Assembly: GCA_013177825.1 (NCBI GenBank)
Contig: JABLXX010000006.1
Coordinates: 124,001-188,000 of the forward strand
Source of the DNA: Syntrophaceae bacterium
GTDB lineage: Bacteria; Desulfobacterota; Syntrophia; Syntrophales; PHBD01
Length of the DNA stretch: 64,000 nt
Reading direction: 5' to 3'
Below are positions 1 to 64,000 of this stretch, in pieces. Both the position numbers and the translations under genes were made by a program. Within the stretch, counting starts at the first letter, position 1; every line of letters begins with the position of its first letter. The notes under the pieces are model-generated. The model was given only the letters and a program-made list of their open reading frames with translations. It had not been told where the DNA came from and did not search any database.

Positions 1-747
1 GCCAAGGGAAGAATCCGGATGGGAGGCGTGTGCATCCGCTCCAGCCAGTGGATCAGCGTGGGCGAAACGGGGTTCCGCCCCGACCAGACGCTCGTTCCGG
101 GAAGCCCAGCCAGGGAAAAACCGCCGGCGTCCCCTCCGAAGGACGAATATCGGGAACCGGCATCATCGCCCGGCACCGGGACACCGTCGTTTTCGGAAAC
201 GAACCTGAACCGCATTGAATTCCCCGTCCGGCTTTCCGAGGCGGGTATGCTGGGAGGCTTCGGGGTTGGCAGGATCCCGGAGGGACGCTATGAGCCGATC
301 CTGATGGCGGCACACTTCGGTCTCGACGCCAACCGATTCCTGAACCTTCCCGAAATGCACCGGGGACGGTTCACGTTATTCGTCGAACCCCGATTCACCC
401 CTCTCCACGAGCCGTCAGGGGATTATGAGCTGGGAATCGGGCTCGGGATTCAATATGTCTATCCGGTCTTCCGGAACCTGTTCTTCTACACGGCGGTGTC
501 CTGTGGCCCCCATTTCATTTCCGTTCACACGGAGCAGCAGGCCAGGGGTTTCGTCATCGACAGTGAGGCTGGGGGCGGATTCTATCTCTCCCTCGGCAGT
601 GGCTCCGCGCTGAACATCGGCTATCGGATCCGCCACCTTTCCAACGGCGGCATCAGGACTCCGAATACGGGCATCAACAACCATTTCCTGGTCGTCGGGT
701 ACTCGATGTTCCTGGATGTACCGGAAGAGAAAGAGAGGAACGAATGA
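1..747 (+). CDS. PagL-like lipid A deacylase family outer-membrane protein, 5'-partial
   Basis: The reading frame is open to the left edge, so the true start is probably outside the window; the first ATG is at 19. From about residue 70 the sequence is a small beta-barrel pattern of alternating aromatic and glycine residues. The C-terminal motif RHLSNGGIRTPNTGINNH matches the PagL (acyloxyacyl hydrolase) signature H-x-S-N. PagL removes the 3-O acyl chain of lipid A in the outer membrane using His, Ser and Glu. Here His206 and Ser208 (numbered from the ATG at 19) are present, but the position 14 residues after the His, where Pseudomonas PagL has Glu, is Asn. No signal peptide is visible in the part seen. 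The stop overlaps the next start (ATGA). Family assignment is fairly secure; activity is uncertain. Confidence 0.7.
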   Translation, partial: AKGRIRMGGVCIRSSQWISVGETGFRPDQTLVPGSPAREKPPASPPKDEYREPASSPGTGTPSFSETNLNRIEFPVRLSEAGMLGGFGVGRIPEGRYEPILMAAHFGLDANRFLNLPEMHRGRFTLFVEPRFTPLHEPSGDYELGIGLGIQYVYPVFRNLFFYTAVSCGPHFISVHTEQQARGFVIDSEAGGGFYLSLGSGSALNIGYRIRHLSNGGIRTPNTGINNHFLVVGYSMFLDVPEEKERNE

Positions 748-914
748 CCATCAGCAAGGAACTTCTGGAGATACTGGCCTGTCCGCAATGCAAGGGCGAC
801 ATCCGGCTCAACGAGGCTGGTGACGGTCTGATCTGTGACGCCTGCAGACTGCTTTACGAGATCCGGAACGGCATCCCCATCATGCTGATCGACGAAGCAA
901 AGCGCCTTCTGTGA
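744..914 (+). CDS. Trm112/YcaR-family zinc-ribbon-like small protein
   Basis: A 56-residue protein starting at the ATG that overlaps the preceding stop (ATGA), so the two genes are probably translationally coupled. The sequence runs MTISKELLEILACPQCKGDI, then a second C-x2-C pair (CDAC), then LLYEIRNGIPIML. This is the typical Trm112 (UPF0434) layout of two cysteine pairs flanking a short beta domain and a closing I-P-I-M-L segment. In other organisms Trm112 proteins act as activating partners of SAM methyltransferases; in bacteria they are often next to lipid A or LPS genes, which fits the PagL-like neighbour. The partner here is not evident. Confidence 0.8.
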   Translation: MTISKELLEILACPQCKGDIRLNEAGDGLICDACRLLYEIRNGIPIMLIDEAKRLL

Positions 915-937
915 GGATTGCCCTGCCCGCGGGGAAT

Positions 938-1120
938 TCAGCGGGTGATGCGGGAAATGACGAACAGGGCGACGATGACCATGATGCCGATGGCCCCGCC
1001 GACCAGAACACCCACCTGCCCCATCTCGCTCAACCCCCCGTACCAGGCCGCAAACCGGTCGGTGTACTGGGCAACGAACGCGTTCAGAATATCCGTATAT
1101 TCACTGATTTTCTCAAGCAT
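938..1120 (-). CDS. small single-TM protein
   Basis: A 60-residue protein. The start at 1120 is chosen because GGGAG lies five bases upstream; an upstream in-frame GTG has no such site. The N-terminal half is amphipathic (MLEKISEYTDILNAF), followed by one hydrophobic segment (about residues 36-55, VGVLVGGAIGIMVIVALFVI) and a basic tail (SRITR), which looks like a tail-anchored inner-membrane protein. No family was recognised. Confidence 0.5.
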   Translation of the reverse strand: MLEKISEYTDILNAFVAQYTDRFAAWYGGLSEMGQVGVLVGGAIGIMVIVALFVISRITR

Positions 1121-1344
1121 ACACACTCCCGGCACGATTCTTTCGTCGTTCCGTCAAACCGGATATGGATACCAAGGCACCGCCGTTCCCCGGGAAGAGA
1201 AGACTCGACATTCCTTTTAGCACATCCACACGAGCGAGACAAACAGGAGTCCTCTTGGTTCGGCGTCTCCTGACGCACGGCCCGTTGCAGACTGCCACCC
1301 ATACGCTCCGGCCAAGCCGTCCATCGTCTCCCGTCTGCCTCCGA

Positions 1345-2013
1345 TCACGGATGGAGCAGGTCGACATCCATGAAGCGGCCGTCCCGAAGGGATTGCCGCC
1401 CCAGCCGGAAGGCCACCTCTTCCCGAAATATCGGGCCGTCAAAAACAAAGGTATGGAACTCTCCGTTCTCTCCGCAGGGGTCTACGCCTGGCGGCAAGTC
1501 GGAAAGAAAATCCCGATCCAGGAGACGCCCGGCGAACGCCCCGCCCAGGGCAGCCGTGTCGACACAGGTGACAATAGCCCGCCAGCCCTCGCCGACGAAC
1601 CGTTCCGCCAGGGCCCTCGTATCCATTCCCCAGAGGGGGAACCGGGGGGCCATCCCGGTAGCGGCGAGTCTGTCTTCCCGATAGCGCCGCACATCCTCGA
1701 GATGCAAATCTCCAAAGGCGATCGTGGAACAGCCGCGCTTGCGGTATCTTTCCAGAACTTCCGCAATCGCACGGTCATAGGCTTCATTTCCGGCCTTTTC
1801 TGCCAGGGAAACCGCCTCCAGGGGAAGTCCCAGCGATCGGGCCTGGGCCTCCACCAGGAACCGGGGAATGCCGTGCATCACCACCCGGTCCGTCTCGCCG
1901 ACAAAGGTCGTCAGCAGGGCCACCGCCTCGAACCGGCCTCCCTGCTGCAGTTCCCGCAGCGCCAATGCACAATCCTTTCCCCCGCTCCAGGAAAGAAGCA
2001 CCCTCTCCGTCAT
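1345..2013 (-). CDS. Dph6-related ATP pyrophosphatase (PP-loop family)
   Basis: 222 residues. The N-terminus carries the PP-loop LLSWSGGKDCALAL, which binds ATP and releases pyrophosphate in the adenine nucleotide alpha-hydrolase fold. The later part (FGDLHLEDVRRYREDR; WGMDTRALAERFV) matches the Dph6/MJ0570-like family, whose eukaryotic and archaeal members amidate diphthine on EF2. Bacteria lack diphthamide, so the substrate here is unknown. Length is normal for the family. The gene stands alone on this strand. Confidence 0.8.
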   Translation of the reverse strand: MTERVLLSWSGGKDCALALRELQQGGRFEAVALLTTFVGETDRVVMHGIPRFLVEAQARSLGLPLEAVSLAEKAGNEAYDRAIAEVLERYRKRGCSTIAFGDLHLEDVRRYREDRLAATGMAPRFPLWGMDTRALAERFVGEGWRAIVTCVDTAALGGAFAGRLLDRDFLSDLPPGVDPCGENGEFHTFVFDGPIFREEVAFRLGRQSLRDGRFMDVDLLHP

Positions 2014-2237
2014 CCCGTGCCCTCCTTATCCTGCCCTTCAGGCCTGCTTCAATTCATAAAGTCCGGCAATCCTCTAGGTGTACGTTGCTGTCATGATACC
2101 ATGATCGGCAGCACCCCGCAAAACGTCCTCATCCGCCTGCGAGGGACACCGGGAATTGCGGCATGTGGGGTAATCATCACTGGGCGGCATCCCGCACTTC
2201 ATGATAGATAATCTCCCAGGGATCAGGAGACATCTTC

Positions 2238-3056
2238 ATGCTCTGTCGTTCCATCAAGAGGATTGCGGTCCTGCCTGTATTTTTCTGCGTTCTGGCCGGG
2301 ATGTTTCTGACAGGCTGCAGCCAGGAATCCCTTATCTTCTTCCCGGAAGTCCTACCGAAAGATTACCGGTTTGCCTTCCCGACACCGTTTCAGGAAGTCC
2401 ATCTGTCCGCCGACGGGATCGAACTGAACGCCTTGCATTTCCGGATCCGGTCCCCCCGCGGAGTAATTCTCTATTTTCACGGCAATGCGGGCAGCCTTCG
2501 TACATGGGGGGAGATTGCCCCCGATTTCACCAGCCGGGGATTCGATCTTCTGATTCCCGACTATCGTGGATTCGGCAAGAGCGGCGGCCGCCTCGACGGG
2601 GAGAGTGTTCTCCTGGAGGATGCACTCCGGATGTACGACCACCTGAGAAAAGAATACCCCGAACAGGCGATCGTCCTATACGGAAGATCCATCGGCACCG
2701 GCCCGGCGACCTGGGTGGCCTCACAGCGGAAGCCGCGGATGCTGATCCTTGAATCGCCGTACACCAGCCTTGCGGACCTGGGCGCTTATCACCATCCCTT
2801 CCTGCCCCGCTCGTTGATTCGGATCTTTCTCAAATATCCTCTCCCGACAGACCAGTGGCTCCCGTCCATCGCCTGTCCGGTGTTCCTGTTTCACGGAACG
2901 GCAGACGACATCATTCCGTTCGGCATGAGTGAGCGCCTGAATGCCCTTGCGACGGTGAAGCACCGCCTGATCGCCGTTCCAGGCGGCGGACACAACGATC
3001 TGGGCCATCATCCTTTCTATCAGCAGGAATTGGGTCGGATTTTGGAAGTGGAATAA
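2238..3056 (+). CDS. alpha/beta-hydrolase lipoprotein (BEM46/ABHD13-like)
   Basis: 272 residues. An N-terminal lipoprotein signal ends in the lipobox LTGC (about residues 26-29), so the enzyme is probably anchored in the cell envelope. The nucleophile elbow GRSIGTG, a later acid in GTADDIIPF and a His in GGGHNDLG form a complete Ser-Asp-His set, and YFHGNAG supplies the oxyanion motif. The start is supported by AGGAG at 2225-2229. The family comprises serine hydrolases of broad, mostly unknown substrate range. Its 3' side faces the convergent genes at 3.2 kb across a hairpin. Confidence 0.8.
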   Translation: MLCRSIKRIAVLPVFFCVLAGMFLTGCSQESLIFFPEVLPKDYRFAFPTPFQEVHLSADGIELNALHFRIRSPRGVILYFHGNAGSLRTWGEIAPDFTSRGFDLLIPDYRGFGKSGGRLDGESVLLEDALRMYDHLRKEYPEQAIVLYGRSIGTGPATWVASQRKPRMLILESPYTSLADLGAYHHPFLPRSLIRIFLKYPLPTDQWLPSIACPVFLFHGTADDIIPFGMSERLNALATVKHRLIAVPGGGHNDLGHHPFYQQELGRILEVE

Positions 3057-3091
3057 AGACGGGACGATGTCTTTCACCATCCCCCCTAAGA

Positions 3092-3134
3092 CTCGAAAGC
3101 CCCGTTGGGCTGGGACCCGGCGGGGCTGCTCGAG
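3092..3134. terminator. intergenic hairpin between convergent genes
   Basis: The arms CTCGA-a-AGCCCCG and CGGGGCT-gc-TCGAG are complementary, giving about 12 bp. The hairpin lies between the + strand hydrolase and the - strand genes that converge on it. There is no clear T-run, so bidirectional termination is likely but not certain. Confidence 0.45.
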
Positions 3135-3195
3135 GAACACAGATCAGAAAAAGATCCGGTTGCGATATGTCCTGCGCCGTGCAGCGCGCGTTTGC

Positions 3196-3434
3196 TCAGA
3201 CGTCCTTCTTCTTGGACCAGGCCTCCTGGTAGAGCCGGCCGATGGTCGTCACCAGGGCCAGGAAGAACAGGCCCAGCATGAAGTTCGGGGCCGTCCCGAG
3301 GAGGTTGTCCACAGGTAGCCCACGTACAGGAACAGGAAGGAAGCGATCCCGATCACGAATCCCCAGGCGCTCAACATGAACACATGCCGCAACTGGTTGT
3401 ACTGTTCCGCCTGCTGTTTCCGGAGCGTTGTCAT
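3196..3434 (-). pseudogene. AtpZ/ATPase_gene1-like membrane protein, frameshifted
   Basis: The start at 3434 (MTTLRKQQAEQYNQL) has AGGAGG upstream. The first reading frame gives one TM helix (FVIGIASFLFLYVGYL); the second gives NLLGTAPNFMLGLFFLALVT followed by a charged tail. Together they form one protein of about 79 residues with the AtpZ-like layout of two TM helices around a D-x-x-x-G-T-x-P motif. The frames join only if one base is restored at about 3309-3315, where the family expects LVDN but the sequence reads LWTT. AtpZ-type proteins accompany F-type ATP synthase operons; none is in view. The cause may be an assembly error or real decay. Confidence 0.6.
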
Positions 3435-3537
3435 GACCCTCTCCTCCTTTCCCTGTTCTTCGTCCTGAAATCCGCTTTCCGTGCGTCTGCTGCGGACGGA
3501 CGGGAGAAGCCCCGTCCGTCTCATTCATTCTTTGCGC

Positions 3538-3812
3538 TCAGCCGATGAGTCCCCGGATGGCGTCGATGACCGGGTTCGTGAAGAGGGCCACCAGGACCGT
3601 GTAGAGGGCGAAAGCGCCCACGGCCTCGTTGGTGTACATCTTCTCATACTTGTGCTTCAGCGACACAATCGTCAGACCGCCCACGATCAGGCAGCCCAGC
3701 TGGAAGAAGGGGAAGCTCCCCACGCCCGCCGCGCGTATTCCGCGAAGCTGAAGGTTGCCGTCAGAAGAACCACAATCCCTGCCACCATCATCGTTCCCAG
3801 TGTCTTTTTCAT
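3538..3812 (-). pseudogene. small secreted or membrane protein, frameshifted
   Basis: The start at 3812 (MKKTLGTMMVAGIVVLLTA, ending FSFAE) has AGGAG seven bases upstream and encodes a signal peptide or first TM. The frame then breaks at about 3721-3740; the other frame continues GSFPFFQLGCLIVGGLTIV and a second TM ending in NPVIDAIRGLIG. Joining them yields about 91 residues. It is the gene immediately upstream of the AtpZ-like pseudogene on the same strand, about 100 bases away, so the two probably form one operon. An alternative is that the second part starts by itself at a GTG at 3723. Family not recognised. Confidence 0.45.
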
Positions 3813-4027
3813 GATCCGTCTCCTCTCTGAGGGTTTTTTGTCTTGTTTGACTATCTCCATAGAAAAAAGCATGCCAGGAAAGAAAAACGGAGGTGCTAAT
3901 TTGTAAAATAACGATACTATTAGATTACAAACAAGGGTGGGGGAAGGTTCCGGAAAAGAAAAACTCGGTCTGAATGGGATTTGGGGAATGCTTCGTTCAA
4001 TCGACTTGAACGAAACGATCAGGGGTT

Positions 4028-4060
4028 AAAAAAACCCCCAACGGGAAACCCGCTGGGGGG
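4028..4060 (-). terminator. intrinsic terminator of the ncRNA
   Basis: The hairpin has arms CCCCCAACGGG and CCCGCTGGGGG around AAA. On the minus strand it is followed by seven T residues, a classical Rho-independent terminator. Confidence 0.8.
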
Positions 4061-4224
4061 CATATGATCCGCGGTTGCCGTTTCGCTGGGACGGGACTGA
4101 ATTCCCTTTGTTGAACGAGTCGGTCTTCCTTCGGGTGGCATCCACCAATAAGACCCTGACGCTCTTACTGTGTTGTTTCAGCCATCCGGCACGATAACGG
4201 GCACCGCAGAATCTTCCTTCTTTT
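4028..4224 (-). ncRNA. structured ncRNA of about 200 nt, 6S-like candidate
   Basis: The interval is bounded by a near-consensus promoter and an intrinsic terminator. Its ends can pair (4196-4209 with 4069-4083), and the middle contains a hairpin with arms 4122-4127/4150-4155 and 4134-4138/4142-4146. A closing stem, a central unpaired region, an apical stem and a length near 200 nt are the layout of 6S RNA, which binds sigma70 RNA polymerase. The existence of a transcript is well supported; the 6S identity is a guess from shape and size. Confidence 0.55.
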
Positions 4225-4230
4225 GATTTT

Positions 4231-4259
4231 TTCATAGAACGAATGAATACGGTTGTCAA
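4231..4259 (-). promoter_or_regulatory. sigma70-type promoter of a ncRNA
   Basis: On the minus strand a perfect -35 box TTGACA (4254-4259) is separated by 17 bases from TATGAA (4231-4236). Transcription would start near 4224 and run leftward towards the terminator at 4028-4060. No reading frame with a ribosome-binding site follows. Confidence 0.7.
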
Positions 4260-4264
4260 GAACG

Positions 4265-4569
4265 TCCGACAGAGAAGCGTAACGACAAGATATCGCTATG
4301 CTATATTCAAAGCAAAGAATGTATCGCCGGTCAGCTTCGACCCATCGGCTGGGTTCACAGGCAATCCGTTACAGATATCAACTGCTTAATTGGGAAGAGG
4401 AAGGAAGGTTCGGGCAACTTATACCTGAAGCCGCGATTCATGAAGATTCCGCAAGGCAAAACGTGCATTTCCGGTTGCTCTGCGGCTTTGTTTCTTTGCA
4501 CGACGCTCCTTCCTCTGTTATGGTCCAGTAATCTATATTCACAACACAATAAGGAACGAAGGAAATACA
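4265..4569. other. intergenic region upstream of typA
   Basis: About 300 bases between the divergent ncRNA promoter and typA. It has lower GC than the flanks. The open frame 4298-4531 has no ribosome-binding site or recognisable domain. Apart from the AAGGAA ribosome-binding site of typA I see no convincing signal. Confidence 0.5.
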
Positions 4570-6396
4570 ATGCGCAAACAGAATATTCGGAACATTGCCA
4601 TTATCGCCCATGTCGATCATGGCAAGACAACACTTGTTGACGCCATGCTCAAGCAGACGGGGACATTCCGGGAGCATCAGGAAATCGCCGAACGCGTTAT
4701 GGATTCCATGGACCTCGAGAGGGAGCGCGGCATCACCATCATGGCGAAAAACACAGCCATCCTGTACGAAAATACCAAAATCAACATTGTCGACACACCG
4801 GGTCATGCGGATTTCGGAGGGGAAGTTGAACGAAGCCTCAACATGGTCGATGGTGCAATTTTGCTCGTCGACGCCAGCGAAGGCCCGCTTCCACAGACAC
4901 GGTTTGTCGTCAAGAAGGCCCTTGCCAAAGGGCTGCCCATCGTCGTCGTCATCAATAAAATCGACCGTGGCGACATCCGGATCGACGAGGTCATCAACGA
5001 GATTTACGACATGTTCATCGATCTCGACGCGGGAGAAGAACAGATTGAATTTCCCATCCTCTACACAAACGCCAAGAAGGGAATCGCTCACCAGCAGTTA
5101 GGCGACGCTTCAGAAGACATTAAGCCCCTTCTGGACGTCATCTGCAGAGTCATCCCCGGCCCCGAGGCAGACGATGAGCAGATCCCCCAGTTCCTGGTAA
5201 CGAACCTGGACTACGACCCGTACGTAGGCCAGATTGCCATCGGGCGGCTACAGCACGGAACACTGGCGATGAATCAGTTTTATGCCCTCTGCGGTGAGGA
5301 TGTTGTCACGACCGGCATGCGGTTTTCCGCCCTGTATACATTTCACGGCCTGAAGAAGAAGCTGGTCGACGTCGTCGAGTCCGGCGACATCGTAGCCATA
5401 GCAGGCGTCCCATCCATCACCATCGGCGACACCATCTCATCCCAGGAAAATCCAGTGCCGCTGCCCCGGATCCACGTAGACGAGCCAACCGTTTCAATGA
5501 TTTTTTCCGTCAACAACAGCCCCCTGGCGGGCAGGGAAGGGAAGTACCTGACATCAAGGCACCTCCTGGAACGCCTTGAGAAGGAGAGCCTCCGGAACGT
5601 CGCAATGCAGTTGAAGCACCTGGATCGCAAGGATGCCTTCGAGGTCTGCGGCCGGGGGGAACTGCAGATGGCCGTGCTGATCGAGACCATGCGACGGGAA
5701 GGATATGAAGTAATGGTGTCCAAGCCGAACGTCATCACAAAGACCATTGACGGCAAGATCTGTGAGCCGGTCGAACGCGTCTTTATTGATGTGCCGGATG
5801 AGTATGTCGGCATCGTGACGGAAAAATTATCGACCCGGAAGGGGCGCATGGTCCAGTTGGTCAACAAGGGAAGCGGACGGGTCAACCTGGAGTTCCTGGT
5901 TCCCTCCCGCGGCCTCATCGGCTTCCGCAGCCATTTTATGACGGACACGAAGGGATCCGGCGTCATGAACACGCTTTTTGAGGAATACCAGCCGTGGTTC
6001 GGCCCGATCCCGCAGCGAGCCAGCGGGGCGATCCTTGCCGATCGGAGTGGACGGGTGACGACCTATGCGAGCCTGGCGATGGTAGACCGGGGAGAGCTTT
6101 TCGTCGAGGTGGGAACCGAGGTCTACGCCGGCATGATCATCGGCGAGAGGAACCGTGCAGGGGACCTGACGGTAAACATCACGAAGGAAAAGAAACTGAC
6201 GAATATCCGGAGCTCCACGGCGGAGGCCACCGTAACGCTGAGACCGCCACGCCCCCTGTCGCTGGATCAATCCATCGAGTTTATCGCGGTGGACGAGCAG
6301 GTGGAGATCACGCCACAGAGCATTCGCCTGCGCAAGGCAGAGCTTGACGCCAACCGGCGGGCATCGCTCCAGAAGAGGGAGGAGCGGGAGTCATGA
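4570..6396 (+). CDS. typA: ribosome-associated GTPase TypA/BipA
   Basis: 608 residues, the normal family length. N-terminal translational GTPase motifs are intact: G1 AHVDHGKTTL (about residues 13-22), the switch I threonine in RERGITI, G3 DTPGHADF and G4 NKID. Domains II, III and V follow, then the TypA-specific C-terminal domain (EYVGIVTEKLSTRKGRM; GSGRVNLEFLVPSRGLIGFR). TypA binds the 70S ribosome and helps 50S subunit biogenesis and translation under stress or at low temperature. AAGGAA lies just upstream of the ATG. It appears monocistronic. Confidence 0.97.
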   Translation: MRKQNIRNIAIIAHVDHGKTTLVDAMLKQTGTFREHQEIAERVMDSMDLERERGITIMAKNTAILYENTKINIVDTPGHADFGGEVERSLNMVDGAILLVDASEGPLPQTRFVVKKALAKGLPIVVVINKIDRGDIRIDEVINEIYDMFIDLDAGEEQIEFPILYTNAKKGIAHQQLGDASEDIKPLLDVICRVIPGPEADDEQIPQFLVTNLDYDPYVGQIAIGRLQHGTLAMNQFYALCGEDVVTTGMRFSALYTFHGLKKKLVDVVESGDIVAIAGVPSITIGDTISSQENPVPLPRIHVDEPTVSMIFSVNNSPLAGREGKYLTSRHLLERLEKESLRNVAMQLKHLDRKDAFEVCGRGELQMAVLIETMRREGYEVMVSKPNVITKTIDGKICEPVERVFIDVPDEYVGIVTEKLSTRKGRMVQLVNKGSGRVNLEFLVPSRGLIGFRSHFMTDTKGSGVMNTLFEEYQPWFGPIPQRASGAILADRSGRVTTYASLAMVDRGELFVEVGTEVYAGMIIGERNRAGDLTVNITKEKKLTNIRSSTAEATVTLRPPRPLSLDQSIEFIAVDEQVEITPQSIRLRKAELDANRRASLQKREERES

Positions 6397-6545
6397 AAAA
6401 AGACCTTTTTGCCGGTGTTCCGTGTGCAAGATGCTGGATTCCGTGGATATGATTTGATATGAAGAGGCGCAAGTTGAGAAGGAAGGGCCGGGTGAGAATT
6501 GTCCGGGAATAGCAACCGATCATGTTCTTGCATAGGAGGGCCGCA

Positions 6546-6917
6546 ATGTTGAATGCATTCCGTCAGCGTAGAGGACAGGCAGGATTTACCCTCATTGAAC
6601 TGATGATCGTTATTGCCATCATCGGTATCCTGGCGGCGATCGCCATTCCGCAGTTCACAGCCTACCGCACAAGGGGCTATGAAGCGGCGGCAAGGTCGGA
6701 TGTGAAAAACGCCTATACGGCGGCACAGACGTTTTTCACGGGCTCACCGGCTTCCACACTGGATATCGCAATCCTGTCCGCAAGCGGCTTCAAGTCAACG
6801 GCCGGCGTCACGACCACGGTTGCGAACGGGGATATATCCACTCTGTCCATCACCTCCGTTCACTCAAGCGGAGGCCGGACCTATTCGGTTAACAGTACCG
6901 GCGTCATCTCGCCCTGA
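6546..6917 (+). CDS. type IV pilin (PilA-like)
   Basis: 123 residues from the ATG at 6546, chosen because AGGAGG sits six bases upstream (an upstream in-frame ATG at 6522 lacks this). A short basic leader (MLNAFRQRRGQAG) precedes the prepilin peptidase site G|FTLIEL, and Glu5 of the mature protein is present. A hydrophobic helix MIVIAIIGILAAIAIPQF follows. The remaining globular part, about 75 residues, is Ser/Thr/Gly-rich and has no cysteine, so there is no pilin disulfide loop. It would be a major or minor pilin exported and polymerised in the envelope. No assembly genes are nearby; the following gene is a PilZ protein. Confidence 0.9.
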   Translation: MLNAFRQRRGQAGFTLIELMIVIAIIGILAAIAIPQFTAYRTRGYEAAARSDVKNAYTAAQTFFTGSPASTLDIAILSASGFKSTAGVTTTVANGDISTLSITSVHSSGGRTYSVNSTGVISP

Positions 6918-6953
6918 CGCCGAACGACATTTTTATCATAGAGTGTACGCCGT

Positions 6954-7622
6954 ATGGAGAATGAGAACGGCAATTTTGAGTTTTGCCCAGGGGTTCCCCA
7001 GGAAATGCCCCTGCAACTGACCGTTGAGGGAATCGGAACGTTCAAGAGCCTGCTGATCGGAGCGGAGCACGGCCGTTATCTCATTGTGAAACTGCCCCAC
7101 GTTCCGGACCTCGTCTCGAAACTTTACCAGAAAAATCACGTAATCGTCCGCTATCTCCATGCCGGTAAGGTCTTTGGATTCCGATCAACCCTCATCGGTT
7201 CGATCAAGGAACCGGTCCGCCTGTTTGTCCTTTCCTACCCGGAATCCATTGAAAGCCACAACACAAGAAAGAACGAACGGTTCGACTGCCTGATTCCAGC
7301 GTCGATCCACATGGAGGGACTCCCCGAGGAAACGGGATGGAAAGGCTTCATCAACGACATGAGCATGGGGGGATGCCGGTTCCGGGCAAAGGTGAACGAT
7401 TACCCGGACCTTGCAACGCTTACCATGGGTGAGACCGTCACCCTCTCATTCCGGTTTATCGGCGAGGAGACATGGCAAGCCCTAGTCATGGAACTCCGCT
7501 CCCTGACCGTCGATAAAAAAATGGTGACGATGGGTCTCTCGATCAAGGAAGGCATTGAAACGGAGCCTCAGCGGAAGGCCATGGCCTTTATTCAGGAGAT
7601 CGTCACCAGCCTGCAGGACTGA
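6954..7622 (+). CDS. PilZ-domain c-di-GMP receptor with YcgR-like N-terminal domain
   Basis: 222 residues. The first half is a beta-rich domain typical of YcgR/flagellar-brake proteins. The second half is PilZ with both nucleotide-binding signatures: the R-x3-R type motif in RKNERF (about residue 105) and N-D-x-S-x-G-G in NDMSMGGCRF (about residue 137). Such proteins bind cyclic di-GMP and relay it to motility or surface machinery. It begins 37 bases after the pilin stop, so a joint role in pilus-based behaviour is a reasonable inference. Confidence 0.85.
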   Translation: MENENGNFEFCPGVPQEMPLQLTVEGIGTFKSLLIGAEHGRYLIVKLPHVPDLVSKLYQKNHVIVRYLHAGKVFGFRSTLIGSIKEPVRLFVLSYPESIESHNTRKNERFDCLIPASIHMEGLPEETGWKGFINDMSMGGCRFRAKVNDYPDLATLTMGETVTLSFRFIGEETWQALVMELRSLTVDKKMVTMGLSIKEGIETEPQRKAMAFIQEIVTSLQD

Positions 7623-7819
7623 TCGGACGAAAAACAGTTCGGATTCCGAAAGCCCATGATATGGGCCTTTTCCCGGGCCGATCAGGAAACTGCGGCAGCT
7701 GCGATTCATCCATCCATGCGGAGCTGGATGGCAGGGATATCCGCAAGCCGAAAAATCCTGCAGGACCGCCCGGTTTCCATGATCGAACCCTCCGTTTTTT
7801 TATCAGGCCCCAGCGGAAC

Positions 7820-7844
7820 GGAGGGAAACGAAACCGTTTCCTCC
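7820..7844. terminator. hairpin between convergent genes
   Basis: Inverted repeat GGAGGGAAACG / CGTTTCCTCC around a short loop, placed just downstream of the BKACE stop (minus strand) and about 200 bases after the PilZ gene. It lacks a clean T-run, so it is only a probable terminator. Confidence 0.4.
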
Positions 7845-7856
7845 TTCCGCGAAGAA

Positions 7857-8825
7857 TCATCTCTTGGCCGCCGGCAATCCCAGCATCTCCCTGGCTTGGG
7901 CAACCGTCGCAATCTCACGGTTCATCTCCGTCGCAATCCTTTTGACTCTTGCGACCAACTGAGCGTTGCTCTTGAGCTTTTCTCCCTTTCGAAAATACAT
8001 GTTGTCCTCCATGCCGACCCGCACGTGACCACCCAGAAGAATCCCCATGGCATTCATGGGCAACTGGAAGGGGCCCACCCCAATCACGGCGAACATGGAC
8101 TGCGGGGGAAGCTCATTGATCAGTCCCAGGAGATTGGCCGGAGTCGGAAATGAAGAAGTCTGAAAGCCCATCACGAACTGCACCATATAGGGCGGAATGA
8201 GATTCCCCTCCCGGATCAGATCCTGAAGAACCCAGTACTGACCCGGATGATACAGTTCGATCTCCGGTTTGATCCCCTTCTCTTTCATCGTTTTCGCATA
8301 GAGATTGATGTCGGCGTAACTGGCCGGGATGCATTGATCGAAAAGGAACCCGGGACGCGGATTGGACAGCGGTTCCTTCCGATCCTTGAGGGGCATCTTG
8401 AGGACGAAAGGCCCCAAGTTCAGGCTGGCCATGTCCGGAGGCGGATCGGCAAAGAGGCAGCACATTCGCTGTTCCGTCGTCAGCCAAGGCCCCCCTCCGG
8501 TAGTATTGTTGATGATGATGTCCGGGCAGCGCTCCCGGATGAGGCGGTTAACCTTCGAATAATCCGCCGGATCGGACGTCGTGAGGGACTGGTTGCCCGG
8601 GACGCGGGCATGGAGATGCACGGATACGGCCCCCGCCTTGTAGGCCTCATACACGGCATCGGCCTGTTCTTCCGCCGTCTCCGGAAGATTCTCGTTCATT
8701 TCCTTGCCCTGCACGCCGCCGGTAATGGCGCAGGTAATGATCATCGGCGGAAATTTCGCCTGCATGGTCCGGTCCATCCATTCATAAGGATTCCGGTAGT
8801 CCCAGATATGCGCTTCCCAGTTCAT
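7857..8825 (-). CDS. beta-keto acid cleavage enzyme (BKACE, DUF849)
   Basis: 322 residues from the ATG at 8825, which has GGAGGAG upstream. The fold is a TIM barrel; the Zn ligands His70 and His72 in SVHLHAR and the late motif VRVGMEDN are characteristic of DUF849. Family members condense a 3-keto acid with acetyl-CoA and cleave it to acetoacetate plus a new CoA ester, as in lysine fermentation (Kce). The exact beta-keto acid cannot be told from sequence. The region around NTTGGGPWLTTEQRM supplies the usual CoA/substrate loop. The gene stands alone; other CoA-ester genes lie elsewhere in the window. Confidence 0.9.
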   Translation of the reverse strand: MNWEAHIWDYRNPYEWMDRTMQAKFPPMIITCAITGGVQGKEMNENLPETAEEQADAVYEAYKAGAVSVHLHARVPGNQSLTTSDPADYSKVNRLIRERCPDIIINNTTGGGPWLTTEQRMCCLFADPPPDMASLNLGPFVLKMPLKDRKEPLSNPRPGFLFDQCIPASYADINLYAKTMKEKGIKPEIELYHPGQYWVLQDLIREGNLIPPYMVQFVMGFQTSSFPTPANLLGLINELPPQSMFAVIGVGPFQLPMNAMGILLGGHVRVGMEDNMYFRKGEKLKSNAQLVARVKRIATEMNREIATVAQAREMLGLPAAKR

Positions 8826-8944
8826 CGTCTCCTCCTTATGCAATTGGTGGTTGGTTTGTGAAATCCGACAATCCGCGGCCGAGTGGACCTTTTTGATAAA
8901 CAAATTCTCACGCCGTGTAAAGGGCTATCTTTATTGGATTATTA

Positions 8945-9265
8945 CTAGGAGGGGTCTCCGATGAATATTGAGGAGGGATGAGACAACGGGTTATGAAAGC
9001 CTCGGCCAGCTTCACGGAAAAACCCGCCACCATAGAGCCCTAAAAACCGTATTGTTACTTTTCCGTTCCCTTTCCGTTCGGTCTCAATGAACTGCCATTC
9101 TTTTAAGATTCCGACCACTTCCTCAGCTTCTTTGCGGAAAACGTCTATGATGCGATCAACCATCGCACCATGAATTCCAGGATCAAGATTGTAGGATATC
9201 GCGCTGATAAAGACCATTCGGATTATCCATGAACCTTCGTGAGAGGAAGAAGAGGCTTGAGCCAT
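8945..9265 (-). CDS. hypothetical protein
   Basis: A 106-residue frame with a plausible core (DRIIDVFRKEAEEVVGILKEW) that resembles a short helix-turn region, followed by a basic, glycine-rich tail. I recognise no family, and there is no strong ribosome-binding site. It lies between the BKACE promoter region and the divergent marR gene and could be a remnant. Confidence 0.3.
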   Translation of the reverse strand: MAQASSSSHEGSWIIRMVFISAISYNLDPGIHGAMVDRIIDVFRKEAEEVVGILKEWQFIETERKGNGKVTIRFLGLYGGGFFREAGRGFHNPLSHPSSIFIGDPS

Positions 9266-9314
9266 GAGGGTGGTGACGACTCGACCTGGAAATCACACTC
9301 GGGAGCAATGGCGC

Positions 9315-9343
9315 TTGACAAGATTTGCCTTTTCTATTACGCT
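9315..9343 (+). promoter_or_regulatory. candidate promoter of the marR operon
   Basis: TTGACA (9315-9320), a 17-base spacer, then TACGCT (9338-9343). The -35 box lies inside the short palindrome CTTGACAAG, a possible site for autoregulation by the adjacent MarR protein. Confidence 0.45.
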
Positions 9344-9386
9344 CGCACACAAGTAAATTGTAGGCAAGCATTGTGGGGGTTCGCTC

Positions 9387-9812
9387 ATGAAATTAGACGA
9401 TTGCATTTTTTTCCAACTCGCCAAGGCGAGCCAGGCGGGAAACCGGTTTTTGAACCATAAGGTCTCGGAGCTGAACATCACGCCGGTTCAGGCCATGATT
9501 CTGGGGGCCCTCCACGTTGAAGACAGGATCACCTCCAGTGAGCTTGGCCGGAAAACGGAGCTGGACAGCGCCACCCTGACGGGAATCATCGACCGCCTTG
9601 AGGCGGCACAGCTGATCGAACGAAAGGGCAATCCGGCCGACCGCCGGTCCATCCAGGTCCACCTGACGGAACGGGGCCGGGCCATGGGAGCCGAGGCCGT
9701 CCGGCTGATCACCGAGGCCAATGTTGAATTTCTGGCAATTCTCTCGGAAAGCGAAAACAGCGAGCTACGGCGTCTCATCGCAAAACTGCGAGCCTCCGCG
9801 GCAAAATCCTGA
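9387..9812 (+). CDS. MarR-family transcriptional regulator
   Basis: 141 residues with the MarR winged-helix layout: N-terminal dimer helix, recognition part SSELGRKTELDSATLTGIID and wing RKGNPADRRSIQVHLTERG. These regulators usually repress their own operon and respond to small phenolic or CoA-linked ligands. It precedes the molybdopterin oxidoreductase by 38 bases, so it probably controls the redox/acyl-CoA cluster that extends to 17.25 kb. Confidence 0.9.
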   Translation: MKLDDCIFFQLAKASQAGNRFLNHKVSELNITPVQAMILGALHVEDRITSSELGRKTELDSATLTGIIDRLEAAQLIERKGNPADRRSIQVHLTERGRAMGAEAVRLITEANVEFLAILSESENSELRRLIAKLRASAAKS

Positions 9813-9850
9813 TGGCTCGGGAGTGAGCCGACCAAAGAAAGGGGAAGATC

Positions 9851-12097
9851 ATGGGTACAACCTTTCACACCGGCTGTGTGCTGTGCGCCCAGAACTGCGG
9901 CCTGGTAGTCGAAGTGGAAGACAACCGCATCGTCAGGGTGAGGGGTGACAAAACGAACGCCCGCAGCGAGGGATACGTCTGCCGGAAAGGCATGAACATC
10001 GGCTATCACCAGCACAACGCCGACCGCCTGAAATACCCCCTGAAGCGGGTGGGAGACCGGTTCGAGCGGATTTCCTGGGAACAGGCCATCGACGAGATCG
10101 GCGGAAAGCTGAAGGATATCATTGGGCAATACGGTCCCCGCTCCTTTGCATATATGGGCGGCGGCGGCCAGGGGTGCCATTTCGAGGCTGCCTTCGGTGT
10201 CCGGTTCATGCGGGGCCTGGGATCCCGCTACCACTACAGTGCCCTCACCCAGGAATTCTCCGGCCTGTTCTGGACCGGCGGGCGGATGTACGGACGCCAG
10301 AACATCCACATCGAGATCGATCCGGAGGAAACGGATTTCCTCCTGGTGTTCGGCTGGAACGGCATGCAGAGCCACCAGATCCCCCAGGCTCCGAGACATT
10401 TGCAGCGGATTGCCAAAGATCCGGAGAAGATGCTCGTCGTGATCGACCCCCGCCTCTCCGAAACGGCAAAGATCGCCGACATCCACCTTCCCATCCGCCC
10501 CGGAACGGACGCCCTGCTCATGCGGGCCATGATCGCCATCATCCTCCAGGAAGGTTGGGAAAACCGCGAATACATCGAGAAGCACACCTCCGGCCTGGAA
10601 GAAATCAGGTCCCTCTTTGACGACTTCGACGCCCGCGAGGCCGTCCGCGCCTGCGAGTTGGAATTCGACCAGGTCCGCGAGATCTGTCGTCTTTTTGCGA
10701 CAAGGAAGTCCTGCCTCCGCTACGACTTGGGAATCATGATGAACCGCCACAGCGCCGTCTCATCCTGGCTGGCGGCAATCCTGCTGGCAATCTGCGGAAG
10801 GATCGGCGTCCGCGGCGGCAACGTATTCCGCGGCCACATGATGCCCATCGGGTCCCACTCCGACGAGCGGGACCCGAAATCCTGGCGCACGATGGCCACG
10901 AATTTCCCCCCGATCACGGGCTGCTACCCGCCCAATGCCATGCCCGAGGAGATCCTCTCGGACCATCCGGAGCGGCTCCGCGCGGTCCTGGTCTCCGGAT
11001 CGAACCCCCTGCGCTCCTACGCCGACACTACCGCCTACGAAGAGGCCTTCAGACGGCTGGACCTCCTCGTCACGGCGGAGCTGGCCATGACGGAAACGGC
11101 GGTCCTGTCGCATTACGTCCTTCCCTCCCGCTCCGCCTATGAATCATGGGATGGAACCTTTTTCGCAATGACCTACCCGGGGATCTTCTTCCAGATGCGG
11201 CGCCCCATCATCCAGCCGGAAGGGGAGCCCCTGGAACTGGGCGAGATCCACCTGCGCCTGGCGGACCGGCTGGGACTGATTCCGCCCATCCCGGAGAGCC
11301 TGTACAAAGCGGCGGAAGAGGGGCACACCGCCTTCGGCATGGCCCTGATGGACTACATCGGGAAAGAACCGGCGGCCATGAAGACCATCCCGTTCATCCT
11401 TGGGAAGACCCTTGGCAAGGCCATGGGGTCCGTTCACCTGGCCGCCCTCTGGGGGATGCTCCAGACCCTGCCCAAGTCCTTCCGCAAGGACGCCGCCCGG
11501 GCGGGCTTCACACCGGGACTGGGCATGGGGGAGGAGATCTTCCAGAAGATCATGGACCACCCGGAAGGGATCTGGATCGGGCAGGTGGACCCGGAAGTCA
11601 ACCTGGAATCCGTCCGCACGGAAGACGGAAAGATCAATCTCGTCATCCCGGAACTCCGGACGGAACTGGAAGGCATCGATGCGGCAAGCGAGGAAAAGGA
11701 CCTGGAGCCTGACCCGGAATTCCCCCTTGTCCTCATGGCCGGCCGGCACTTCAACATGAACGCCACCACCCTCATGAGAAACCCCGCATGGAACGAGGGA
11801 AAGCGCGATTGCACTCTGCTGATCCACCCTGCCGACGCCGAGGCTCTGCATATCGGCGACGGCCAGACCGTCCTGGTCACGACGGAGGCCGGCTCCGTGG
11901 AGATCGAGGCGGAGGTGACGGAGACCGCGCGGAAGGGACACGTGGTCATTCCCCATGGCTTCGGCCTGGTTTACGATGGAAAGATGTACGGGGTAAACGT
12001 GAACCGATTGACCAAGAATACCCACCGGGACTGGCTGGGAACGCCCATGCACCGTTATGTCCCCTGCCGGGTGGAGGCCTCCGGTCAAGCAGGTTGA
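9851..12097 (+). CDS. molybdopterin-dependent oxidoreductase (DMSO reductase family)
   Basis: 748 residues. The N-terminus binds one [4Fe-4S] cluster through C-x2-C-x3-C (CVLCAQNC, about residues 9-16) plus the Cys in GYVCRKG (about residue 45). The rest shows the bis-MGD architecture, with NPLRSYADT and a C-terminal MopB domain (AGRHFNMNATTLMRNP). There is no Tat signal, so it should be cytoplasmic. At the usual metal-ligand region I do not see a convincing Cys or Sec. Together with the FAD enzyme, the flavin/2Fe-2S reductase and the acyl-CoA ligase downstream it suggests a cytoplasmic redox route acting on a CoA-linked or unsaturated compound. The substrate is unknown. Confidence 0.85.
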   Translation: MGTTFHTGCVLCAQNCGLVVEVEDNRIVRVRGDKTNARSEGYVCRKGMNIGYHQHNADRLKYPLKRVGDRFERISWEQAIDEIGGKLKDIIGQYGPRSFAYMGGGGQGCHFEAAFGVRFMRGLGSRYHYSALTQEFSGLFWTGGRMYGRQNIHIEIDPEETDFLLVFGWNGMQSHQIPQAPRHLQRIAKDPEKMLVVIDPRLSETAKIADIHLPIRPGTDALLMRAMIAIILQEGWENREYIEKHTSGLEEIRSLFDDFDAREAVRACELEFDQVREICRLFATRKSCLRYDLGIMMNRHSAVSSWLAAILLAICGRIGVRGGNVFRGHMMPIGSHSDERDPKSWRTMATNFPPITGCYPPNAMPEEILSDHPERLRAVLVSGSNPLRSYADTTAYEEAFRRLDLLVTAELAMTETAVLSHYVLPSRSAYESWDGTFFAMTYPGIFFQMRRPIIQPEGEPLELGEIHLRLADRLGLIPPIPESLYKAAEEGHTAFGMALMDYIGKEPAAMKTIPFILGKTLGKAMGSVHLAALWGMLQTLPKSFRKDAARAGFTPGLGMGEEIFQKIMDHPEGIWIGQVDPEVNLESVRTEDGKINLVIPELRTELEGIDAASEEKDLEPDPEFPLVLMAGRHFNMNATTLMRNPAWNEGKRDCTLLIHPADAEALHIGDGQTVLVTTEAGSVEIEAEVTETARKGHVVIPHGFGLVYDGKMYGVNVNRLTKNTHRDWLGTPMHRYVPCRVEASGQAG

Positions 12098-12842
12098 CCG
12101 TTACGGCGAACGGATTTCGAGTCCGATCTTCTTCCTCTTTCTTTTTTTCTAGAGAGGGGGGCTCCACGGTCGGGCGCCCAATTCGCATGGTTGGGGCTTC
12201 CCTCCCCGACCGACGTTCGCGGGGGCGCGACCGGGGGTTCCCAGAGGAGCAATTGGAAAACGTTTCCGGACCCCAGGCTCATCGGTTTCAGAAGGCGAAG
12301 AGCGGAAACGTTTTCGCGACGGCGGGAGCCCCCGTGGCAGCCCCCGCGCCCCAACGTTAATAAAAATGAGGGGAGCGGACTTGAAATTCCGTTCATCGCT
12401 GTTCACCCCCGGAACCGGATGAATATCGTCCGCACCCCTGGTCCGGTTTCAGCCACACCATATCTATCTTTCATTTCAAGATGTTCCTGGTGGAAGATCC
12501 CTCGCCGACGGCTGTGGATATCTTGTTTGATCAAGATTCAGCCAGGAGCGACTGCTGGGAGAAACGCTCGCCTACGGGATGCACAACCCGCCCACGAATC
12601 AATATCGAATCGAAATCATTAATAAATGTGAGGGAGCAACCCGCGCAAACGGGAAAATGTCGCCGTTGGCATGTTTCCGGCTATAATTTTGAGGATTTTG
12701 GGCTTACCGTCCCATGGCACGTCACCGAGTGGTTGAGCGGAATACCACTCCACGCCGGGTAGCGTAAGCCTACCGGAACTTGTTAAGGAACGCTTCGCCT
12801 GTCGGATGCCGGCCTGAAGCCGGTGCCGGAATGGGAATACGC
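12098..12842. other. 745-base intergenic region with repeats
   Basis: This interrupts an otherwise tight operon. It contains the inverted-repeat element at 12213-12357 and two similar short segments starting TTAATAAA followed by TGAGGG (12357 and 12619). Open frames inside it have no ribosome-binding site or domain. It may be a decayed mobile element or an RNA-structured spacer. Confidence 0.5.
12213..12357. repeat. imperfect large inverted repeat
   Basis: Both arms start with ACGTT, pass through a G-rich stretch ending CGGGGG-(T/C)-TCCC, and converge on AAAACGTTTCCG, present as GGAAAACGTTTCC (12255-12267) and in inverted form GGAAACGTTTT (12304-12314). Arms are about 60 bases with several mismatches and a loop of about 35 bases. 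The inner motif is itself near-palindromic. It resembles a REP/MITE-like element; copy number in the genome is unknown. Confidence 0.5.
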
Positions 12843-14345
12843 ATGGACAAGAAATACGACGCCATTGTCGTCGGAGCCGGACTCGGTGGAATGTCAGCCG
12901 CCACGTTCCTGGCACGCTGCGGGAAAAAGGTTTTGCTCCTGGAGCGCCATCACGTCCCCGGGGGATACGCCAGTTCGTTCCGTCGCGGTCGGTTTGAGTT
13001 CGACGCCTCCCTCCATGTCCTCTCGGGGATCGGGGTACCCGGGAAGAGGGGCAGGCTTTTCGAATATCTCGACTTTCTGGGCGTCGCCTCCAGGGTCGAA
13101 TTCATCCCCCTCAACGAGCTCTACCGTGTCATCGACGACCGGATCGACGTGACCATCCCCCCCGACTGGGAGGAAGCGATCGCCGCCCTGGCCGGCCGGT
13201 TCCCCCGGGAGGCCGACGGGATCCGGGATTTCTTCGCCCTGATGAAGCAGCTTGCCCGCGATCTCTCGGGCGTCTTCATGGCAGCGAAAAAGCGGGCCGC
13301 CGACCTGACCCCGGAGAGTTTTCCCGCGTTCTCGCGCTGGGGAATGAAAACCTACGGCGAGGCGAGGGATCATTTCTTCCGGGACGAAGACCTCAAGAGC
13401 GCCGTCTCCCCGTTCTGGTCCTACCTGGGCCTGCCTCCCTCCAAGGTTCCCTTCCACATGATGGCCTCCTGCTGGGACGCCCTCCTGAAGCAGCACCCCA
13501 TGCACATCCGGGGCCGGAACCAGGCCCTGTCCAATGCCTTCCTGGAGACCTTTGCCGAAAGTGGCGGGGAGGTTCGGCTGGGGTGCGGCGCCCGGCGGAT
13601 CGTCCTGAAGGACGGAGCCGTCCGGGCCGTGATCACGGACGAAGATGAAGAGGTGGAGACGAGGGTCGTCGTCTCCAACGCCAGCATCCCCTCGACCCTG
13701 AGCGACCTGGTCGGGATCGGGCAGGTCCCGGAGGCGTACAGCCGTCAGGTGAACAGCCGCCAGATCGGCTTCTCGACCGTGAACGTCTACGCCGGCCTCG
13801 ACTGTCCTCCCGAGGCCGTCGGGGCGACAACCCATGAGAACTTCATCCATTTCGGCAACCGGATCGAAGAGGCCTGGCAGACGGCCTTCACCCTGGAACC
13901 TCCCAGGGGGATGCTCTTCACGAGCTACACGGCCTCCGATCCCGAATTCTCCCCACCCGGGACCGCAGCCATCGTCATGACGGCGGCCAGCTACGCCAGG
14001 CCGTGGTACCTGGTTCCGCCGGAGCGGTACGTCGAGGAGAAGAACGCCTTCGCCGCTTCCATGTTCGACCAGGCGGAGCGGTATTTCCCGGGGCTTCGCG
14101 ATCATATCGAGGTCGTGGAGGTGGCGACGCCCCTCACAAACATGCGCTACACCGGCAATCCCGGGGGCAGCATCTACGGCTTCGACCAGTACCTCTCGGA
14201 TTCCGGCCTTCTCCGGCTGGGCAACCGCTCGCCCCTGGATGGGCTCTATTTCGCCTCCGCCTGGACCCTTCCCGGCGGCGGATACCAGACCTGCATGACC
14301 TCCGGATTCCTGGCGGGCTCCATGGCCCTGAAGAAACTTGCATAG
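12843..14345 (+). CDS. FAD-dependent oxidoreductase, phytoene desaturase/CrtISO-like
   Basis: 500 residues from the ATG at 12843. The FAD-binding Rossmann motif is VVGAGLGGMSAATFLARCGKKV, with the acidic residue at ERHHVPGGYASS. The C-terminal signature SAWTLPGGGYQTCMTSGFLAG is typical of carotenoid desaturases/isomerases and related NAD(P)/FAD oxidoreductases. In this anaerobe a carotenoid role is unlikely without other crt genes. The adjacent flavin/2Fe-2S reductase suggests saturation or desaturation of an unknown alicyclic or polyunsaturated compound. Confidence 0.85.
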   Translation: MDKKYDAIVVGAGLGGMSAATFLARCGKKVLLLERHHVPGGYASSFRRGRFEFDASLHVLSGIGVPGKRGRLFEYLDFLGVASRVEFIPLNELYRVIDDRIDVTIPPDWEEAIAALAGRFPREADGIRDFFALMKQLARDLSGVFMAAKKRAADLTPESFPAFSRWGMKTYGEARDHFFRDEDLKSAVSPFWSYLGLPPSKVPFHMMASCWDALLKQHPMHIRGRNQALSNAFLETFAESGGEVRLGCGARRIVLKDGAVRAVITDEDEEVETRVVVSNASIPSTLSDLVGIGQVPEAYSRQVNSRQIGFSTVNVYAGLDCPPEAVGATTHENFIHFGNRIEEAWQTAFTLEPPRGMLFTSYTASDPEFSPPGTAAIVMTAASYARPWYLVPPERYVEEKNAFAASMFDQAERYFPGLRDHIEVVEVATPLTNMRYTGNPGGSIYGFDQYLSDSGLLRLGNRSPLDGLYFASAWTLPGGGYQTCMTSGFLAGSMALKKLA

Positions 14346-14355
14346 GGGATCGGCA

Positions 14356-15516
14356 TTGAACATTGAAGAATACCTGAACCAGGTGGAAGGCTATGCGGAA
14401 GCGGCACGGGAGCGCCAGGTCCTGGAGCAGGCCTGCGGCGACCTGGCGCTTCCCCGGGATTTCGCAGCCTCGGTGATCGGCCGGCTCCACCCGAGGGAGA
14501 TCGGAGTAGCCGTAGCGGAGATCCACGACGAGACGCCCACGGCGAAAACCTTTCGCCTCGCTGCGCTGAACGGACAACTACCCCCGTTCCGGGCGGGCCA
14601 GTACGTAAACTGGTCCGTGACCATCGGCGGGGTCCGGACGGGCCGGGCGTTTTCCATCGCCTCGCCGCCGCACGAGCGCGGGTTCTACGAGCTGACCGTC
14701 CGCCGCCAGGACGGCGGATTCGTCTCCCCCTACCTCCTGGACGAAGTCCGGGCCGGCCAGACCTTCACCATCTCCGGACCCGGCGGGACCTTTTACCACG
14801 AACCGCTGATCGACACCGACGACCTCGTTTTTCTCGCCGGCGGCTCGGGAATCACCCCCTTCCGCAGCCTGATCCGGGAGACCGTCGAGCGCAACCTGCC
14901 CCGACGGATCTGGCTCATCTATGGCAGCCGCACCCCCGACGACGTGATCTACAAGCGGGAGCTGCAGGCGATCGCCCGCCGCCACTCCTCCTTCAAGGTC
15001 CGCTTCGTGATCTCGGACCCTCCTCCGGGGTACCGCGGTCCCAGGGGATTCATCACGGCGGACCGGATCCGGCGGTTCGTCGGGTCACCGGAAGGGAAGA
15101 CCTTCTACCTGTGCGGACCCGAGCAGATGTACCGGTTCATGGAACCGGAGCTGGAAAAACTGTCGATTCCCCGCCGCCGGATCAAACGCGAGTCCTGCGG
15201 CCCCCTGTCGGACGTGACCCGGGAAGCCGGGTGGCCCTCCGATGTCTCCGCCAGCCGGGTGTTCCAGGTGGCCGTCCGCGGTGGCACGACATTCCCGGCC
15301 GCGGCGGGGGAACCGCTGCTCAACTCCCTGGAACGGAACGGATTCTCCGTTCCCTCCCATTGCCGCAGCGGAGAATGCGGCTTCTGCCGGATGAAAATCC
15401 TGAGCGGCCGCGTCTTCATGCCGGACCGCACCGCCGTCCGGGAATCGGACCGCTGTTTCAACTACGTCCACGCCTGCCTGACCTATCCCCTGTCGGATCT
15501 GGAAATCCGACTGTAA
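14356..15516 (+). CDS. ferredoxin-NAD(P)H reductase with C-terminal 2Fe-2S domain
   Basis: About 386 residues, probably from the TTG at 14356 (GGGGA upstream), 10 bases after the preceding stop. After a helical N-terminus come an FAD-binding beta-barrel (RAFSIASPP), an NAD(P)-binding domain (AGGSGITPFRSL; LCGPEQMY), and a plant-type ferredoxin domain with C-x4-C-x2-C (HCRSGECGFC) plus a distal Cys in YVHACL. This is the one-polypeptide electron-transfer layout of oxygenase or desaturase reductases. It likely passes electrons between NAD(P)H and the FAD enzyme encoded just upstream. Confidence 0.87.
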   Translation: MNIEEYLNQVEGYAEAARERQVLEQACGDLALPRDFAASVIGRLHPREIGVAVAEIHDETPTAKTFRLAALNGQLPPFRAGQYVNWSVTIGGVRTGRAFSIASPPHERGFYELTVRRQDGGFVSPYLLDEVRAGQTFTISGPGGTFYHEPLIDTDDLVFLAGGSGITPFRSLIRETVERNLPRRIWLIYGSRTPDDVIYKRELQAIARRHSSFKVRFVISDPPPGYRGPRGFITADRIRRFVGSPEGKTFYLCGPEQMYRFMEPELEKLSIPRRRIKRESCGPLSDVTREAGWPSDVSASRVFQVAVRGGTTFPAAAGEPLLNSLERNGFSVPSHCRSGECGFCRMKILSGRVFMPDRTAVRESDRCFNYVHACLTYPLSDLEIRL

Positions 15517-15532
15517 CAGGACCTTTCCCAAC

Positions 15533-15557
15533 CTCCCTGCCTTCCCGTCGCAGGGAG
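15533..15557 (+). terminator. hairpin downstream of the reductase gene
   Basis: Perfect 8-bp arms CTCCCTGC / GCAGGGAG, followed after six bases by TTTT. It could attenuate transcription between the reductase and the acyl-CoA ligase genes. Confidence 0.5.
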
Positions 15558-15724
15558 AAGCCGTTTTGAAGACACACCGCAGGTTCCGCCGGGAATCGGC
15601 CCTGCCGGGCGATTCCCGTATTCGGATCGTCGTCGCCGTTGTCCCATGCCGGGACAGGAATGATGTCGAACGCCCCTCGGGCGGGACACCGACCCGGGGC
15701 ACCAGACCTTCGGGAGGTGCATTC

Positions 15725-17254
15725 ATGAACATCGGCAATATCCCTCGCAGAAACGCCATACAGTATGCGGACAAGACGGCCCTCATCTTCGAGGGCGAAC
15801 GCTGGACCTGGCGGCAGTTCAACAGCCGCATCAACCGGCTTGCCCAGTCTCTCATGGGTCTGGGCCTCCGGAAGGGCGACAAGGTGGCCGTCCTGACGGA
15901 GAACGTTCCGGCCATCGTCGAGGCCAATTATGCCTGCGCCAAGGCGGGCCTCGTATTTTTCCCCGTCATGTCAAGACTTTTCCCCAATGACATCCGACGT
16001 CTTCTCGGCCTTTCGGACGCCCGGGCACTGATCTTTCATCCCGATTTCCAGGCCGTCGTGGAGCCCATGCGGCCGGACCTCCCGAACGTCGAGACGTACA
16101 TCCAGATCGGCGGTAACGTCCCCTCCTGGGCAACCTCCTACGAGTCATTCCTGCAGTCCGGCAAAGACATGGAACCCGACGTGGAGGTCCTGCCCGACGA
16201 CGTCTACTGCTTCATCTGCACCGGCGGTACAACGGGCGTCTCCAAGCTGGCCATGCTCAGCCATCTCAATGCCCTGGTCGCCATCCACACCTCCATCGGG
16301 GCCATGAACATCACCCCCGACGACGTGGGACTCCAGGTCCTGCCCCTGTTCCATGTCATCCAGAACAACTGCCTCCACCCCCTGCTCGCCGCGGGGGCCT
16401 CGGTGGTGCTCCAGCACCGGTTCGACGCGTTCCAGTTCATGAAAGCGATCCACGAGGAGAAGGTCTCCATCGTCATCGTCGTGCCCCCCTTCCTGTGGAG
16501 CTGGATCATGGCGGTGCCGGAGGCCATCGCCTACGACATCACCCATGTCCGCATCTTCGCCACAGCCGCCGCCACCTTCCCCGACGAGTTGAAGCGGGAC
16601 GTTCTGAAATCCATGCCCCGGGCAAAAATCCTCTATGTCTACGGCCTGACAGAGTCCAGCGGCGGCAACGCCGTCCTGCTCCATCACGACAACACCTTCC
16701 GGAAATCCGGGGCGATCGGGGTCCCCAATCCGCTCCTGGGGTACCGGATCGTCAATGACCGGAACGAGGCCGTGGCTACCGGCGAGGCCGGGGAGCTTCT
16801 TCTCAAAGGGCCGGCGGTCATCCGGGGATACTACAAGCGGGACGAGGAAACGGCGGCCACCTTTGTCGACGGATGGCTGCACACGGGTGACATCGTCCGG
16901 GAGGACGGGGAGGGATTCCTGTATTTCGTAGACCGCCTCAAGGACATGATCAAGACAGGCGGCGAAAACGTCTTCGCCAAGGAAGTGGAGGATGCGCTGC
17001 TCAATCACCCAAAGGTTTCCGAGGTCGCCGTGTTCGGACTGCCCGACGCCCAGTGGGGTGAAATGATCCACGCCGCCGTCGTCCTCAAGCCCGGCATGGA
17101 GGCGACGGAGGAGGAGGTGCTGTCGTTCGGAAAAGAGCGGCTGGCCGGATTCAAGCGGCCCAAGGCGGTCCACTTCATCCCGATGCTGCCCCGGAACCCC
17201 AGCGGCAAGGTCCTGAAGCACGTCCTGAAAAAGGATTTTACAGAGCATAAGTAG
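15725..17254 (+). CDS. acyl-CoA synthetase (AMP-forming)
   Basis: 509 residues from the ATG at 15725, which has GGGAGGTG seven bases upstream. The adenylate-forming motifs are intact: A3 CTGGTTGVSK, A5 YGLTESSGGN, A7/A8 GWLHTGDIVREDGEG and DRLKDMIKTGGENV, and A10 PRNPSGKVLK with the catalytic lysine. It activates a carboxylic acid to its CoA thioester through an acyl-adenylate. Position after the three redox genes suggests it feeds, or acts on the product of, that pathway. The acid is unknown. Confidence 0.92.
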   Translation: MNIGNIPRRNAIQYADKTALIFEGERWTWRQFNSRINRLAQSLMGLGLRKGDKVAVLTENVPAIVEANYACAKAGLVFFPVMSRLFPNDIRRLLGLSDARALIFHPDFQAVVEPMRPDLPNVETYIQIGGNVPSWATSYESFLQSGKDMEPDVEVLPDDVYCFICTGGTTGVSKLAMLSHLNALVAIHTSIGAMNITPDDVGLQVLPLFHVIQNNCLHPLLAAGASVVLQHRFDAFQFMKAIHEEKVSIVIVVPPFLWSWIMAVPEAIAYDITHVRIFATAAATFPDELKRDVLKSMPRAKILYVYGLTESSGGNAVLLHHDNTFRKSGAIGVPNPLLGYRIVNDRNEAVATGEAGELLLKGPAVIRGYYKRDEETAATFVDGWLHTGDIVREDGEGFLYFVDRLKDMIKTGGENVFAKEVEDALLNHPKVSEVAVFGLPDAQWGEMIHAAVVLKPGMEATEEEVLSFGKERLAGFKRPKAVHFIPMLPRNPSGKVLKHVLKKDFTEHK

Positions 17255-17279
17255 AACGAGGGCCACGATCGCCAGGCGC

Positions 17280-17310
17280 GGGGAAGGGTTCCTTGGGACC
17301 TTTCCCCTTT
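17280..17310 (+). terminator. terminator of the acyl-CoA ligase operon
   Basis: The inverted repeat GGGGAAGGGTTCC / GGACCTTTCCCC with a small loop ends in a TTT stretch about 25 bases after the acyl-CoA ligase stop codon. Confidence 0.6.
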
Positions 17311-17539
17311 CTGTGTTCTCTGGCTGCCGTCCCTCTTCCTGCGGTCTATTCCCTCTTGCATTCCGTTTTCATCTGTGGTTTCGATTCAGCCGACGCATGG
17401 AAGCCCTTCTCTACCACTCAGCAACCCTGCCGCTCTCACCAAAGGCCTGCCGCGTTTGTTCAGACGAGCCCCGCCGCCCGGCCGCAGCGTAGGATTCGAC
17501 CTGTCCGGCCGATGGTCTTGCAATACATAGGGAGAGATC

Positions 17540-20500
17540 ATGGGAGACGAAAAAAAAACAAAAAAACAACTGATCGAAGAAAACATCCAGCTTCGCCGTC
17601 AGATCGAAGCGTTGAAGAAAAGGGCGATTCCCGGCGGCAGGGAGTTGGAAGAAATTCTGAGGGAAAGCGAAGACAAGTATCTTGCCCTGGTGGAAAAGGT
17701 GAATGAGGGCATCATCATTGTTCAGGATGAGCGCTTCATCTTCGTTAACCGGAAAATGTCCGATCTTCTGGGGATCCCGGTTGACGACCTGATCGGCAAG
17801 CGGGTCTTCGACTACATCTGGCCGGACGACCGGGAGAGGATCGCCGCGAATTACACAAGGCGACTTGGGGGAGAAGAAGTCGATTCCTCGTATGAACTCC
17901 GGATCAAAGGGGCGGGAGGAACATTGAAATGGGTGACCTTGTCGGTCTCTCTGGTCAAATGGAACGGCAGGCCCGCAACACTGAACCTGATCACCGACAT
18001 CACCGAACGCAAGGTGGCCGAAAATAACCTTCGTCTCAGCGAGTTGAAATTTCGCGCTGTAACGGAAAGTTCCTCCACAGCCATTTTTCTGATTCAGGAT
18101 AGAACGTATACATACATCAATCCGGCCTTCGAGACCATGACCGGCTATACCATGGATGACCTTGCCGACATGAGCTTCTGGGATTTCATCCACCCTGATG
18201 ATCAGGAACTGGTAAAAACCAGGGGGCTCAGCCGTTTGAAAGGGGAAAACCCTCAAGCAAGGTATGAATTCAAAATCATTACAAAAAGCGGAAAAGAAAA
18301 GTGGGTGGATTTCTCTGCGACAGCCATCCGGTTGAATGACATACCGACGATTGTCGGATCGTCGACGGACATCACCGAACGCAAGGCAGCGGAGGGAAAA
18401 CTAAGGGAAAATGAACAGTTTCTTGCCAGCCTGATCGATAACAGCGGCGCCCTCGTCTATGTGAAGGACATGGATGGCCGCTATCTTCTCATCAACCGGA
18501 AGTGGGAGCAGGTGACCGGATGGATGCGCAGGGTGGTCCTGGGCAGGACGGATGATGAATTGTTTCCCGGTGCCGTCGGCCGTCAGTTTCGCGTGAATGA
18601 CCTTGCAGTCATGCACTCCGGGACCACAATGGAACTGGAAGAGGTTCTTGAAGACGAGAAAAGCAAACGCTTTTTTCATTCCATCAAGTTTCCCATGCGG
18701 GACAAGAACGGCGCCGTATCGGGCCTGTGCGGAATGACCACGGAAATCACGGAGCGCAAGGCGGCCGAGCAGGCCCTGCAGGAAAGCGAGTTTCGCTGGA
18801 AGTTTGCCCTCGAAGGAGCGGGAGACGGCATCTGGGATTGGGATCTCCAGACAAACAGGGTCTTTTATTCGCTGCAGTGGAAGACGATTCTCGGCTATGG
18901 GGAAGCCGAAATCGGCGACGGTCTGGATGAATGGGAAAGACGCGTCCATCCTGACGATCTCAAGGGCTGCTGGGAAAATCTGGAGAGGCACTTCTTAGGG
19001 GAAAGCGCCATCTACCAAAAGGAACACCGGCTTCTTTGCAAGAATGGAGAATACAAGTGGATCCTTGCCCGGGGAAAGGTCATCCAGCGGGCCGATGACG
19101 GCAAGCCTCTCCGCATCATCGGCACCCATACCGATATCAATGAGCAAAAACGGATAGAGGAGACGCTGCGGGAAACCGAAGAAAGATTCCGGCTGATTAC
19201 GGAAAATGCCCACGACACCGTATGGCTCATGGACGTGAACCTCCGGACGACCTGGATCTCCTCATCCGTCAAGAAGACGCGCGGTTTCACTCTGGAAGAG
19301 TTGCAGGCCCTTCCCCTGGATCGGCACCTGACAACACCATCTCTCCGGCTTGCCCTCGATCTGATCGAGAAAAATCTCACGCCGGAAAGACTCGCCGATC
19401 CGCGGGAAGAAATGACGATCTCAGCGGAACTGGAATTTTACCGCAAGGATGGCTCCACCTTCTGGGCCGACACGGTCATCACGCTGCTCCGGGACGGAAA
19501 CAGAAACCCGGCCGGTTTCCTGGGTCTTTCCAGGGACACCACCGAGCGCCGGCGAATGGAAGAAGAATTGCGGAAAACCGGAGAGAATTATCGACGCCTG
19601 TTTGAAAGTGCAGGAGAGGGAATCATGATCGTCCAGGGCGAGGTGATTCGCCTCGCCAATCCCGCTCTTGTGAAAATTCTGGGATACAGACCAGATACGC
19701 TGATGGAGCGGCCGTTCGTTTCCTTCATACATCCGGATGACCGCACCATGGTCCTCGGCCGCCACCTGAGGAGGATGAAGGGAGAGGACGTCGAAACGGG
19801 ATATACTTTCAGAGCCATTACAGCGGACGGCAATGAAAAGTGGCTGGAAATTCATTCCCAGATCATTTCCTGGGAAGGCGCCCCCGCCTCCCTGAGTTTC
19901 GTCATGGACATCACCGCGCGCAAGCGGATGGAAGAAGAGCTGCAGGAATCGCAAAGAAGACTGGGAGACATCATCGACTTTCTTCCCGACGCCACCCTGG
20001 TCATCGACAGGGAGGGCAGGGTCATCGCCTGGAACCGGGCGATGGAAGCCATGACGGGAATCAGGCAGGACAGCATGCTCGGCAAAGGGGATCGGGCCTA
20101 TTCCATCCCGTTCTATGGCGACAGAAGGGCGATCCTGATCGATCTGGCCCTCAAGCCGGATCCTGAACGGGAAAAGCAATACACGTCCATTCGCAGACAG
20201 GGAGATACGATCTTCGGCGAAGCCTACACCAGGAATCTGCCGCCTGGAAACATTCATCTTTCCGCAACGGCCTCCGTCCTTCGCGATTCCAGGGGCGAGA
20301 TTATCGCCGCGATCGAGTGCGTCCGCGACAACACGGAGCGCAAGCGTATGGAAGAGCGCCTGGCGAGGGCCGAGAAGATGGAGGCTCTGGGCACGCTGGC
20401 CGGCGGTGTGGCCCACGACCTTAACAACGTGCTGGGCGTATTGGTCGGGTATTCGGAATTACTGGCGGAGAAGCTGCCCCTGGGTGGCCAGATGAGGAGA

Positions 20501-21508
20501 TATGCCGACAACATCCTCCAATCCGGCGTCAAGGGGGCGGCCATCATCCAGGATCTCCTGACGCTGGCCAGGCGCGGCGTAGCCGTCTCCGAGGTGGTCG
20601 ATCTGAACAAGGTGGTGAGGGATTATCTCAAGACACCGGAGTATGAAAAACTGATGTCCGATCACGGGCAAGTGATCTGCCGGTCGGAGCTGGCGGGAGA
20701 CCTGCTGTACATCCATGGATCTCCGGTTCACCTCGCCAAGACGGTCATGAATCTGGTCGCAAATGCCGCAGAGGCCATCTCCGGCAAGGGAATCGTGACA
20801 ATCCGAACGGAGAATCGCTACCTGGATCAGCCCATCAGCGGATACGACGACGTGCAGGAAGGGGATTACGTCGTTCTGACGGTAACCGATACGGGAAAAG
20901 GCATTGCCGAAAGGGACATTGCGAAAATTTTCGAACCCTTCTACTCGAAGAAGGTCATGGGAAGAAGCGGGACCGGGCTGGGACTGGCCGTTGTCTGGGG
21001 TACCGTCAAGGATCACAGCGGATACATCGACGTGAAGAGCGAGGAAGATGCGGGAACAATCTTCACCCTCTATTTTCCCGTGACCCGGGAAGAACCGGCG
21101 GCTCCCGAAAAAACGGCGGCCGTTGCCACCTATGCGGGTAAAGGCGAATTCATTCTGGTCGTGGATGATGTGAAGGAGCAACGGGAATTGGCCGCCAGCA
21201 TGCTCGGGCGTCTCGGCTATCGTGTTGAAGCTGTTTCCAGCGGGGAAGAGGTGATAACGTACCTTCGCCGCAAAACAGCGGATCTCGTTGTACTGGATAT
21301 GATCATGGATCCCGGGATGGACGGAATGGAGACGTATCGGAAGATCCTGGAGATCAATCCGAAGCAGAAAGCGATCATCGTCAGCGGATTCTCGGAGACG
21401 GATCGGGTCAGGGAAACCCAGCAGCTCGGCGCCGGCGCATTTGTCCGGAAGCCTTACATCATGGAAAAGATCGGCCTTGCCGTCCGGCGGGAACTGGATC
21501 GGAAATAA
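17540..21508 (+). CDS. multi-PAS hybrid sensor histidine kinase/response regulator
   Basis: 1322 residues with no obvious TM segment, so probably cytoplasmic. After a short coiled coil there are about seven successive PAS/PAC units (roughly residues 44-155, 165-280, 292-405, 415-535, 545-660, 675-785 and 800-925), several closing with D-I-T-E-R-K. The kinase core follows: H-box LAGGVAHDLNNVLG with His959, N-box NLVANAAEAI, G-boxes DTGKGI and GTGLGLAVV. A receiver domain at the C-terminus carries VVDD and the phosphoacceptor Asp1253 in VVLDMIMDP. No output regulator is adjacent, so it likely feeds a remote phosphorelay. ATG with AGGGAG upstream. Confidence 0.93.
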   Translation: MGDEKKTKKQLIEENIQLRRQIEALKKRAIPGGRELEEILRESEDKYLALVEKVNEGIIIVQDERFIFVNRKMSDLLGIPVDDLIGKRVFDYIWPDDRERIAANYTRRLGGEEVDSSYELRIKGAGGTLKWVTLSVSLVKWNGRPATLNLITDITERKVAENNLRLSELKFRAVTESSSTAIFLIQDRTYTYINPAFETMTGYTMDDLADMSFWDFIHPDDQELVKTRGLSRLKGENPQARYEFKIITKSGKEKWVDFSATAIRLNDIPTIVGSSTDITERKAAEGKLRENEQFLASLIDNSGALVYVKDMDGRYLLINRKWEQVTGWMRRVVLGRTDDELFPGAVGRQFRVNDLAVMHSGTTMELEEVLEDEKSKRFFHSIKFPMRDKNGAVSGLCGMTTEITERKAAEQALQESEFRWKFALEGAGDGIWDWDLQTNRVFYSLQWKTILGYGEAEIGDGLDEWERRVHPDDLKGCWENLERHFLGESAIYQKEHRLLCKNGEYKWILARGKVIQRADDGKPLRIIGTHTDINEQKRIEETLRETEERFRLITENAHDTVWLMDVNLRTTWISSSVKKTRGFTLEELQALPLDRHLTTPSLRLALDLIEKNLTPERLADPREEMTISAELEFYRKDGSTFWADTVITLLRDGNRNPAGFLGLSRDTTERRRMEEELRKTGENYRRLFESAGEGIMIVQGEVIRLANPALVKILGYRPDTLMERPFVSFIHPDDRTMVLGRHLRRMKGEDVETGYTFRAITADGNEKWLEIHSQIISWEGAPASLSFVMDITARKRMEEELQESQRRLGDIIDFLPDATLVIDREGRVIAWNRAMEAMTGIRQDSMLGKGDRAYSIPFYGDRRAILIDLALKPDPEREKQYTSIRRQGDTIFGEAYTRNLPPGNIHLSATASVLRDSRGEIIAAIECVRDNTERKRMEERLARAEKMEALGTLAGGVAHDLNNVLGVLVGYSELLAEKLPLGGQMRRYADNILQSGVKGAAIIQDLLTLARRGVAVSEVVDLNKVVRDYLKTPEYEKLMSDHGQVICRSELAGDLLYIHGSPVHLAKTVMNLVANAAEAISGKGIVTIRTENRYLDQPISGYDDVQEGDYVVLTVTDTGKGIAERDIAKIFEPFYSKKVMGRSGTGLGLAVVWGTVKDHSGYIDVKSEEDAGTIFTLYFPVTREEPAAPEKTAAVATYAGKGEFILVVDDVKEQRELAASMLGRLGYRVEAVSSGEEVITYLRRKTADLVVLDMIMDPGMDGMETYRKILEINPKQKAIIVSGFSETDRVRETQQLGAGAFVRKPYIMEKIGLAVRRELDRK

Positions 21509-21516
21509 GAGGGCGG

Positions 21517-22290
21517 TTATTTCCGGATCACGAGCAGGATGTCATCCTGCCTGAGACGATACCCTTCCGGCGTTTTATGGCGAGCCTCGAAGTACTTCCG
21601 GATCTCGTCCTCATGACGCCGGTAATTCCTGTCGATCAGGAGGAAGAGGCCGATGGAGACCATGTCTTCCAGATTCTCCGTGAAGATTTCGTTGATAAAA
21701 TACCGGACCTCGACGGACTCATCGCCGTATTTCCGAATCAACTCCCCCCATAAACCGAGGATATTGACGTCATATTGGGCAAAGCGGCTGAAGAATTCCG
21801 CAACCTCTCCGATGGGCGATTGAATGACAATGGCGATGCGGCCGCCGGGCTCCAAGTGATCGTGCATTTTTTCGATCGTGGCGAGCCACGTCCCCTCCGG
21901 AACGTAGTACAGGACATGGGAACAGAGAATGAATTCGAATCGCTCCGCTCCGAGGTCGACATTGTCCCACCGATCGTTGATCACCCGGAAGGTGGGGCAT
22001 CTGCGCCGGAGGCGATGCGCCTGCAGTTCGTTCGGCTCCACGACAGTCGTCGATTCAAAGGACGAAGAAACCGGGATGGTCAGGTCCCCGCCGCCGGCGC
22101 CGATGTCCAGGAACGACCGGCGCTGATTCAGATCCGCAATCAGCTCACCGATCTTGACCAGCTCAATCCCCTTTTCCGTGCAGGACTGGACAAAAAGTGA
22201 AAGCTGACGCAGATATTCCCCGTCCTCTTCCATCTCGATGGATGGATCCCTGTAGATATTCTTCGGGGGAGCGTCGGTCGGCACGGCCAT
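21517..22290 (-). CDS. SAM-dependent class I methyltransferase
   Basis: 257 residues from the ATG at 22290, preceded by AAGGA (a TTG four codons upstream has no better site). Motif I FLDIGAGGGDLTIP binds SAM; the acidic loop VVEPNE and the post-motif FEFILCSHVLYYV complete the Rossmann-like core. The C-terminal part is helical and acidic. The substrate cannot be inferred. It converges on the hybrid kinase gene with 8 bases between stops. Confidence 0.8.
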   Translation of the reverse strand: MAVPTDAPPKNIYRDPSIEMEEDGEYLRQLSLFVQSCTEKGIELVKIGELIADLNQRRSFLDIGAGGGDLTIPVSSSFESTTVVEPNELQAHRLRRRCPTFRVINDRWDNVDLGAERFEFILCSHVLYYVPEGTWLATIEKMHDHLEPGGRIAIVIQSPIGEVAEFFSRFAQYDVNILGLWGELIRKYGDESVEVRYFINEIFTENLEDMVSIGLFLLIDRNYRRHEDEIRKYFEARHKTPEGYRLRQDDILLVIRK

Positions 22291-22432
22291 GACATCCTTC
22301 AACCATGATTCAAACGTGATTTTTCATACCACAGGTCGAAAGATAATTCCGCCGATTTGGGGGCTTGACGGGAAACCGAAGCAGCAGAAAGGCGAGAGAG
22401 GATCCATTGTTTGTTAACGGTCCAGGGATATA

Positions 22433-22470
22433 AAAGAAGGGAGCCATTCCGTCGGGAGGCTCCCTTCTTT
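22433..22470 (-). terminator. strong intrinsic terminator
   Basis: Perfect 13-bp arms AAAGAAGGGAGCC / GGCTCCCTTCTTT around a 12-base loop. It lies about 90 bases after the flavoprotein stop on the minus strand and before the methyltransferase gene, so it insulates the two; symmetric A/T ends would allow it to work in both directions. Confidence 0.8.
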
Positions 22471-22562
22471 GCGGAAGTACGAACCCGATCCAGACTTTTC
22501 AGCCTGGCCGGTCCCATCGCAGGGCGTGTTTCTCCGTCACAGGCCCGGAACATGCCCGCAAC

Positions 22563-23123
22563 TCAGCTTGTCAAAAGGGCCTTCCCCGCTGCATAGGCCT
22601 TCCCCATGATCCCGTCTTTCTTCATGACATCCCCAGGATCCGCCATACCGGCCGCAACGATGGTATCCTGAATGTTGAAGCCGAGCATCGAAAGAATGGC
22701 CTTGTTCGTGTCAAAGGAGTTCTGGAATATCTCCGGTGCCGGCTGCCCCTGGGCATAGATCATCAGGGTCTTCTTCCCATTCCCCAACCGGTGCGAGAAA
22801 TCCGGATTCATAAAGGCATAAAGCCGGTCCACGAAGAGCTTTGTCTGCCCGGTCATCTGGAGCATGTAAACCGGGGAGCCGATCACGACGGCATCGGCGC
22901 TTTCGATCTCCTGGTACAGCACAGCCATGTCGTCCTTCAGGGCACATTTCGCCTCGGGCTTTTTGCAGGTCCTGCATCCCTGGCAGCCCCGGATCTGCAT
23001 CTCGTTCAGGTAGAAAACCTTCGTCTCCGAACCGTCTTCCTGCATCCCGCGAAGCGCCTCATTCACAAGCATTGACGTGTTCCCCGTCTTTCGCGGACTT
23101 CCGATAATACCGATCGCCTTCAT
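22563..23123 (-). CDS. iron-sulfur flavoprotein / NADPH-dependent FMN reductase family
   Basis: 186 residues. The flavodoxin-like FMN phosphate loop is GSPRKTGNTS near the N-terminus, followed by a cysteine cluster C-x2-C-x2-C and a fourth Cys (GCQGCRTCKKPEAKC, about residues 47-61). This is the pattern of archaeal-type iron-sulfur flavoproteins, which handle single electrons or detoxify O2 and peroxide in anaerobes. GSPVYMLQMTGQTKLFVDR is the conserved flavin/substrate loop. It is divergent from nothing and lies directly downstream of a tetR gene; both promoters carry the same operator. Confidence 0.85.
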   Translation of the reverse strand: MKAIGIIGSPRKTGNTSMLVNEALRGMQEDGSETKVFYLNEMQIRGCQGCRTCKKPEAKCALKDDMAVLYQEIESADAVVIGSPVYMLQMTGQTKLFVDRLYAFMNPDFSHRLGNGKKTLMIYAQGQPAPEIFQNSFDTNKAILSMLGFNIQDTIVAAGMADPGDVMKKDGIMGKAYAAGKALLTS

Positions 23124-23144
23124 CTTTTCTTACCTCCTCGTCAT

Positions 23145-23160
23145 ATTAGACTGGTCGTCT
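23145..23160 (-). promoter_or_regulatory. TetR operator and -10 box of the flavoprotein gene
   Basis: The sequence ATTAGACTGGTCGTCT contains the inverted half-sites AGAC and GTCT around GG. On the minus strand its end forms the -10 box TAATAT about 20 bases before the start codon. The same 16-mer with one change lies in the tetR promoter. Confidence 0.7.
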
Positions 23161-23179
23161 CTCCACGGCACAAAAAAAA

Positions 23180-23767
23180 TCACCAGGCCGGGCTGAGCAG
23201 CCTCTTGATCATCGCAATGGCGTTTTCCAGGGGTTCCGTACTGTGGTCGATCTGCTTCCGCACCGAGGCGCCCTGCCAGAGGTCATAAATGAGCGCCGCC
23301 GCCGCCGTGGCATCGATATTGCGGTTGATGGATCCTTTTTCCTGCCCCTTGCGGATGCAGCGCTCGTATACCTCAAGCCACCTCTTGATCCCTTTGCTCT
23401 GTGCCGCCCGCATGTTCTCGCTCAGGTCGGAAACCTCCGATCCGAGTTTCGCGACCAGGCACAACTGCTGGCATTGATGCTCTTCATGACCGGCCCGGTA
23501 CAGGTCGAACAGAGACATGATCCTTTCAAACGGTTCCACTCGCTCATCCAGCAGAATCGTCTTGAGAAACTCCATGTGCTCGTCAAGATAGCTCTCCAGC
23601 AGCGCAACGCCGAAATCTTCCTTGGACTTGAAGTAGTGATAAAAAGACCCTTTCGGGACCCCGGCCGTGGACAGGATCTCGTTCAGGCCGACGGCGGCAT
23701 ATCCCTTCGAGAGGATGATCCCCTTCGCCGTCTGCAGAATGTGATTTTTGGTGTCCTTACCGACCAT
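23180..23767 (-). CDS. TetR/AcrR-family transcriptional repressor
   Basis: 195 residues. The N-terminal helix-turn-helix is KGYAAVGLNEILSTAGVPKGSFYHYFKSKEDF, a textbook TetR pattern; the C-terminal helical domain would bind an inducer. It is encoded just upstream of the flavoprotein gene on the same strand, and identical operator-like sequences in front of both genes suggest it represses itself and the flavoprotein. Confidence 0.92.
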   Translation of the reverse strand: MVGKDTKNHILQTAKGIILSKGYAAVGLNEILSTAGVPKGSFYHYFKSKEDFGVALLESYLDEHMEFLKTILLDERVEPFERIMSLFDLYRAGHEEHQCQQLCLVAKLGSEVSDLSENMRAAQSKGIKRWLEVYERCIRKGQEKGSINRNIDATAAAALIYDLWQGASVRKQIDHSTEPLENAIAMIKRLLSPAW

Positions 23768-23791
23768 GGCAGTCCCTTTTCGGCGCTAAAT

Positions 23792-23815
23792 ATTAGACCG
23801 GTCGTCTCCTGTCAA
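23792..23815 (-). promoter_or_regulatory. TetR operator inside the tetR promoter
   Basis: ATTAGACCGGTCGTCT (23792-23807) sits directly next to a TTGACA -35 box (23810-23815 on the minus strand) and overlaps the likely -10 region (TAATAT/TATTTA). A repressor bound here would block RNA polymerase. Confidence 0.7.
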
Positions 23816-24201
23816 GCTATTTTTTCCCATCGTTCCGATCATGCTCCCGTATCCTCCGGTCTTTCCATAGCACGCGGTCCCCGAGCGGCTGGATTGCCGG
23901 CAACCTGTTCCGATCATGAACCGATAACCGGCTCTACCTGTCGGTAGGGAGGCCTTGTCGGAGAATCCACAAGGCGTTTCGATACATCAGACAGGCATTC
24001 CTCTGATGGACAATTGCAATCCGTTGCCATATGATCCCATATGCCGTTGCAGAGCGCGACGCTGCATGCTCCGGCCCTCTCCGGCATTTGCGATTCCAAC
24101 TGCAATCGGTCTCGATCTCTGGAAGACGCCCGTCCCCTCCTTCTTCTCCGGTTTCAGAAAGCCCGTCGGCCCGGCAATCCGGACGGGCAAAGGAGGACCC
24201 G
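23808..24201. other. intergenic region between divergent genes
   Basis: About 400 bases between the tetR promoter and the DUF4124-like gene. Open frames here lack ribosome-binding sites and domain patterns. Apart from the tetR promoter and the AGGAGG before 24202 nothing specific was seen. Confidence 0.4.
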
Positions 24202-24747
24202 ATGAGATTTTTCGTCGTTATCACCGTCCTGATGGCAGCCGCCATCGGCGCCGCCGGAGAAATCTCCATCTACAAGGACAGAAAGGGGCCCGTGACCATC
24301 ACTAACGTGCCCGTTCCCGACCGGCGCGACCAAAAAGCGGCCGCCATCATTGAATATGAAGAGCTGACGGACCAGGAAAGGCGCCAGATCGAAAAGGAGA
24401 AGAAGGAGCAGGCAAAAGCGTGGCGGGAACGTCAAGCCGGAGAGGAGCGGGAATGGAAGGCCCGGATGGAGGCTGAGCGGAAAGCAGAGGAAAAAAAGAC
24501 CGGCGAGGCAGAGATCCTGAGGCTCAGAAAGGAGGTCGCTGAGGCCAGGGCGGCTGCCGATGCCGCGGCCGCCAGGGCCGCGGAGGCACTTCAGGACGCA
24601 GCGGCGGCAGGAGCGTACAGAAGAGTTCCCAAAACAGGATACAAGAAACGGCCACAGCACAAGCGAATTCGGACAAAAAGCAGGAAAGGCTCTGTTCCCG
24701 ACGGGCTCAAGAAGCGCCCTCCCAAGCAAACCGCTCCCAGGGACTGA
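24202..24747 (+). CDS. DUF4124-like secreted protein with charged coiled coil
   Basis: 181 residues from the ATG at 24202 (AGGAGG upstream). A short signal peptide (MRFFVVITVLMAAAIGAAG) is followed by EISIYKDRKGPVTITNVPVP, the DUF4124 pattern of a short beta element next to the membrane. Residues about 50-125 form a highly charged, Ala-rich coiled coil, and the tail is very basic (KTGYKKRPQHKRIRTKSRKG), perhaps binding polyanions in the envelope. Function unknown. Confidence 0.65.
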   Translation: MRFFVVITVLMAAAIGAAGEISIYKDRKGPVTITNVPVPDRRDQKAAAIIEYEELTDQERRQIEKEKKEQAKAWRERQAGEEREWKARMEAERKAEEKKTGEAEILRLRKEVAEARAAADAAAARAAEALQDAAAAGAYRRVPKTGYKKRPQHKRIRTKSRKGSVPDGLKKRPPKQTAPRD

Positions 24748-24801
24748 ATGAAAGGGAGGGAGTCCGGGCCGGCGCTTTCGAGATTTCCGGATTCTCCAGC
24801 C

Positions 24802-25683
24802 TTACTGGATCGTGATGCCAAGTTTCAGAAACGCATCCGCGACCGCGGCCCATCTCTCCTGTGACAGCCATCGATCCGAAAGGCCGTTTCCATTCCCTGC
24901 CCGATAGTGCATCTCTTCATGGGGCTGTGTGCCCCCGATCAGCACCCTGCTTGACTCGATGCAGGGCAGGCGAAACGGATCGATCACGATGCAGGCGATG
25001 TCGTCATGCTCGAACCGGCCGGCATGTTCTCCAAGAACATGGTGCAACCGGTCACCGACGCAATCCACCGGAAGGGTGATGAAAGCGTCCGATAGGCTGC
25101 CAAAGACAGACTGCCGGACGCAGAAGCGAAAGAGATCGTCGAATCCGTCGCTGTGAAGGATCACCCGGACATTCCCGCCCGCAAGACGGTGTTCGGTTAC
25201 ATCGACGATCTCCAGGCTCCGTCCCGCAAACACCATGTTACGCTCGGTCTGGAATAGAATGTCACCGCTGACCGAATCCATGGCCGTCACGGCGCTGTCA
25301 CCGCCGTGTGCCACCGTCAGGGCGATTTCACTATCATCGCCGCTGACGGCCACACAGCTGAATGTCGTTTTGTGCTGGTATTTCTGTCCCGCATAGACCC
25401 TGCGGTTGATCAGATCCTTCCAGCCCGCCGCCGAATCGGGAACACCGTCCTGCATCAATGCATCGGAAAGCCGGCAAAGAATGTCACGCGAAGCCCAGGG
25501 AAACCGCTCCGTTCCGTCCGCCAACGCAAAAACCCGATGGTGGAAGTCGAAATACAGGCAGTCGCCGTTGCCGTACCCGCTTCGGACTTTGTCCGTTCCG
25601 GTAAAGATGCCGCCGCTCAGCGCACCCTTTTGTCTCAGGATGCGCTTCGCGGCATTGATCTCGATGACCGGAGACTCTTCCAT
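24802..25683 (-). CDS. PP2C-like protein phosphatase
   Basis: 293 residues. Short metal-binding motifs of the PPM/PP2C fold can be seen in order: FALADGTERFPWA, AHGGDSAV (VGDSR-like), HSDGFDDL (TDGL-like) and HDDIACIV (DDIT-like). This suggests an Mn/Mg-dependent serine phosphatase acting in a partner-switching or similar circuit, although overall conservation is low. The gene is 3 bases from the DUF35 gene upstream on the same strand and so belongs to the thiolase operon, an unexpected neighbour. Confidence 0.65.
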   Translation of the reverse strand: MEESPVIEINAAKRILRQKGALSGGIFTGTDKVRSGYGNGDCLYFDFHHRVFALADGTERFPWASRDILCRLSDALMQDGVPDSAAGWKDLINRRVYAGQKYQHKTTFSCVAVSGDDSEIALTVAHGGDSAVTAMDSVSGDILFQTERNMVFAGRSLEIVDVTEHRLAGGNVRVILHSDGFDDLFRFCVRQSVFGSLSDAFITLPVDCVGDRLHHVLGEHAGRFEHDDIACIVIDPFRLPCIESSRVLIGGTQPHEEMHYRAGNGNGLSDRWLSQERWAAVADAFLKLGITIQ

Positions 25684-25686
25684 GAA

Positions 25687-26151
25687 TCAGTCTATGACCC
25701 TGAAGTATTCAACATCCCTTGTGTTCCCCTTGCGTTCTTGAGCGAACACCGGTTCCACACGGGCGCCGATCTTGACCTTGCTCTCATCCTCAAGATCGAT
25801 ATAGTGCTGCAGCAGCGTGTCGGCGCCATCCAGCTTGATGAACCCATAGCCGTAAGGCACCGGTTTCTGGTGCCCGGTTTCCGGATCGATGAAGGCAAAG
25901 CGCAAAATGGTGAACGTGCCGATCACACCCTTCGGGCCGACTTCGACCCAGTCATTCATTTCCACAAAACACGAGCCACAGACGCCCCGCGGCGGGATAT
26001 ACACCTTGCCGCACTTGGGGCACTTTACCCCCATGAAGCGCTTGTTGTCACGGGTTTCTGCGAAAAACTTGCTGCCGTGCATCCCTACCGCATATGCAAA
26101 AGGCTGTGACGCGTCACCGGATTCAATGATCAATTGTTCTTTTTCAGCCAT
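25687..26151 (-). CDS. DUF35 OB-fold protein with zinc ribbon (thiolase partner)
   Basis: 154 residues. The rubredoxin-like zinc ribbon KCPKCGKVYIPPRGVCGSC (about residues 43-61) is followed by an OB-fold. DUF35 proteins form complexes with thiolase-superfamily enzymes and shape or supply their CoA channel, as in BbsAB of toluene degradation, archaeal acetoacetyl-CoA thiolase/HMG-CoA synthase, and steroid Ltp2 aldolase. It lies 14 bases downstream of the thiolase-like gene that is its probable partner. Confidence 0.85.
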   Translation of the reverse strand: MAEKEQLIIESGDASQPFAYAVGMHGSKFFAETRDNKRFMGVKCPKCGKVYIPPRGVCGSCFVEMNDWVEVGPKGVIGTFTILRFAFIDPETGHQKPVPYGYGFIKLDGADTLLQHYIDLEDESKVKIGARVEPVFAQERKGNTRDVEYFRVID

Positions 26152-26165
26152 GATTCATTCACCTC

Positions 26166-27323
26166 TCAATTGGGTTTTCTCTTCCCGTGAAGGAGCATAT
26201 CGGTCCACATGCAGCCCCCGAATCCGGTGCTGACGGCAAAATTGACGTCCGGCACCTGTCGTGCGTCCGCCTTGCCCATGACCTGCATCGCCGCCTCCGC
26301 GCAGCGGATGAGCCCGGTCGCCCCGATGGGGTTGCAGGCGATGACGCCGCCCGAGGGATTGACGGGAAGCTCCCCGCCCATGTCGGTGTTGCCGTCCCAG
26401 ATGTACTGGGGCGCCTCGCCATGGCCGACGATGCCCATGTCCTCGATCCAGATGAGCCCGGCAAAGGAGTAAGGCTGATACATCTCGATGACGTCGATCT
26501 CTTTCCGCGGCTCCTTGATCCCCGTTTTCTTCCAGATCTCCTTGGCGCATTTTTCCATGCTCGTCAGCCGGCCCCAGTCGCCGTCGCCGAGATAGGTGTA
26601 GGAGTGACGGGCGGCGGTGGCCCAGATCCAATCCGGTACGGAGCAGATCTTTCCGGCAACGTCCTCGTTGGCCATGATGACCGCACAGGCTCCGTCCGTC
26701 CGGGGGCAGACATCGAGCAGGTGGATCGGGTCAGCCAGCATCGGCGAGGCCAGCACTTCTTCCAGCGTCACCTCTTTCCGGAGCTGCGCATGGGGGTTGT
26801 TCGTCGCATGCTTCCGATCGCGCACGGAGACGCGCGCCGCATCCCGGTCGCAGGCGCCGAAACGCGCCATGTAGCCCTGCGCTTCGGCGGCGAGCCCCGA
26901 GATGGCGCCGGCGAAGACCTGCCGGTCCCAGATGGGATCGAAGGCCGTCGTAATGGCGCCGGTCGTATCGGATTCGGAGTTTTTCTCCCAGCCGATGATC
27001 AAAACCTTCTCAAACATGCCGGAAGCAACCATATGGTAGCCCCCGATGGCCAGGGATGCACCCGTTGTACCGCCGGTGGTGATCTTGATGACCGGCTTCA
27101 TGACGCCGCCGGAACCATCGACGCTCCAGCAGTCCACATAGTTGATCCCTTCAAAGTGATCCATATTGCCGATGAGGATGGCGCTGATGTCCTTCATCTT
27201 CAGATTGGCGTCAATCAACGCACGCTGAACCGCCTCATTAATGAGTTCCTGACCGTTCACATCCGGCCGATGGCTCTTGTGGAAGGTCTGTCCCGTCCCC
27301 ACGATTGCTACTCGTTTCGCCAT
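26166..27323 (-). CDS. thiolase-superfamily protein lacking catalytic Cys and His
   Basis: 385 residues from the ATG at 27323 with AGGAGG upstream; a long upstream extension of the frame is not coding. The SCP2-thiolase-like fold is clear (KRVAIVGTGQT; EMYQPYSFAGL; LPVNPSGG). In the place of the nucleophilic Cys found in its neighbour (SCVEGDGTYG) it reads KITTGGTTGA, and the usual GHP-x-GATG reads CNPIGATG. It therefore probably does not do Claisen condensation. Such proteins with a DUF35 partner can be aldolases (Ltp2-like) or non-catalytic subunits. Confidence 0.8.
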   Translation of the reverse strand: MAKRVAIVGTGQTFHKSHRPDVNGQELINEAVQRALIDANLKMKDISAILIGNMDHFEGINYVDCWSVDGSGGVMKPVIKITTGGTTGASLAIGGYHMVASGMFEKVLIIGWEKNSESDTTGAITTAFDPIWDRQVFAGAISGLAAEAQGYMARFGACDRDAARVSVRDRKHATNNPHAQLRKEVTLEEVLASPMLADPIHLLDVCPRTDGACAVIMANEDVAGKICSVPDWIWATAARHSYTYLGDGDWGRLTSMEKCAKEIWKKTGIKEPRKEIDVIEMYQPYSFAGLIWIEDMGIVGHGEAPQYIWDGNTDMGGELPVNPSGGVIACNPIGATGLIRCAEAAMQVMGKADARQVPDVNFAVSTGFGGCMWTDMLLHGKRKPN

Positions 27324-27334
27324 GGTTTTACCTC

Positions 27335-28480
27335 CTACCTTTCCTTGTCCAGAATCCAGACGCAGTGTGACTGACCACAGAGACCGTTCACGCCATGGGC
27401 AAGGCCGGTTTTCGCTTTCTTCACCTGATGCGCCCCGGCGTCGCCGCGCAGTTGCATGACGACCTCGGCAATTCGATACAGCCCCGCGGCAATGACGGGA
27501 TGCCCCGCAAGCAGGCCGCCTGAAGGATTCACGGGCAGGGGGCCGTCCATGTTGAAGTGACCCGCCTTGAGAAGACCGGCCGCCTTTCCGTATTCCGCCA
27601 GCCCCATCTCTTCGAGCCAGAGCAGTTCCTGGTAGGTGAAGGCGTCGTAGAGTTCCACCACGTCGATCTCTTTCTTTGGGTCCTTGATCCCGGCCATGCT
27701 GTAAGCGTTCTTGGCCGCTTCGGCGAGAGATTTGCTCCGGGCCAGGTCGCGGTCGCCGAAAAAGAAATGATCCGCACAGAAGGACAGCCCCTTGATCCAG
27801 ACGGGCTGCTGCTTGAATTTCGTGGCCACCGACTCGTGGGCGATGATCACGGCACAGCACCCGTCCGACACGGGCGAGCAGTCAAGCTTGCGGAGCGGGT
27901 CCGCGATCATCTCGGACTTCATGACATCGTCGACGGTCAGTTTCATGGGAAGCTGCGCCAGGGGATTCTTGAGCGCATTTCCGTGGTTCTTCACCGAGAC
28001 CATCGCCATGTCATCCGGCTTCAGCCCGGTCCGGTCCATGTAGGCATTGGCTTGCATCGCGCACGCCGTAATCATGTCCATGCCCAGTCCCCGCTCGTAG
28101 ATCGGGTCGAAGGACGAGTTGGTGATCAGGCTGGAGATGCACTGGGAACCCTTCGAGTGGCCCGTGACCAAAGTCGTTTTGTAGGAACCCGACAGGGCGC
28201 GGGTGTAACCGTAAAAAGCGCCATAGGTCCCGTCACCTTCCACACAGGAGGTGTTCTTATCCGCCGCGCCGCTGGCATCGGCTACGGCCATGCAGGAGAT
28301 GGTGCGGCCGTCCCAGAAGTCACTGGAGGTCGTGATGACATTGTCGATGTCATCGATGGTCATGCCTGCATCCGCGAGGGCCTTGTTCACCGCTTCCCAG
28401 GCCATGTCGGCAAAGGTCTCCCGATTCTTATTCGCCTCGATTTTCGTCATTCCGACGCCGATGATTGCTGCCTTATCCAT
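27335..28480 (-). CDS. thiolase (SCP2-like acyl-CoA acetyltransferase)
   Basis: 381 residues. Likely nucleophile Cys79 in TSCVEGDGTYG, the NPSGGLLAGHP His motif and a C-terminal Cys region (NGLCGQSHC) are all present, so it should be a competent thiolase, cleaving or forming a beta-ketoacyl-CoA. It is flanked by its own DUF35 gene upstream (10 bases) and the Cys-less paralogue downstream (11 bases), forming one operon of two thiolase/DUF35 pairs. The substrate is unknown; related pairs act in anaerobic aromatic or fatty acid degradation. Confidence 0.85.
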   Translation of the reverse strand: MDKAAIIGVGMTKIEANKNRETFADMAWEAVNKALADAGMTIDDIDNVITTSSDFWDGRTISCMAVADASGAADKNTSCVEGDGTYGAFYGYTRALSGSYKTTLVTGHSKGSQCISSLITNSSFDPIYERGLGMDMITACAMQANAYMDRTGLKPDDMAMVSVKNHGNALKNPLAQLPMKLTVDDVMKSEMIADPLRKLDCSPVSDGCCAVIIAHESVATKFKQQPVWIKGLSFCADHFFFGDRDLARSKSLAEAAKNAYSMAGIKDPKKEIDVVELYDAFTYQELLWLEEMGLAEYGKAAGLLKAGHFNMDGPLPVNPSGGLLAGHPVIAAGLYRIAEVVMQLRGDAGAHQVKKAKTGLAHGVNGLCGQSHCVWILDKER

Positions 28481-28489
28481 GGTTCCTCC

Positions 28490-28963
28490 CTACTTGACCG
28501 GCTTGAAATGTGAGATGTCACGGATGGTTCCCGTCCGGGAGTCGGCAAAAACCGCTTTCACGCGCATGCCGATACTGACTTTTTCGGGTTTCACGTCGCC
28601 CAGATAGTGGAGCAGGGCGGTGTCGGCCCCATCCAGCTTGATGAGCCCCCAGATGACAGGAACTTTCTTGTCCGCCGGGATCGCCTCCAACGGACGCCTT
28701 GCGACACTGTAGGAAACCAGGGTTCCCTCACTGGACACGTCAATCCATTCCGTGTTTTCCGTGAAGCATTCCGGACAGGTCTTGCGGGGCGGCATGAATA
28801 CTTTCTTGCACGTCCCGCAACGCGGGGCGATAATCTTCTGGTCGTCCCTCAAGCTGATGAAAAACCTGCTTGCGGTATCACCCGCCCACCAGCTGTAGGG
28901 GACACTGATCTTGCTGTTGTAAACGATTGGTTCAACACCCTTGAACACGTCGGCCATTCCCAT
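28490..28963 (-). CDS. DUF35 OB-fold protein with zinc ribbon (thiolase partner)
   Basis: 157 residues. Zinc ribbon RCGTCKKVFMPPRKTCPEC (about residues 49-67), OB-fold with WGLIKLDGADTALLHY, which closely parallels the second DUF35 protein in this operon. It is the first gene of the operon and the likely partner of the catalytic thiolase 10 bases downstream. Confidence 0.85.
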   Translation of the reverse strand: MGMADVFKGVEPIVYNSKISVPYSWWAGDTASRFFISLRDDQKIIAPRCGTCKKVFMPPRKTCPECFTENTEWIDVSSEGTLVSYSVARRPLEAIPADKKVPVIWGLIKLDGADTALLHYLGDVKPEKVSIGMRVKAVFADSRTGTIRDISHFKPVK

Positions 28964-29466
28964 TGCCTCCTCTCTTTCAAGTGACTGTTACACCTCGCAT
29001 CCGAAAGCGGTCCATATCCCGCATTTCGCGCAGCCCGATATTACGCACAATGAGTGCCAAAGATTTTTCAGTATAATATCCATTTAAAACAGCATGTTAT
29101 CGTTGACCTGGAATCAAGCAAGAACTTTTACCAGGCAATATATGGTCTTGTGTCCTTATACGGACACTGTTGCCGTTGTTTTAAGGCCTTTGACAGGAGC
29201 TCCCGTCTGACATTCGTTAACGGGAGCAATCCGCCGTTACCGGACTGGAACCGGAAAACATCAGGGAGGACCCGTTCGGCCTCCGTTTTTTATTCCTCAT
29301 CCTTGCAGTATTCCGGTACAATGCCAGGCCAGTGGGTCGCCCTTCCCGAATCCGTTGTCGGATGCACCCGCTGAGACGCAATGGCGCTGCTTCGGCCTCG
29401 CGCGAATCACATGAAAAAAAGTTACCGAAAAATGGTGGATCCCGTTCGATCCATGAGGATTCTTTA
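28964..29466. other. 500-base intergenic region between divergent genes
   Basis: It holds the promoter side of the thiolase operon (minus strand), the ncRNA candidate at 29072-29292, and a short leader of the barrel-protein gene. The apparent coding extension of the barrel gene upstream of 29467 has no signal peptide and looks noncoding. Confidence 0.45.
29072..29292 (+). ncRNA. candidate structured ncRNA with own terminator
   Basis: A perfect TATAAT (29072-29077; weak -35) is followed by four inverted repeats: CCTGG/CCAGG, GTGTCC-ttatac-GGACAC, GCTCCCGT/ACGGGAGC (29199-29227) and ACCGG pairs, then a hairpin GGAGGACC/GGCCTCC with GTTTTTT at about 29265-29290. No reading frame with a ribosome-binding site lies inside. 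The transcript would be about 200 nt. No known RNA family recognised. Confidence 0.4.
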
Positions 29467-31146
29467 TTGAAGAAGATTCCCATCCTGCTGTGCCTGCTCT
29501 GGGCTCTCCTCTGCGTCCCCCTTTCCGCGGCACGATGCGAGGACTGGCGGAATCTGGTGCAGCCCCTCGGCACCCTGGTCGCGGTGGAAACGGCCGCGAC
29601 GGTGAATGCAAGGCTGGGAGGAATCCCGCCCTTTGAGTCCAGCACGAACGTCACGACCATCCAGACCACGGTCCCCCAGTATTTTATCCGATTCTACAAC
29701 CCGACAGACCCTGTCAATCCCTCGAACCCCGTCGGATCCTGGGTCATGCGGGCAGCGACGGTGCGGGGCCTCACGCCCGCCCAAGTCCGCGAGATTTTCG
29801 CCCTCCCTTCCCTGCCCACCAACATGACTCTGGTGCTCGTGCCGGCTGGGTCCCTGATCTATACCGGACTCGCGGCGCCCATAGCCGGCTGGGGCGACGG
29901 AGGGGCACTGCAATCCAAGCTGATCGGCCCCCCCTGGGTTCCGGTGGACAACTTCTTCAACCGGCAGACCGTCACGTCCTGCATCCTGTGCTACCGGACG
30001 CTGGCCCCGGGCAGCAACGCCAACCGGATCGCAACTTACCTGGACGCCAGAATACCAACGGCCTACTCGGACCTGGAGACGGTGTACCTCAATCTGGACA
30101 TGCTCTATTTCCCCGCTCTCTCCGAATCGTTTCGCAACGCCCTCGACCAGATCGGTCCGTCCCGCTATAACGGGCTCGCGGCGGATGCCCTCGAGACCGG
30201 CAAGGCAGTTAACGACGCAGTGGATCAGCGGATTTCAGCTGCGTTTATCCCGGAACCGGTCAGGACTGCAGCATTCCTGCAAGTCGCCGGACCTGTTTTC
30301 CTTCCCGAGGGAGGCAATCAGGAAGAAAAACGCCATATCTGGGCGCGGCTGGCCGGAGGGATACAACGGGCGGGCGCTCTGGGATTCAATGCCGTTTCCC
30401 AGGGAATCGTCATCGGCGCCGACTGGAAAGCCGGGCAGAGCACCCTCATCGGCCTGTCCTTCGGCTATATCCACAGCATCCAGACCTGGACGAACGGGGG
30501 CGGCGGAGCGCAAACCGATTACGCCAGAATCGGGACGTACGCCGCCTGGCTGAAGCGCGACTTTTTTGTGCAGGCCGGCCTGAACGGGGGATACGCAAGG
30601 AGCGACGCCTCCCGCCCGATCACCTTCTCCTACCTGGTCCGTGAAGCCGATTCCCGTCCCGAAAGCTGGGAGGTGAATCCCCGCCTGAGGTTGGGATACC
30701 GGCTCCCGACCGACGTTCTCGACGCCGTGCTGACCCTGGCCGTGGATTATGTCCATCAATACCGGAGCAGTTTCAGTGAAACCGGGGCCGGCAGTCTCAA
30801 TCTGCGCGTCGATTCCGTCCAGAACCGCACGTTCCGAAGTCATTTTGGCATGGATGTATCGAAAAGATTCATCGTCGGGGAGGCCGCGGTCCTGACGCCG
30901 CTCCTCCAGGCCGGATGGGCCTACGACTACCCCCTGGACAATCGCTCCCTCACGGCGGGGCTCAGCTCTCAGCCCGATGACTTCATCGTGTACGGTGACG
31001 ACCGTCCGGCAAGCTTCCTGACCGCCGGCGCAGGGATCGCCCTGTCAGCCGGAGAGAATGTATCGCTTGTTTCTTACTATGGACTGGAATACCGGCGGGA
31101 TATGACCAACCAGAGACTGTCGCTGGAGCTTAAATACCGGTTCTGA
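29467..31146 (+). CDS. autotransporter-like outer-membrane beta-barrel protein
   Basis: About 559 residues from the TTG at 29467, chosen because the signal peptide (LKKIPILLCLLWALLCVPLS) begins there and GAGGA precedes it. The N-terminal half is a passenger-like domain rich in Asn, Thr and Pro, with no known motif. From about 30.3 kb the protein is a strand-rich barrel (IWARLAGGIQRAG; GIVIGADWKAGQ) ending in a terminal Phe after LELKYR, as expected for BamA recognition. The passenger function is unknown. Confidence 0.75.
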   Translation: MKKIPILLCLLWALLCVPLSAARCEDWRNLVQPLGTLVAVETAATVNARLGGIPPFESSTNVTTIQTTVPQYFIRFYNPTDPVNPSNPVGSWVMRAATVRGLTPAQVREIFALPSLPTNMTLVLVPAGSLIYTGLAAPIAGWGDGGALQSKLIGPPWVPVDNFFNRQTVTSCILCYRTLAPGSNANRIATYLDARIPTAYSDLETVYLNLDMLYFPALSESFRNALDQIGPSRYNGLAADALETGKAVNDAVDQRISAAFIPEPVRTAAFLQVAGPVFLPEGGNQEEKRHIWARLAGGIQRAGALGFNAVSQGIVIGADWKAGQSTLIGLSFGYIHSIQTWTNGGGGAQTDYARIGTYAAWLKRDFFVQAGLNGGYARSDASRPITFSYLVREADSRPESWEVNPRLRLGYRLPTDVLDAVLTLAVDYVHQYRSSFSETGAGSLNLRVDSVQNRTFRSHFGMDVSKRFIVGEAAVLTPLLQAGWAYDYPLDNRSLTAGLSSQPDDFIVYGDDRPASFLTAGAGIALSAGENVSLVSYYGLEYRRDMTNQRLSLELKYRF

Positions 31147-31263
31147 CAAACCGGTCGGCGATTCGGGAAGGGATGAAGACGATGCCGCCGTGCCGCCGGG
31201 GAGGAAATCCCGGCCGGAGAGATACTCTCCGCAGGGAATCGGGCTGCCAGGAAGGCAGGATGT

Positions 31264-32208
31264 TCACGAAAGGCCCCTGAGGCGCCTCCAGGATTTCAGG
31301 TGGTGGATCGCCAGTCCGCGGTAACCCCGCTGCTCGCGACAGGCGCGCTCGACGATGGCCATCTCCCGCGACAGCGCTTCCGAACCGAGATTCAGAAACG
31401 TGAGCTTATCCAACTCGGCCTGATCGGTTTCCAGTCCGATCACGACGCCTTTCCCGACCTTGGTCGCATAAGCCAATTCCTGTTTTGCGTGGAAGAGGAT
31501 GCCGTCCTCGCCCTCGGCATGGTTCCTGTAATCCATCAGGGCGACGTAGTCGTAGAGGTCCTGCACAAACTCATTAAGGGGGCGCTGATGTCCCTGCCAT
31601 TCGACTTCCAGCCCGTCATACCAGAAAGGAATGGCCGCGCCGATCTCCAGCCGCGCCTTTCGCGCCATGCGGACCCATTCCTGGGACCGTTCCAGGTATA
31701 GACGCGCGATCCCTTTACTGTTCTTCTTCCAGGCGACCAGAGCATAGGGCTCTATATCCAGATGGATGGCATCGAACTGCGACTTCACCGGGGACTTGAG
31801 GTTGAAATCCAGCACCCGCTGTACCATTTCCCTCGCCACGTTGGCCTTTGCGGGCAGCACGTACTCGGGGGTGTTCAGATAGAGGGATCCCAGGAGGGCC
31901 TCGACTTTGAAGCCGCGATCGTGCATCCGCGCGATCAGGTCCTGAAGCTTCCCGGGCTGCTCCACGATGGGCAGGCGCCCCCTGTAGGAGTCCGCGTAGA
32001 GGTACAGGGTGGTGATCCCCTGGGCCTGAAGGTCGTCCAGGATCTTTTTTTCGAAGGCGGCATCGTCGATCAGACGGAAGGTGTCGACTTCCCAGATCCA
32101 GACGGCACGAGGCATCGCCGCCTCCGCGGAAGCGGTACCCAGCGGGATCAGCAGAATCATCAACACGGCGAGGATCCACGGGACGGGATGATGGGAAATG
32201 GCTTTCAT
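31264..32208 (-). CDS. secreted TIM-barrel (glycoside hydrolase-like) protein
   Basis: 314 residues. A signal peptide (PWILAVLMILLIPLGTASA) is followed by a mature part with repeated beta/alpha units: PRAVWIWEVDTF, GITTLYLYADS, FDAIHLDIEPY, YDYVALMDYRNHA and GVVIGLET. The D-x-E in LDIEP resembles the catalytic region of GH18- or GH114-like barrels, but I cannot name the family. It should act in the periplasm or outside the cell. Confidence 0.6.
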   Translation of the reverse strand: MKAISHHPVPWILAVLMILLIPLGTASAEAAMPRAVWIWEVDTFRLIDDAAFEKKILDDLQAQGITTLYLYADSYRGRLPIVEQPGKLQDLIARMHDRGFKVEALLGSLYLNTPEYVLPAKANVAREMVQRVLDFNLKSPVKSQFDAIHLDIEPYALVAWKKNSKGIARLYLERSQEWVRMARKARLEIGAAIPFWYDGLEVEWQGHQRPLNEFVQDLYDYVALMDYRNHAEGEDGILFHAKQELAYATKVGKGVVIGLETDQAELDKLTFLNLGSEALSREMAIVERACREQRGYRGLAIHHLKSWRRLRGLS

Positions 32209-32427
32209 GGAAAGGCAATATGATGAAATTATTCTTGTACGTCAATGAAGGTTTCGCCATGACCGGCAGCCGGCAGGGATAGAACACCCGCTGGTTCTGA
32301 ATCCCCCCATGGCCGCAAGTTCCTGGAGGGACCCGCGGTCTTCGGCCTGAAGCCGCCGTCCGTATCTCCAGCTCCGCACCTGGCATCCATTTCCCTTTGG
32401 ATCCCGGTACCAACGGGAATAAGGAGG

Positions 32428-32973
32428 TTAGCGGTCTTCCCCGCAGATTTTCCATCCGCTTTTTTCAAGGATCAACCGGAATGAGGCCGTGTCCGTCCGC
32501 ATGGGGATCGCCTCCTGCCGGTACTTGTCCAGGAAATGACTGAGCTTCTGACACACGAAGAGAAAAGCGTCCACGTTGCCTGCCGGGAATCCAGCGGATC
32601 CCATATCATGCCATACATCGTCCATGATCTTTACGAAATCCGGCGCCGTAACGGTTGCAACGGCCATTGCCTGCCCATCGACCGTGTCGGCTTTCTCGAT
32701 GGTAAAGGATATCTTGCGCGCCATCAGTTCGGCAATCAAACCGCTGCCGGGGGAACGGCGCATTTTGAAGTCCGGCAGAGTCTCGCCAGCGCGATCTTTT
32801 ATCGAAAGGTAGCTGTAGGCTTCTTCCGTCCGGCCGCCGATGAGGGCGTTCAGGTAATTGCCCAGAATCTCCCCAGGCGACAAATCCTTCGCCCTCCTGA
32901 TGAGAAAAAAGGTAAACACCGACAAAAGCACGCCAAGAATGAGTAGCGTTATCATGGACCACCTTCCGTTCAT
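32428..32973 (-). CDS. membrane-anchored protein, DUF4878/NTF2-like fold suspected
   Basis: 181 residues; start at 32973 or at the ATG at 32955. One N-terminal TM segment (MITLLILGVLLSVFTFFLI) precedes an alpha/beta domain with LGNYLNALIGGRTEEAYSYLS and a late tryptophan-containing strand (SGWKICGEDR). This pattern, a cone-shaped fold measuring turnover of residues after a membrane anchor, is common in Cystatin/NTF2-like lipoproteins of unknown role. Confidence 0.5.
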   Translation of the reverse strand: MNGRWSMITLLILGVLLSVFTFFLIRRAKDLSPGEILGNYLNALIGGRTEEAYSYLSIKDRAGETLPDFKMRRSPGSGLIAELMARKISFTIEKADTVDGQAMAVATVTAPDFVKIMDDVWHDMGSAGFPAGNVDAFLFVCQKLSHFLDKYRQEAIPMRTDTASFRLILEKSGWKICGEDR

Positions 32974-33104
32974 GGTGCGGGGAGACGACCTTGCGGGCTT
33001 CGTTTAGCGGACCGACGACCTTCAGCAAAAACCGGCCTTAACTGCCCGTCGGCAAACTCCCCGGAGTTGGTAATGGTACGATCACTTGAAATCGAATCAT
33101 TTCT

Positions 33105-34379
33105 TCAAGACACCCGGTTGCTTCGGTCTGCCATCCAGCACTTCACTGTATTCGGCAGCCATTCCCTGAGTTCCGGGACCAGGTAAAACCGGGGACGAAA
33201 AAGGTTGTCCCCGGGAAGGAGCAACCCCTCTCTGACGGCATCCCGGGCCAGCGAAGTATGAGGGTAGATGCGGATTCCGACCGTGATTTTCAACGAATCG
33301 AGATTCAGCGAGTCGACGAACGACAGGCTCTTCTCGACGGTCTCCCTGGTTTCGCCAGGCCCCCCGAGGAGCAGGAACCCCATCCGCCGGATGCCTGCAT
33401 CTCGGAGCAGGTCCGAAGAGCGCCGTACATCATCGGGGCCGAACTTCTTGTTCAGCCGCTTCAGGATGCTCTCGCAGCCGCTTTCGAATCCCAGGCTTAC
33501 CTCCGTGCAGCCCGCCCCCGCCATGAGCCTGATCAGTTCCGGGTCCACGCTGCCAGGATAGAAGATGCATCGCCACGATATGCCCAGTCTGCTTTCGATC
33601 AACCGGGTACAGATTTCCCGTGCATCGGCCCGGGGAAGATTAAACGTATTGTCAACAAAATAGAAATGCCTGAACCCCGCTTCGACATGGGCGGCAATTC
33701 CTCTCAGAAACGATTCGGGGCTCCGTCTTCGGACAGCACGACCCTCGATCGTCGCCGTGGAGCAGTAACTGCAATCCATGGGGCAACCCCGCCGGGACTG
33801 CATCGGCATCCAGCATTCCTTATGGTCGGGAGCGGAAAGAGCCGACAGGGCTGCGTCCGGAAGGGGGAGAGCGTCCAGATTATCGGCAAACATCCGCGGA
33901 CCCATGAGACCGAGGCCCCGGACATGTAGACCCGGGGTTCCTGCCAGGCTTTCCTTCCTCTCGATCCGGTCCAGGAGAAGAGGAAAGGCCGCTTCCCCCT
34001 CCCCCTGGATCCCCATGTCAGCCTCCAGGTACTCCAGGGCGGCCTCCGGGAAAATGCTGTACCCGGCTCCCCCCAGAACAATCGGAGCTTCGGTCGCATC
34101 GCGACACTCCCGGACGACACGCTTGACCGGATCGAGGAGGAACCTCGTTCCCTCGATCTCCTGGTCGTCGATATTTCGGACCGAGATGCCCACGATGTCC
34201 GGAGAAAACTCCAAAACGACCTCCCGGACGGACGAGTGGTAGTCCCGCTCGACCATCAAGTCCAGGAGCCGCACCTCATGCCCCGCATTCCGGACCGCCA
34301 TGGCCACGCAATTCAATCCCAGAGGGAGCGGAAGGATGTTGATCTGCTCCGTGTTCGCTGAAATCAAAAGGACCCGCAT
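33105..34379 (-). CDS. B12-binding radical SAM protein
   Basis: 424 residues. The N-terminal cobalamin-binding-like domain (RVLLISANTE; LPLGLNCVAMAV; IVLGGAGYSIFP) is followed by a radical SAM domain with C-x3-C-x2-C in RGCPMDCSYC (about residues 199-208) and a GGPGETRETV glycine motif. Members include methyltransferases and hopanoid- or bacteriochlorophyll-modifying enzymes; there is no classic D-x-H-x2-G in view, so B12 may not bind. The substrate is unknown. Confidence 0.85.
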   Translation of the reverse strand: MRVLLISANTEQINILPLPLGLNCVAMAVRNAGHEVRLLDLMVERDYHSSVREVVLEFSPDIVGISVRNIDDQEIEGTRFLLDPVKRVVRECRDATEAPIVLGGAGYSIFPEAALEYLEADMGIQGEGEAAFPLLLDRIERKESLAGTPGLHVRGLGLMGPRMFADNLDALPLPDAALSALSAPDHKECWMPMQSRRGCPMDCSYCSTATIEGRAVRRRSPESFLRGIAAHVEAGFRHFYFVDNTFNLPRADAREICTRLIESRLGISWRCIFYPGSVDPELIRLMAGAGCTEVSLGFESGCESILKRLNKKFGPDDVRRSSDLLRDAGIRRMGFLLLGGPGETRETVEKSLSFVDSLNLDSLKITVGIRIYPHTSLARDAVREGLLLPGDNLFRPRFYLVPELREWLPNTVKCWMADRSNRVS

Positions 34380-34820
34380 GGCGACACCTTATAGGAGACC
34401 GACGATTTTATGGGGTCATCCGGGAATCCGGACCGGCTCCCGGAAGGCAGGCCATCCGGATGCAGAGATCCAGTATCTTCATTCAAAACGGTTCCATATA
34501 TATACTTTTTTTGCCGGACAAAACCCAGCGGCAGTTTGCCGCTCAGGTCGAAGCCCCCTGAATCCAAACCCGCCGCGCGGTCCATGCTTCGCCGGCAATA
34601 TTGCGGAAAGCGGTTACTCAAGGAGTGGACCTTCCTGGTTCTTTCCGCTATTTCCCTGAAATTTTGGTTCGCAGTTACTTCACAGTCAGGCGGTGTGAAA
34701 CGTCAAATCATGAAAAGGCCAACCGGCTGACATGACCGTGATGAGTATCTCAAGTTCTGTCAATTTTAGATTGACAATTAGATGCATATTTGTGTTTGTT
34801 GTAAACAGGAGGTTGACAAA
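34380..34820. other. 440-base intergenic region
   Basis: No gene, RNA or strong hairpin was recognised. GC falls towards the right. The AGGAGG that serves the next gene is at 34807-34812. Confidence 0.4.
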
Positions 34821-35306
34821 ATGGATCGACAGATACCGCGTGAGTTGGAGCAGTGTTGGAATGACGGCACGAGACATTCAAACCCGCTCATTGCGCTACA
34901 TGCCACAAAGGAGTTCTGGCCGTTGTGGGCGCAATGGCAAGCCGCGTTGGCACGCGAAGCGATTGCTGATGGCGCCACATGGGATGAAATTGGTCAAGCC
35001 ATGGGTATCAGCCGCCAAGCCGCTTGGGGGCGATTCAAGGCAGCCGTTGAAGGAGGCAAGCCGATGGAAATGGAAAAGGAAAACGAGCGACAGCTAAGAG
35101 AGGCCATCAAGGAAATAAAGGCACATGGACGTGAACGTGATCAAGAGCTTGCAGCCAATCGGAGACGCCTCCGCGACGATTTGCGCGCTTTGGACAGGCA
35201 ACGGGTTCAGGAACGGACGGAACGTCAACAGCAGATCGATGAACTGCGCGGACGCCTTAGCACAACTCGCCGGAATCCGTCTGCAGACTCTGCAAGACAG
35301 ATGTAG
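34821..35306 (+). CDS. helix-turn-helix protein with charged coiled coil
   Basis: 161 residues from the ATG at 34821 (AGGAGG eight bases upstream). A helix-turn-helix is seen at TWDEIGQAMGISRQAAWGRF (about residues 53-72). From residue 85 to the end the chain is a long, highly charged helix (RQLREAIKEIKAHGRERDQ and on), rich in Arg and Glu. It may be a small DNA-binding regulator. It ends 14 bases before the proposed prophage end. Confidence 0.6.
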   Translation: MDRQIPRELEQCWNDGTRHSNPLIALHATKEFWPLWAQWQAALAREAIADGATWDEIGQAMGISRQAAWGRFKAAVEGGKPMEMEKENERQLREAIKEIKAHGRERDQELAANRRRLRDDLRALDRQRVQERTERQQQIDELRGRLSTTRRNPSADSARQM

Positions 35307-35320
35307 GGGCTAACATATTC

Positions 35321-35370
35321 TGTGACAACTGGGATCAGGTGGGAACAAGCGGGATAATCTAGGATAATAA
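35321..35370. repeat. candidate prophage left end with four phased 10-bp repeats
   Basis: After TGTGACAACT come four consecutive ten-base units: GGGATCAGGT, GGGAACAAGC, GGGATAATCT and AGGATAATAA (35331-35370). Transposable phages begin with TG and have transposase-binding sites at the ends, so this is a reasonable attL, but the unit length is shorter than known MuA sites. Confidence 0.35.
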
Positions 35371-35532
35371 CATTTTGTTTTTTAGGAATGTTGACTAGTT
35401 ATAAATTATGGAATCCGTACGCCACACGCATCCGGATACCGCTCAAAAGGCAATTGTCGAAGTTCACATTATTCTGAAATGGTGCAAATCGAACAACGAA
35501 TTCGGCGACAATATTTTTACGCGACGGTGGTG
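35371..35532. other. low-GC intergenic segment
   Basis: Between the proposed left end and the end of the SLATT-like gene. The open frame 35399-35605 on the minus strand overlaps the SLATT gene in another frame and has no recognisable domain. Nothing else seen. Confidence 0.4.
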
Positions 35533-36099
35533 TCAGGCGCACGTTGGTGGAGTAATCGACTGCTCCCCAAGATCCAGAAAATGACAAAGCACACGCTGAT
35601 ACCAAGTGATCTTCACTTGATACCGTTCATCATATCCAAACGCGCGGCACACTTCATTATGGCAGATCAAATCAAGGATTCTCAGTATCGGAGGCTCGTC
35701 CTGTTCGATTGAAAGCCGTTGATTTGTAAGCTCTAGGACTCTTTCCATGTTATTTGATTCAGTAAGATGTATTTCTCTTTCTAGATCAACAAACTTCCTC
35801 ACAAAATCCTCATGCAAGCGCGCGGCTTGGGCGGATCCAACTACAAGGTCGAGTACTGAAAATATCGTGACTAGGGCTGCAAAGGATATTAAAATTCCCG
35901 AGCCCGCCTGTGACAGGGCTGTGGAGATCGTAGCCGTTCCAAACAGGGCTGAAAGAAATTTGCATGTCTGATTGAAGCGATCAAAAAACCTTCTCCGCCG
36001 TAGATGGTATCGAATTGATCTACGAACTCCAAATAAAAGGTCACTATAAGGCGTCCTCTTTGTCGGTACGGGACCAATAGTTGTATCTTTTATTGTCAT
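35533..36099 (-). CDS. SLATT-like two-TM membrane protein
   Basis: 188 residues. A basic, aromatic N-terminus (GVRRSIRYHLRRRRFFDRF, residues 24-42) precedes two TM helices (about 46-63 and 66-88) and a post-membrane helix with ARLHEDFVRKFVDLEREI. This is the layout of SLATT domains, pore-like effectors associated with nucleotide-signalling defence systems. Its start overlaps the stop of the small gene upstream (ATGA), so the two are co-translated. GC is much lower than the surrounding phage genes, a sign of recent acquisition. Confidence 0.6.
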   Translation of the reverse strand: MTIKDTTIGPVPTKRTPYSDLLFGVRRSIRYHLRRRRFFDRFNQTCKFLSALFGTATISTALSQAGSGILISFAALVTIFSVLDLVVGSAQAARLHEDFVRKFVDLEREIHLTESNNMERVLELTNQRLSIEQDEPPILRILDLICHNEVCRAFGYDERYQVKITWYQRVLCHFLDLGEQSITPPTCA

Positions 36100-36275
36100 T
36101 TTTCATTCTTTTCGCTTGGAGGCGGTGGTGGAGGGATGGTATCCATTACAGGGTCAGCTTTACGCTCACGATAGCCACCCAGACTATCATTGGTTCTGGA
36201 ACTTTTCCCTTTATCGGTTCCGATTATTACGACCGTTCCATCCTTCTTTTCCTTCACATCTGAACCTTTAACCAT
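36096..36275 (-). CDS. small Pro-rich protein co-translated with SLATT-like gene
   Basis: 59 residues starting MVKGSDVKEKKDGTVVIIG and ending in a run of six prolines before SEKNEK. The ATG at 36275 has GGAGG six bases upstream, and the TGA overlaps the next ATG, so it is very probably a real gene. A short beta segment plus a flexible tail could make it an anchor, sensor or inhibitor of the two-TM protein. No family recognised. Confidence 0.6.
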   Translation of the reverse strand: MVKGSDVKEKKDGTVVIIGTDKGKSSRTNDSLGGYRERKADPVMDTIPPPPPPSEKNEK

Positions 36276-36339
36276 TAGACGCCTCCATACAAGACGAATT
36301 AGAAAGGAACAATATGGTTATAATATTCTCTTCACACCT

Positions 36340-36768
36340 TTAAATGCTCGACCCACAATGGCGGCATTTTATTGCCTCATATTTTACCATCTCCGCACAG
36401 TAAGGACATTTTTTCATTTCTTCCGATACTATCATATTAGTTTCAATATTCTCTAGAGGTATGTTTTTCGCAAGAGTTCCGCATTGTGGGCATTTGTATT
36501 TTCCCCATGCCCATGCAATAAATATTAATCCAGGAATCACATAAAAAAGAAGCCCTAATAATGAAATAAATTGTGGGAATCCATAATGAGTAAGCCATGT
36601 CTTCATATTGCCTTTGTATCTACAAGCTAAACAACTTCTACTATTTTTTCCAATACCCACCTTATTATTGATTCCGTACAATTTCCCTTTAAAAGCCCCT
36701 TTTATTAATATGTAAACCAAGAGTATTATAAATAGAATCGTTAACTCGGGAACCCCAAGGCCAAACAT
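36340..36768 (-). CDS. TatA-like N-terminus fused to double zinc ribbon
   Basis: 142 residues. The first 25 (MFGLGVPELTILFIILLVYI) look like a TatA/B anchor, a second hydrophobic segment lies at about residues 67-88, and the C-terminus carries zinc-ribbon cysteine pairs (KCPQCG; KCPYCAEMV; KCRHCGSS). The combination of membrane anchor and zinc ribbons is common in uncharacterised accessory-region proteins. Low GC. Confidence 0.55.
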   Translation of the reverse strand: MFGLGVPELTILFIILLVYILIKGAFKGKLYGINNKVGIGKNSRSCLACRYKGNMKTWLTHYGFPQFISLLGLLFYVIPGLIFIAWAWGKYKCPQCGTLAKNIPLENIETNMIVSEEMKKCPYCAEMVKYEAIKCRHCGSSI

Positions 36769-36815
36769 CCTATCATCCCCTTTGCTTCAGAAACGATCTC
36801 ATGCTTCACGGATAA

Positions 36816-38006
36816 TCAAAATGGAACTTCAATTTCACATATTGCAACAGGCATCCAAGGGAAATTTTCTGTCGACGTTATCATATCGTTGTCTGGAGAA
36901 TAAAACGTGCCCCAATACTCAGGGGGATCGTCGGGCTGTACAGGACGCGCCAACTTCATGAGGTCATACCTCCAGTAAACTCTGTCACTGGGCGTTTTAT
37001 TTTGATCTGCCCTCATTTGAACTAAACGGACAATTTCTCCACGAGCAAGGTGATCTGCCTTAATTAGTTCAGCTTCCTGCGCAATCTTAAGTAAAAGTTT
37101 TTCATATCCAGATTTTAGAGAACTATAGTTTTCTGCTAATACTTTCGCCGCAAATGTAAAATGAAGATTTTTCCCATACGAAAGACAAGGTTTAGCTATC
37201 CAACTGGGATTATGCCGATCCTCTGTCAGGATCGTTAAATGTGCTTTTATTTCGTCAAACATATTTATTATTTGGGGAGTATCTAAAGTAAGCACCTCAA
37301 AGTACACTGATGGCGCTCGTATTTCTTGAGGTTCAACAACAGCCTTGCTTCGAAATTCAAGAGTGATTTTTATCCAATTCCTATTTACACTTTGATGAAA
37401 AAGAAATTGGCAATATTCGGAGCCAAGGGTTCCGAGCTCTTTGTACCATTCATCTATCGTATTTGTTGGGACCCTCTCGCTACAACGTAATGCCTCCATT
37501 AACGCATTTTCTATTCCCGATAGTACTTGTGTAGCGTTTTGCTTTACGACTTCGACATCATCAGGTTTTATCGGCCTAAAATGAGCCAGTGAATTACGAA
37601 TGTTGCCTATCTCTTGCAATTTAAGGGTTACAACTCTTTTGGCAGCTCGGAAATATTCCTTGAAATATGCCCAATATGGCTCTGCTGTAATAAGCCCTAC
37701 TAGTTCACCGCTTGTCAAATGCATCAATGGCGAATTAATATTGTAACCAAGGTATCCAAAGGTCTCATCTTGTACTATTCTTTTCTTTGCCAATGCACCT
37801 ATAGTTGTGTTTGATCCGTCGTCGCTTGCGATTGATAATTCCAACCATGATTCACCAACATTTGTTTTAAGAACAAGAAATACAAAAGTTCTAAGGGAAT
37901 TTTCTATTCTAAACAACGCGGATAAAGCATCATAGTAGTGTATCCATAGCCACGTGTCCGGGATTGAGAATCCGCTATCATTTCTATTCTCGCGTTGCCA
38001 TTTCAT
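36816..38006 (-). CDS. HEPN-like protein, putative defence RNase
   Basis: 396 residues, low GC. In the N-terminal helical half (DALSALFRIENSLRTFVF) the motif RNSLAH at residues 137-142 is an R-x4-H HEPN catalytic signature; HEPN nucleases are common in abortive infection and toxin-antitoxin systems. The C-terminal half (residues about 180-396) is a mixed alpha/beta domain without a recognised family. It stands alone on the minus strand next to the SLATT-like and zinc-ribbon genes. The HEPN call rests on the motif and helix pattern only. Confidence 0.5.
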   Translation of the reverse strand: MKWQRENRNDSGFSIPDTWLWIHYYDALSALFRIENSLRTFVFLVLKTNVGESWLELSIASDDGSNTTIGALAKKRIVQDETFGYLGYNINSPLMHLTSGELVGLITAEPYWAYFKEYFRAAKRVVTLKLQEIGNIRNSLAHFRPIKPDDVEVVKQNATQVLSGIENALMEALRCSERVPTNTIDEWYKELGTLGSEYCQFLFHQSVNRNWIKITLEFRSKAVVEPQEIRAPSVYFEVLTLDTPQIINMFDEIKAHLTILTEDRHNPSWIAKPCLSYGKNLHFTFAAKVLAENYSSLKSGYEKLLLKIAQEAELIKADHLARGEIVRLVQMRADQNKTPSDRVYWRYDLMKLARPVQPDDPPEYWGTFYSPDNDMITSTENFPWMPVAICEIEVPF

Positions 38007-38054
38007 TGTATATTCCTATATTTATTATAGATGCTACCAACATTCAATATTTTA

Positions 38055-38237
38055 TCACGTCTCCAAGTCTCTCCCATACCAGATAACCTTCCCATTGACA
38101 CTAACGTGGTCCACGGGCGCCTCGATCGGTTCATATTGTTTGTTGTCACTGATGATGCAGAGGCGGCCTTCCCGCAGTAGGATCTGAACGCGCTTGACCA
38201 TGATCTCGTGTTTGATGGAAATCGCAAAGACGCCCAT
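38055..38237 (-). pseudogene. diverged fragment of the phage repressor C-terminus
   Basis: 60 residues that match the last 60 of the full repressor at 38756-39451 with about 78% identity (shared KRVQIL, ISDNKQYEPIEAPVD, NGKVIW). No start signal or DNA-binding part is present. It is a leftover of a related, not identical, repressor and marks a past recombination in the immunity region. Confidence 0.8.
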
Positions 38238-38257
38238 AATATTTTGATTGATAAAGT

Positions 38258-38485
38258 TTAACTCAATGGAATTGAGGTAAAAGAAAAATGACTAATGTTG
38301 TCGTCCAAGAAATCTGCTATTTCTCGTGCTCGATCATATGATGTGCCTTCCGGTAGATCAAAACCAAATATCCCCGATGGAAGGCCCTCCCCTGTCAATT
38401 GAGCATCTAACGGTTCAAAAGCAATCCAAGGTGTACCGTTAGCATATTCCTTGACAACAAACGTAAATCGAGCTCTTACTGTCAT
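38258..38485 (-). CDS. hypothetical protein
   Basis: 75 residues, MTVRARFTFVVKEYANGTPWI with a fairly acidic C-terminal half (YDRAREIADFLDDNISHF). It resembles small beta-alpha proteins of mobile elements but no family was recognised. It lies between the repressor fragment and the intact repressor. Confidence 0.5.
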   Translation of the reverse strand: MTVRARFTFVVKEYANGTPWIAFEPLDAQLTGEGLPSGIFGFDLPEGTSYDRAREIADFLDDNISHFSFTSIPLS

Positions 38486-38514
38486 ATTATTCCCCTTTGA
38501 CTATTAATCAATAG

Positions 38515-38727
38515 TTATTCCTTGGTTTTTGGGGTTACTGAATAAGTATATCCATATTTCCAACCCTTACCTCCTGTATCACCCTTGTAACCTTGCCTTA
38601 ACATTGCTACCTCCCACAAACGAGCTACCCTTTCTGATTCGAATTCCATAACCACTAGAAAATCCTTTGGGTTTCCATGTTCCTGTCTTCTTCTTTCTGG
38701 ATCATCTGTAAGTCCTGCATACTTCAT
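38515..38727 (-). CDS. GIY-YIG-like small protein
   Basis: 70 residues from the ATG at 38727 (AGGAGG eight bases upstream). It reads MKYAGLTDDPERRRQEHG, then VARLWEVAML, and ends WKYGYTYSVTPK. The spacing of Gly-Leu-Thr, Arg-Arg, Glu-His and a later Glu is reminiscent of compact GIY-YIG-fold proteins. I would call it possible rather than proven. It is encoded between the repressor and its remnant. Confidence 0.5.
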   Translation of the reverse strand: MKYAGLTDDPERRRQEHGNPKDFLVVMEFESERVARLWEVAMLRQGYKGDTGGKGWKYGYTYSVTPKTKE

Positions 38728-38755
38728 TTGGATTACCTCCTTTTGAAGGCTCAAC

Positions 38756-39451
38756 TTACCGTTCTATTTCCCTCCCGAACCAAATCACCTTCCCGTTGAC
38801 CCGAACTTGGTCTACTGGTGCTTCAATCGGTTCATACTGCTTATTGTCGCTGATGATACGAAGTCGGCCTTCAGGGAAAAGGATCTGGACACGTTTGATC
38901 ATGATTTCATGATTTATGGAAATTGCGTAAATCCCACCTTGGGGTGCGATGGAGGTCTTGTTGTGGTCCACCAAGACCAGATCGCCGGAGAGAAGTGTGG
39001 GCTCCATACTATCACCCTGGACCTTGATTAGGGACATGTTCTCGGGCTTGCCCTTCCGCTTGATCCAGTCCTTCCGGAAGGCAAGCATCAGATCCACGGC
39101 ATTGTCAGGTGAGAAACCGCCTCCTGCACTGATCTTTCCACGAACCTGGCGAATGAAGACGAAGTCGTCCGGGGGGAAATCAGGCGCCACGGTCTTCTTG
39201 TCCATTAATGAAAATGGCTGCCCCTCGCCGGTGAGCAGCCATTCATAAGTACAACCGAAGTAGTCAACGAACTTTATTAAATTATCTGCATTGGGTTTGT
39301 TTCTTCCGTATTCAATATTCTGATATGTCCGGTATGGAATCCTTAGGGCTTGTGCGGCTTCCTGCATGTTCAGGTTACGACCCTCTCGGAGCCAGATCAA
39401 TCGTCCTTGAAGGCTTGTAAATTCACCTTCTCTTGCAGTCTTCTTCTTCAT
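38756..39451 (-). CDS. phage repressor, XRE DNA-binding and S24 peptidase domains
   Basis: 231 residues from the ATG at 39451. Residues about 15-65 form an XRE helix-turn-helix (EGRNLNMQEAAQALRIPYRTYQNIE). The C-terminal S24/LexA peptidase has a likely Ala-Gly cleavage site in KISAGGGF, the catalytic Ser in GDSMEPTL and the catalytic Lys in MIKRVQIL. It should maintain lysogeny and be inactivated in an SOS-like response. Divergent from ner across an operator array. Mu itself has a different repressor, but other Mu-like phages use this lambda-like type. Confidence 0.9.
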   Translation of the reverse strand: MKKKTAREGEFTSLQGRLIWLREGRNLNMQEAAQALRIPYRTYQNIEYGRNKPNADNLIKFVDYFGCTYEWLLTGEGQPFSLMDKKTVAPDFPPDDFVFIRQVRGKISAGGGFSPDNAVDLMLAFRKDWIKRKGKPENMSLIKVQGDSMEPTLLSGDLVLVDHNKTSIAPQGGIYAISINHEIMIKRVQILFPEGRLRIISDNKQYEPIEAPVDQVRVNGKVIWFGREIER

Positions 39452-39480
39452 TCCTTCTTTTCCCAATGACCATGATAGGT

Positions 39481-39603
39481 GAACAACGTTGCCAACAACG
39501 TTGTTCACGAACGTTGTTCACGTTGTTCATCGTCATATAGATTAATATATTCAGTCAATTAACGTTGTTCTCGCCAAAATGCCGGGCCGTCAACGTTGTT
39601 CAC
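39481..39603. promoter_or_regulatory. repressor/Ner operator array
   Basis: AACGTTGTTC-type sites occur about six times between the divergent repressor and ner genes: 39481-39490 (inverted), 39494-39508 (the palindrome AACAACGTTGTT), 39509-39520, 39519-39530, 39559-39570 and 39591-39603. The density identifies the immunity operators. Confidence 0.85.
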
Positions 39604-39614
39604 CCACAAAGGGC

Positions 39615-39641
39615 TTGACTATGCACCCATGTTGGTATATT
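39615..39641 (+). promoter_or_regulatory. candidate early promoter (ner-A-B)
   Basis: TTGACT (39615-39620) and TATATT (39636-39641) with a 15-base spacer, directly after the last operator and about 50 bases before ner. The short spacing makes it tentative. Confidence 0.4.
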
Positions 39642-39689
39642 GGGTTTATTCAATAAGCTAATCCTCACTTAAAAAAAGGGAGGCCCTTC

Positions 39690-40001
39690 ATGGGCGGCAA
39701 GAAGCGCACCCCGTCAGTTACCAGGAAGCCGAAATCAATGGATATGACTGCTGGCGACATCCGGATCGCCCTGCTTCGCGCTGGCGTAACCCAGGCTGAA
39801 ATCGCCCGGAGGGTCGGCGTCTCACAAACCGCCGTCCATCGGATCATCGAGGGGATGAATGTCTCCCACCGTATCCGGAAGGCCATTTCCGAGGCCATCA
39901 ACACCCCCCTGGGGCTGATTTGGCCCTCGGCCTATTTATGCGGCGGCCCGAGGAAACCGGGCCGGCCTGCGTGCAAACCGGTGGAAAGAAGAGCTGCCTA
40001 A
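39690..40001 (+). CDS. Ner-like early regulator
   Basis: 103 residues. The HTH is GVTQAEIARRVGVSQTAVHRIIEG followed by RKAISEAINTPLGLIWPSAY, the pattern of Mu Ner and related Nlp proteins. Ner turns off early transcription after lytic onset. It is the first rightward gene after the operators and has GGGAGG upstream. Confidence 0.85.
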   Translation: MGGKKRTPSVTRKPKSMDMTAGDIRIALLRAGVTQAEIARRVGVSQTAVHRIIEGMNVSHRIRKAISEAINTPLGLIWPSAYLCGGPRKPGRPACKPVERRAA

Positions 40002-40046
40002 CTGAATTTTGTAACGCTGTCTTAACCAATTTTCGGCGGTGCTGCA

Positions 40047-40523
40047 ATGTCAAATAACAAAAAAAGAATAGACATTCACCAGCTTTCCATCTTCGAAATC
40101 CTGGAAACCGCCCAATCTGAGCCCCCGGAGCATTTTAATCCGCCCGGAAGCCTGGACATCGACCGGCAATACCGGGAAGTCCTGAATGAAGCCCTCCGCT
40201 GTTGCCCCCTCTCCCGTTACCAGGTGGCGGCGCGGATGAGCGAGTTGGTCGGCCAGGACATCACCAAGACCATGATCGACAGCTGGACGGCGGAGTCCAA
40301 GGAAGGACACCGCTTTCCGGCTGTTTTTTTGCCTGCCTTCTGCGCGGCGACGGGATCCCAGGAGCCCCTCCGGTTCCTGGGACAGCTCGTCGGCGCCTTC
40401 GTCCTCCCCGGACCCGAGGCCCTGCGGGCAGAGATCCAGCGGATCGAAGAGGAGATCGCAAAGAAGCAGGCGGAAAAGCGGAAGCGGATGACCTTCCTCA
40501 AGGAAATGGAGGCAGAGCGATGA
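40047..40523 (+). CDS. Mu-like phage early protein
   Basis: 158 residues with a central helix-turn-helix-like stretch (LSRYQVAARMSELVGQDITKTMIDSW) and a charged C-terminal helix. Proteins of this kind sit between Ner and MuA in several Mu-like phages; function unknown. Stop overlaps the next start. Confidence 0.65.
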   Translation: MSNNKKRIDIHQLSIFEILETAQSEPPEHFNPPGSLDIDRQYREVLNEALRCCPLSRYQVAARMSELVGQDITKTMIDSWTAESKEGHRFPAVFLPAFCAATGSQEPLRFLGQLVGAFVLPGPEALRAEIQRIEEEIAKKQAEKRKRMTFLKEMEAER

Positions 40524-40723
40524 CGGCGAGAGAGATCGCACGCATGATGGCCAAGACCGAGACCGGGATCCAGCGCATCGATTGGGAGGATCTGGCCGGC
40601 AGGGTCGTGGCCTGGACGGACCGGCTTTTTGTGAGTCCCGCCCTGGCGAAGATCATCCGGGGCTTCCTCCTTTTCGCATCGGGATACTTCCTGGGCGTCA
40701 TCGTCAACGTCCTGAACAGGTAG
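40520..40723 (+). CDS. small phage protein with C-terminal TM
   Basis: 67 residues whose ATG overlaps the preceding TGA. MTAREIARMMAKTETGIQRI precedes an amphipathic part and a hydrophobic C-terminal segment (IRGFLLFASGYFLGVIVNVL). Unknown function; possibly membrane-associated. Confidence 0.55.
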   Translation: MTAREIARMMAKTETGIQRIDWEDLAGRVVAWTDRLFVSPALAKIIRGFLLFASGYFLGVIVNVLNR

Positions 40724-40726
40724 GAG

Positions 40727-42976
40727 ATGATGGAACAGACGTACACGGCGAAACAGGTCGCAGAGATCGTCGGCGCATCACGGGTCACCATCCTGCGCCG
40801 GGCTAAGAAGGAAAACTGGACCTTTGTTATCAAGAACGGCAAGGGCGGCCCTCAAAACGAGTACCCCCTCGCATCCCTCCCGGCCGACATCCAGGAGGCC
40901 ATTATTAATAAGGAAGGCGCCCGCCCGGAACTGCTCCCTGTCCTGGCGCCCACGGCTGCGGCCAAGGCGGTCGAGGTTCTCCGGCAAGAGGGAAGCCCGG
41001 CGCCGGCGCCGATGGAACTGCCCACCTTGACCCAGGCCCTGACGGAGAAGCGCCCCTCCTGGACCCCCGAGACGGCCATCAGTGAACAGGATCTGCAGAA
41101 TGAGCGGGTCCGGAACATCCTCGCCATCCTCCGGGAGGCGGAGACGGTCCCCCGAATCTGGACAAAGGGCAAGCGCAAGTGGATCGAGGCTGTCGCCTTC
41201 AAGCACGGCGTCACCTGGCAGGCGATCTACCGCTGGATGAAAAAGTACGACCAGCGGGGCATCGCCGGCATCTGCCACCGGAAATCATCGAAGGACCAGC
41301 CCCGGAAGTGGTCCCCGGAGGCGGTGGACTTCTGGATCTCCCTCTGCGCGAAACGGGAGCACCGAGCCATGAAGCGCCGGGACCTGTACGATATCCTGGT
41401 GGTCGAGGCAACACGCCGAGGCTGGCGGATCGGCGGGTATGAATCCGCCAACTGGTGGTTCGAGAAAAGATGGAACCCTTTGATGGAGGCCATGCAGAAG
41501 GGCGGCCTCCGGGCTCTGGACAACGTCCTGCCCCCGGTCCTCCGGGATTATTCCGACCTGGCCCCCTTCGAAATCATTGTCGGCGACCAGCACCGTTTTG
41601 ACCGCTGGGTGGTGGACGAGGAGACCGGCGAGGTCTACCGACCGGAAGGCTACCTCTGGCAGGATCTCCGCACCCGGGTCATCTACGGCGCCGCGGTCGA
41701 CCGCCGGTACGACGCCTGGCTGATCGGCCTGGCACTCCGGATCGGTGTGGCCTGCTACGGGGCCTTCACCAGCGTCTACACCGACAACGGCAAACCCGAG
41801 TGCTCGAAGTTCCTGACGGGGATCCTGGCAAACCTCCGCTCCCTGGGGATGGAATGGGAACGCACCTCCGAGGTCATGATGGACGTCCTGGACCTGGACG
41901 GGGAGGACATCGCCCCGAACATCATCTTACCGGGGACTCACCGGAAGGCCGTCGTCAAGAACGCCAAGGCAAAGATGATCGAGAAGTCCTTCGACAACCT
42001 GGAGACGATCATGGCCAGCCGCCTGGCCCTCCCCGGGCACACGAAACGCCTCACCGACGACATCCACGCCCAGGACATCGACCACCAGGAGGCTCAGGCC
42101 CTGGCCAAGGCGGGCAAGCTCCTGACAGCCCGGGAATTTGCCCTGGCACTGTATAAGGCCTGCGACCACTACAACCGGAAGAAGACCCATCGGGGTGTCC
42201 TCCGGGAATGGTCCTGGAAGCCGCGACCGAAAGAGGCCACCCCCTATGACTGCCTGAAGGCCTGCTATGAGGAAGGATGGCGCCCCCGGATGATCTCCGC
42301 CGAGGCGGCGGACCTGATCTTCCTGGCCCGGGGCAGCCGGACCGTCCACATGGGCCGGATCGCCTTCGACAACGATTTCTACGAACACGACGCCCTCCTG
42401 GAACTCCACAAGGAGAAGGTCGACCTTCGGTACAACCCCATGACGATGGACGAGCTCCACGTCTTCCGGGGAGGCCGATACCTCTGCACCGCCGTCCCGG
42501 TGGAGCGGTCCAGCATGAAGGACATGGATCTGGCTGCCCGGAAGATCGCCGAGAAGCGGGAACGGCGTAAACGCTTCGCCGAGGAGTTCAAGCGGATCTC
42601 CTCCCTGGCCCCGGACTTCCGGGAATACTCCAAGGTCCCCGAGATGGAACGGGCGGTGGCGATCATCGGCGAGGACCGGAAGCGCCGGGCCATTGAGCAG
42701 AAAGAATTCCACCGGCCCCTGAGCCAGGAAGAGCTCGACCGGGCAGTCGAGCGGATGGAGCAGGGGGTCCCCCTGCCGGCCAAGGCATCGAAACCCCTGC
42801 CGGGCCGTCCGACCTACTTCCTGGACGACTTCAGCCGGTTCGAATGGATCATGAACTTCCTCCAGGCCGGGGGCACCCTGGCGGAGGAGGACGAGGCCTT
42901 CCGGACCCGTTACATGGCGGGTCTCACGGAAGGACAGCGGGACTATTGGGACTCTTACGTTTCTTATGGAGGCTGA
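40727..42976 (+). CDS. Mu A-type DDE transposase
   Basis: 749 residues. The N-terminal winged-helix (TAKQVAEIVGASRVTILRR) and following helical domains bind ends and enhancer. The RNase H-like core has a credible triad: Asp287 in VGDQHRFD, Asp353 in YTDNGK and Glu419 in MIEKSF. The C-terminal region, ending ...DYWDSYVSYGG, would contact MuB. It carries out replicative transposition of the phage genome. It overlaps nothing and runs directly into MuB (next base). Confidence 0.93.
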   Translation: MMEQTYTAKQVAEIVGASRVTILRRAKKENWTFVIKNGKGGPQNEYPLASLPADIQEAIINKEGARPELLPVLAPTAAAKAVEVLRQEGSPAPAPMELPTLTQALTEKRPSWTPETAISEQDLQNERVRNILAILREAETVPRIWTKGKRKWIEAVAFKHGVTWQAIYRWMKKYDQRGIAGICHRKSSKDQPRKWSPEAVDFWISLCAKREHRAMKRRDLYDILVVEATRRGWRIGGYESANWWFEKRWNPLMEAMQKGGLRALDNVLPPVLRDYSDLAPFEIIVGDQHRFDRWVVDEETGEVYRPEGYLWQDLRTRVIYGAAVDRRYDAWLIGLALRIGVACYGAFTSVYTDNGKPECSKFLTGILANLRSLGMEWERTSEVMMDVLDLDGEDIAPNIILPGTHRKAVVKNAKAKMIEKSFDNLETIMASRLALPGHTKRLTDDIHAQDIDHQEAQALAKAGKLLTAREFALALYKACDHYNRKKTHRGVLREWSWKPRPKEATPYDCLKACYEEGWRPRMISAEAADLIFLARGSRTVHMGRIAFDNDFYEHDALLELHKEKVDLRYNPMTMDELHVFRGGRYLCTAVPVERSSMKDMDLAARKIAEKRERRKRFAEEFKRISSLAPDFREYSKVPEMERAVAIIGEDRKRRAIEQKEFHRPLSQEELDRAVERMEQGVPLPAKASKPLPGRPTYFLDDFSRFEWIMNFLQAGGTLAEEDEAFRTRYMAGLTEGQRDYWDSYVSYGG

Positions 42977-43666
42977 ATGAAAAACGAATTTATCGACACG
43001 GCGAACGTCAACAAGTTCCGGTCCCTCTGCCAGGAGATGGAGGATTCCTCCTCCCTGGCGGGTCCGTCCCTGGCGATGGTCACCGGCCCGGCGGGGCGCG
43101 GAAAGACGGAGGCGGCCAAACACTACGCCGTCCATTCCAGCGCGGTCTACATCCCTCCCTTGAATACCCGGACCCCGGCGATGGTCCTCCGGGAGATCTC
43201 CTTCGAGCTGGGAAAGGTCCGGCCGGTCCGGTCCGAGGCCTGCCTGGCCGTCATCGGCGAGGAGATGGCCAAGGAACGCCGCCTGATCTTCATCGACGAG
43301 GCGGATCTCCTTCCCATGTCCATTCTGGAGATGCTCCGGAACCTGAACGAGCGGTACGCCTGTCCCCTGGTCCTGATCGGCGAGGACGAGCTGAAGGGGA
43401 AGATCGAGTCCCGCCGGCGCCTGGCCAGCCGGATCCGCCGGCGGATGGAGTTCACCCCGGTGACCCAGCAGGACGTGGCCTTCTTCTTCAAGCGCTGCCT
43501 GGAGCTGAAACTGACGCCCGACGTGGCGGCCCTGATCCACAAGCATGGCCGGGGCGACTGGCGGCCGGTCCTGACGGCGGCCATCGGCGTCGAGCGGGCG
43601 TTGAAGGCCTCGGGTCTCGATGAATGCACCCTGGATATGGCGAAAGATGTCCTCCGGAACGCCTAA
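42977..43666 (+). CDS. MuB-like transposition target ATPase
   Basis: 229 residues. AAA+ motifs: Walker A GPAGRGKT (about residues 37-44) and Walker B LIFIDEADLL. Sensor-like RLASRIRRRMEF follows. MuB polymerises on target DNA and activates MuA; this is shorter than Mu's own protein (312 residues), lacking the N-terminal DNA-binding appendage. Starts immediately after the muA stop. Confidence 0.88.
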   Translation: MKNEFIDTANVNKFRSLCQEMEDSSSLAGPSLAMVTGPAGRGKTEAAKHYAVHSSAVYIPPLNTRTPAMVLREISFELGKVRPVRSEACLAVIGEEMAKERRLIFIDEADLLPMSILEMLRNLNERYACPLVLIGEDELKGKIESRRRLASRIRRRMEFTPVTQQDVAFFFKRCLELKLTPDVAALIHKHGRGDWRPVLTAAIGVERALKASGLDECTLDMAKDVLRNA

Positions 43667-43673
43667 GACAGGC

Positions 43674-44150
43674 ATGGCCGGCCGCATGCGGGAATGGATG
43701 AGGAACCGCCGAGGCCCCTTCACGAAAAAGCAGATCTGCGACGGCATGGACGTTCCCCGGGGCAAGGACCGCGACCAGGTCCAGAAGGCCCTCCGAGACT
43801 TTGCCCGCCGCGGGGAGATCGCCGTTGTTCATGACAAACATATTCGGCGACAAACTGCGACCCGGTGGCGCTTTGTGGCCGGTGTCCGTCTGAAGGCAAA
43901 GCCGGGAGACAACAAGGACAAGATCCTCAAGGCCATGCGGATGATCAGTTTCCAGGAATCCTTCGCCGTTTCAGACATCGAACGGATGACCGGAGCCGGC
44001 CGGAGCCATATCGACAAGCTCGTGAGCCGTCTCCTCCAGGAAGGCCACTTGAGACGGGAAGGCTTCCGCGCCCGATCCTCCAGTTACGGCCGGGAAGCCC
44101 TGTACCGGGTCGTCGACACGAACCGTTTCCGCCTGGAGGTCATGGAATGA
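43674..44150 (+). CDS. phage protein with two winged-helix segments
   Basis: About 158 residues if starting at the ATG at 43674; an alternative ATG at 43647 overlaps MuB. The first half has KKQICDGMDVPRGKDRDQVQKAL, the second SDIERMTGAGRSHIDKLVSRLL, both DNA-binding-like. It may regulate early phage functions. The stop overlaps the GemA start. Confidence 0.6.
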   Translation: MAGRMREWMRNRRGPFTKKQICDGMDVPRGKDRDQVQKALRDFARRGEIAVVHDKHIRRQTATRWRFVAGVRLKAKPGDNKDKILKAMRMISFQESFAVSDIERMTGAGRSHIDKLVSRLLQEGHLRREGFRARSSSYGREALYRVVDTNRFRLEVME

Positions 44151-44635
44151 ATGCCGCGACGATCCCCGGGACGACCTTCCCCTTCCCTATTCACGAACAG
44201 AAAGGACCACCACCCATCCGGTCGGATGCCCAGGCGAAGCAACGTCGGGGGCTCCTGGCCAAGATCCACATCGCCCGGAAGGAAATGGGGCTCAACGAGG
44301 GAGAGTACGAGATGATCCTCCGGGCCTTCAAGGTCTCCACGGCGGCGGATCTTACACTTCAGCAGTTGGAAGACCTGGTGAAGCTCTTGAAGCACTACGG
44401 CTGGAAACCCGTCAAGACGCGGCACCCCGCCGGCCGGGAGGAGCACATCGAGGCCCTGCGATCCCGCTGCCTGGAGCTGGCCGGAGAGATCCAAAACGGG
44501 GAGAAACGCCTGGCGGGCCTGGCGGAGCGGATTTGCGGGACCGGGCAGCTTGCCTGGTGCCGGGACGCCGGGAAGCTGGAGAGGCTCCTGGCCGTCCTGG
44601 GGAAGATCAAGGAAACAGAATCGGCGACAACCTGA
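44147..44635 (+). CDS. GemA-like (Mu gp16) regulatory protein
   Basis: 162 residues. The middle motif AKIHIARKEMGLNEGEYEMIL with VSTAADLTLQQLEDLVKLLKHYGW is the conserved gp16/GemA domain. In Mu GemA influences host supercoiling and gene expression. ATG overlaps the preceding stop. Confidence 0.82.
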   Translation: MNAATIPGTTFPFPIHEQKGPPPIRSDAQAKQRRGLLAKIHIARKEMGLNEGEYEMILRAFKVSTAADLTLQQLEDLVKLLKHYGWKPVKTRHPAGREEHIEALRSRCLELAGEIQNGEKRLAGLAERICGTGQLAWCRDAGKLERLLAVLGKIKETESATT

Positions 44636-44655
44636 CTGGAAAGGGAGGTTTCATC

Positions 44656-45054
44656 ATGGCAGAGAATCTCATCAATACCCCGGACAACCGGATGCGTCTC
44701 CTGGGTAAGCTGACGGAGCATATCGGCGCCCACAATGCCGTGGGCATGGCGGAGTTGTACGAGGCGGTCTTCGGCCGTCCCTGGAACCACAAGATCAACG
44801 ACACCCGGGATCTGCGCCATCTCGTGACGATCTTGCGGGAAGAAGGGGTTCCCATTTGCTCCGTGTCGTCCCAGAGCGGCGGAGGGTACTACCTGGCCGC
44901 GGCGGGAAGCGAGCTGACGGACTACCTCCGCCGTGGGGAACGGCGGGCACTGTCCATCTTGTCCAGGAACGCCAGGATCAAGAAGATCTCTCTCCCCAAC
45001 TACCTGGGGCAGATCAAGCTGGGCATGGAGGGGAATCGTGAAGAAGCAGCATGA
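44656..45054 (+). CDS. winged-helix phage protein
   Basis: 132 residues from the ATG at 44656 (GGGAGG seven bases upstream). The sequence shows helix-turn-helix-type elements (AELYEAVFGRPWNHKINDTRDL) and a wing (VSSQSGGGYYLAA). It resembles small wHTH proteins near Gam in Mu-like phages. A recognisable Mor activator is not found here. Confidence 0.6.
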   Translation: MAENLINTPDNRMRLLGKLTEHIGAHNAVGMAELYEAVFGRPWNHKINDTRDLRHLVTILREEGVPICSVSSQSGGGYYLAAAGSELTDYLRRGERRALSILSRNARIKKISLPNYLGQIKLGMEGNREEAA

Positions 45055-45505
45055 ACCGATCGAGAAGGTCCGGAGCGAGGCCGAGGAACTGCTGCTGGCC
45101 ATCGCCGTCTCACAGACGGGCATCGACCTCTTGACGGAACAATTTAATGGGGAAGTCGAACGCCTGAAGGCCCACTACGAAGGGATGATGGCCCCGATGA
45201 AGGCTACAGTGGAACGGGACGGGAAAGCCCTCCAGGGCCTCATGAAGGCGAACAAAGCGGCCCTCTTCGATGGGACGGACGTCGTCCGCCTGCTCAATGG
45301 CACCCTGATCCGAGAGTCCGGCGACAAGGTGACCATTCCCAAGACCGCCTTGGCCAAGTGCGAAGAGTTGGGATTCACGGATGTGATCAAGACCGTCAAG
45401 AGCCTGGACCGCGATGCAGTCGAGAAATGGCCTGACACGAAGCTCTTCCTGATCGGCGCCACACGGAAGCCCGGCGAGAAATTTGAGTACGAGCTGAAAC
45501 GATGA
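45038..45505 (+). CDS. gam: host-nuclease inhibitor Gam
   Basis: 155 residues from a GTG at 45038, chosen because the coding frame begins within the end of the previous gene and GGGG lies just upstream. The Gam fold (VSQTGIDLLTEQFNGEVERL; KVTIPKTALAKCEELGF) is clear. Mu Gam binds DNA ends and shields them from exonucleases, a bacterial relative of Ku. Confidence 0.85.
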   Translation: MKKQHEPIEKVRSEAEELLLAIAVSQTGIDLLTEQFNGEVERLKAHYEGMMAPMKATVERDGKALQGLMKANKAALFDGTDVVRLLNGTLIRESGDKVTIPKTALAKCEELGFTDVIKTVKSLDRDAVEKWPDTKLFLIGATRKPGEKFEYELKR

Positions 45506-46071
45506 AATTTCGGTGCCCTTTCTGCTCCAGGGAATGCGACTACTTGGAGATCCGGCTGGAGGAAGATCTCCTGGCCATCATCAAGATGCAGACAGTCTTC
45601 GGGATGCATGCCCTCCTCGTCTGGGCCTACACGGAACTCTTCAGCATCCGGCCTATGCGGTCCCGGGCAAAGAAGACCAGGGTCCTGCAGGAAGAAATGA
45701 AGAACCTCTTCCATGCCGAAGCCTTCACCTACAACCGCCGCACATACCGGATCAGCACTCAGGGGATTGCCGAGGCCCTGAACATCATCGTCCACCGCCA
45801 TTTTGACGACCCTCTAGAAAACCACAACTACCTGAAGAAGATCATGATCTCGATCGCTGAACGGGAGGCCCGGGAGGCTCGACGATCGGCAGAGCAGGGA
45901 CTGAAACAGAGGGAGGAAAGGCAAAGAATAGGGGGGGAACGAGAGGCAGGCAGTCACGTTACCCATGCCTTTGCCGTCAGCAGGGAGATGCCTCCGGCTA
46001 ACCTTACGTCGGAACTGATTGAAGAGAACAAACAGCGGGTAAAGGACCTATTGGAGTCTTTAGGTGGTTAA
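45502..46071 (+). CDS. phage protein of unknown function with zinc ribbon
   Basis: 189 residues. CPFCSREC at the N-terminus suggests a metal site. A central part (VFGMHALLVWAYTELFSIRPM) and a long charged helix follow. Start overlaps the Gam stop. No family recognised. Confidence 0.6.
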   Translation: MKFRCPFCSRECDYLEIRLEEDLLAIIKMQTVFGMHALLVWAYTELFSIRPMRSRAKKTRVLQEEMKNLFHAEAFTYNRRTYRISTQGIAEALNIIVHRHFDDPLENHNYLKKIMISIAEREAREARRSAEQGLKQREERQRIGGEREAGSHVTHAFAVSREMPPANLTSELIEENKQRVKDLLESLGG

Positions 46072-46283
46072 TGATGGGGCTTCGAAATATCGTTACGGCC
46101 AAAGAGGTGAATGGTAACACCCATGTCGCCATCAATCCTGCCAGCCCTCCTCTTTCTTTACCTGAAATCCGCTGCCCTCGCTGCCATCGACTACTTATGA
46201 AGGGCGAAGTCAAGAGGGTGGAAATAAAATGTCCCAAATGTGGGTGTCTCTTGAGTCTCCCGAAAGCACCATATTGTCGATAA
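46071..46283 (+). CDS. Com-like zinc-ribbon RNA-binding protein
   Basis: 70 residues. The core IRCPRCHRLLMKGEVKRVEIKCPKC is very close to Mu Com (IRC-x2-C, LLF/LLM, IEIRCPRC). Mu Com binds the mom mRNA and opens its ribosome-binding site. No mom-like gene follows here; instead the fluoride-type cargo starts. Start overlaps the preceding stop. Confidence 0.75.
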   Translation: MMGLRNIVTAKEVNGNTHVAINPASPPLSLPEIRCPRCHRLLMKGEVKRVEIKCPKCGCLLSLPKAPYCR

Positions 46284-46343
46284 CTTTGATGTGTAGGGAT
46301 CGTCAGACTCGAACGCCTCTAGGGAAGAATTCATTTAAGATAC

Positions 46344-46373
46344 TTGACAAGTTCTCGTGAATTCAGATAAAGA
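46344..46373 (+). promoter_or_regulatory. promoter of the fluoride cargo operon
   Basis: TTGACA (46344-46349) is followed at 17-18 bases by an AT-rich -10 region (ATAAAG/TAAAGA, 46367-46373). Transcription from it would begin at about 46379, just before the riboswitch aptamer at 46381, so the cargo likely has its own promoter, independent of phage early transcription. Confidence 0.6.
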
Positions 46374-46380
46374 TATACAT

Positions 46381-46491
46381 GGTGATGGAGTTCACCGAGA
46401 ACCGCCCTTGGGGCTAATGACTCCTGCTTGAACGATGTGTCCAGCAGGGGGAAAGGCTCCTGCAGGACACGAATCCTGGAGGAGCTTTTTT
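46381..46491 (+). promoter_or_regulatory. fluoride riboswitch (crcB motif) with translational platform
   Basis: The aptamer at 46381-46427 matches the crcB consensus: GGTGATGGAGTTCACC (stem GGTGA/TCACC), GCCCTTGGGGC hairpin, then TAATGACTCC, whose ACTCC (46420-46424) can pair with GGAGT (46387-46391). Downstream, GCAGG (46444-46448) can pair either with the aptamer's CCTGC or with CCTGC at 46459-46463; GCTCCT (46456-46461) can also pair with AGGAGC (46480-46485), hiding the ribosome-binding site. The alternatives give a clean off/on switch in front of the dynamin-like gene. Confidence 0.88.
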
Positions 46492-48162
46492 ATGCCTTCT
46501 GTCGAACAGACCATCTCCGCCACCTCGCCCAGTTTTCTTGAGATTCTCGTTCCCATTCGCGAGGCTGTCTCCCGTTTTCACCTAGTCTCCCTTGAGCGGA
46601 CTCTTGACATCTGCGAAGGCCTTGCTGCGAAAAGTCCTATCATCGATGTAGCCGTCTTTGGTCAGTTCAAGGCAGGAAAGAGTTCCTTTCTCAACAGCCT
46701 TCTCGGTCGCCGTTTGTTGCCTGTGGGCGTCATTCCGGTGACAACGGTTATCACCCGCATTATGCATGGTCCCGAGGAGCGAGCTGTCGTGTCTCATTTC
46801 GATGGGACTCGGACAGAGATTTCCCTCGATTGTCTTGAGGAGTTCACTTCCGAAGCGAAAAATCCAAACAATGAAAAAGACGTGGCGGTTGTTGATATCG
46901 ATCTGCCCTCGCTGGACAGATATTGGGGACTCCGTTTTGTGGATACACCGGGTCTGGGGAGCGTTTTTAAATACCACATGGAGACCTCGGAGAACTGGCT
47001 TCCGGAAGTGGGATCTGCGCTCTTGGCCATCAGCGCAGATCGGCCTCTCTCAGATCAAGACCTAGTTCTGATTCGAGAAGTTCTCCGGTACACGCCCGAA
47101 ATCGTTCTGATCCTTACAAAGGTGGACCTACTACTGCCAGCTCAACAGGACGAGGTGGTGCGCTTTTTCCAAGCAACCTTGAAAAAGGAACTAAACCGCG
47201 AATTTCCAATTTATCTCTTCTCCAACCGCCAGGATACGGATCTTCTCAAGAACAGGCTGGAAACAGAACTCCTCACTCCCTTGGCTAGGAATCGAGACTC
47301 CGAGTTTATCCGGATCCTCCATTACAAGATCCGGTCCCTTGCAGGAAGCTGCTCGAGTTACTTAGACATCGCCCTCAAAACCTCCCTCCGTGCCGATGAG
47401 GACCGCCAGGCCCTCCGGGACCAGATTCTTGGGGAGAAATCCAACATCACCCAGATCGACGAGGAGTTGATGATCATGACCCGGGAGACCTGCCGCTACA
47501 CCCGGGTTAATATTGACAAGTATCTGAACCAGTTCAAAAGACCCCTTAAAGAGAAGCTTGCCGCCCGACTCGCGAACGATATGGCCAGCTGGCATGGGAA
47601 CCTCTGGAAACTGTCGCGCCGATATGAGGAGTGGCTTCGTGACGTCCTGACAGAGGAACTGGAAGAGATCTCCCAGAGAGAAAACCGGAATTTCTTCGGC
47701 ACGCTGCTCAAGACTCAATCAGCCCTGGATCGATATTTGAAGTCCTTCCGGGCCATTTTGGAGGGTAACATAGAGCGGGTCCTGGATGTCCGGATGGCCA
47801 CGGCGCAGTGGAACATCGAGGTAGACGAGCCCTCCCGGCCGGACATCCAGGTAGGGCATACCTTCCAGTTCAACTACGACCTTCTGTGGTTCCTGATTCC
47901 TATGGTCCTGTTCAGGAGGTTCTTCGAACGCCATTTTCTAGCCCAGATTCCCAAACAGGTAGAGGTGAACTTCTCCCGCCTGTCGAATTCCTGGGAGGAA
48001 CGTATAAATCGAACCATTGAGGACATGAGAAAGCAGGCCTCCCGCTACATCCGGGAGGAGATCGAAACCATCGAGGGACTCCTGTCTCGGACGGAGGACC
48101 AAACGGAAACGATCCAAGGTCTTATCAATGCAATCGACAGAAATGAGGGACCCGCATGCTGA
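46492..48162 (+). CDS. dynamin-like GTPase
   Basis: 556 residues from the ATG at 46492 (GGAGG at 46478-46482). GTPase motifs: P-loop [14 protein letters not shown] (about residues 55-68), a switch region VTTVIT, G3 VDTPGLGS and G4 TKVD. A long helical region with the pattern of dynamin stalks follows, plus a hydrophobic patch [15 protein letters not shown] that could insert into membrane. Bacterial dynamins remodel or repair membranes; this one is directly under a fluoride riboswitch and is followed by enolase. It may protect membrane integrity under fluoride, but that is inference. Confidence 0.85.
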
Positions 48163-48200
48163 ACGATGGGTTCCATCATCATCAGAACGGAGAAAACGCC

Positions 48201-49499
48201 ATGAACCAGAAGATCAAAGCCATCAATGCTATTGAAATCCTCGATTCTCGAGGAAACCCTACCATCCGGACCTACGTTACTCTGACTGGAGGCATCACCG
48301 CATCCGCATCTGTTCCCTCTGGGGCATCCACCGGGGAAAACGAAGCCATTGAACTCAGAGATGGTGGGCGGACCCGTTACGGAGGCAAAGGAGTCCTCAA
48401 GGCGGTTGCCCATGTGAAGGAACTTATCGCACCAATTCTGATTGATATGGACCCCACTCAGCAGGCGGAGATTGATCGCCTCATGATCCTCTTGGATGGG
48501 ACTACGAATAAGGCAAAGCTGGGGGCCAACGCGATCCTGAGTGTTTCTATGGCTGTCGCTCGGGCGGCCTCGATGGCGGCGGGCCTTCCCCTCTATGCCT
48601 ACATGGGCGGTTTCGGGGCGCTGCGCCTGCCTGTCCCCATGATGAACATCCTCAATGGTGGCAAGCATGCCGACAACAGCGTCGACTTCCAGGAATTCAT
48701 GATCATGCCAGTGGGCGCTCCTTCCTTTAGTGAGGCCCTTCGTTATGGAGCTGAGACGTTTCATGCCCTGAAAGGCATTCTCGCCGCGAAGGGATACGCA
48801 ACCAACGTCGGCGACGAAGGTGGATTTGCACCGGACCTGAAAAGTAACGACGAGTCATGTGATGTGATCGTCGAGGCCATCTGGGAAGCCGGTTACAAGC
48901 CGGGCAAAGACATTGCCATTGCACTCGATCCAGCGGCCAGTTCTTTTTATGAGAACGGCATATACAACCTATTGAAGTCGGGGCAGGGAAAGAAAACAAG
49001 TCGGGATATGATCACCTTTTATGACAAATGGATCAGTAAATATCCTATCGTTTCCATTGAGGACGGACTGGCGGAGACCGACTGGGAAGGATTCCGTCAG
49101 CAGACGGCCACGCAGGGAGACCGGATCCAAATCGTGGGGGACGACATCTTCGTCACCAATCCCATGTTCGTACAGCAGGGCATTCATGAGAAGACGGCCA
49201 ACGCGGTCCTGATCAAGCTGAACCAGATCGGCACCATTACAGAGACGATGGAAGCGATCAGCCTATGCCGGAAAGCCGGTTGGGGTTATGTAATATCTCA
49301 TCGTTCCGGTGAAACGGAAGATACGTTCCTGGCCGATTTTGCCGTTGCGATGGGAGGAGGACAGATCAAAACAGGGTCTGCCTGCCGCAGCGAGCGAATT
49401 GCAAAGTATAACCGCCTTCTAGAAATCGAGACTGAACTCGGGAAGGCGGCGATTTTCGAAAATCCACTGAAGGGAGGTGGCGTGAAGGACAAAACCTGA
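48201..49499 (+). CDS. eno: enolase (phosphopyruvate hydratase)
   Basis: 432 residues from the ATG at 48201 (GGAG upstream; an earlier in-frame ATG at 48156 would add an unusual tail). Catalytic motifs are intact: [10 protein letters not shown] loop, [57 protein letters not shown] (Lys) and [14 protein letters not shown]. It converts 2-phosphoglycerate to phosphoenolpyruvate. Enolase is a classical fluoride target (fluoride/phosphate/Mg complex), so an extra copy in a fluoride-regulated operon would restore glycolytic or gluconeogenic flux. As a second eno it is probably cargo, not the housekeeping copy. Confidence 0.95.
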
Positions 49500-49548
49500 G
49501 AACGGAAATCCGCAGAGATTCAAAAGAAGGGGCGGTAATTTCCATGTC

Positions 49549-49657
49549 GGGTGATGGGGTCCACCGTAACTGCTGCTTTGATCAGCTGATGACTCCTGCC
49601 AGCCGAACTTTTTCAGAGAAAGAGCGAGGCAAAACGCATTCTAATTGGCGAAAGGAG
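49549..49657 (+). promoter_or_regulatory. second fluoride riboswitch (crcB motif)
   Basis: GGGTGATGGGGTCCACC, TAACTGCTG, CAGCTGATGACTCCTGCC follow the crcB consensus almost base for base. In the fluoride-bound state ACTCC (49592-49596) is held in the aptamer. Otherwise CTCCT-GCC (49593-49600) can pair with GGC (49647-49649) and the AGGAG (49653-49657) of the antiporter ribosome-binding site, closing it. It is the second such switch in one operon. Confidence 0.9.
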
Positions 49658-49665
49658 CATCAATC

Positions 49666-50814
49666 ATGGCGGTGGATAGCATCTGGCTTACCTCTGCGCT
49701 TTGGATGGGCTTGGCCCTGTTGTCATCACTCATCTCCATCCGGGTAGGCATTTCCGTTGCACTCATCGAAATCTTCGTCGGTTTTCTCGCGGGAAACATT
49801 GTTGGTCTCAGCATAACTCCATGGGTCAATTACCTGGCGGGCGTTGGCTCCATCATGCTGACATTCTTGGCAGGGGCTGAAGTAGATCCCCAAGTGATCC
49901 GAAAACATTTCGGGTCGAGCATTGGGATCGGAATGGCAGGATTTCTTATCCCATTTTCCGGAATCCTTCTATTCAGCCGTTATGCTCTTGGGTGGACCTG
50001 GCCGCAGTCGCAAATTGCCGCTCTTGCCTTGTCAACAACGTCCGTTGCGGTTGTTTACGCCGTCATGGTGGAAACGGGACTCAATCAGACCGAACTGGGC
50101 AAGATCATTCTGGCGGCATGTTTCATTAACGACCTGGGAACCGTTGTCGTCCTCGGCGCTCTTTTCGCCGATTACGATGTCTGGCTGGCTGTTTTCATAC
50201 TTGTCACAGCGGCAGCCATGTGGGGAATCCCGAGATTTCTTCCCTGTTTTTTCCGCAGGGTTGGGGATAGGGTCAGTGAACCGAGAATCAAGTTCATTTT
50301 TGTCCTGCTTTTTCTACTAGGAGGGCTGGGTGACTTGGCCAAGTGTGAAGCGATTCTGCCGGCCTATTTGATCGGCATGGTTCTGGCGCCCTTCTTTCTG
50401 AAGGAGAAGGAACATGCCAAGCGATTGCGGGCCGGTACTTTCGTGTTCCTCACGCCCTTTTATTTTCTGAAGGCAGGCTCGTTCGTAAAGTATTCTGTTG
50501 TTCAATCTGCGTTCGTCCTGATCCTGATCTTTCTGGCCGTAAAAATGCTGACGAAGTTCATCGGCGTCTGGCCGCTCACCAGAAGTTTCCGGTTTAAGTC
50601 CCGTGAAGGGACTTACACCACGCTTATGATGTGCACTGGTCTCACGTTCGGAACGATTGCCTCCCTGTTCGGTCTGAACAACGGAATTATCAGCCAGGAC
50701 CAATACACGATCCTTGTTGCGGCCGTGATCGGAAGCGCCCTGCTTCCCACTCTTGTCGCACAGAAGTGGTTTCAACCCCCTATGAATGGTTTGGAGGAAA
50801 AGACCGATGTATAA
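49666..50814 (+). CDS. CPA2-family cation:proton antiporter (KefB/NapA-like)
   Basis: 382 residues from the ATG at 49666, with the AGGAG that the riboswitch controls eight bases upstream. About eleven TM helices can be drawn (SALWMGLALLSSLISIRVG; GVGSIMLTFLAGAEVD; CFINDLGTVVVLGALF; FVFLTPFYFLKAG). The conserved ND-like pair in FINDLGT typical of sodium/proton or potassium/proton exchange is present. No C-terminal TrkA-N domain is attached. Related genes are known riboswitch-linked partners; it may export Na or H, or aid F- removal indirectly. Confidence 0.85.
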   Translation: MAVDSIWLTSALWMGLALLSSLISIRVGISVALIEIFVGFLAGNIVGLSITPWVNYLAGVGSIMLTFLAGAEVDPQVIRKHFGSSIGIGMAGFLIPFSGILLFSRYALGWTWPQSQIAALALSTTSVAVVYAVMVETGLNQTELGKIILAACFINDLGTVVVLGALFADYDVWLAVFILVTAAAMWGIPRFLPCFFRRVGDRVSEPRIKFIFVLLFLLGGLGDLAKCEAILPAYLIGMVLAPFFLKEKEHAKRLRAGTFVFLTPFYFLKAGSFVKYSVVQSAFVLILIFLAVKMLTKFIGVWPLTRSFRFKSREGTYTTLMMCTGLTFGTIASLFGLNNGIISQDQYTILVAAVIGSALLPTLVAQKWFQPPMNGLEEKTDV

Positions 50815-51226
50815 AAAAATATTGCACGGAATGGATGGATCGGAAGGGGCTTTCAAAGCGCTAAAGGAAGCTATAGACATTGCAAGACTGCATGGAGCAG
50901 AACTGCATTCCGTAAGCGTTCAGGAGGTTCCCCACTATGCCGGTACCATTGGAGAGGTGATGGAAGAGGAAGCTTCTTCCAAGGCCTATTTCAACGAAAT
51001 TGCTGCTGGCGCACGGGAGATAGCTCAGGAGGCCGGAGTGGATCTTCATGTTCACGTCATTGTCGGGCACGAGGCCAAAACGATCATCGAAATGACGAAG
51101 AAATTCAAATTTGATCTCCTTGTTCTAGGATTTATGGGCCGTTCGGCGTTGTATGACCGGGTCATGGGAAGCACCTGCCAGAACCTAGTTCGCCTCGCGC
51201 CCTGCTCGGTCCTTGTCGTAAAATAA
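50807..51226 (+). CDS. universal stress protein (UspA family)
   Basis: 139 residues; start at 50807 overlaps the antiporter stop, with GGAGG upstream. Walker-like nucleotide motif is LVLGFMGRSALYDRVMGSTCQNLVRLAPCSVLVV. It begins KKILHGMDGSEGAFKAL, typical Usp. Usp proteins are often co-regulated by fluoride riboswitches. Its tight coupling suggests a role in supporting the antiporter. Confidence 0.9.
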   Translation: MYKKILHGMDGSEGAFKALKEAIDIARLHGAELHSVSVQEVPHYAGTIGEVMEEEASSKAYFNEIAAGAREIAQEAGVDLHVHVIVGHEAKTIIEMTKKFKFDLLVLGFMGRSALYDRVMGSTCQNLVRLAPCSVLVVK

Positions 51227-51238
51227 GGAATTCATCAG

Positions 51239-52105
51239 GTGAAAGTCGTTGCGAATCCCGGGTGTATGTCGGGAAGCGAGCTATGCAATGATTTGATTGT
51301 ACATTACATTCGGGAGAGACGATGTACTGGTGGGGGATATTGCTTCTATCGACTCCCGGAACCGAATGGATCAGATACTTATCACGCCTTGTCCTCGCTT
51401 CGCTTGCTGGATCGACTTGAACAAGATGATGAAACAGCAGCTTTTCTTCTGGATCGCCAGACGTCTAATGGTGCCTATGAGAGCATATTCCAAGCGTATT
51501 ACTGCCTCAAAAGCCTCTCAATCCTGGGCCTTGAACCCAAAACGGATCCCTCTACTTACATCCTTCAGCATTTGCGGGCCTATGACGTCGATTGCCTACC
51601 AGTTGGAGTGACATCCATCTTCTATAAGTTAATGACGGTTATTGAACTGCGACAGCTACAAAGACTATCCGTAACGTTTCCACAGAAGGAGTCCCTTACG
51701 GATTTCCTGTTCCGGTACCAGCAGATAGACGGGGGGTTCGGTTATCCTCACTCGACACTGGTTGAAACATACCAAGCCACTCGGATCCTTGTTGGACTTA
51801 ATTATCCGGTAACTTCCTTAGGAGTGGATTGTTTTCTTGCGGCCTGTGAAGATCCGGTTTTTGGGTTCATAAATATGCCTAGGGCGCACTCAGCCTTCTT
51901 GGAACATGTGTCTGCGGGTATCGGTCTTTCAGAGTTTTTAAACCGGGAGGTCAAGTATGGAGACATCATCAGCACGTTTATACGAGCTTGTCAGAGCAGG
52001 AATGGAGGTTTTTCCCGAGCGACTCATGCGGGTATTGCATCCCTTGAATATACCCATATGGCCGTCGACGCCCTTGCAATAATCTCAAGATTAAGACTAG
52101 GGTGA
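51239..52105 (+). CDS. prenyltransferase/terpene-cyclase-toroid-like protein
   Basis: 288 residues from a GTG at 51239 (AAGGA upstream). There are about four repeats of the toroid type: GGGYCFYRL...YHALSSL, SNGAYESIFQAYYCLKSL, DGGFGYPHSTLVETYQATRIL and NGGFSRATHAGIASLEYTHMAVDAL. These resemble beta-subunits of protein prenyltransferases or squalene-cyclase-type units. There are no clear catalytic DDxD motifs. Function is unknown; lower GC than the genes before it. Confidence 0.6.
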   Translation: MKVVANPGCMSGSELCNDLIVHYIRERRCTGGGYCFYRLPEPNGSDTYHALSSLRLLDRLEQDDETAAFLLDRQTSNGAYESIFQAYYCLKSLSILGLEPKTDPSTYILQHLRAYDVDCLPVGVTSIFYKLMTVIELRQLQRLSVTFPQKESLTDFLFRYQQIDGGFGYPHSTLVETYQATRILVGLNYPVTSLGVDCFLAACEDPVFGFINMPRAHSAFLEHVSAGIGLSEFLNREVKYGDIISTFIRACQSRNGGFSRATHAGIASLEYTHMAVDALAIISRLRLG

Positions 52106-52254
52106 AAAGAATATTATACAGTTAAGATATAGGACTTGTAATTATTAATACAATATATGAACAAAAAGAGAATGTAGATTAACATATAAACGAGTATCAA
52201 ATTTAAAGCTTTTCTTAACCAACCGGCGTTTTATTACAATAAAACAGAAAACGC
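52106..52254. other. AT-rich gap after cargo
   Basis: About 150 bases of low GC without coding potential between the cargo and the candidate sRNA promoter. No specific signal seen. Confidence 0.5.
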
Positions 52255-52282
52255 TTGACTTATGACAAGAATGGTGTAGAAT
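52255..52282 (+). promoter_or_regulatory. promoter before candidate phage sRNA
   Basis: TTGACT (52255-52260), 16-base spacer and TAGAAT (52277-52282). Transcription would start near 52289. No coding start lies close behind, but a strong terminator does. Confidence 0.55.
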
Positions 52283-52288
52283 TACAAT

Positions 52289-52407
52289 TAAATTTTCGAG
52301 CGGTCCGACCGCCTATAACTGCGCAGCCGCCTGATTGATTCGGCGGCGGAGAGAGGCTCACGAAGCCCGGTTCCGGAGACAACGTCTCCGGGGCCGGGCT
52401 TTTTTGT
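52289..52407 (+). ncRNA. candidate small RNA with hairpins
   Basis: The short transcript between the promoter and the terminator contains stem-loops GCGGT/ACCGC (around 52300) and CCGCC/GGCGG (around 52330-52345) before the long terminator stem. About 115 nt. It may be a phage sRNA or the attenuated leader of the lysis genes. Confidence 0.45.
52364..52407 (+). terminator. strong intrinsic terminator before lysis genes
   Basis: A long stem AGCCCGG-tt-CCGGAGAC / GTCTCCGG-gg-CCGGGCT around AAC, followed by a run of five T residues and then TTTT. Confidence 0.9.
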
Positions 52408-52416
52408 TTTCTGCAC

Positions 52417-52611
52417 ATGGCCACAGACGACACGATCGACATGCTTTACCAGGCCCGACTCAGCGCCCGCATTGCCCGGGATCATTTGGCCGGATCCGCG
52501 GTCTACACCCGGGAGCAGGTGCTGGCAGAGTTGGAGGACGCGGGAACCATCCTGACGTACCTGATCCTGAACCATAAGCACGGGGGGAATGATGGCCAGC
52601 CGCAATTCTGA
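52417..52611 (+). CDS. small phage protein
   Basis: 64 residues, MATDDTIDMLYQARLSARIA, mostly helical. It starts immediately after the terminator with no Shine-Dalgarno, and its end overlaps the endolysin start. Possibly a lysis-region accessory; unknown. Confidence 0.45.
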   Translation: MATDDTIDMLYQARLSARIARDHLAGSAVYTREQVLAELEDAGTILTYLILNHKHGGNDGQPQF

Positions 52612-53068
52612 AGACCTGACACCGGCCCTGCAGGGGAAGTTGCGGTTCTTCGATGAGCGGATGAAGGCGGCGGGGATCCCCTACCGCCTTACCTGCACAG
52701 CCAGGACGGTCAAGGAGCAGATCGCCCTGTACGCTCAGGGCCGGGAGGCACTGCCCAAAACGAACTGGCTCCGGAAACTGGCCGGGCTGCTCCCCATTAA
52801 ACTGTTCGAGAACCGGAAGAAAGTCACCTGGACCCTGGCTTCAAAGCACATCGTGGATCTGGACGACGGGAATCCGGATAACGACAAAGCCCGGGCCTTC
52901 GATATCGCCATCGAGAAGGACCGGCAGCCCTCCTGGGATCTCAAGGCCGACGTCAACGACAATGACATCCCCGATTACGAGGAGGCCGGCCGGATCGGGG
53001 AATCCGTCGGCCTTAAATGGGGTGGCCGCTTCCGGAAGCCCGACTACGTCCATTTTGAGCTGCCCTGA
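52589..53068 (+). CDS. M15-family peptidoglycan peptidase (endolysin)
   Basis: 159 residues. The sequence has the VanY/D-Ala-D-Ala carboxypeptidase pattern: TCTARTVKEQIALYAQG, the metal-site region SKHIVDL...ARAFDIAI, and the late DYVHFEL. The His and Asp ligands are in place. No signal peptide, so it would need a holin. It is the first clear lysis gene of the late region. Confidence 0.78.
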   Translation: MMASRNSEDLTPALQGKLRFFDERMKAAGIPYRLTCTARTVKEQIALYAQGREALPKTNWLRKLAGLLPIKLFENRKKVTWTLASKHIVDLDDGNPDNDKARAFDIAIEKDRQPSWDLKADVNDNDIPDYEEAGRIGESVGLKWGGRFRKPDYVHFELP

Positions 53069-53082
53069 CGGGAGAATGAACC

Positions 53083-53616
53083 ATGAAGGACCCGAACCGT
53101 GTTCTGACCATCGAAGACATCATGGGGATCCAGACGTTCCCGATGATCGTCTTCTCAGATGCGCTCCGCTCCTGGATCGGGACGGCCATCAAGGTCCACC
53201 AGGCCTGGAGCTACAACCACGTCATGTGGCTGATCGCTCCCGGCGTTTTGGCCTCTCAGGATGCGACATTTAAGACGGTTCCCCTCTCTGATTATCTCCA
53301 GGGCGGCCATCGCCTGAAGTTCTGGACCAATCCCCGGTGGACTGATGAAGAGCGGCTGCGGATCCTGCAGGCCATCGCCGCGGATCTTGAGCTGCCCTGG
53401 TACCGGCGCTTGTACGACCCCGTGGCGATCGTCGGCCAGGCCCTGCACCTGGACTGGATCCAGCTCCCCTTCGTGCAGATCTGCTCCGACCGGGCGAGTT
53501 ACCTGTCCCTGGTGGATCCCGAATACGACCTAAAGCATCCGGACCCGGCTGACGTGAACCGCTGGCTGGATTCCCGGGGCATTTACAACGTCTACGGCCG
53601 GTTCATCCCGGATTGA
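53083..53616 (+). CDS. permuted papain-like (YiiX/NlpC-type) protein, tentative
   Basis: 177 residues. A His in AWSYNHVMWLIAPG precedes a Cys in FVQICSDRASYLS, the order seen in circularly permuted NlpC/P60-like folds. This would give a cysteine hydrolase involved in cell wall processing. The assignment relies on two motifs only. Confidence 0.5.
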   Translation: MKDPNRVLTIEDIMGIQTFPMIVFSDALRSWIGTAIKVHQAWSYNHVMWLIAPGVLASQDATFKTVPLSDYLQGGHRLKFWTNPRWTDEERLRILQAIAADLELPWYRRLYDPVAIVGQALHLDWIQLPFVQICSDRASYLSLVDPEYDLKHPDPADVNRWLDSRGIYNVYGRFIPD

Positions 53617-53621
53617 GGAAC

Positions 53622-53882
53622 ATGGACGACATCGATCTGGCCCAGCAGCATGACGAGATGTACCGGCAACAGGCTCTGAAGGCCCACTTCGCCGGACGAC
53701 CGAATACCCCCCTTGATGCGTGCCGAAGGCCCGGCCCGTCCCCGGAAGGGGCGGGACCGGGCCGGAGGCGGTGCCGGCGGTGCGGCGAGGAGATCGAACC
53801 GGATCGGCTGGAGGCGGTCCCCGAAGCAGCCTTCTGTGTCGACTGCCAAGGGAAACAGGAACGGAGGCGCCGGCATGGGTGA
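53622..53882 (+). CDS. TraR/DksA-type zinc-finger protein
   Basis: 86 residues. The four-cysteine finger CRRCGEEIEPDRLEAVPEA followed by CVDC is the DksA/TraR pattern; a short N-terminal helix (MDDIDLAQQHDEMYRQQ) would reach the RNA polymerase channel. TraR mimics DksA plus ppGpp. Common in Mu-like phages at this place. Confidence 0.82.
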   Translation: MDDIDLAQQHDEMYRQQALKAHFAGRPNTPLDACRRPGPSPEGAGPGRRRCRRCGEEIEPDRLEAVPEAAFCVDCQGKQERRRRHG

Positions 53883-54189
53883 GCAGTGGCCCCTTTTCCT
53901 TTTCCTGGCGGGCCTCGTGGCGGCCTGGAACCTGATCCTCCTAGGAATCGTGAAGGTATGGCTGAAACGAAACCAGGAAGAGACCGACAAGCGCCTGGCC
54001 GGCATCGGGGAGACCGCCAAGGACTATGCCCGGCTGGAGCGGGCCTTCCTGGAGCTGAAGGCGGAACTGCCGCTCCAGTACGTGCGGAAGGAGGACGACA
54101 TCCGGCAGCAGGTGACCATCAACGCCAAGCTGGACCGGCTGGCCGAGAAGATCGACGAGCTTCGAGCAATGAGAGGATCCGATGAGTGA
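53875..54189 (+). CDS. Mu gp25-like (DUF2730) membrane-anchored coiled-coil protein
   Basis: 104 residues. An N-terminal TM segment (FLFLAGLVAAWNLILLGIV) is followed by a helical coiled coil (EETDKRLAGIGETAKDYARL). The place and pattern match gp25 of Mu-like phages. It could be a spanin-like or lysis-linked protein. Confidence 0.65.
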   Translation: MGEQWPLFLFLAGLVAAWNLILLGIVKVWLKRNQEETDKRLAGIGETAKDYARLERAFLELKAELPLQYVRKEDDIRQQVTINAKLDRLAEKIDELRAMRGSDE

Positions 54190-54496
54190 AATCGACCTGA
54201 AGAAGGTGCAGCGCGAGAGCACCCGCTGGCTGATCCTGGCGACCCTCGACGCGGCTCGGCCCATCGGCGCCAACGAGCGGCTGATCCTGTCCACGGTCCA
54301 GGAGGTGATCCGGGACGTGACCCTCCTCGATATCCGCCGGGAGCTCGACTACCTGGACCACCGGAAACTCCTGGAGATCAAGGGAAAGGACACCTGCCAC
54401 GGCTGGACCGCCGAGCTGACCCGGGACGGCATCGACGTCGTCGAATACACCGTGGAATGCGACCCCGGCATCGCCCGGCCGAAGAAGTGGTGGTGA
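54182..54496 (+). CDS. Mu gp26-like winged-helix protein
   Basis: 104 residues. A compact wHTH (RLILSTVQEVIRDVTLLDIRRELDYL) plus a wing ending in KKWW. It overlaps the previous gene. Matches the gp26 place in the Mu late region; unknown role. Confidence 0.65.
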   Translation: MSEIDLKKVQRESTRWLILATLDAARPIGANERLILSTVQEVIRDVTLLDIRRELDYLDHRKLLEIKGKDTCHGWTAELTRDGIDVVEYTVECDPGIARPKKWW

Positions 54497-54498
54497 CG

Positions 54499-55020
54499 AT
54501 GCCCGCGCGATCGAAGATCACGAAACTGCCCCCGGAGGTGAAGGCCGAACTCGACCGGCGCCTGATCGGCGGCGGCTTCGCCGATTACACCTCCCTGGCC
54601 TATTGGCTGGCCGAGCAGGGCTTCGAGATCTCCCGTTCGGCGATCCACCGCTACGGCCAGGAGTTCGAGGAGAAGCTCTCGGCCCTCAGGATCGCCACGG
54701 AACAGGCCCGGGCCATCACCGAGGCCGTGGGTGATGAAGAGGGCGTCATGGGCGACGCCCTGACCCGGCTCTGCCAGGAGAAAGCCTTCCAGGTCCTGGT
54801 GGAGATGCAGTCCCTGGATCCGGAAAGCATCGACTTCAACAAGCTGACCGTGGCGGTGGCCAAGCTGAACAAGGCCTCCGTGGCCCAGAAGAAGTGGATG
54901 GCGGAAGTCCGGTCCAAGGCCCGGGACGCAGCGGACGACGTGGTCAAGACGGCCAAGCAGGGCGGGCTCTCTGAAGAGAAGGCCGAGGAGATCCGCCGGC
55001 GGATCCTGGGGATCGTATGA
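54499..55020 (+). CDS. terminase small subunit-like protein (gp27, DUF3486)
   Basis: 173 residues from the ATG at 54499. N-terminal helix-turn-helix (LPPEVKAELDRRLIGGGFADY; EISRSAIHRYGQ) and a helical C-terminal part (ELAR-type rest, SLDPESIDFNKL) follow the DUF3486 pattern. It would recognise phage DNA during packaging. Its stop overlaps the next start. Confidence 0.82.
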   Translation: MPARSKITKLPPEVKAELDRRLIGGGFADYTSLAYWLAEQGFEISRSAIHRYGQEFEEKLSALRIATEQARAITEAVGDEEGVMGDALTRLCQEKAFQVLVEMQSLDPESIDFNKLTVAVAKLNKASVAQKKWMAEVRSKARDAADDVVKTAKQGGLSEEKAEEIRRRILGIV

Positions 55021-56564
55021 CGACAGGCGCCCTCCAGAATGATTTCGACCAGGCCCGGCAGGGGACGGGGATCCTCCTTCCCTACCAGGGCCGGTGGGCG
55101 GCCGATCGCGCCCCCGTCAAGGTCATGGAGAAGTCCCGCCGGATCGGGATCTCCTGGGGCGAGGCGGCGGACTCCACCCTCTATGCCTCGGAACGGGGCA
55201 AGGGGGAGAAACGGAACGTCTGGTACATCGGTTACACGAAGGACATGGCGCTCGAATTCATCAACGACTGCGCGAATTGGGCCAGGGCCTACAACCTGGC
55301 GGCCTCCGGGATGGAGGAATACGAGGAGGTCGATCAGGAGGAGTACGAGGGCGTCGTTCAGGAGAAGAAGATCCTCGCCTTCCGGATCACCTTCCAGTCG
55401 GGCTGGCGGATCACGGCCCTTTCCAGCCGGCCTTCGAACCTTCGCGGGAAGCAGGGCCGGGTGATCATCGACGAGGCGGCCTTCCACGACGACCTGGCGG
55501 GGCTCCTGAAGGCGGCCCTGGCGCTTCTTATCTGGGGAGGCGAGGTCCGGGTCATCTCCACCCACAACGGCGACGACAATCCCTTCAACGGCCTGGTCCA
55601 GGACATCCGGTCCGGCCGGAAGCCCTACAGCCTCCACCGGGTGGACTTCGACGAGGCCCTGGCGGCCGGCCTGTACCACCGGATCTGCGAGGTCCTGGGG
55701 CGGCCTTGGTCTCCCGAGGCCGAGGCGGCCTGGCGCCAGGAGGTGATCGACTTCTATGGCGAGGATGCCGAGGAGGAGCTGTTCTGCGTCCCCAGCCAGG
55801 GGAGCGGCACCTTTCTGACCCGCGCCCTGATCGAGACCTGCCTGTCCGCCGAGATCCCGGTGATCCGCTACGAGCAGCCGAAATCCTTCGCCGAGCTGGC
55901 GGACCACCTCCGCTATGCCGAGGTCCAAGACTGGTGCGAGGAGACCCTGCTGCCTCTGCTCAAACTCCTGCGGTGGGAGCGCAACTCTGTGGTGGGCGAA
56001 GACTTCGGCCGGACCGGCGACCTGTCCGTCTTCATTCCTCTGGAGGAACAACAGAACGCCAACTGGCGGGCCGTCTTCCACCTGGAGCTCCGGAACATGC
56101 CTTTCCAGCAGCAGGAACAGATCCTCTACTACATCTGCGACCGCCTCCCGCGGTTCCGATACGGCGCCTTCGACGCCCGGGGAAACGGCCAGTACCTGGC
56201 CGAACGGGCCATGCAGCGCTACGGCGCCTCCCGTATCGCCCAGGTCATGCTGACGGAGCCCTGGTACCGGGAGAACATGCCCCGTTACAAGGCGGCCTTC
56301 GAGGACCGGGCCATCCTCCTGGCGAAGGATGCCGATGTCATCGAGGACCACCGGGCCTTCAAGGTGGTCCGGGGCGTGGCGAAGCTGCCGGAGACGAAGA
56401 TGAAGGGCCAGGACAAAAAGCAGCGCCACGGCGACTCCGGCATCGCCGGGGCGATGGCCTGGCACGCCGTCCATGCCGAATGGGGCGGGGACATCGAGTT
56501 CGAGTCCACCGGCGTCCGACGCACGACCGCCGGGACCAGCATGGCTAACTACATGAGGCAGTGA
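55017..56564 (+). CDS. terminase large subunit (gp28)
   Basis: 515 residues. ATPase part with a Walker A-like EKSRRIGISWGEA (about residues 37-49) and Walker B RVIIDEAAF; nuclease part with GEDFGRTGDLSVF and FDARGNG. It packages the DNA into heads. The order small/large/portal is as in Mu. Confidence 0.9.
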   Translation: MTTGALQNDFDQARQGTGILLPYQGRWAADRAPVKVMEKSRRIGISWGEAADSTLYASERGKGEKRNVWYIGYTKDMALEFINDCANWARAYNLAASGMEEYEEVDQEEYEGVVQEKKILAFRITFQSGWRITALSSRPSNLRGKQGRVIIDEAAFHDDLAGLLKAALALLIWGGEVRVISTHNGDDNPFNGLVQDIRSGRKPYSLHRVDFDEALAAGLYHRICEVLGRPWSPEAEAAWRQEVIDFYGEDAEEELFCVPSQGSGTFLTRALIETCLSAEIPVIRYEQPKSFAELADHLRYAEVQDWCEETLLPLLKLLRWERNSVVGEDFGRTGDLSVFIPLEEQQNANWRAVFHLELRNMPFQQQEQILYYICDRLPRFRYGAFDARGNGQYLAERAMQRYGASRIAQVMLTEPWYRENMPRYKAAFEDRAILLAKDADVIEDHRAFKVVRGVAKLPETKMKGQDKKQRHGDSGIAGAMAWHAVHAEWGGDIEFESTGVRRTTAGTSMANYMRQ

Positions 56565-56565
56565 C

Positions 56566-58068
56566 ATGGCCGAAGAGACGAAACGCCCGCCTGTCGTCAC
56601 CGACGAAGTCGCCACCATCGAGAAGGACATCGACATCTTCGCCGGCTGGCTGAAGCGCCTGGAGAACCCGGATCCGGTCCTCCGGACCGAGGCGGCCGGA
56701 AAGGGGCTCAAGCTCTACGACGAGGTGGACCGGGACGCCCACGCGGGAAGCGTGCTGCAGCAGCGGATCCTCGCCGTCGTGGGGAAGGAATGGGAGATGA
56801 TTCCAGCCAAGTCCGCCCGAAAACAGGGCCGGCCGGCTGCCACCTCCCAGGAGCAGGTTGTCGCCGATTTTGTTTCGGAGGTTCTGGAGGGCTGCAACTT
56901 CGACCAGGCCCGCCAGGAGATCCTGAAGGCGGTCCTCTACGGCTTCTTCGGCCTCGAAACCCTCTGGGAGCCGAAGGACGCCTCGATCGTCATCCGGAAG
57001 ATCCTGGGAAAGCACCCTCGGCGCTTTGTCTTCACGCCGGAGCGGGAACCGCGCCTCCTCACGACCGACAACATGGTCGACGGAGAGGCCCTTCCGGAGC
57101 GGAAGTTCGTGTTCCTCACCTGGGGCGACTCCGACAATCCCTATGGCCGGGGCCTTGGCCAAAAACTCTGGTGGCCCGTTTGGTTCAAGAAGCACGGCGT
57201 CAAGTTCTGGCTCGTCTTCCTGGAGAAGTTCGGTATGCCCACAGTGAAGGGCAAGTACCCGGCGGGGACGGGTCCCGAGCAGAAGAAGGCGCTCCTGGAG
57301 GCCATCGAGGCGATCCAGAACGACACGGGGCTCACCATGCCCGACACGATGGACGTGGAGTTCCTGGAGGCCTCCCGGGCCGGTACGGTGACCCACGAGC
57401 AGCTCTGCAATTACATGGACCGCCAGATCTCGAAGGCCGTCCTGGGACAGACGGCCTCGACGGAGGGCACCCCCGGAAAACTTGGCAACGAGGAATCCCA
57501 GGAGAACGTCCGCCAGGAGCTGATCGAGGCCGACGCAGATCTCCTGGACGCCTGCCTGAATGAGACCCTGGTCCGCTGGATTGTCGACTTCAACTTCCCC
57601 GGGACGGCGGCCTACCCGAAGCTCAAGACCTACGCCGCGGCCAAGCCCGACCTGAAGCAGCAGTCCGAGATCGACAAGACCCTCGTCGTGGACATCGGCC
57701 TCCCCGTGGGGACGGCCTACTTCTACGAGACCTACGGGATCCCGGCACCCCAGGAGGGCGAGGAGACCGTCGGCAATACAAAGAAAGCGGCGGCCAAAAA
57801 GGAAGAGAAGGCCGCCTTTGCGGAGAAGGCGGGACGGCTCTTTCCCGACCAGGATGCCCTGGACCGGGCCGTGGAGGGGTTGTCCCTCCAGAGCCAGGCG
57901 GAGGGGATCCTGAAGCCCCTGGTGGAGATGATCCAGGCGGGGAGCAGCTACGAGGAGATCCTGGAGAGCCTTGAGGAGGCCTATCCGTCCCTGAACGACC
58001 AGGCCCTGGAGGACATGCTGGCCCGGGCCATGTTCGCGGCCGAGACCTGGGGGCGCCTGAATGCCTGA
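56566..58068 (+). CDS. portal protein (gp29, DUF935)
   Basis: 500 residues. Motifs such as LRTEAAGKGLKLYDEV, WGDSDNPYGRGLGQKLWWPVWFKKHGVKFW and TASTEGTPGKLG match DUF935 portals. It forms the ring at the head vertex. Overlaps the start of the MuF gene by 8 bases. Confidence 0.9.
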   Translation: MAEETKRPPVVTDEVATIEKDIDIFAGWLKRLENPDPVLRTEAAGKGLKLYDEVDRDAHAGSVLQQRILAVVGKEWEMIPAKSARKQGRPAATSQEQVVADFVSEVLEGCNFDQARQEILKAVLYGFFGLETLWEPKDASIVIRKILGKHPRRFVFTPEREPRLLTTDNMVDGEALPERKFVFLTWGDSDNPYGRGLGQKLWWPVWFKKHGVKFWLVFLEKFGMPTVKGKYPAGTGPEQKKALLEAIEAIQNDTGLTMPDTMDVEFLEASRAGTVTHEQLCNYMDRQISKAVLGQTASTEGTPGKLGNEESQENVRQELIEADADLLDACLNETLVRWIVDFNFPGTAAYPKLKTYAAAKPDLKQQSEIDKTLVVDIGLPVGTAYFYETYGIPAPQEGEETVGNTKKAAAKKEEKAAFAEKAGRLFPDQDALDRAVEGLSLQSQAEGILKPLVEMIQAGSSYEEILESLEEAYPSLNDQALEDMLARAMFAAETWGRLNA

Positions 58069-60322
58069 CGTGGACCTGGGATATGCCATCGGGCTCAAGC
58101 CCGAGGAGGCCATCCGCTACTTCCGGGAGAAGGGCTACACCTTTACCTGGAACTGGCAGGAGATGTGGCAGGAAGCCCACGCCAAGGCCTTCACGGTGGC
58201 CAAGGTGACCCAGCTGGACATCCTGGAGGACATCCGAGGGGCCGTCCAGAAGGCCCTCGATGAGGGAACCACCCTCCGGGACTTCCAGAAGAACCTGACG
58301 CCCATCCTGCAGGCGAAGGGTTGGTGGGGGAAGCAGAAGGTCGCGGATCCGGCCGGCGACGCCCAAGAGGTGCAGCTGGGATCTCCCCGGCGGCTGAAGA
58401 CCATCTACCGGACGAACCTCCAGACATCCTTCATGGCGGGCCGCTGGAAAGAGCAGGTGGAGAATGCCGACGACCGGCCCTACCTCCAGTACGTGGCCGT
58501 CATGGACCGCCGCACGAGGCCGTCCCATGCAAGACTCCACGGCCGGGTCTACCGGTACGACGACCCCTTCTGGAAGGCCTTCTATCCGCCCAATGGCTGG
58601 GGCTGCCGGTGCCGCACCCGGGCGCTGAGCGAGGCGAATGTAGAGGCCCGGGGACTGACGGTCCACAAGACAAATCCCGCCCAGATCACCTGGGAGGATC
58701 GGGTCATCAACCGAGCCGGCGAGATGCGGCCTGTTGCGGTCTATCACGATCATTTCCTGGGCAGGTTCGAGACGGACCCCGGCTGGAGCTACAACCCCGG
58801 CGAGGCCAAGTGGAACCTGGAGGATCTGCTGCAGCAGCGCCTGGCCCGCCGGAAGGCAGCCCGGAAGCCCCGGGCGAAGAAAACAGCCCCGGCAGGGTTC
58901 AATCCCGAGGATCTGCGGCCTATCCCCGACACCAGGAAGGGCAGCATGCCCGGGGGGCTTTACAAGGACAGCCAGGGGCAGCGCTACTACGTGAAGTTTT
59001 ACCAGGACCCGAACCATGCCCGCTCGGAATTTGCGGCCAATGCGATCTACCGGAAGCTGGGCGTCGAGGTCCCGGAGCTCCGCCTGGCGGAAATGGCGGC
59101 CCCTGGAGGAGAGCGGAAACTGGCCGTCATCAGCACCTGGCGGGACGACTTGAAGCGGGTCGGCGCGGCGGAGATGGTCAAACACCCGGAAGAGCTGGCC
59201 AGGGTCTTCCAGGCCTCCGCCTTGGTCAAGAACTGGGATGTCGTTGGCCTCGAGTACGACAACCTCCTCCTGGCGAAAAACGGCCGCCTGGTCCTGATCG
59301 ACAGCGGCGGGAGCTTCCGCTTCCGCGCCCAGGGGGGCGCCAAGGCCTTCGAGGACATTCCCCTGGAGATCAAGAGCTTCCGGGATCCGCGAATCAACCA
59401 GCAGTCGGCCAAGGTCTTCAACGAGACCTTCGGGAAGGACGCCTGGCTCGAAGCCCGGGGGGCCGAGTCGCTCCTGGGACTGGACAAGGCGGCGGTCCGG
59501 AAGATCTTCCGGGAGGCGGGATTCGAGGCATCGGAAATCGACAGCCTCACGGAAACCCTCTGGAAGCGGCGCCAGTGGCTCATCGACCGCTACGACCTGG
59601 AAAACAAGCTGGTTCCCCAGGGGTTCGGCAAACACCTGGAGGAGTTCAAGAAATGGGGAATGGCGGCCTGGACGCCCAACGATGTGGGCGGCCTGGTCAA
59701 CGGTGCGATCGAGAGAGGTTTTGCCGCCGAAGTGGAGGCCCTGGTCGGAAAGTTCGAAGCCTACGTGAACAGCACGATCCACCCGTGGGGACGAGGGGTA
59801 CTGAGGAACTTGTTCAGGGAATGGTCGTTCGGGTCATCGTCGGAAGGCGGGGCGACGATCAAGCTCTGGACGGAATCCCGCTTCGGAACGCTCACGAAAT
59901 ACCACTCGAGCCGGACGTCCCGGCACGAGGTCTCCTCCGCGCTGGAGGATGGGATTCGGCGTTCCCTGCAGAACGCGCGGATCCCCCGGGAGACGGTCTT
60001 TGAGCTACTCGACGCCGAGTACGAGTTCCAGCAGTACCTGATGCGCCGGCTCCACGGATACGACGAGATCACGGCGATCCGTTTCATGTCCCGGTCCGAG
60101 TTTACGAGTAGCTTCAGGCGGGGGGCTTTTTCGGGAAACTCCGTCCAGTCCGTGACCGTGAAGTCGGACGGCTTCGGGGGACAGCGGTGCGTCCGGATGT
60201 ATCACCGCGTCGAGAACACAATCAAAACGTACTACCAGGGGCTCAAGTACATGCACTTCGGCAGGAGCGAGTCGGAATACATCGTCATCGGGAGGGCGGT
60301 CCGTGCGGACGTTATTCGATAA
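58061..60322 (+). CDS. MuF head protein fused to HipA/PI3K-like kinase and unknown C-terminal domain
   Basis: 753 residues, well above the roughly 400 of plain MuF. Residues 1-265 are the SPP1 gp7/MuF head morphogenesis domain (VAVMDRRTRPSHARLHGRVY; PPNGWGCRCR). Residues about 295-455 resemble HipA or PI3K/PI4K-type kinases: YYVKF (Lys about 313), RSEFAAN, NWDVVGLEYDN and LVLIDSGG. From about 560 to the end is an unassigned domain ending FGRSESEYIVIGR, with an E-x-E that recalls ADP-ribosyltransferases. MuF-linked effectors are known from polymorphic toxins of temperate phages. Which domain is active is inference. Confidence 0.75.
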   Translation: MPDVDLGYAIGLKPEEAIRYFREKGYTFTWNWQEMWQEAHAKAFTVAKVTQLDILEDIRGAVQKALDEGTTLRDFQKNLTPILQAKGWWGKQKVADPAGDAQEVQLGSPRRLKTIYRTNLQTSFMAGRWKEQVENADDRPYLQYVAVMDRRTRPSHARLHGRVYRYDDPFWKAFYPPNGWGCRCRTRALSEANVEARGLTVHKTNPAQITWEDRVINRAGEMRPVAVYHDHFLGRFETDPGWSYNPGEAKWNLEDLLQQRLARRKAARKPRAKKTAPAGFNPEDLRPIPDTRKGSMPGGLYKDSQGQRYYVKFYQDPNHARSEFAANAIYRKLGVEVPELRLAEMAAPGGERKLAVISTWRDDLKRVGAAEMVKHPEELARVFQASALVKNWDVVGLEYDNLLLAKNGRLVLIDSGGSFRFRAQGGAKAFEDIPLEIKSFRDPRINQQSAKVFNETFGKDAWLEARGAESLLGLDKAAVRKIFREAGFEASEIDSLTETLWKRRQWLIDRYDLENKLVPQGFGKHLEEFKKWGMAAWTPNDVGGLVNGAIERGFAAEVEALVGKFEAYVNSTIHPWGRGVLRNLFREWSFGSSSEGGATIKLWTESRFGTLTKYHSSRTSRHEVSSALEDGIRRSLQNARIPRETVFELLDAEYEFQQYLMRRLHGYDEITAIRFMSRSEFTSSFRRGAFSGNSVQSVTVKSDGFGGQRCVRMYHRVENTIKTYYQGLKYMHFGRSESEYIVIGRAVRADVIR

Positions 60323-60599
60323 AGCCGAGTTCCTCCTTCCACTGATCGAGCTCCGCCTGGATTTCGGGCGTCACCGGATACGCATCGAGGACAAGGTCAT
60401 GGAGGCCGGGGCACAGACCGCGAATCCCTTCATAATCGGCGGCGCTGATCTGAAGCTGGCGCAAACCGACGGATACAGTGAGCCCCTTTTCCAGGAAGTC
60501 CTCCCAAGTGCGGAGCCGGTCGATCCAGGTGTAGTCCCATCCCGTTTCCGGCAGGGGCTGCAGCGCGTCGTATCGTTTTTTGATGGCGTCTTGATCCAT
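60312..60599 (-). CDS. small protein of antisense module (95 aa)
   Basis: 95 residues (MDQDAIKKRYDALQPLPETG), with AAGGA upstream, acidic overall. It converges on the MuF fusion gene (overlap 11 bases) and is the last gene of a three-gene minus-strand operon. A possible immunity protein; no family recognised. Confidence 0.6.
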   Translation of the reverse strand: MDQDAIKKRYDALQPLPETGWDYTWIDRLRTWEDFLEKGLTVSVGLRQLQISAADYEGIRGLCPGLHDLVLDAYPVTPEIQAELDQWKEELGFIE

Positions 60600-60602
60600 G
60601 TC

Positions 60603-60914
60603 TCACGTCCTTCTCTGATGGTCGTAAAGCGTAAACCACACCTCGAGGCATGCCAAGTGGTAGGCCTCGTCCGTGATGGAATTTTTGAAGTTCCCGTAGT
60701 CGATGGCCTCCACCTCTCGACGAATAACACGGGCGACCACTGCCTTGGAAAGAAAGGCCCGGTACCGGTAGTCGTGGTCGGGCGTTGTGGCCACGTTTGC
60801 GGTGGGGAACAGCGCCTGGATGTGGCCCGGGAAGCGCGAGCGAACGACCAGTGTGTCGGGATCATCATGATCCTGAACGACGGACAGAAATCCACGTTTC
60901 GTGAAAATCCACAT
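60603..60914 (-). CDS. small protein of antisense module (103 aa)
   Basis: 103 residues from the ATG at 60914 with AAGGAG seven bases upstream; the frame could be extended further but without signals. It begins MWIFTKRGFLSVVQDHDDPD and has DHDYRYRAFLSKAVVARVI, a pattern I associate with a widespread family of unknown small proteins in mobile elements. Lies three bases before the 95-aa gene. Confidence 0.6.
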   Translation of the reverse strand: MWIFTKRGFLSVVQDHDDPDTLVVRSRFPGHIQALFPTANVATTPDHDYRYRAFLSKAVVARVIRREVEAIDYGNFKNSITDEAYHLACLEVWFTLYDHQRRT

Positions 60915-60925
60915 CTTGCGTCTCC

Positions 60926-61084
60926 TTACGATTTGCGGCGGCCTAGTTGGTCGTCCCGGTTGTCCTGGCGGATAAGCATCCGCACATACGCGGAGATGCT
61001 GAGACCAAGGCTCTCGGCCTTTTCCTCCGCCATACGCTTCGTTTCCGGGTCCACTCGGACGGCCAGAAGCAATGTCTTGTTCAT
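60926..61084 (-). CDS. ribbon-helix-helix DNA-binding protein
   Basis: 52 residues. LLAVRVDPETKRMAEEKAESLGLSISAYVRMLI is a standard RHH (RelB/CopG-type). The ATG at 61084 lies about one base from the predicted transcription start, so the mRNA may be leaderless, and no good Shine-Dalgarno is seen. It is the first gene of the antisense module and probably binds the inverted repeat at 61102-61126. Confidence 0.75.
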   Translation of the reverse strand: MNKTLLLAVRVDPETKRMAEEKAESLGLSISAYVRMLIRQDNRDDQLGRRKS

Positions 61085-61091
61085 GGCTCAA

Positions 61092-61126
61092 ATGTTAAGC
61101 GTTTGTATGCTGTTTGTCAATACAAA
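61092..61126 (-). promoter_or_regulatory. promoter and operator of the antisense module
   Basis: On the minus strand TTGACA (61115-61120), 17 bases, TAACAT (61092-61097). The perfect inverted repeat TTTGTAT-N11-ATACAAA (61102-61108, 61120-61126) overlaps the promoter, a likely RHH operator. Confidence 0.75.
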
Positions 61127-61141
61127 TTGGGAGGCCGCCGG

Positions 61142-61585
61142 ATGATCCACATCACCCTCCAGGACCTGGGTGTCCAGGACATGATGACCCGGCTGGCCAA
61201 GCGGACGAAGGATCTGTCGCCGGTCATGCGGCGGATCGCCGGGATCCTCCACGACGCCGTCGAGGAAAATTTCGAGCGCCAGGGGCGGCCCGCCTGGGTT
61301 CCCCTGAAGCCACGGACGATCCGGCAGCGGTCCAGGTTCGGCTACTGGCCCGGGAAAATCCTCCAGCGCCGGGGCGAGTTGGCCGTCTCCATCAGCCGGA
61401 AATTCGACGCCCGGAGCGCTGCGGTGGGGACGAATCGGATCTACGCGGCCATCCACCAGTTCGGAGGCAAAGCCGGTCGGGGGCACAAGGTAGCGATTCC
61501 CGCGCGGCCCTTCCTTGCCGTCACGGACCAGGACCTGGGCGAGATCCGGACGGCCATCCAGAACTACCTGACGAAAGGGGTGTGA
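61142..61585 (+). CDS. virion morphogenesis protein (Mu gpG-like)
   Basis: 147 residues from the ATG at 61142 (GGAGG upstream). RIAGILHDAVEENFERQGRPAW and GTNRIYAAIHQFGG match the phage virion morphogenesis family. Follows Mu order after F, but separated from it by the antisense module. Confidence 0.8.
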   Translation: MIHITLQDLGVQDMMTRLAKRTKDLSPVMRRIAGILHDAVEENFERQGRPAWVPLKPRTIRQRSRFGYWPGKILQRRGELAVSISRKFDARSAAVGTNRIYAAIHQFGGKAGRGHKVAIPARPFLAVTDQDLGEIRTAIQNYLTKGV

Positions 61586-61587
61586 GC

Positions 61588-62697
61588 ATGCCCGAGTTCA
61601 ACGGTTTCAACGACTGGGTCCCCATCTTCCGGGGCGGCCGGCAGGTGGACGCGAGCGGCCAGGAGCACGACGGGGACGCCCTGATCGAGAAGGCCGTGGC
61701 CACCTTCAATGCATCGAAACACGAACCGCCGATCGTGATCGGCCATCCGGCGGACAACGCCCCCGCCTTCGGCTGGGTCTCCGGGCTCAAGAAACAGGGC
61801 GACCTGCTCCTGGCCAAGTTCAAGCAGGTACAGCCGGAGTTCGAGGACATGGTCCGGCGGGGGCTCTTCAAGAAACGATCGGCGGCCTTCTACAACGACG
61901 GGAGCCTGCGCCATGTGGGGTTCCTCGGGGCCATGCCGCCGGCGGTAAAGGGGCTGGCCGACGTGGCCTTCACTGAAGGAGAAGCGACATCCTTCGAGTT
62001 CGGCGAGGACATCCGGGCAGCGCCGGCCGGGGGGGAGCCGACAACGACCATCGCAACCCATTCCGATCCAGGAAAGGAGGAAAGAAGCATGCAGAAGTTC
62101 GAAGAGTTCATCCAGAAGCTGAAAAGCCTCATCACCGAGGCGGGAAGTCCGGCCGCGAATCCGCCCGCCGGGAAGACCTTCTCGGAGACGGACATCGAGG
62201 CGGCCCGGAAACAGGCGGCCGACGATGCAACGCAAAAGGAGCGGGAGAGGCTGAGCGCCGAGTTCGCCGAAAAAGAACGCACGGCGCGCCAGAATGCCCG
62301 CCAGGCAGAGATCTCTTCCTGGTGCGAGTCCATGATCAAGGCCGGGAAGATGACGCCCGCGTGGGTTAAGTTCGGCGTGCCGGACATGATGCTCGCCTTC
62401 GCAGGCATGGAGGGCGAGATCGAGTTCGGCGAGGGGGACGGCAAGGTCAAGGCCACCCTCTACGACCGGTTCAAGGCCTTCTTCGAGACGGAGATGCCCA
62501 AGGTGATCGAGTTCAAGGAGATCGCCACCCGGGAGAAGGATCCGGGCGGCCGGGGGGATGCGGGAGCCAGGCTCAGCGCCCTCGTTGCGAAGAAACAGGA
62601 GGCCGACAAGACCCTGACGTACAGCGCGGCCTTTGCCGAGGTCCAGCGGGAGAATCCCGACCTGGCCCGGGAATACCTCCAGGAGATCGGCGGCTGA
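61588..62697 (+). CDS. prohead protease (Mu gpI-like) with scaffold C-terminus
   Basis: 369 residues. The N-terminal half (FNDWVPIFRGGRQVDASGQ; PPIVIGHPADNAPAFGWV; RSAAFYNDGSLRHVGFLG) is the Mu gpI protease domain. The C-terminal half is a charged helical scaffold that can also be made by an internal start at 62089. It cleaves head proteins during maturation. Confidence 0.85.
   Translation: MPEFNGFNDWVPIFRGGRQVDASGQEHDGDALIEKAVATFNASKHEPPIVIGHPADNAPAFGWVSGLKKQGDLLLAKFKQVQPEFEDMVRRGLFKKRSAAFYNDGSLRHVGFLGAMPPAVKGLADVAFTEGEATSFEFGEDIRAAPAGGEPTTTIATHSDPGKEERSMQKFEEFIQKLKSLITEAGSPAANPPAGKTFSETDIEAARKQAADDATQKERERLSAEFAEKERTARQNARQAEISSWCESMIKAGKMTPAWVKFGVPDMMLAFAGMEGEIEFGEGDGKVKATLYDRFKAFFETEMPKVIEFKEIATREKDPGGRGDAGARLSALVAKKQEADKTLTYSAAFAEVQRENPDLAREYLQEIGG
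62074..62088 (+). promoter_or_regulatory. internal ribosome-binding site for the scaffold protein
   Basis: AAAGGAGG (62074-62080 region) lies eight bases upstream of an in-frame ATG at 62089 within the protease gene. This is stronger than the Shine-Dalgarno of the full gene. Confidence 0.7.
62089..62697 (+). CDS. scaffold protein from internal start (Mu gpZ-like)
   Basis: 202 residues in the same frame as the protease, starting MQKFEEFIQKLKSLITEAG and sharing its C-terminus (YLQEIGG). Mu makes its scaffold Z from such an internal start in gene I; the same arrangement is visible here. Confidence 0.7.
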   Translation: MQKFEEFIQKLKSLITEAGSPAANPPAGKTFSETDIEAARKQAADDATQKERERLSAEFAEKERTARQNARQAEISSWCESMIKAGKMTPAWVKFGVPDMMLAFAGMEGEIEFGEGDGKVKATLYDRFKAFFETEMPKVIEFKEIATREKDPGGRGDAGARLSALVAKKQEADKTLTYSAAFAEVQRENPDLAREYLQEIGG

Positions 62698-62724
62698 ATC
62701 CCGCCGGGAAAGGAGCATTTCAAC

Positions 62725-63489
62725 ATGGCATCGGAAAACAAGATTTTGGACCTTTCCTTCCCGGCGGCGGAGGACCTTTCCAACGACCAGTACCGGTTCA
62801 TGGTCCTCAACGCCAGCGAACAGGTCCGCCGGCCCGACAGCGCCTCGGAAGTGGCCCTGGGCATCCTCCAGAACGCGCCGGCAGCGGGCGAGGCGGCGGC
62901 CGTGCGGATCATCGGCATCTCGAAGTTCCAGGCCAACGCAGCCATCGGGGTCGGGACCTTCATCGGCCCGGAATACGTCGACGCGACGGATGCCGGCAAG
63001 GCCCAGGACAACGCCGGGAGCCTGGCCTATGCACGCGGCTACGTCCTGGAGGCAGCCGAGGCGGAGGACGGCCTGGGATCCTGCCTGCTGTTGGGCATGG
63101 TGCCGGCCATCAACGACGCGGTGAAGCTGATGACCACCGTCACGACAAAGAATACCGCCGGGGCTGTGACCTACACGGCGGCGGAGCTGATCGGCGGCCT
63201 GATTCTCCGGGATCCGGCCGGAGACAACCGGTCCGACGTCACTCCCACGGCCGCACTGATTGTCGCAGGTGTTGCCGGCGCCATCGTCGGCTCCAGCTTC
63301 GAGTTCGTCATCCGCAACACCGCGGATGCAGCCGAGACCATCACCCTCACGGCGGGCGCCGGTGTGACCTTGAACGGCACCATGACGATCGCCCAGAACA
63401 ACTCCAAGCGGTTCCGGGCCGTCCTCACAAACGTCGGCACCGGCACGGAAGCGGTTACGATCTACAGCCTGGGAACCACGGTCCACTAA
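62725..63489 (+). CDS. capsid decoration protein (DUF2190-like)
   Basis: 254 residues. The first part (MASENKILDLSFPAAEDLSN; AGSLAYARGYVLEAAEAEDGLG) is a beta-rich decoration domain; the second (SSFEFVIRNTADAAETITL) is Ig-like and Ser/Thr-rich, probably an appendage. It would bind the surface of the capsid. AAAGGAGC is upstream. Confidence 0.7.
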   Translation: MASENKILDLSFPAAEDLSNDQYRFMVLNASEQVRRPDSASEVALGILQNAPAAGEAAAVRIIGISKFQANAAIGVGTFIGPEYVDATDAGKAQDNAGSLAYARGYVLEAAEAEDGLGSCLLLGMVPAINDAVKLMTTVTTKNTAGAVTYTAAELIGGLILRDPAGDNRSDVTPTAALIVAGVAGAIVGSSFEFVIRNTADAAETITLTAGAGVTLNGTMTIAQNNSKRFRAVLTNVGTGTEAVTIYSLGTTVH

Positions 63490-63555
63490 AACGGCGGTCC
63501 GCGCCCCGGCCTGAGCGCCGGGGACCGGACATCCCGATGAAAGGAGAACTAAGAC

Positions 63556-64000
63556 ATGCCGCAGCCGAACGTGAAGGAACAGATCGTTGCGGGACCCCTG
63601 CAGAACGTCTCCATCCAGTTTCGCAATGAGGAGTATATCGCCGACCGGGTCTTCCCCATTATCGACGGGGCGGATCCGAAGGCCAAGATCACAATCTACA
63701 ACAGGGCCGACTGGTTCCGGGACGAGGCGGGGATCCGCACCGCGGGAACCCGGGCGAAGCGGGGCGGGTACAAGCTGGAGGAGGTGTCCTTTTCGACCAA
63801 GGAATACGCCTTCGCCAAGGAGGTGACCGACGAAGACCGGCGGTTCGCCAAATCCAAGAACGCACCGCCTCTCCAGCCGGACCAGGACGCCATCGAGTTC
63901 GCTACCGACAAGGTCGACCTCAAGAAGGAAATCCGCACCGGCGAGTTGATCACGACCGGCACCTGGGCCGACGGCAATGCCGGCGGCGAGGATGCGGAAG
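63556..64000 (+). CDS. major capsid protein, 3'-partial
   Basis: At least 148 residues, cut by the window edge. MPQPNVKEQIVAGPLQNVS, RNEEYIADRVFPIIDG and WFRDEAGIRTAGTRAKRGGY match the family of Mu-type major capsid proteins (gpT position). AGGAG ten bases upstream. Confidence 0.82.
   Translation, partial: MPQPNVKEQIVAGPLQNVSIQFRNEEYIADRVFPIIDGADPKAKITIYNRADWFRDEAGIRTAGTRAKRGGYKLEEVSFSTKEYAFAKEVTDEDRRFAKSKNAPPLQPDQDAIEFATDKVDLKKEIRTGELITTGTWADGNAGGEDAE

Follow-up and report, generated by a model that had tools for sequence, protein, structure and literature searches.

A dynamin-like GTPase gene behind a fluoride riboswitch in a prophage-borne cassette of a Syntrophaceae bacterium

Why would a bacterium place a dynamin under the control of fluoride? 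The question is raised by a locus in the genome of a Syntrophaceae bacterium (GenBank assembly GCA_013177825.1, contig JABLXX010000006.1), where a gene for a dynamin-like GTPase follows a fluoride riboswitch. Reported targets of the crcB RNA motif include mutS and genes for K+ or Cl- transport and formate hydrogen lyase (excerpts of PMC2864571), those of the fluoride riboswitch include exporters, Na+/H+ antiporters, pyrophosphatase and enolase (excerpts of PMC11139923), and one described fluoride operon contains enolase and a universal stress protein, Usp (excerpts of PMC5533749). The words dynamin and GTPase are absent from the text of PMC5533749 and from the main texts of PMC2864571 and PMC11139923.

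A literature search, judged by titles and the starts of abstracts, found no paper on the subject that joins the fluoride riboswitch (or crcB or fluoride) with a dynamin or GTPase; the search did not extend to the gene lists of the 2012 paper that founded the fluoride-riboswitch field, so an earlier listing under another name is possible. As far as searched, dynamins are a target family missing from the lists of the fluoride field.

The dynamin gene, its riboswitch and the cassette

The dynamin gene runs on the forward strand from an ATG at 46492 to the end of its stop codon at 48162 (556 aa); these coordinates were checked in the window, that is, the whole 64-kb stretch of DNA that was analysed, to which all positions refer unless a locus is named. 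Its product carries a dynamin-type GTPase domain, matching PF00350 (Dynamin_N) with an E-value of 7.7e-22 and 78.5 bits against a Pfam cut-off of 27. A fluoride riboswitch aptamer (crcB RNA motif, RF01734; 60.1 bits, E 3.6e-14) occupies 46372..46433 on the same strand and ends 58 nt upstream of the ATG, which bears out an earlier note on this DNA that had read the dynamin as standing directly under a fluoride switch. A second aptamer lies at 49541..49605 (+; 52.4 bits); both exceed the RF01734 gathering threshold of 34 bits, and these two copies are the only Rfam matches in the window.

Between the first aptamer and the gene lies a putative expression platform, a strong hairpin at 46451..46489 (+) and then a run of T (46486-46491), assigned from the computed fold of 46372-46495 (-53.2 kcal/mol, z -4.57). 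The ribosome-binding site of the dynamin gene, GGAGGAG at 46478-46484 (+), sits inside the 3′ arm of this hairpin, which could therefore both terminate transcription and mask the start site. An alternative-fold computation of the dynamin leader returned the terminator hairpin and no antiterminator alternative. We infer the direction of switching from known fluoride riboswitches: fluoride would stabilise the aptamer, the hairpin that serves as terminator and mask would not form, and the dynamin would be made together with the enolase encoded behind it. A script that counted terminator-like hairpins (37/67) missed the window's own, and its count was discarded.

The cassette continues in the order riboswitch, dynamin, enolase, riboswitch, CPA2 antiporter, Usp and prenyltransferase-like protein, all on the forward strand. 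The enolase gene (48201..49499, with the open reading frame listed from 48156; TIGR01060, 1e-193) is a second copy, the other lying on contig C17 of the source genome (G000; genomes, loci and contigs carry our serial numbers, prefixed G, L and C). The second riboswitch precedes a CPA2-type cation/proton antiporter (49666..50814; PF00999, 7.1e-40, and TIGR00932, 1.4e-27 but below its cut-off), followed by Usp (50786..51226; PF00582, 7.1e-32) and a prenyltransferase-type alpha-alpha toroid protein (51239..52105; PF00432, 2.8e-14), whose gene is present again in 11 of 81 loci compared.

The pairing in other genomes

The generality of the pairing was assessed in three sets of genomes or loci that overlap in some genomes. 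The first comprised 197 genomes, the source genome and relatives, searched with the dynamin protein and then with RF01734. Fifty of them hold 52 full-length homologues (≥500 bits), and 49 of the 52 are preceded, no more than 600 nt away, by a same-strand riboswitch, the median distance from riboswitch to homology match being 75 nt; here and in the phylum samples below, gaps are measured from the edge of the match and not from the start codon. The 197 genomes also gave 42 weaker matches (<62 bits), largely to dynamins of other kinds and to GTPases, and none of these has a riboswitch upstream (Fisher p 1.5e-23, a statistic that ignores the relatedness of the genomes), and this contrast rules out a chance Rfam match as the explanation of the locus. 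All 50 genomes with the dynamin contain a fluoride riboswitch somewhere; of the 147 genomes that lack the dynamin, 37 do.

The three full-length homologues lacking a riboswitch belong to G059, G187 (at a contig start) and G119. By eye, only an aptamer-like 3′ part is left upstream of the G059 dynamin (L086, 9940-10000), which has possibly lost its fluoride control with the decay of the aptamer.

For the second set, the best 80 of 142 relatives at named loci were scanned with a riboswitch model built from 32 riboswitches, themselves Rfam matches and many of them found before these dynamins. A riboswitch lies within 300 nt in 69 of these 80 best loci; in seven the dynamin follows another gene of a riboswitch operon. 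At the remaining four, the 3.5 kb upstream yielded no riboswitch; the aptamer of one of them has decayed, and another is near a contig end. The relatives come mostly from Syntrophales-type genomes, others from Spirochaetes and Bacillota, and one from Bacteroidetes, at which no riboswitch was found. Among the Bacillota is an isolate, Syntrophomonas palmitatica JCM 14374, whose group I dynamin (the family of this locus, defined below) lies 2.3 kb downstream of a riboswitch and apparently shares an operon with enolase.

The third set, a profile search of 297 genomes from the window's own phylum and 249 from that of Syntrophomonas, distinguished group I, the dynamin family of this locus (≥400 bits), from a group II of proteins of about 600 aa that score 130-400 bits. 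Linkage counts here are lower bounds: one of the two riboswitch tables extends to about E 5e-10, plus one row for G185, and the other to E 2.9e-4, while control matches reach down to about 33-36 bits. In the own phylum a riboswitch directly precedes at least 18 of 22 group I genes and at least 24 of 33 in group II, with at least three and at least one more, respectively, within 4 kb; at least one of 38 controls (<60 bits) is linked. The corresponding figures for the Syntrophomonas phylum are, for group I, at least 1/5 direct and at least 4/5 within 4 kb; for group II, at least 7/17 direct and at least six more; for matches of 60-130 bits, at least 1/13; and for controls (<60 bits), at least 1/16. 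Among the riboswitch matches listed, 9/33 group II genes of the own phylum and 10/17 of the Syntrophomonas phylum are not direct, and both samples include members with no riboswitch nearby.

A quick tree of 70 of the 133 sequences (lengths 480-800, group I represented by a chosen subset) recovered group I as one clade (SH-aLRT 100) and group II as another (87); their union has no firm support and some branches are long. By these counts, a second, distant dynamin clade is likewise riboswitch-linked.

Fluoride control of the dynamin is thus strongly supported by sequence, and comparative genomics makes the regulatory finding firm, with a pairing that extends well beyond this locus. The earlier note had advised a search for other crcB-dynamin pairs in other genomes and had made its reading depend in part on finding one. 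If crcB denotes the RNA motif (RF01734), such pairs exist, directly in the 69 named loci and again in the Desulfobacterota-type and Bacillota samples. If it denotes the gene, the link does not hold: PF02537 has no match in the source genome, and a pairing of crcB gene and dynamin was rejected.

Companion genes, exporters and the phage setting

Of the 138 riboswitch matches in the 197 genomes, 62 have a dynamin-family match directly behind them. The first gene behind the other 76, entered by hand on the basis of Pfam families, is most often a CPA2 antiporter (38, one a fragment), followed by a MutS-type ATPase pair (5), an AAA protein (5), a HEAT/zinc-ribbon protein (3), a Na+/H+ exchanger other than CPA2 (2), enolase (2), a prenyltransferase-like protein (2), an unknown family (2), DUF6062 (1), CRCB (1) and a H+-pyrophosphatase (1); 14 riboswitches have no assigned first gene. 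Enolase, antiporters, Usp, MutS and H+-pyrophosphatase are known fluoride-response genes, and their presence supports the placing of the dynamin in a true fluoride regulon. None of the partners that co-occur with the dynamin speaks for the membrane in particular. In the comparison of 81 loci, at six of which a longer overlapping frame was chosen and no dynamin ORF picked, a CPA2 gene is present in 20; at many loci the riboswitch is followed by the dynamin only and the neighbourhood lacks a transporter, and antiporter genes are usually preceded by a riboswitch of their own.

Several further arrangements were observed. An AAA ATPase, DUF6062 proteins, a 144-aa family that matches nothing in Pfam, the HEAT/zinc-ribbon protein, an MFS transporter and the prenyltransferase-like toroid protein recur in the fluoride regulon (L108, L111, L112, L117, L090 and others). 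ATPases with MutS domain V occur in pairs, which often follow a separate riboswitch, at L130 (2354-5487) and in L084, L108, L112, L152, L157 and L158, and the membrane H+-pyrophosphatase is the first assigned gene behind a riboswitch in G032 (L284, 256-2331, reverse strand). In L108, L110, L120 and L138 a gene weakly matching NifU and a GGGtGRT-family gene follow the dynamin directly, with no second riboswitch between, and divergent fluoride riboswitches stand back to back, heading two transcripts that run apart, at L085 (9525-9919), L125 (3795-4401) and L160 (9598-9862).

The crcB exporter is scarce in this company. Behind the riboswitches of the 197 genomes, CRCB was found directly in a single case (G020, 33 nt) and farther off in one more (G193, 1438 nt); PF02537 exceeds its cut-off in 20 of the genomes and PF00654 (CLC) occurs in 77, including the Voltage_CLC gene on contig C4 of the source genome (at 289839). 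Among the 50 genomes with a group I dynamin, many of them drafts, three have CRCB, 13 CLC and 36 neither: the group I dynamin usually occurs without crcB. The association between presence of the dynamin and absence of CRCB is not significant across the 197 genomes (p 0.42) and crcB is rare in the whole order, so that a replacement of exporters is a suggestion only.

The cassette lies in a Mu-like prophage. Upstream are a phage repressor (38756..39508, -; phrog_4, 2.3e-55), a MuA-like transposase (40727..42976, +; phrog_310, 1e-78; PF09299), a MuB-like DNA transposition ATPase (42977..43666, +; phrog_296, 4.6e-43) and, as the phage gene before the cassette, a match to phrog_2161 (45502-46071). 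The first identified phage gene after it encodes an endolysin (52589..53068, +; phrog_465, 3.5e-20), and the small and large terminase subunits and the portal protein follow at 54457..58068 (+; phrog_426, 3e-45; phrog_2, 3.6e-32; phrog_113, 1.3e-139). Two IMG/VR phages have MuA relatives of 93% and 85% identity. The flanks of one related phage, L319, align at 80-93%, matching up to 46247 and again from 52242, and the other, L318, aligns over 38769-46243 and from 52248 onward (80-84%). Between these flanks L319 holds about 1.2 kb with an acyltransferase (11881-13077) and L318 4.7 kb encoding type I restriction-modification proteins (12904-17651), with no fluoride riboswitch found by Rfam in the regions examined. 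Because the flanks are shared and the contents differ, 46248..52241 (+) is a variable cargo slot; that the cassette is a fixed part of this phage group was rejected, as both related phages lack it.

A chromosomal counterpart exists in the same genus. The stretch 46343-51921 is 79.5% identical to, and collinear with, a locus in G001. At the syntenic place in the source genome, where the flanks are 90-97% identical to G001, a scar is left that consists only of the riboswitch and the last 39 aligned dynamin codons. The scar lies at L063 11686-11920 (G000, contig C6, near 78686-78920), and its riboswitch looks intact (53.4 bits). Since the cassette has been deleted to a scar in its own chromosomal place and the phage copy lies elsewhere, the phage-borne cassette is probably foreign to this lineage, and it is the only intact copy found. 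No relative of the dynamin was found in viral_contigs, the phage collection gave one weak partial match of 27% identity, and phages and plasmids together gave only partial matches of at most 33% identity.

What the dynamin may do

Motifs G1-G4 of the GTPase are intact: G57-K63, S65, T84 (G2), D151-G154 (G3, DTPG) and K210 and D212 (G4, TKxD) are identical in all 45 aligned rows. The AF2 model made from that 45-row alignment (pLDDT 82.5, pTM 0.70) shows four long helices (268-300, 319-364, 371-431 and 471-532), the predicted neck and trunk, after the GTPase head. The hydrophobic patch to which the earlier note had drawn attention is there: residues 464-474 contain a WFLIPM motif whose W466, F467, P470 and M471 are identical in 45/45 homologues, followed by R475, an arginine in 41 of 45 rows. 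Conservation and the helix boundaries of the model make D463-R475 (47878..47916, +) a candidate membrane contact. The motif, in the turn that links helix 371-431 to helix 471-532, is shorter than a transmembrane helix requires and is modelled with a local pLDDT of only about 62-64, so that the membrane insertion suggested in the earlier note is at most a possibility; its sequence suggests lipid contact. As predicted, the fold has all the parts of a bacterial dynamin, and its tip motif, hydrophobic and conserved, is what would be expected of a membrane-acting protein.

Its best Foldseek match in the PDB is IniA (6j72, 1.1e-18), the stress-induced mycobacterial dynamin with which it shares GTPase head, neck and trunk; BDLP (2.0e-16), SynDLP (7.8e-12) and the Campylobacter pair (1.0e-10) follow. 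VIA aligned 321 residues with mitofusin-1 (Z 23.8) and 489 with IniA (Z 22.2, 12.1 Å); the large rmsd to whole bacterial dynamins reflects either a real difference in trunk angle or an error of the model there. IniA too is made in response to a toxic agent and has a lipid-contact loop in its trunk, in which two basic residues are needed for lipid binding and hydrophobic ones less so (excerpts of PMC6715688). In the protein described here, R475 comes after the hydrophobic motif. IniA differs in being induced by drugs and not through a fluoride riboswitch, in having the partner IniC and in sharing just 15-16% identity over the fold alignment.

DynA of Bacillus is likewise a dynamin linked to membrane surveillance under stress (excerpts of PMC8844932), but it is a tandem protein, which this dynamin is not; model NF052648 for DynA (1187 profile positions) gives 37.5 bits where 1600 are needed. 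The PADLOC models for LeoABC yielded no full-length match (LeoA 27.5 bits, best stretch residues 46-72; LeoBC 19.3 bits). BDLP, SynDLP, the mitofusins and the Campylobacter pair share the fold, although this dynamin is usually a single gene; no second dynamin gene of the IniA/IniC or Campylobacter type lies beside it in the cassette, the next gene being enolase. We know of none of these four under a fluoride switch. In joining fluoride riboswitch, enolase and Usp on a mobile element, the cassette resembles the fluoride operon on genomic island GI3 of Enterobacter cloacae FRM, which has crcB, ppaC and gpmA, whereas this one is phage-borne, lacks crcB and carries dynamin and antiporter (excerpts of PMC5533749).

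On balance we consider it probable, by a modest measure, that the gene encodes a fluoride-induced, membrane-acting bacterial dynamin that is part of a fluoride-tolerance cassette. Our best guess at its task is to maintain or repair the membrane during fluoride stress. With the fluoride riboswitch directly before the gene, a full dynamin of predicted GTPase head, neck, helical trunk and conserved hydrophobic/basic tip would be made when fluoride is present, would assemble on the cytoplasmic membrane and would maintain it while HF enters and the proton gradient is dissipated. The CPA2 antiporter would help to balance pH and ions, and the spare enolase would replace the inhibited enzyme. The cassette now travels in a Mu-like prophage, as cargo that takes the place of the deleted chromosomal copy.

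The dynamin might instead be a scaffold or activator of transport, organising membrane zones or aiding the CPA2 antiporter or another efflux protein. Such a role would suit the frequency of CPA2 genes (20/81 loci; 38/76 riboswitches without a dynamin) and the finding, from the title of a study in the reference list of PMC6715688, that iniA is essential for the activity of an efflux pump, but it sits poorly with the many dynamin-only loci that have no transporter nearby and with antiporters that usually answer to their own riboswitch, and we regard it as unlikely. A further reading is that a housekeeping dynamin is inhibited by fluoride and that the cassette makes up for it with extra enzyme, as with enolase. 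GDP-metal-fluoride complexes mimic the GTPase transition state, and the cassette enolase really is a second copy. Fluoride regulons usually follow from the inhibition of metal-phosphate enzymes (excerpts of PMC11139923). In the source genome, however, no other full-length dynamin was found: its remaining PF00350 matches are short P-loop matches of 17.7-26.4 bits, and the second match to the dynamin protein is the 39-residue remnant. Another dynamin-like match in a frame of at least 550 aa occurs in only four of the 50 carrying genomes. With enolase duplicated and the dynamin not, this logic fits enolase and not the dynamin, for which we think it very unlikely.

CrfC-type dynamins bind the replication clamp, and a dynamin acting off the membrane, perhaps on the chromosome or on cell division while fluoride arrests the cell, would find some encouragement in the paired MutS-type ATPases that recur in the fluoride regulon and act on DNA in other families. 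The CrfC model NF007368 matches residues 53-106 alone, at 26.2 bits, nowhere near its cut-off of 1146, and the conserved WFLIPM motif suggests lipid contact; we hold such a role to be highly improbable. Least credible, to the point of being extremely improbable, is that the dynamin is the phage's own moron, altering lysis or excluding other phages with fluoride control incidental. It does occupy a prophage cargo slot that in a related phage holds type I restriction-modification genes, and DynA of Bacillus protects against phage (excerpts of PMC8844932), but the pairing with the riboswitch in most of the best named loci, the same-genus cassette in a chromosomal region syntenic with the host scar, and the lack of viral_contigs relatives and of more than one weak match in the phage collection all speak against it.

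If the dynamin is, as we favour, a fluoride-induced membrane protein, its membrane arm may matter more than export in most carrying genomes, in which no crcB exporter was found, and the question is raised of how bacteria without detected crcB survive fluoride. As far as searched, the fluoride field gains a new target family, and fluoride tolerance is seen as variable phage cargo. For most bacterial dynamins, to our knowledge, no physiological trigger has been identified. An ion-sensing RNA beside the gene marks the trigger, which makes the role of this dynamin testable with a cheap and specific inducer. More tentatively, and as a possibility that we rate somewhat below even odds, the two clades of dynamin, which span two phyla or more, may represent a recurrent, unrecognised arm of the fluoride response that, together with CPA2 antiporters, largely replaces exporters in low-energy Syntrophales-type anaerobes; the membrane would be tightened or resealed against HF and proton leak without any pumping of fluoride, and Mu-like phages could move the whole package between hosts.
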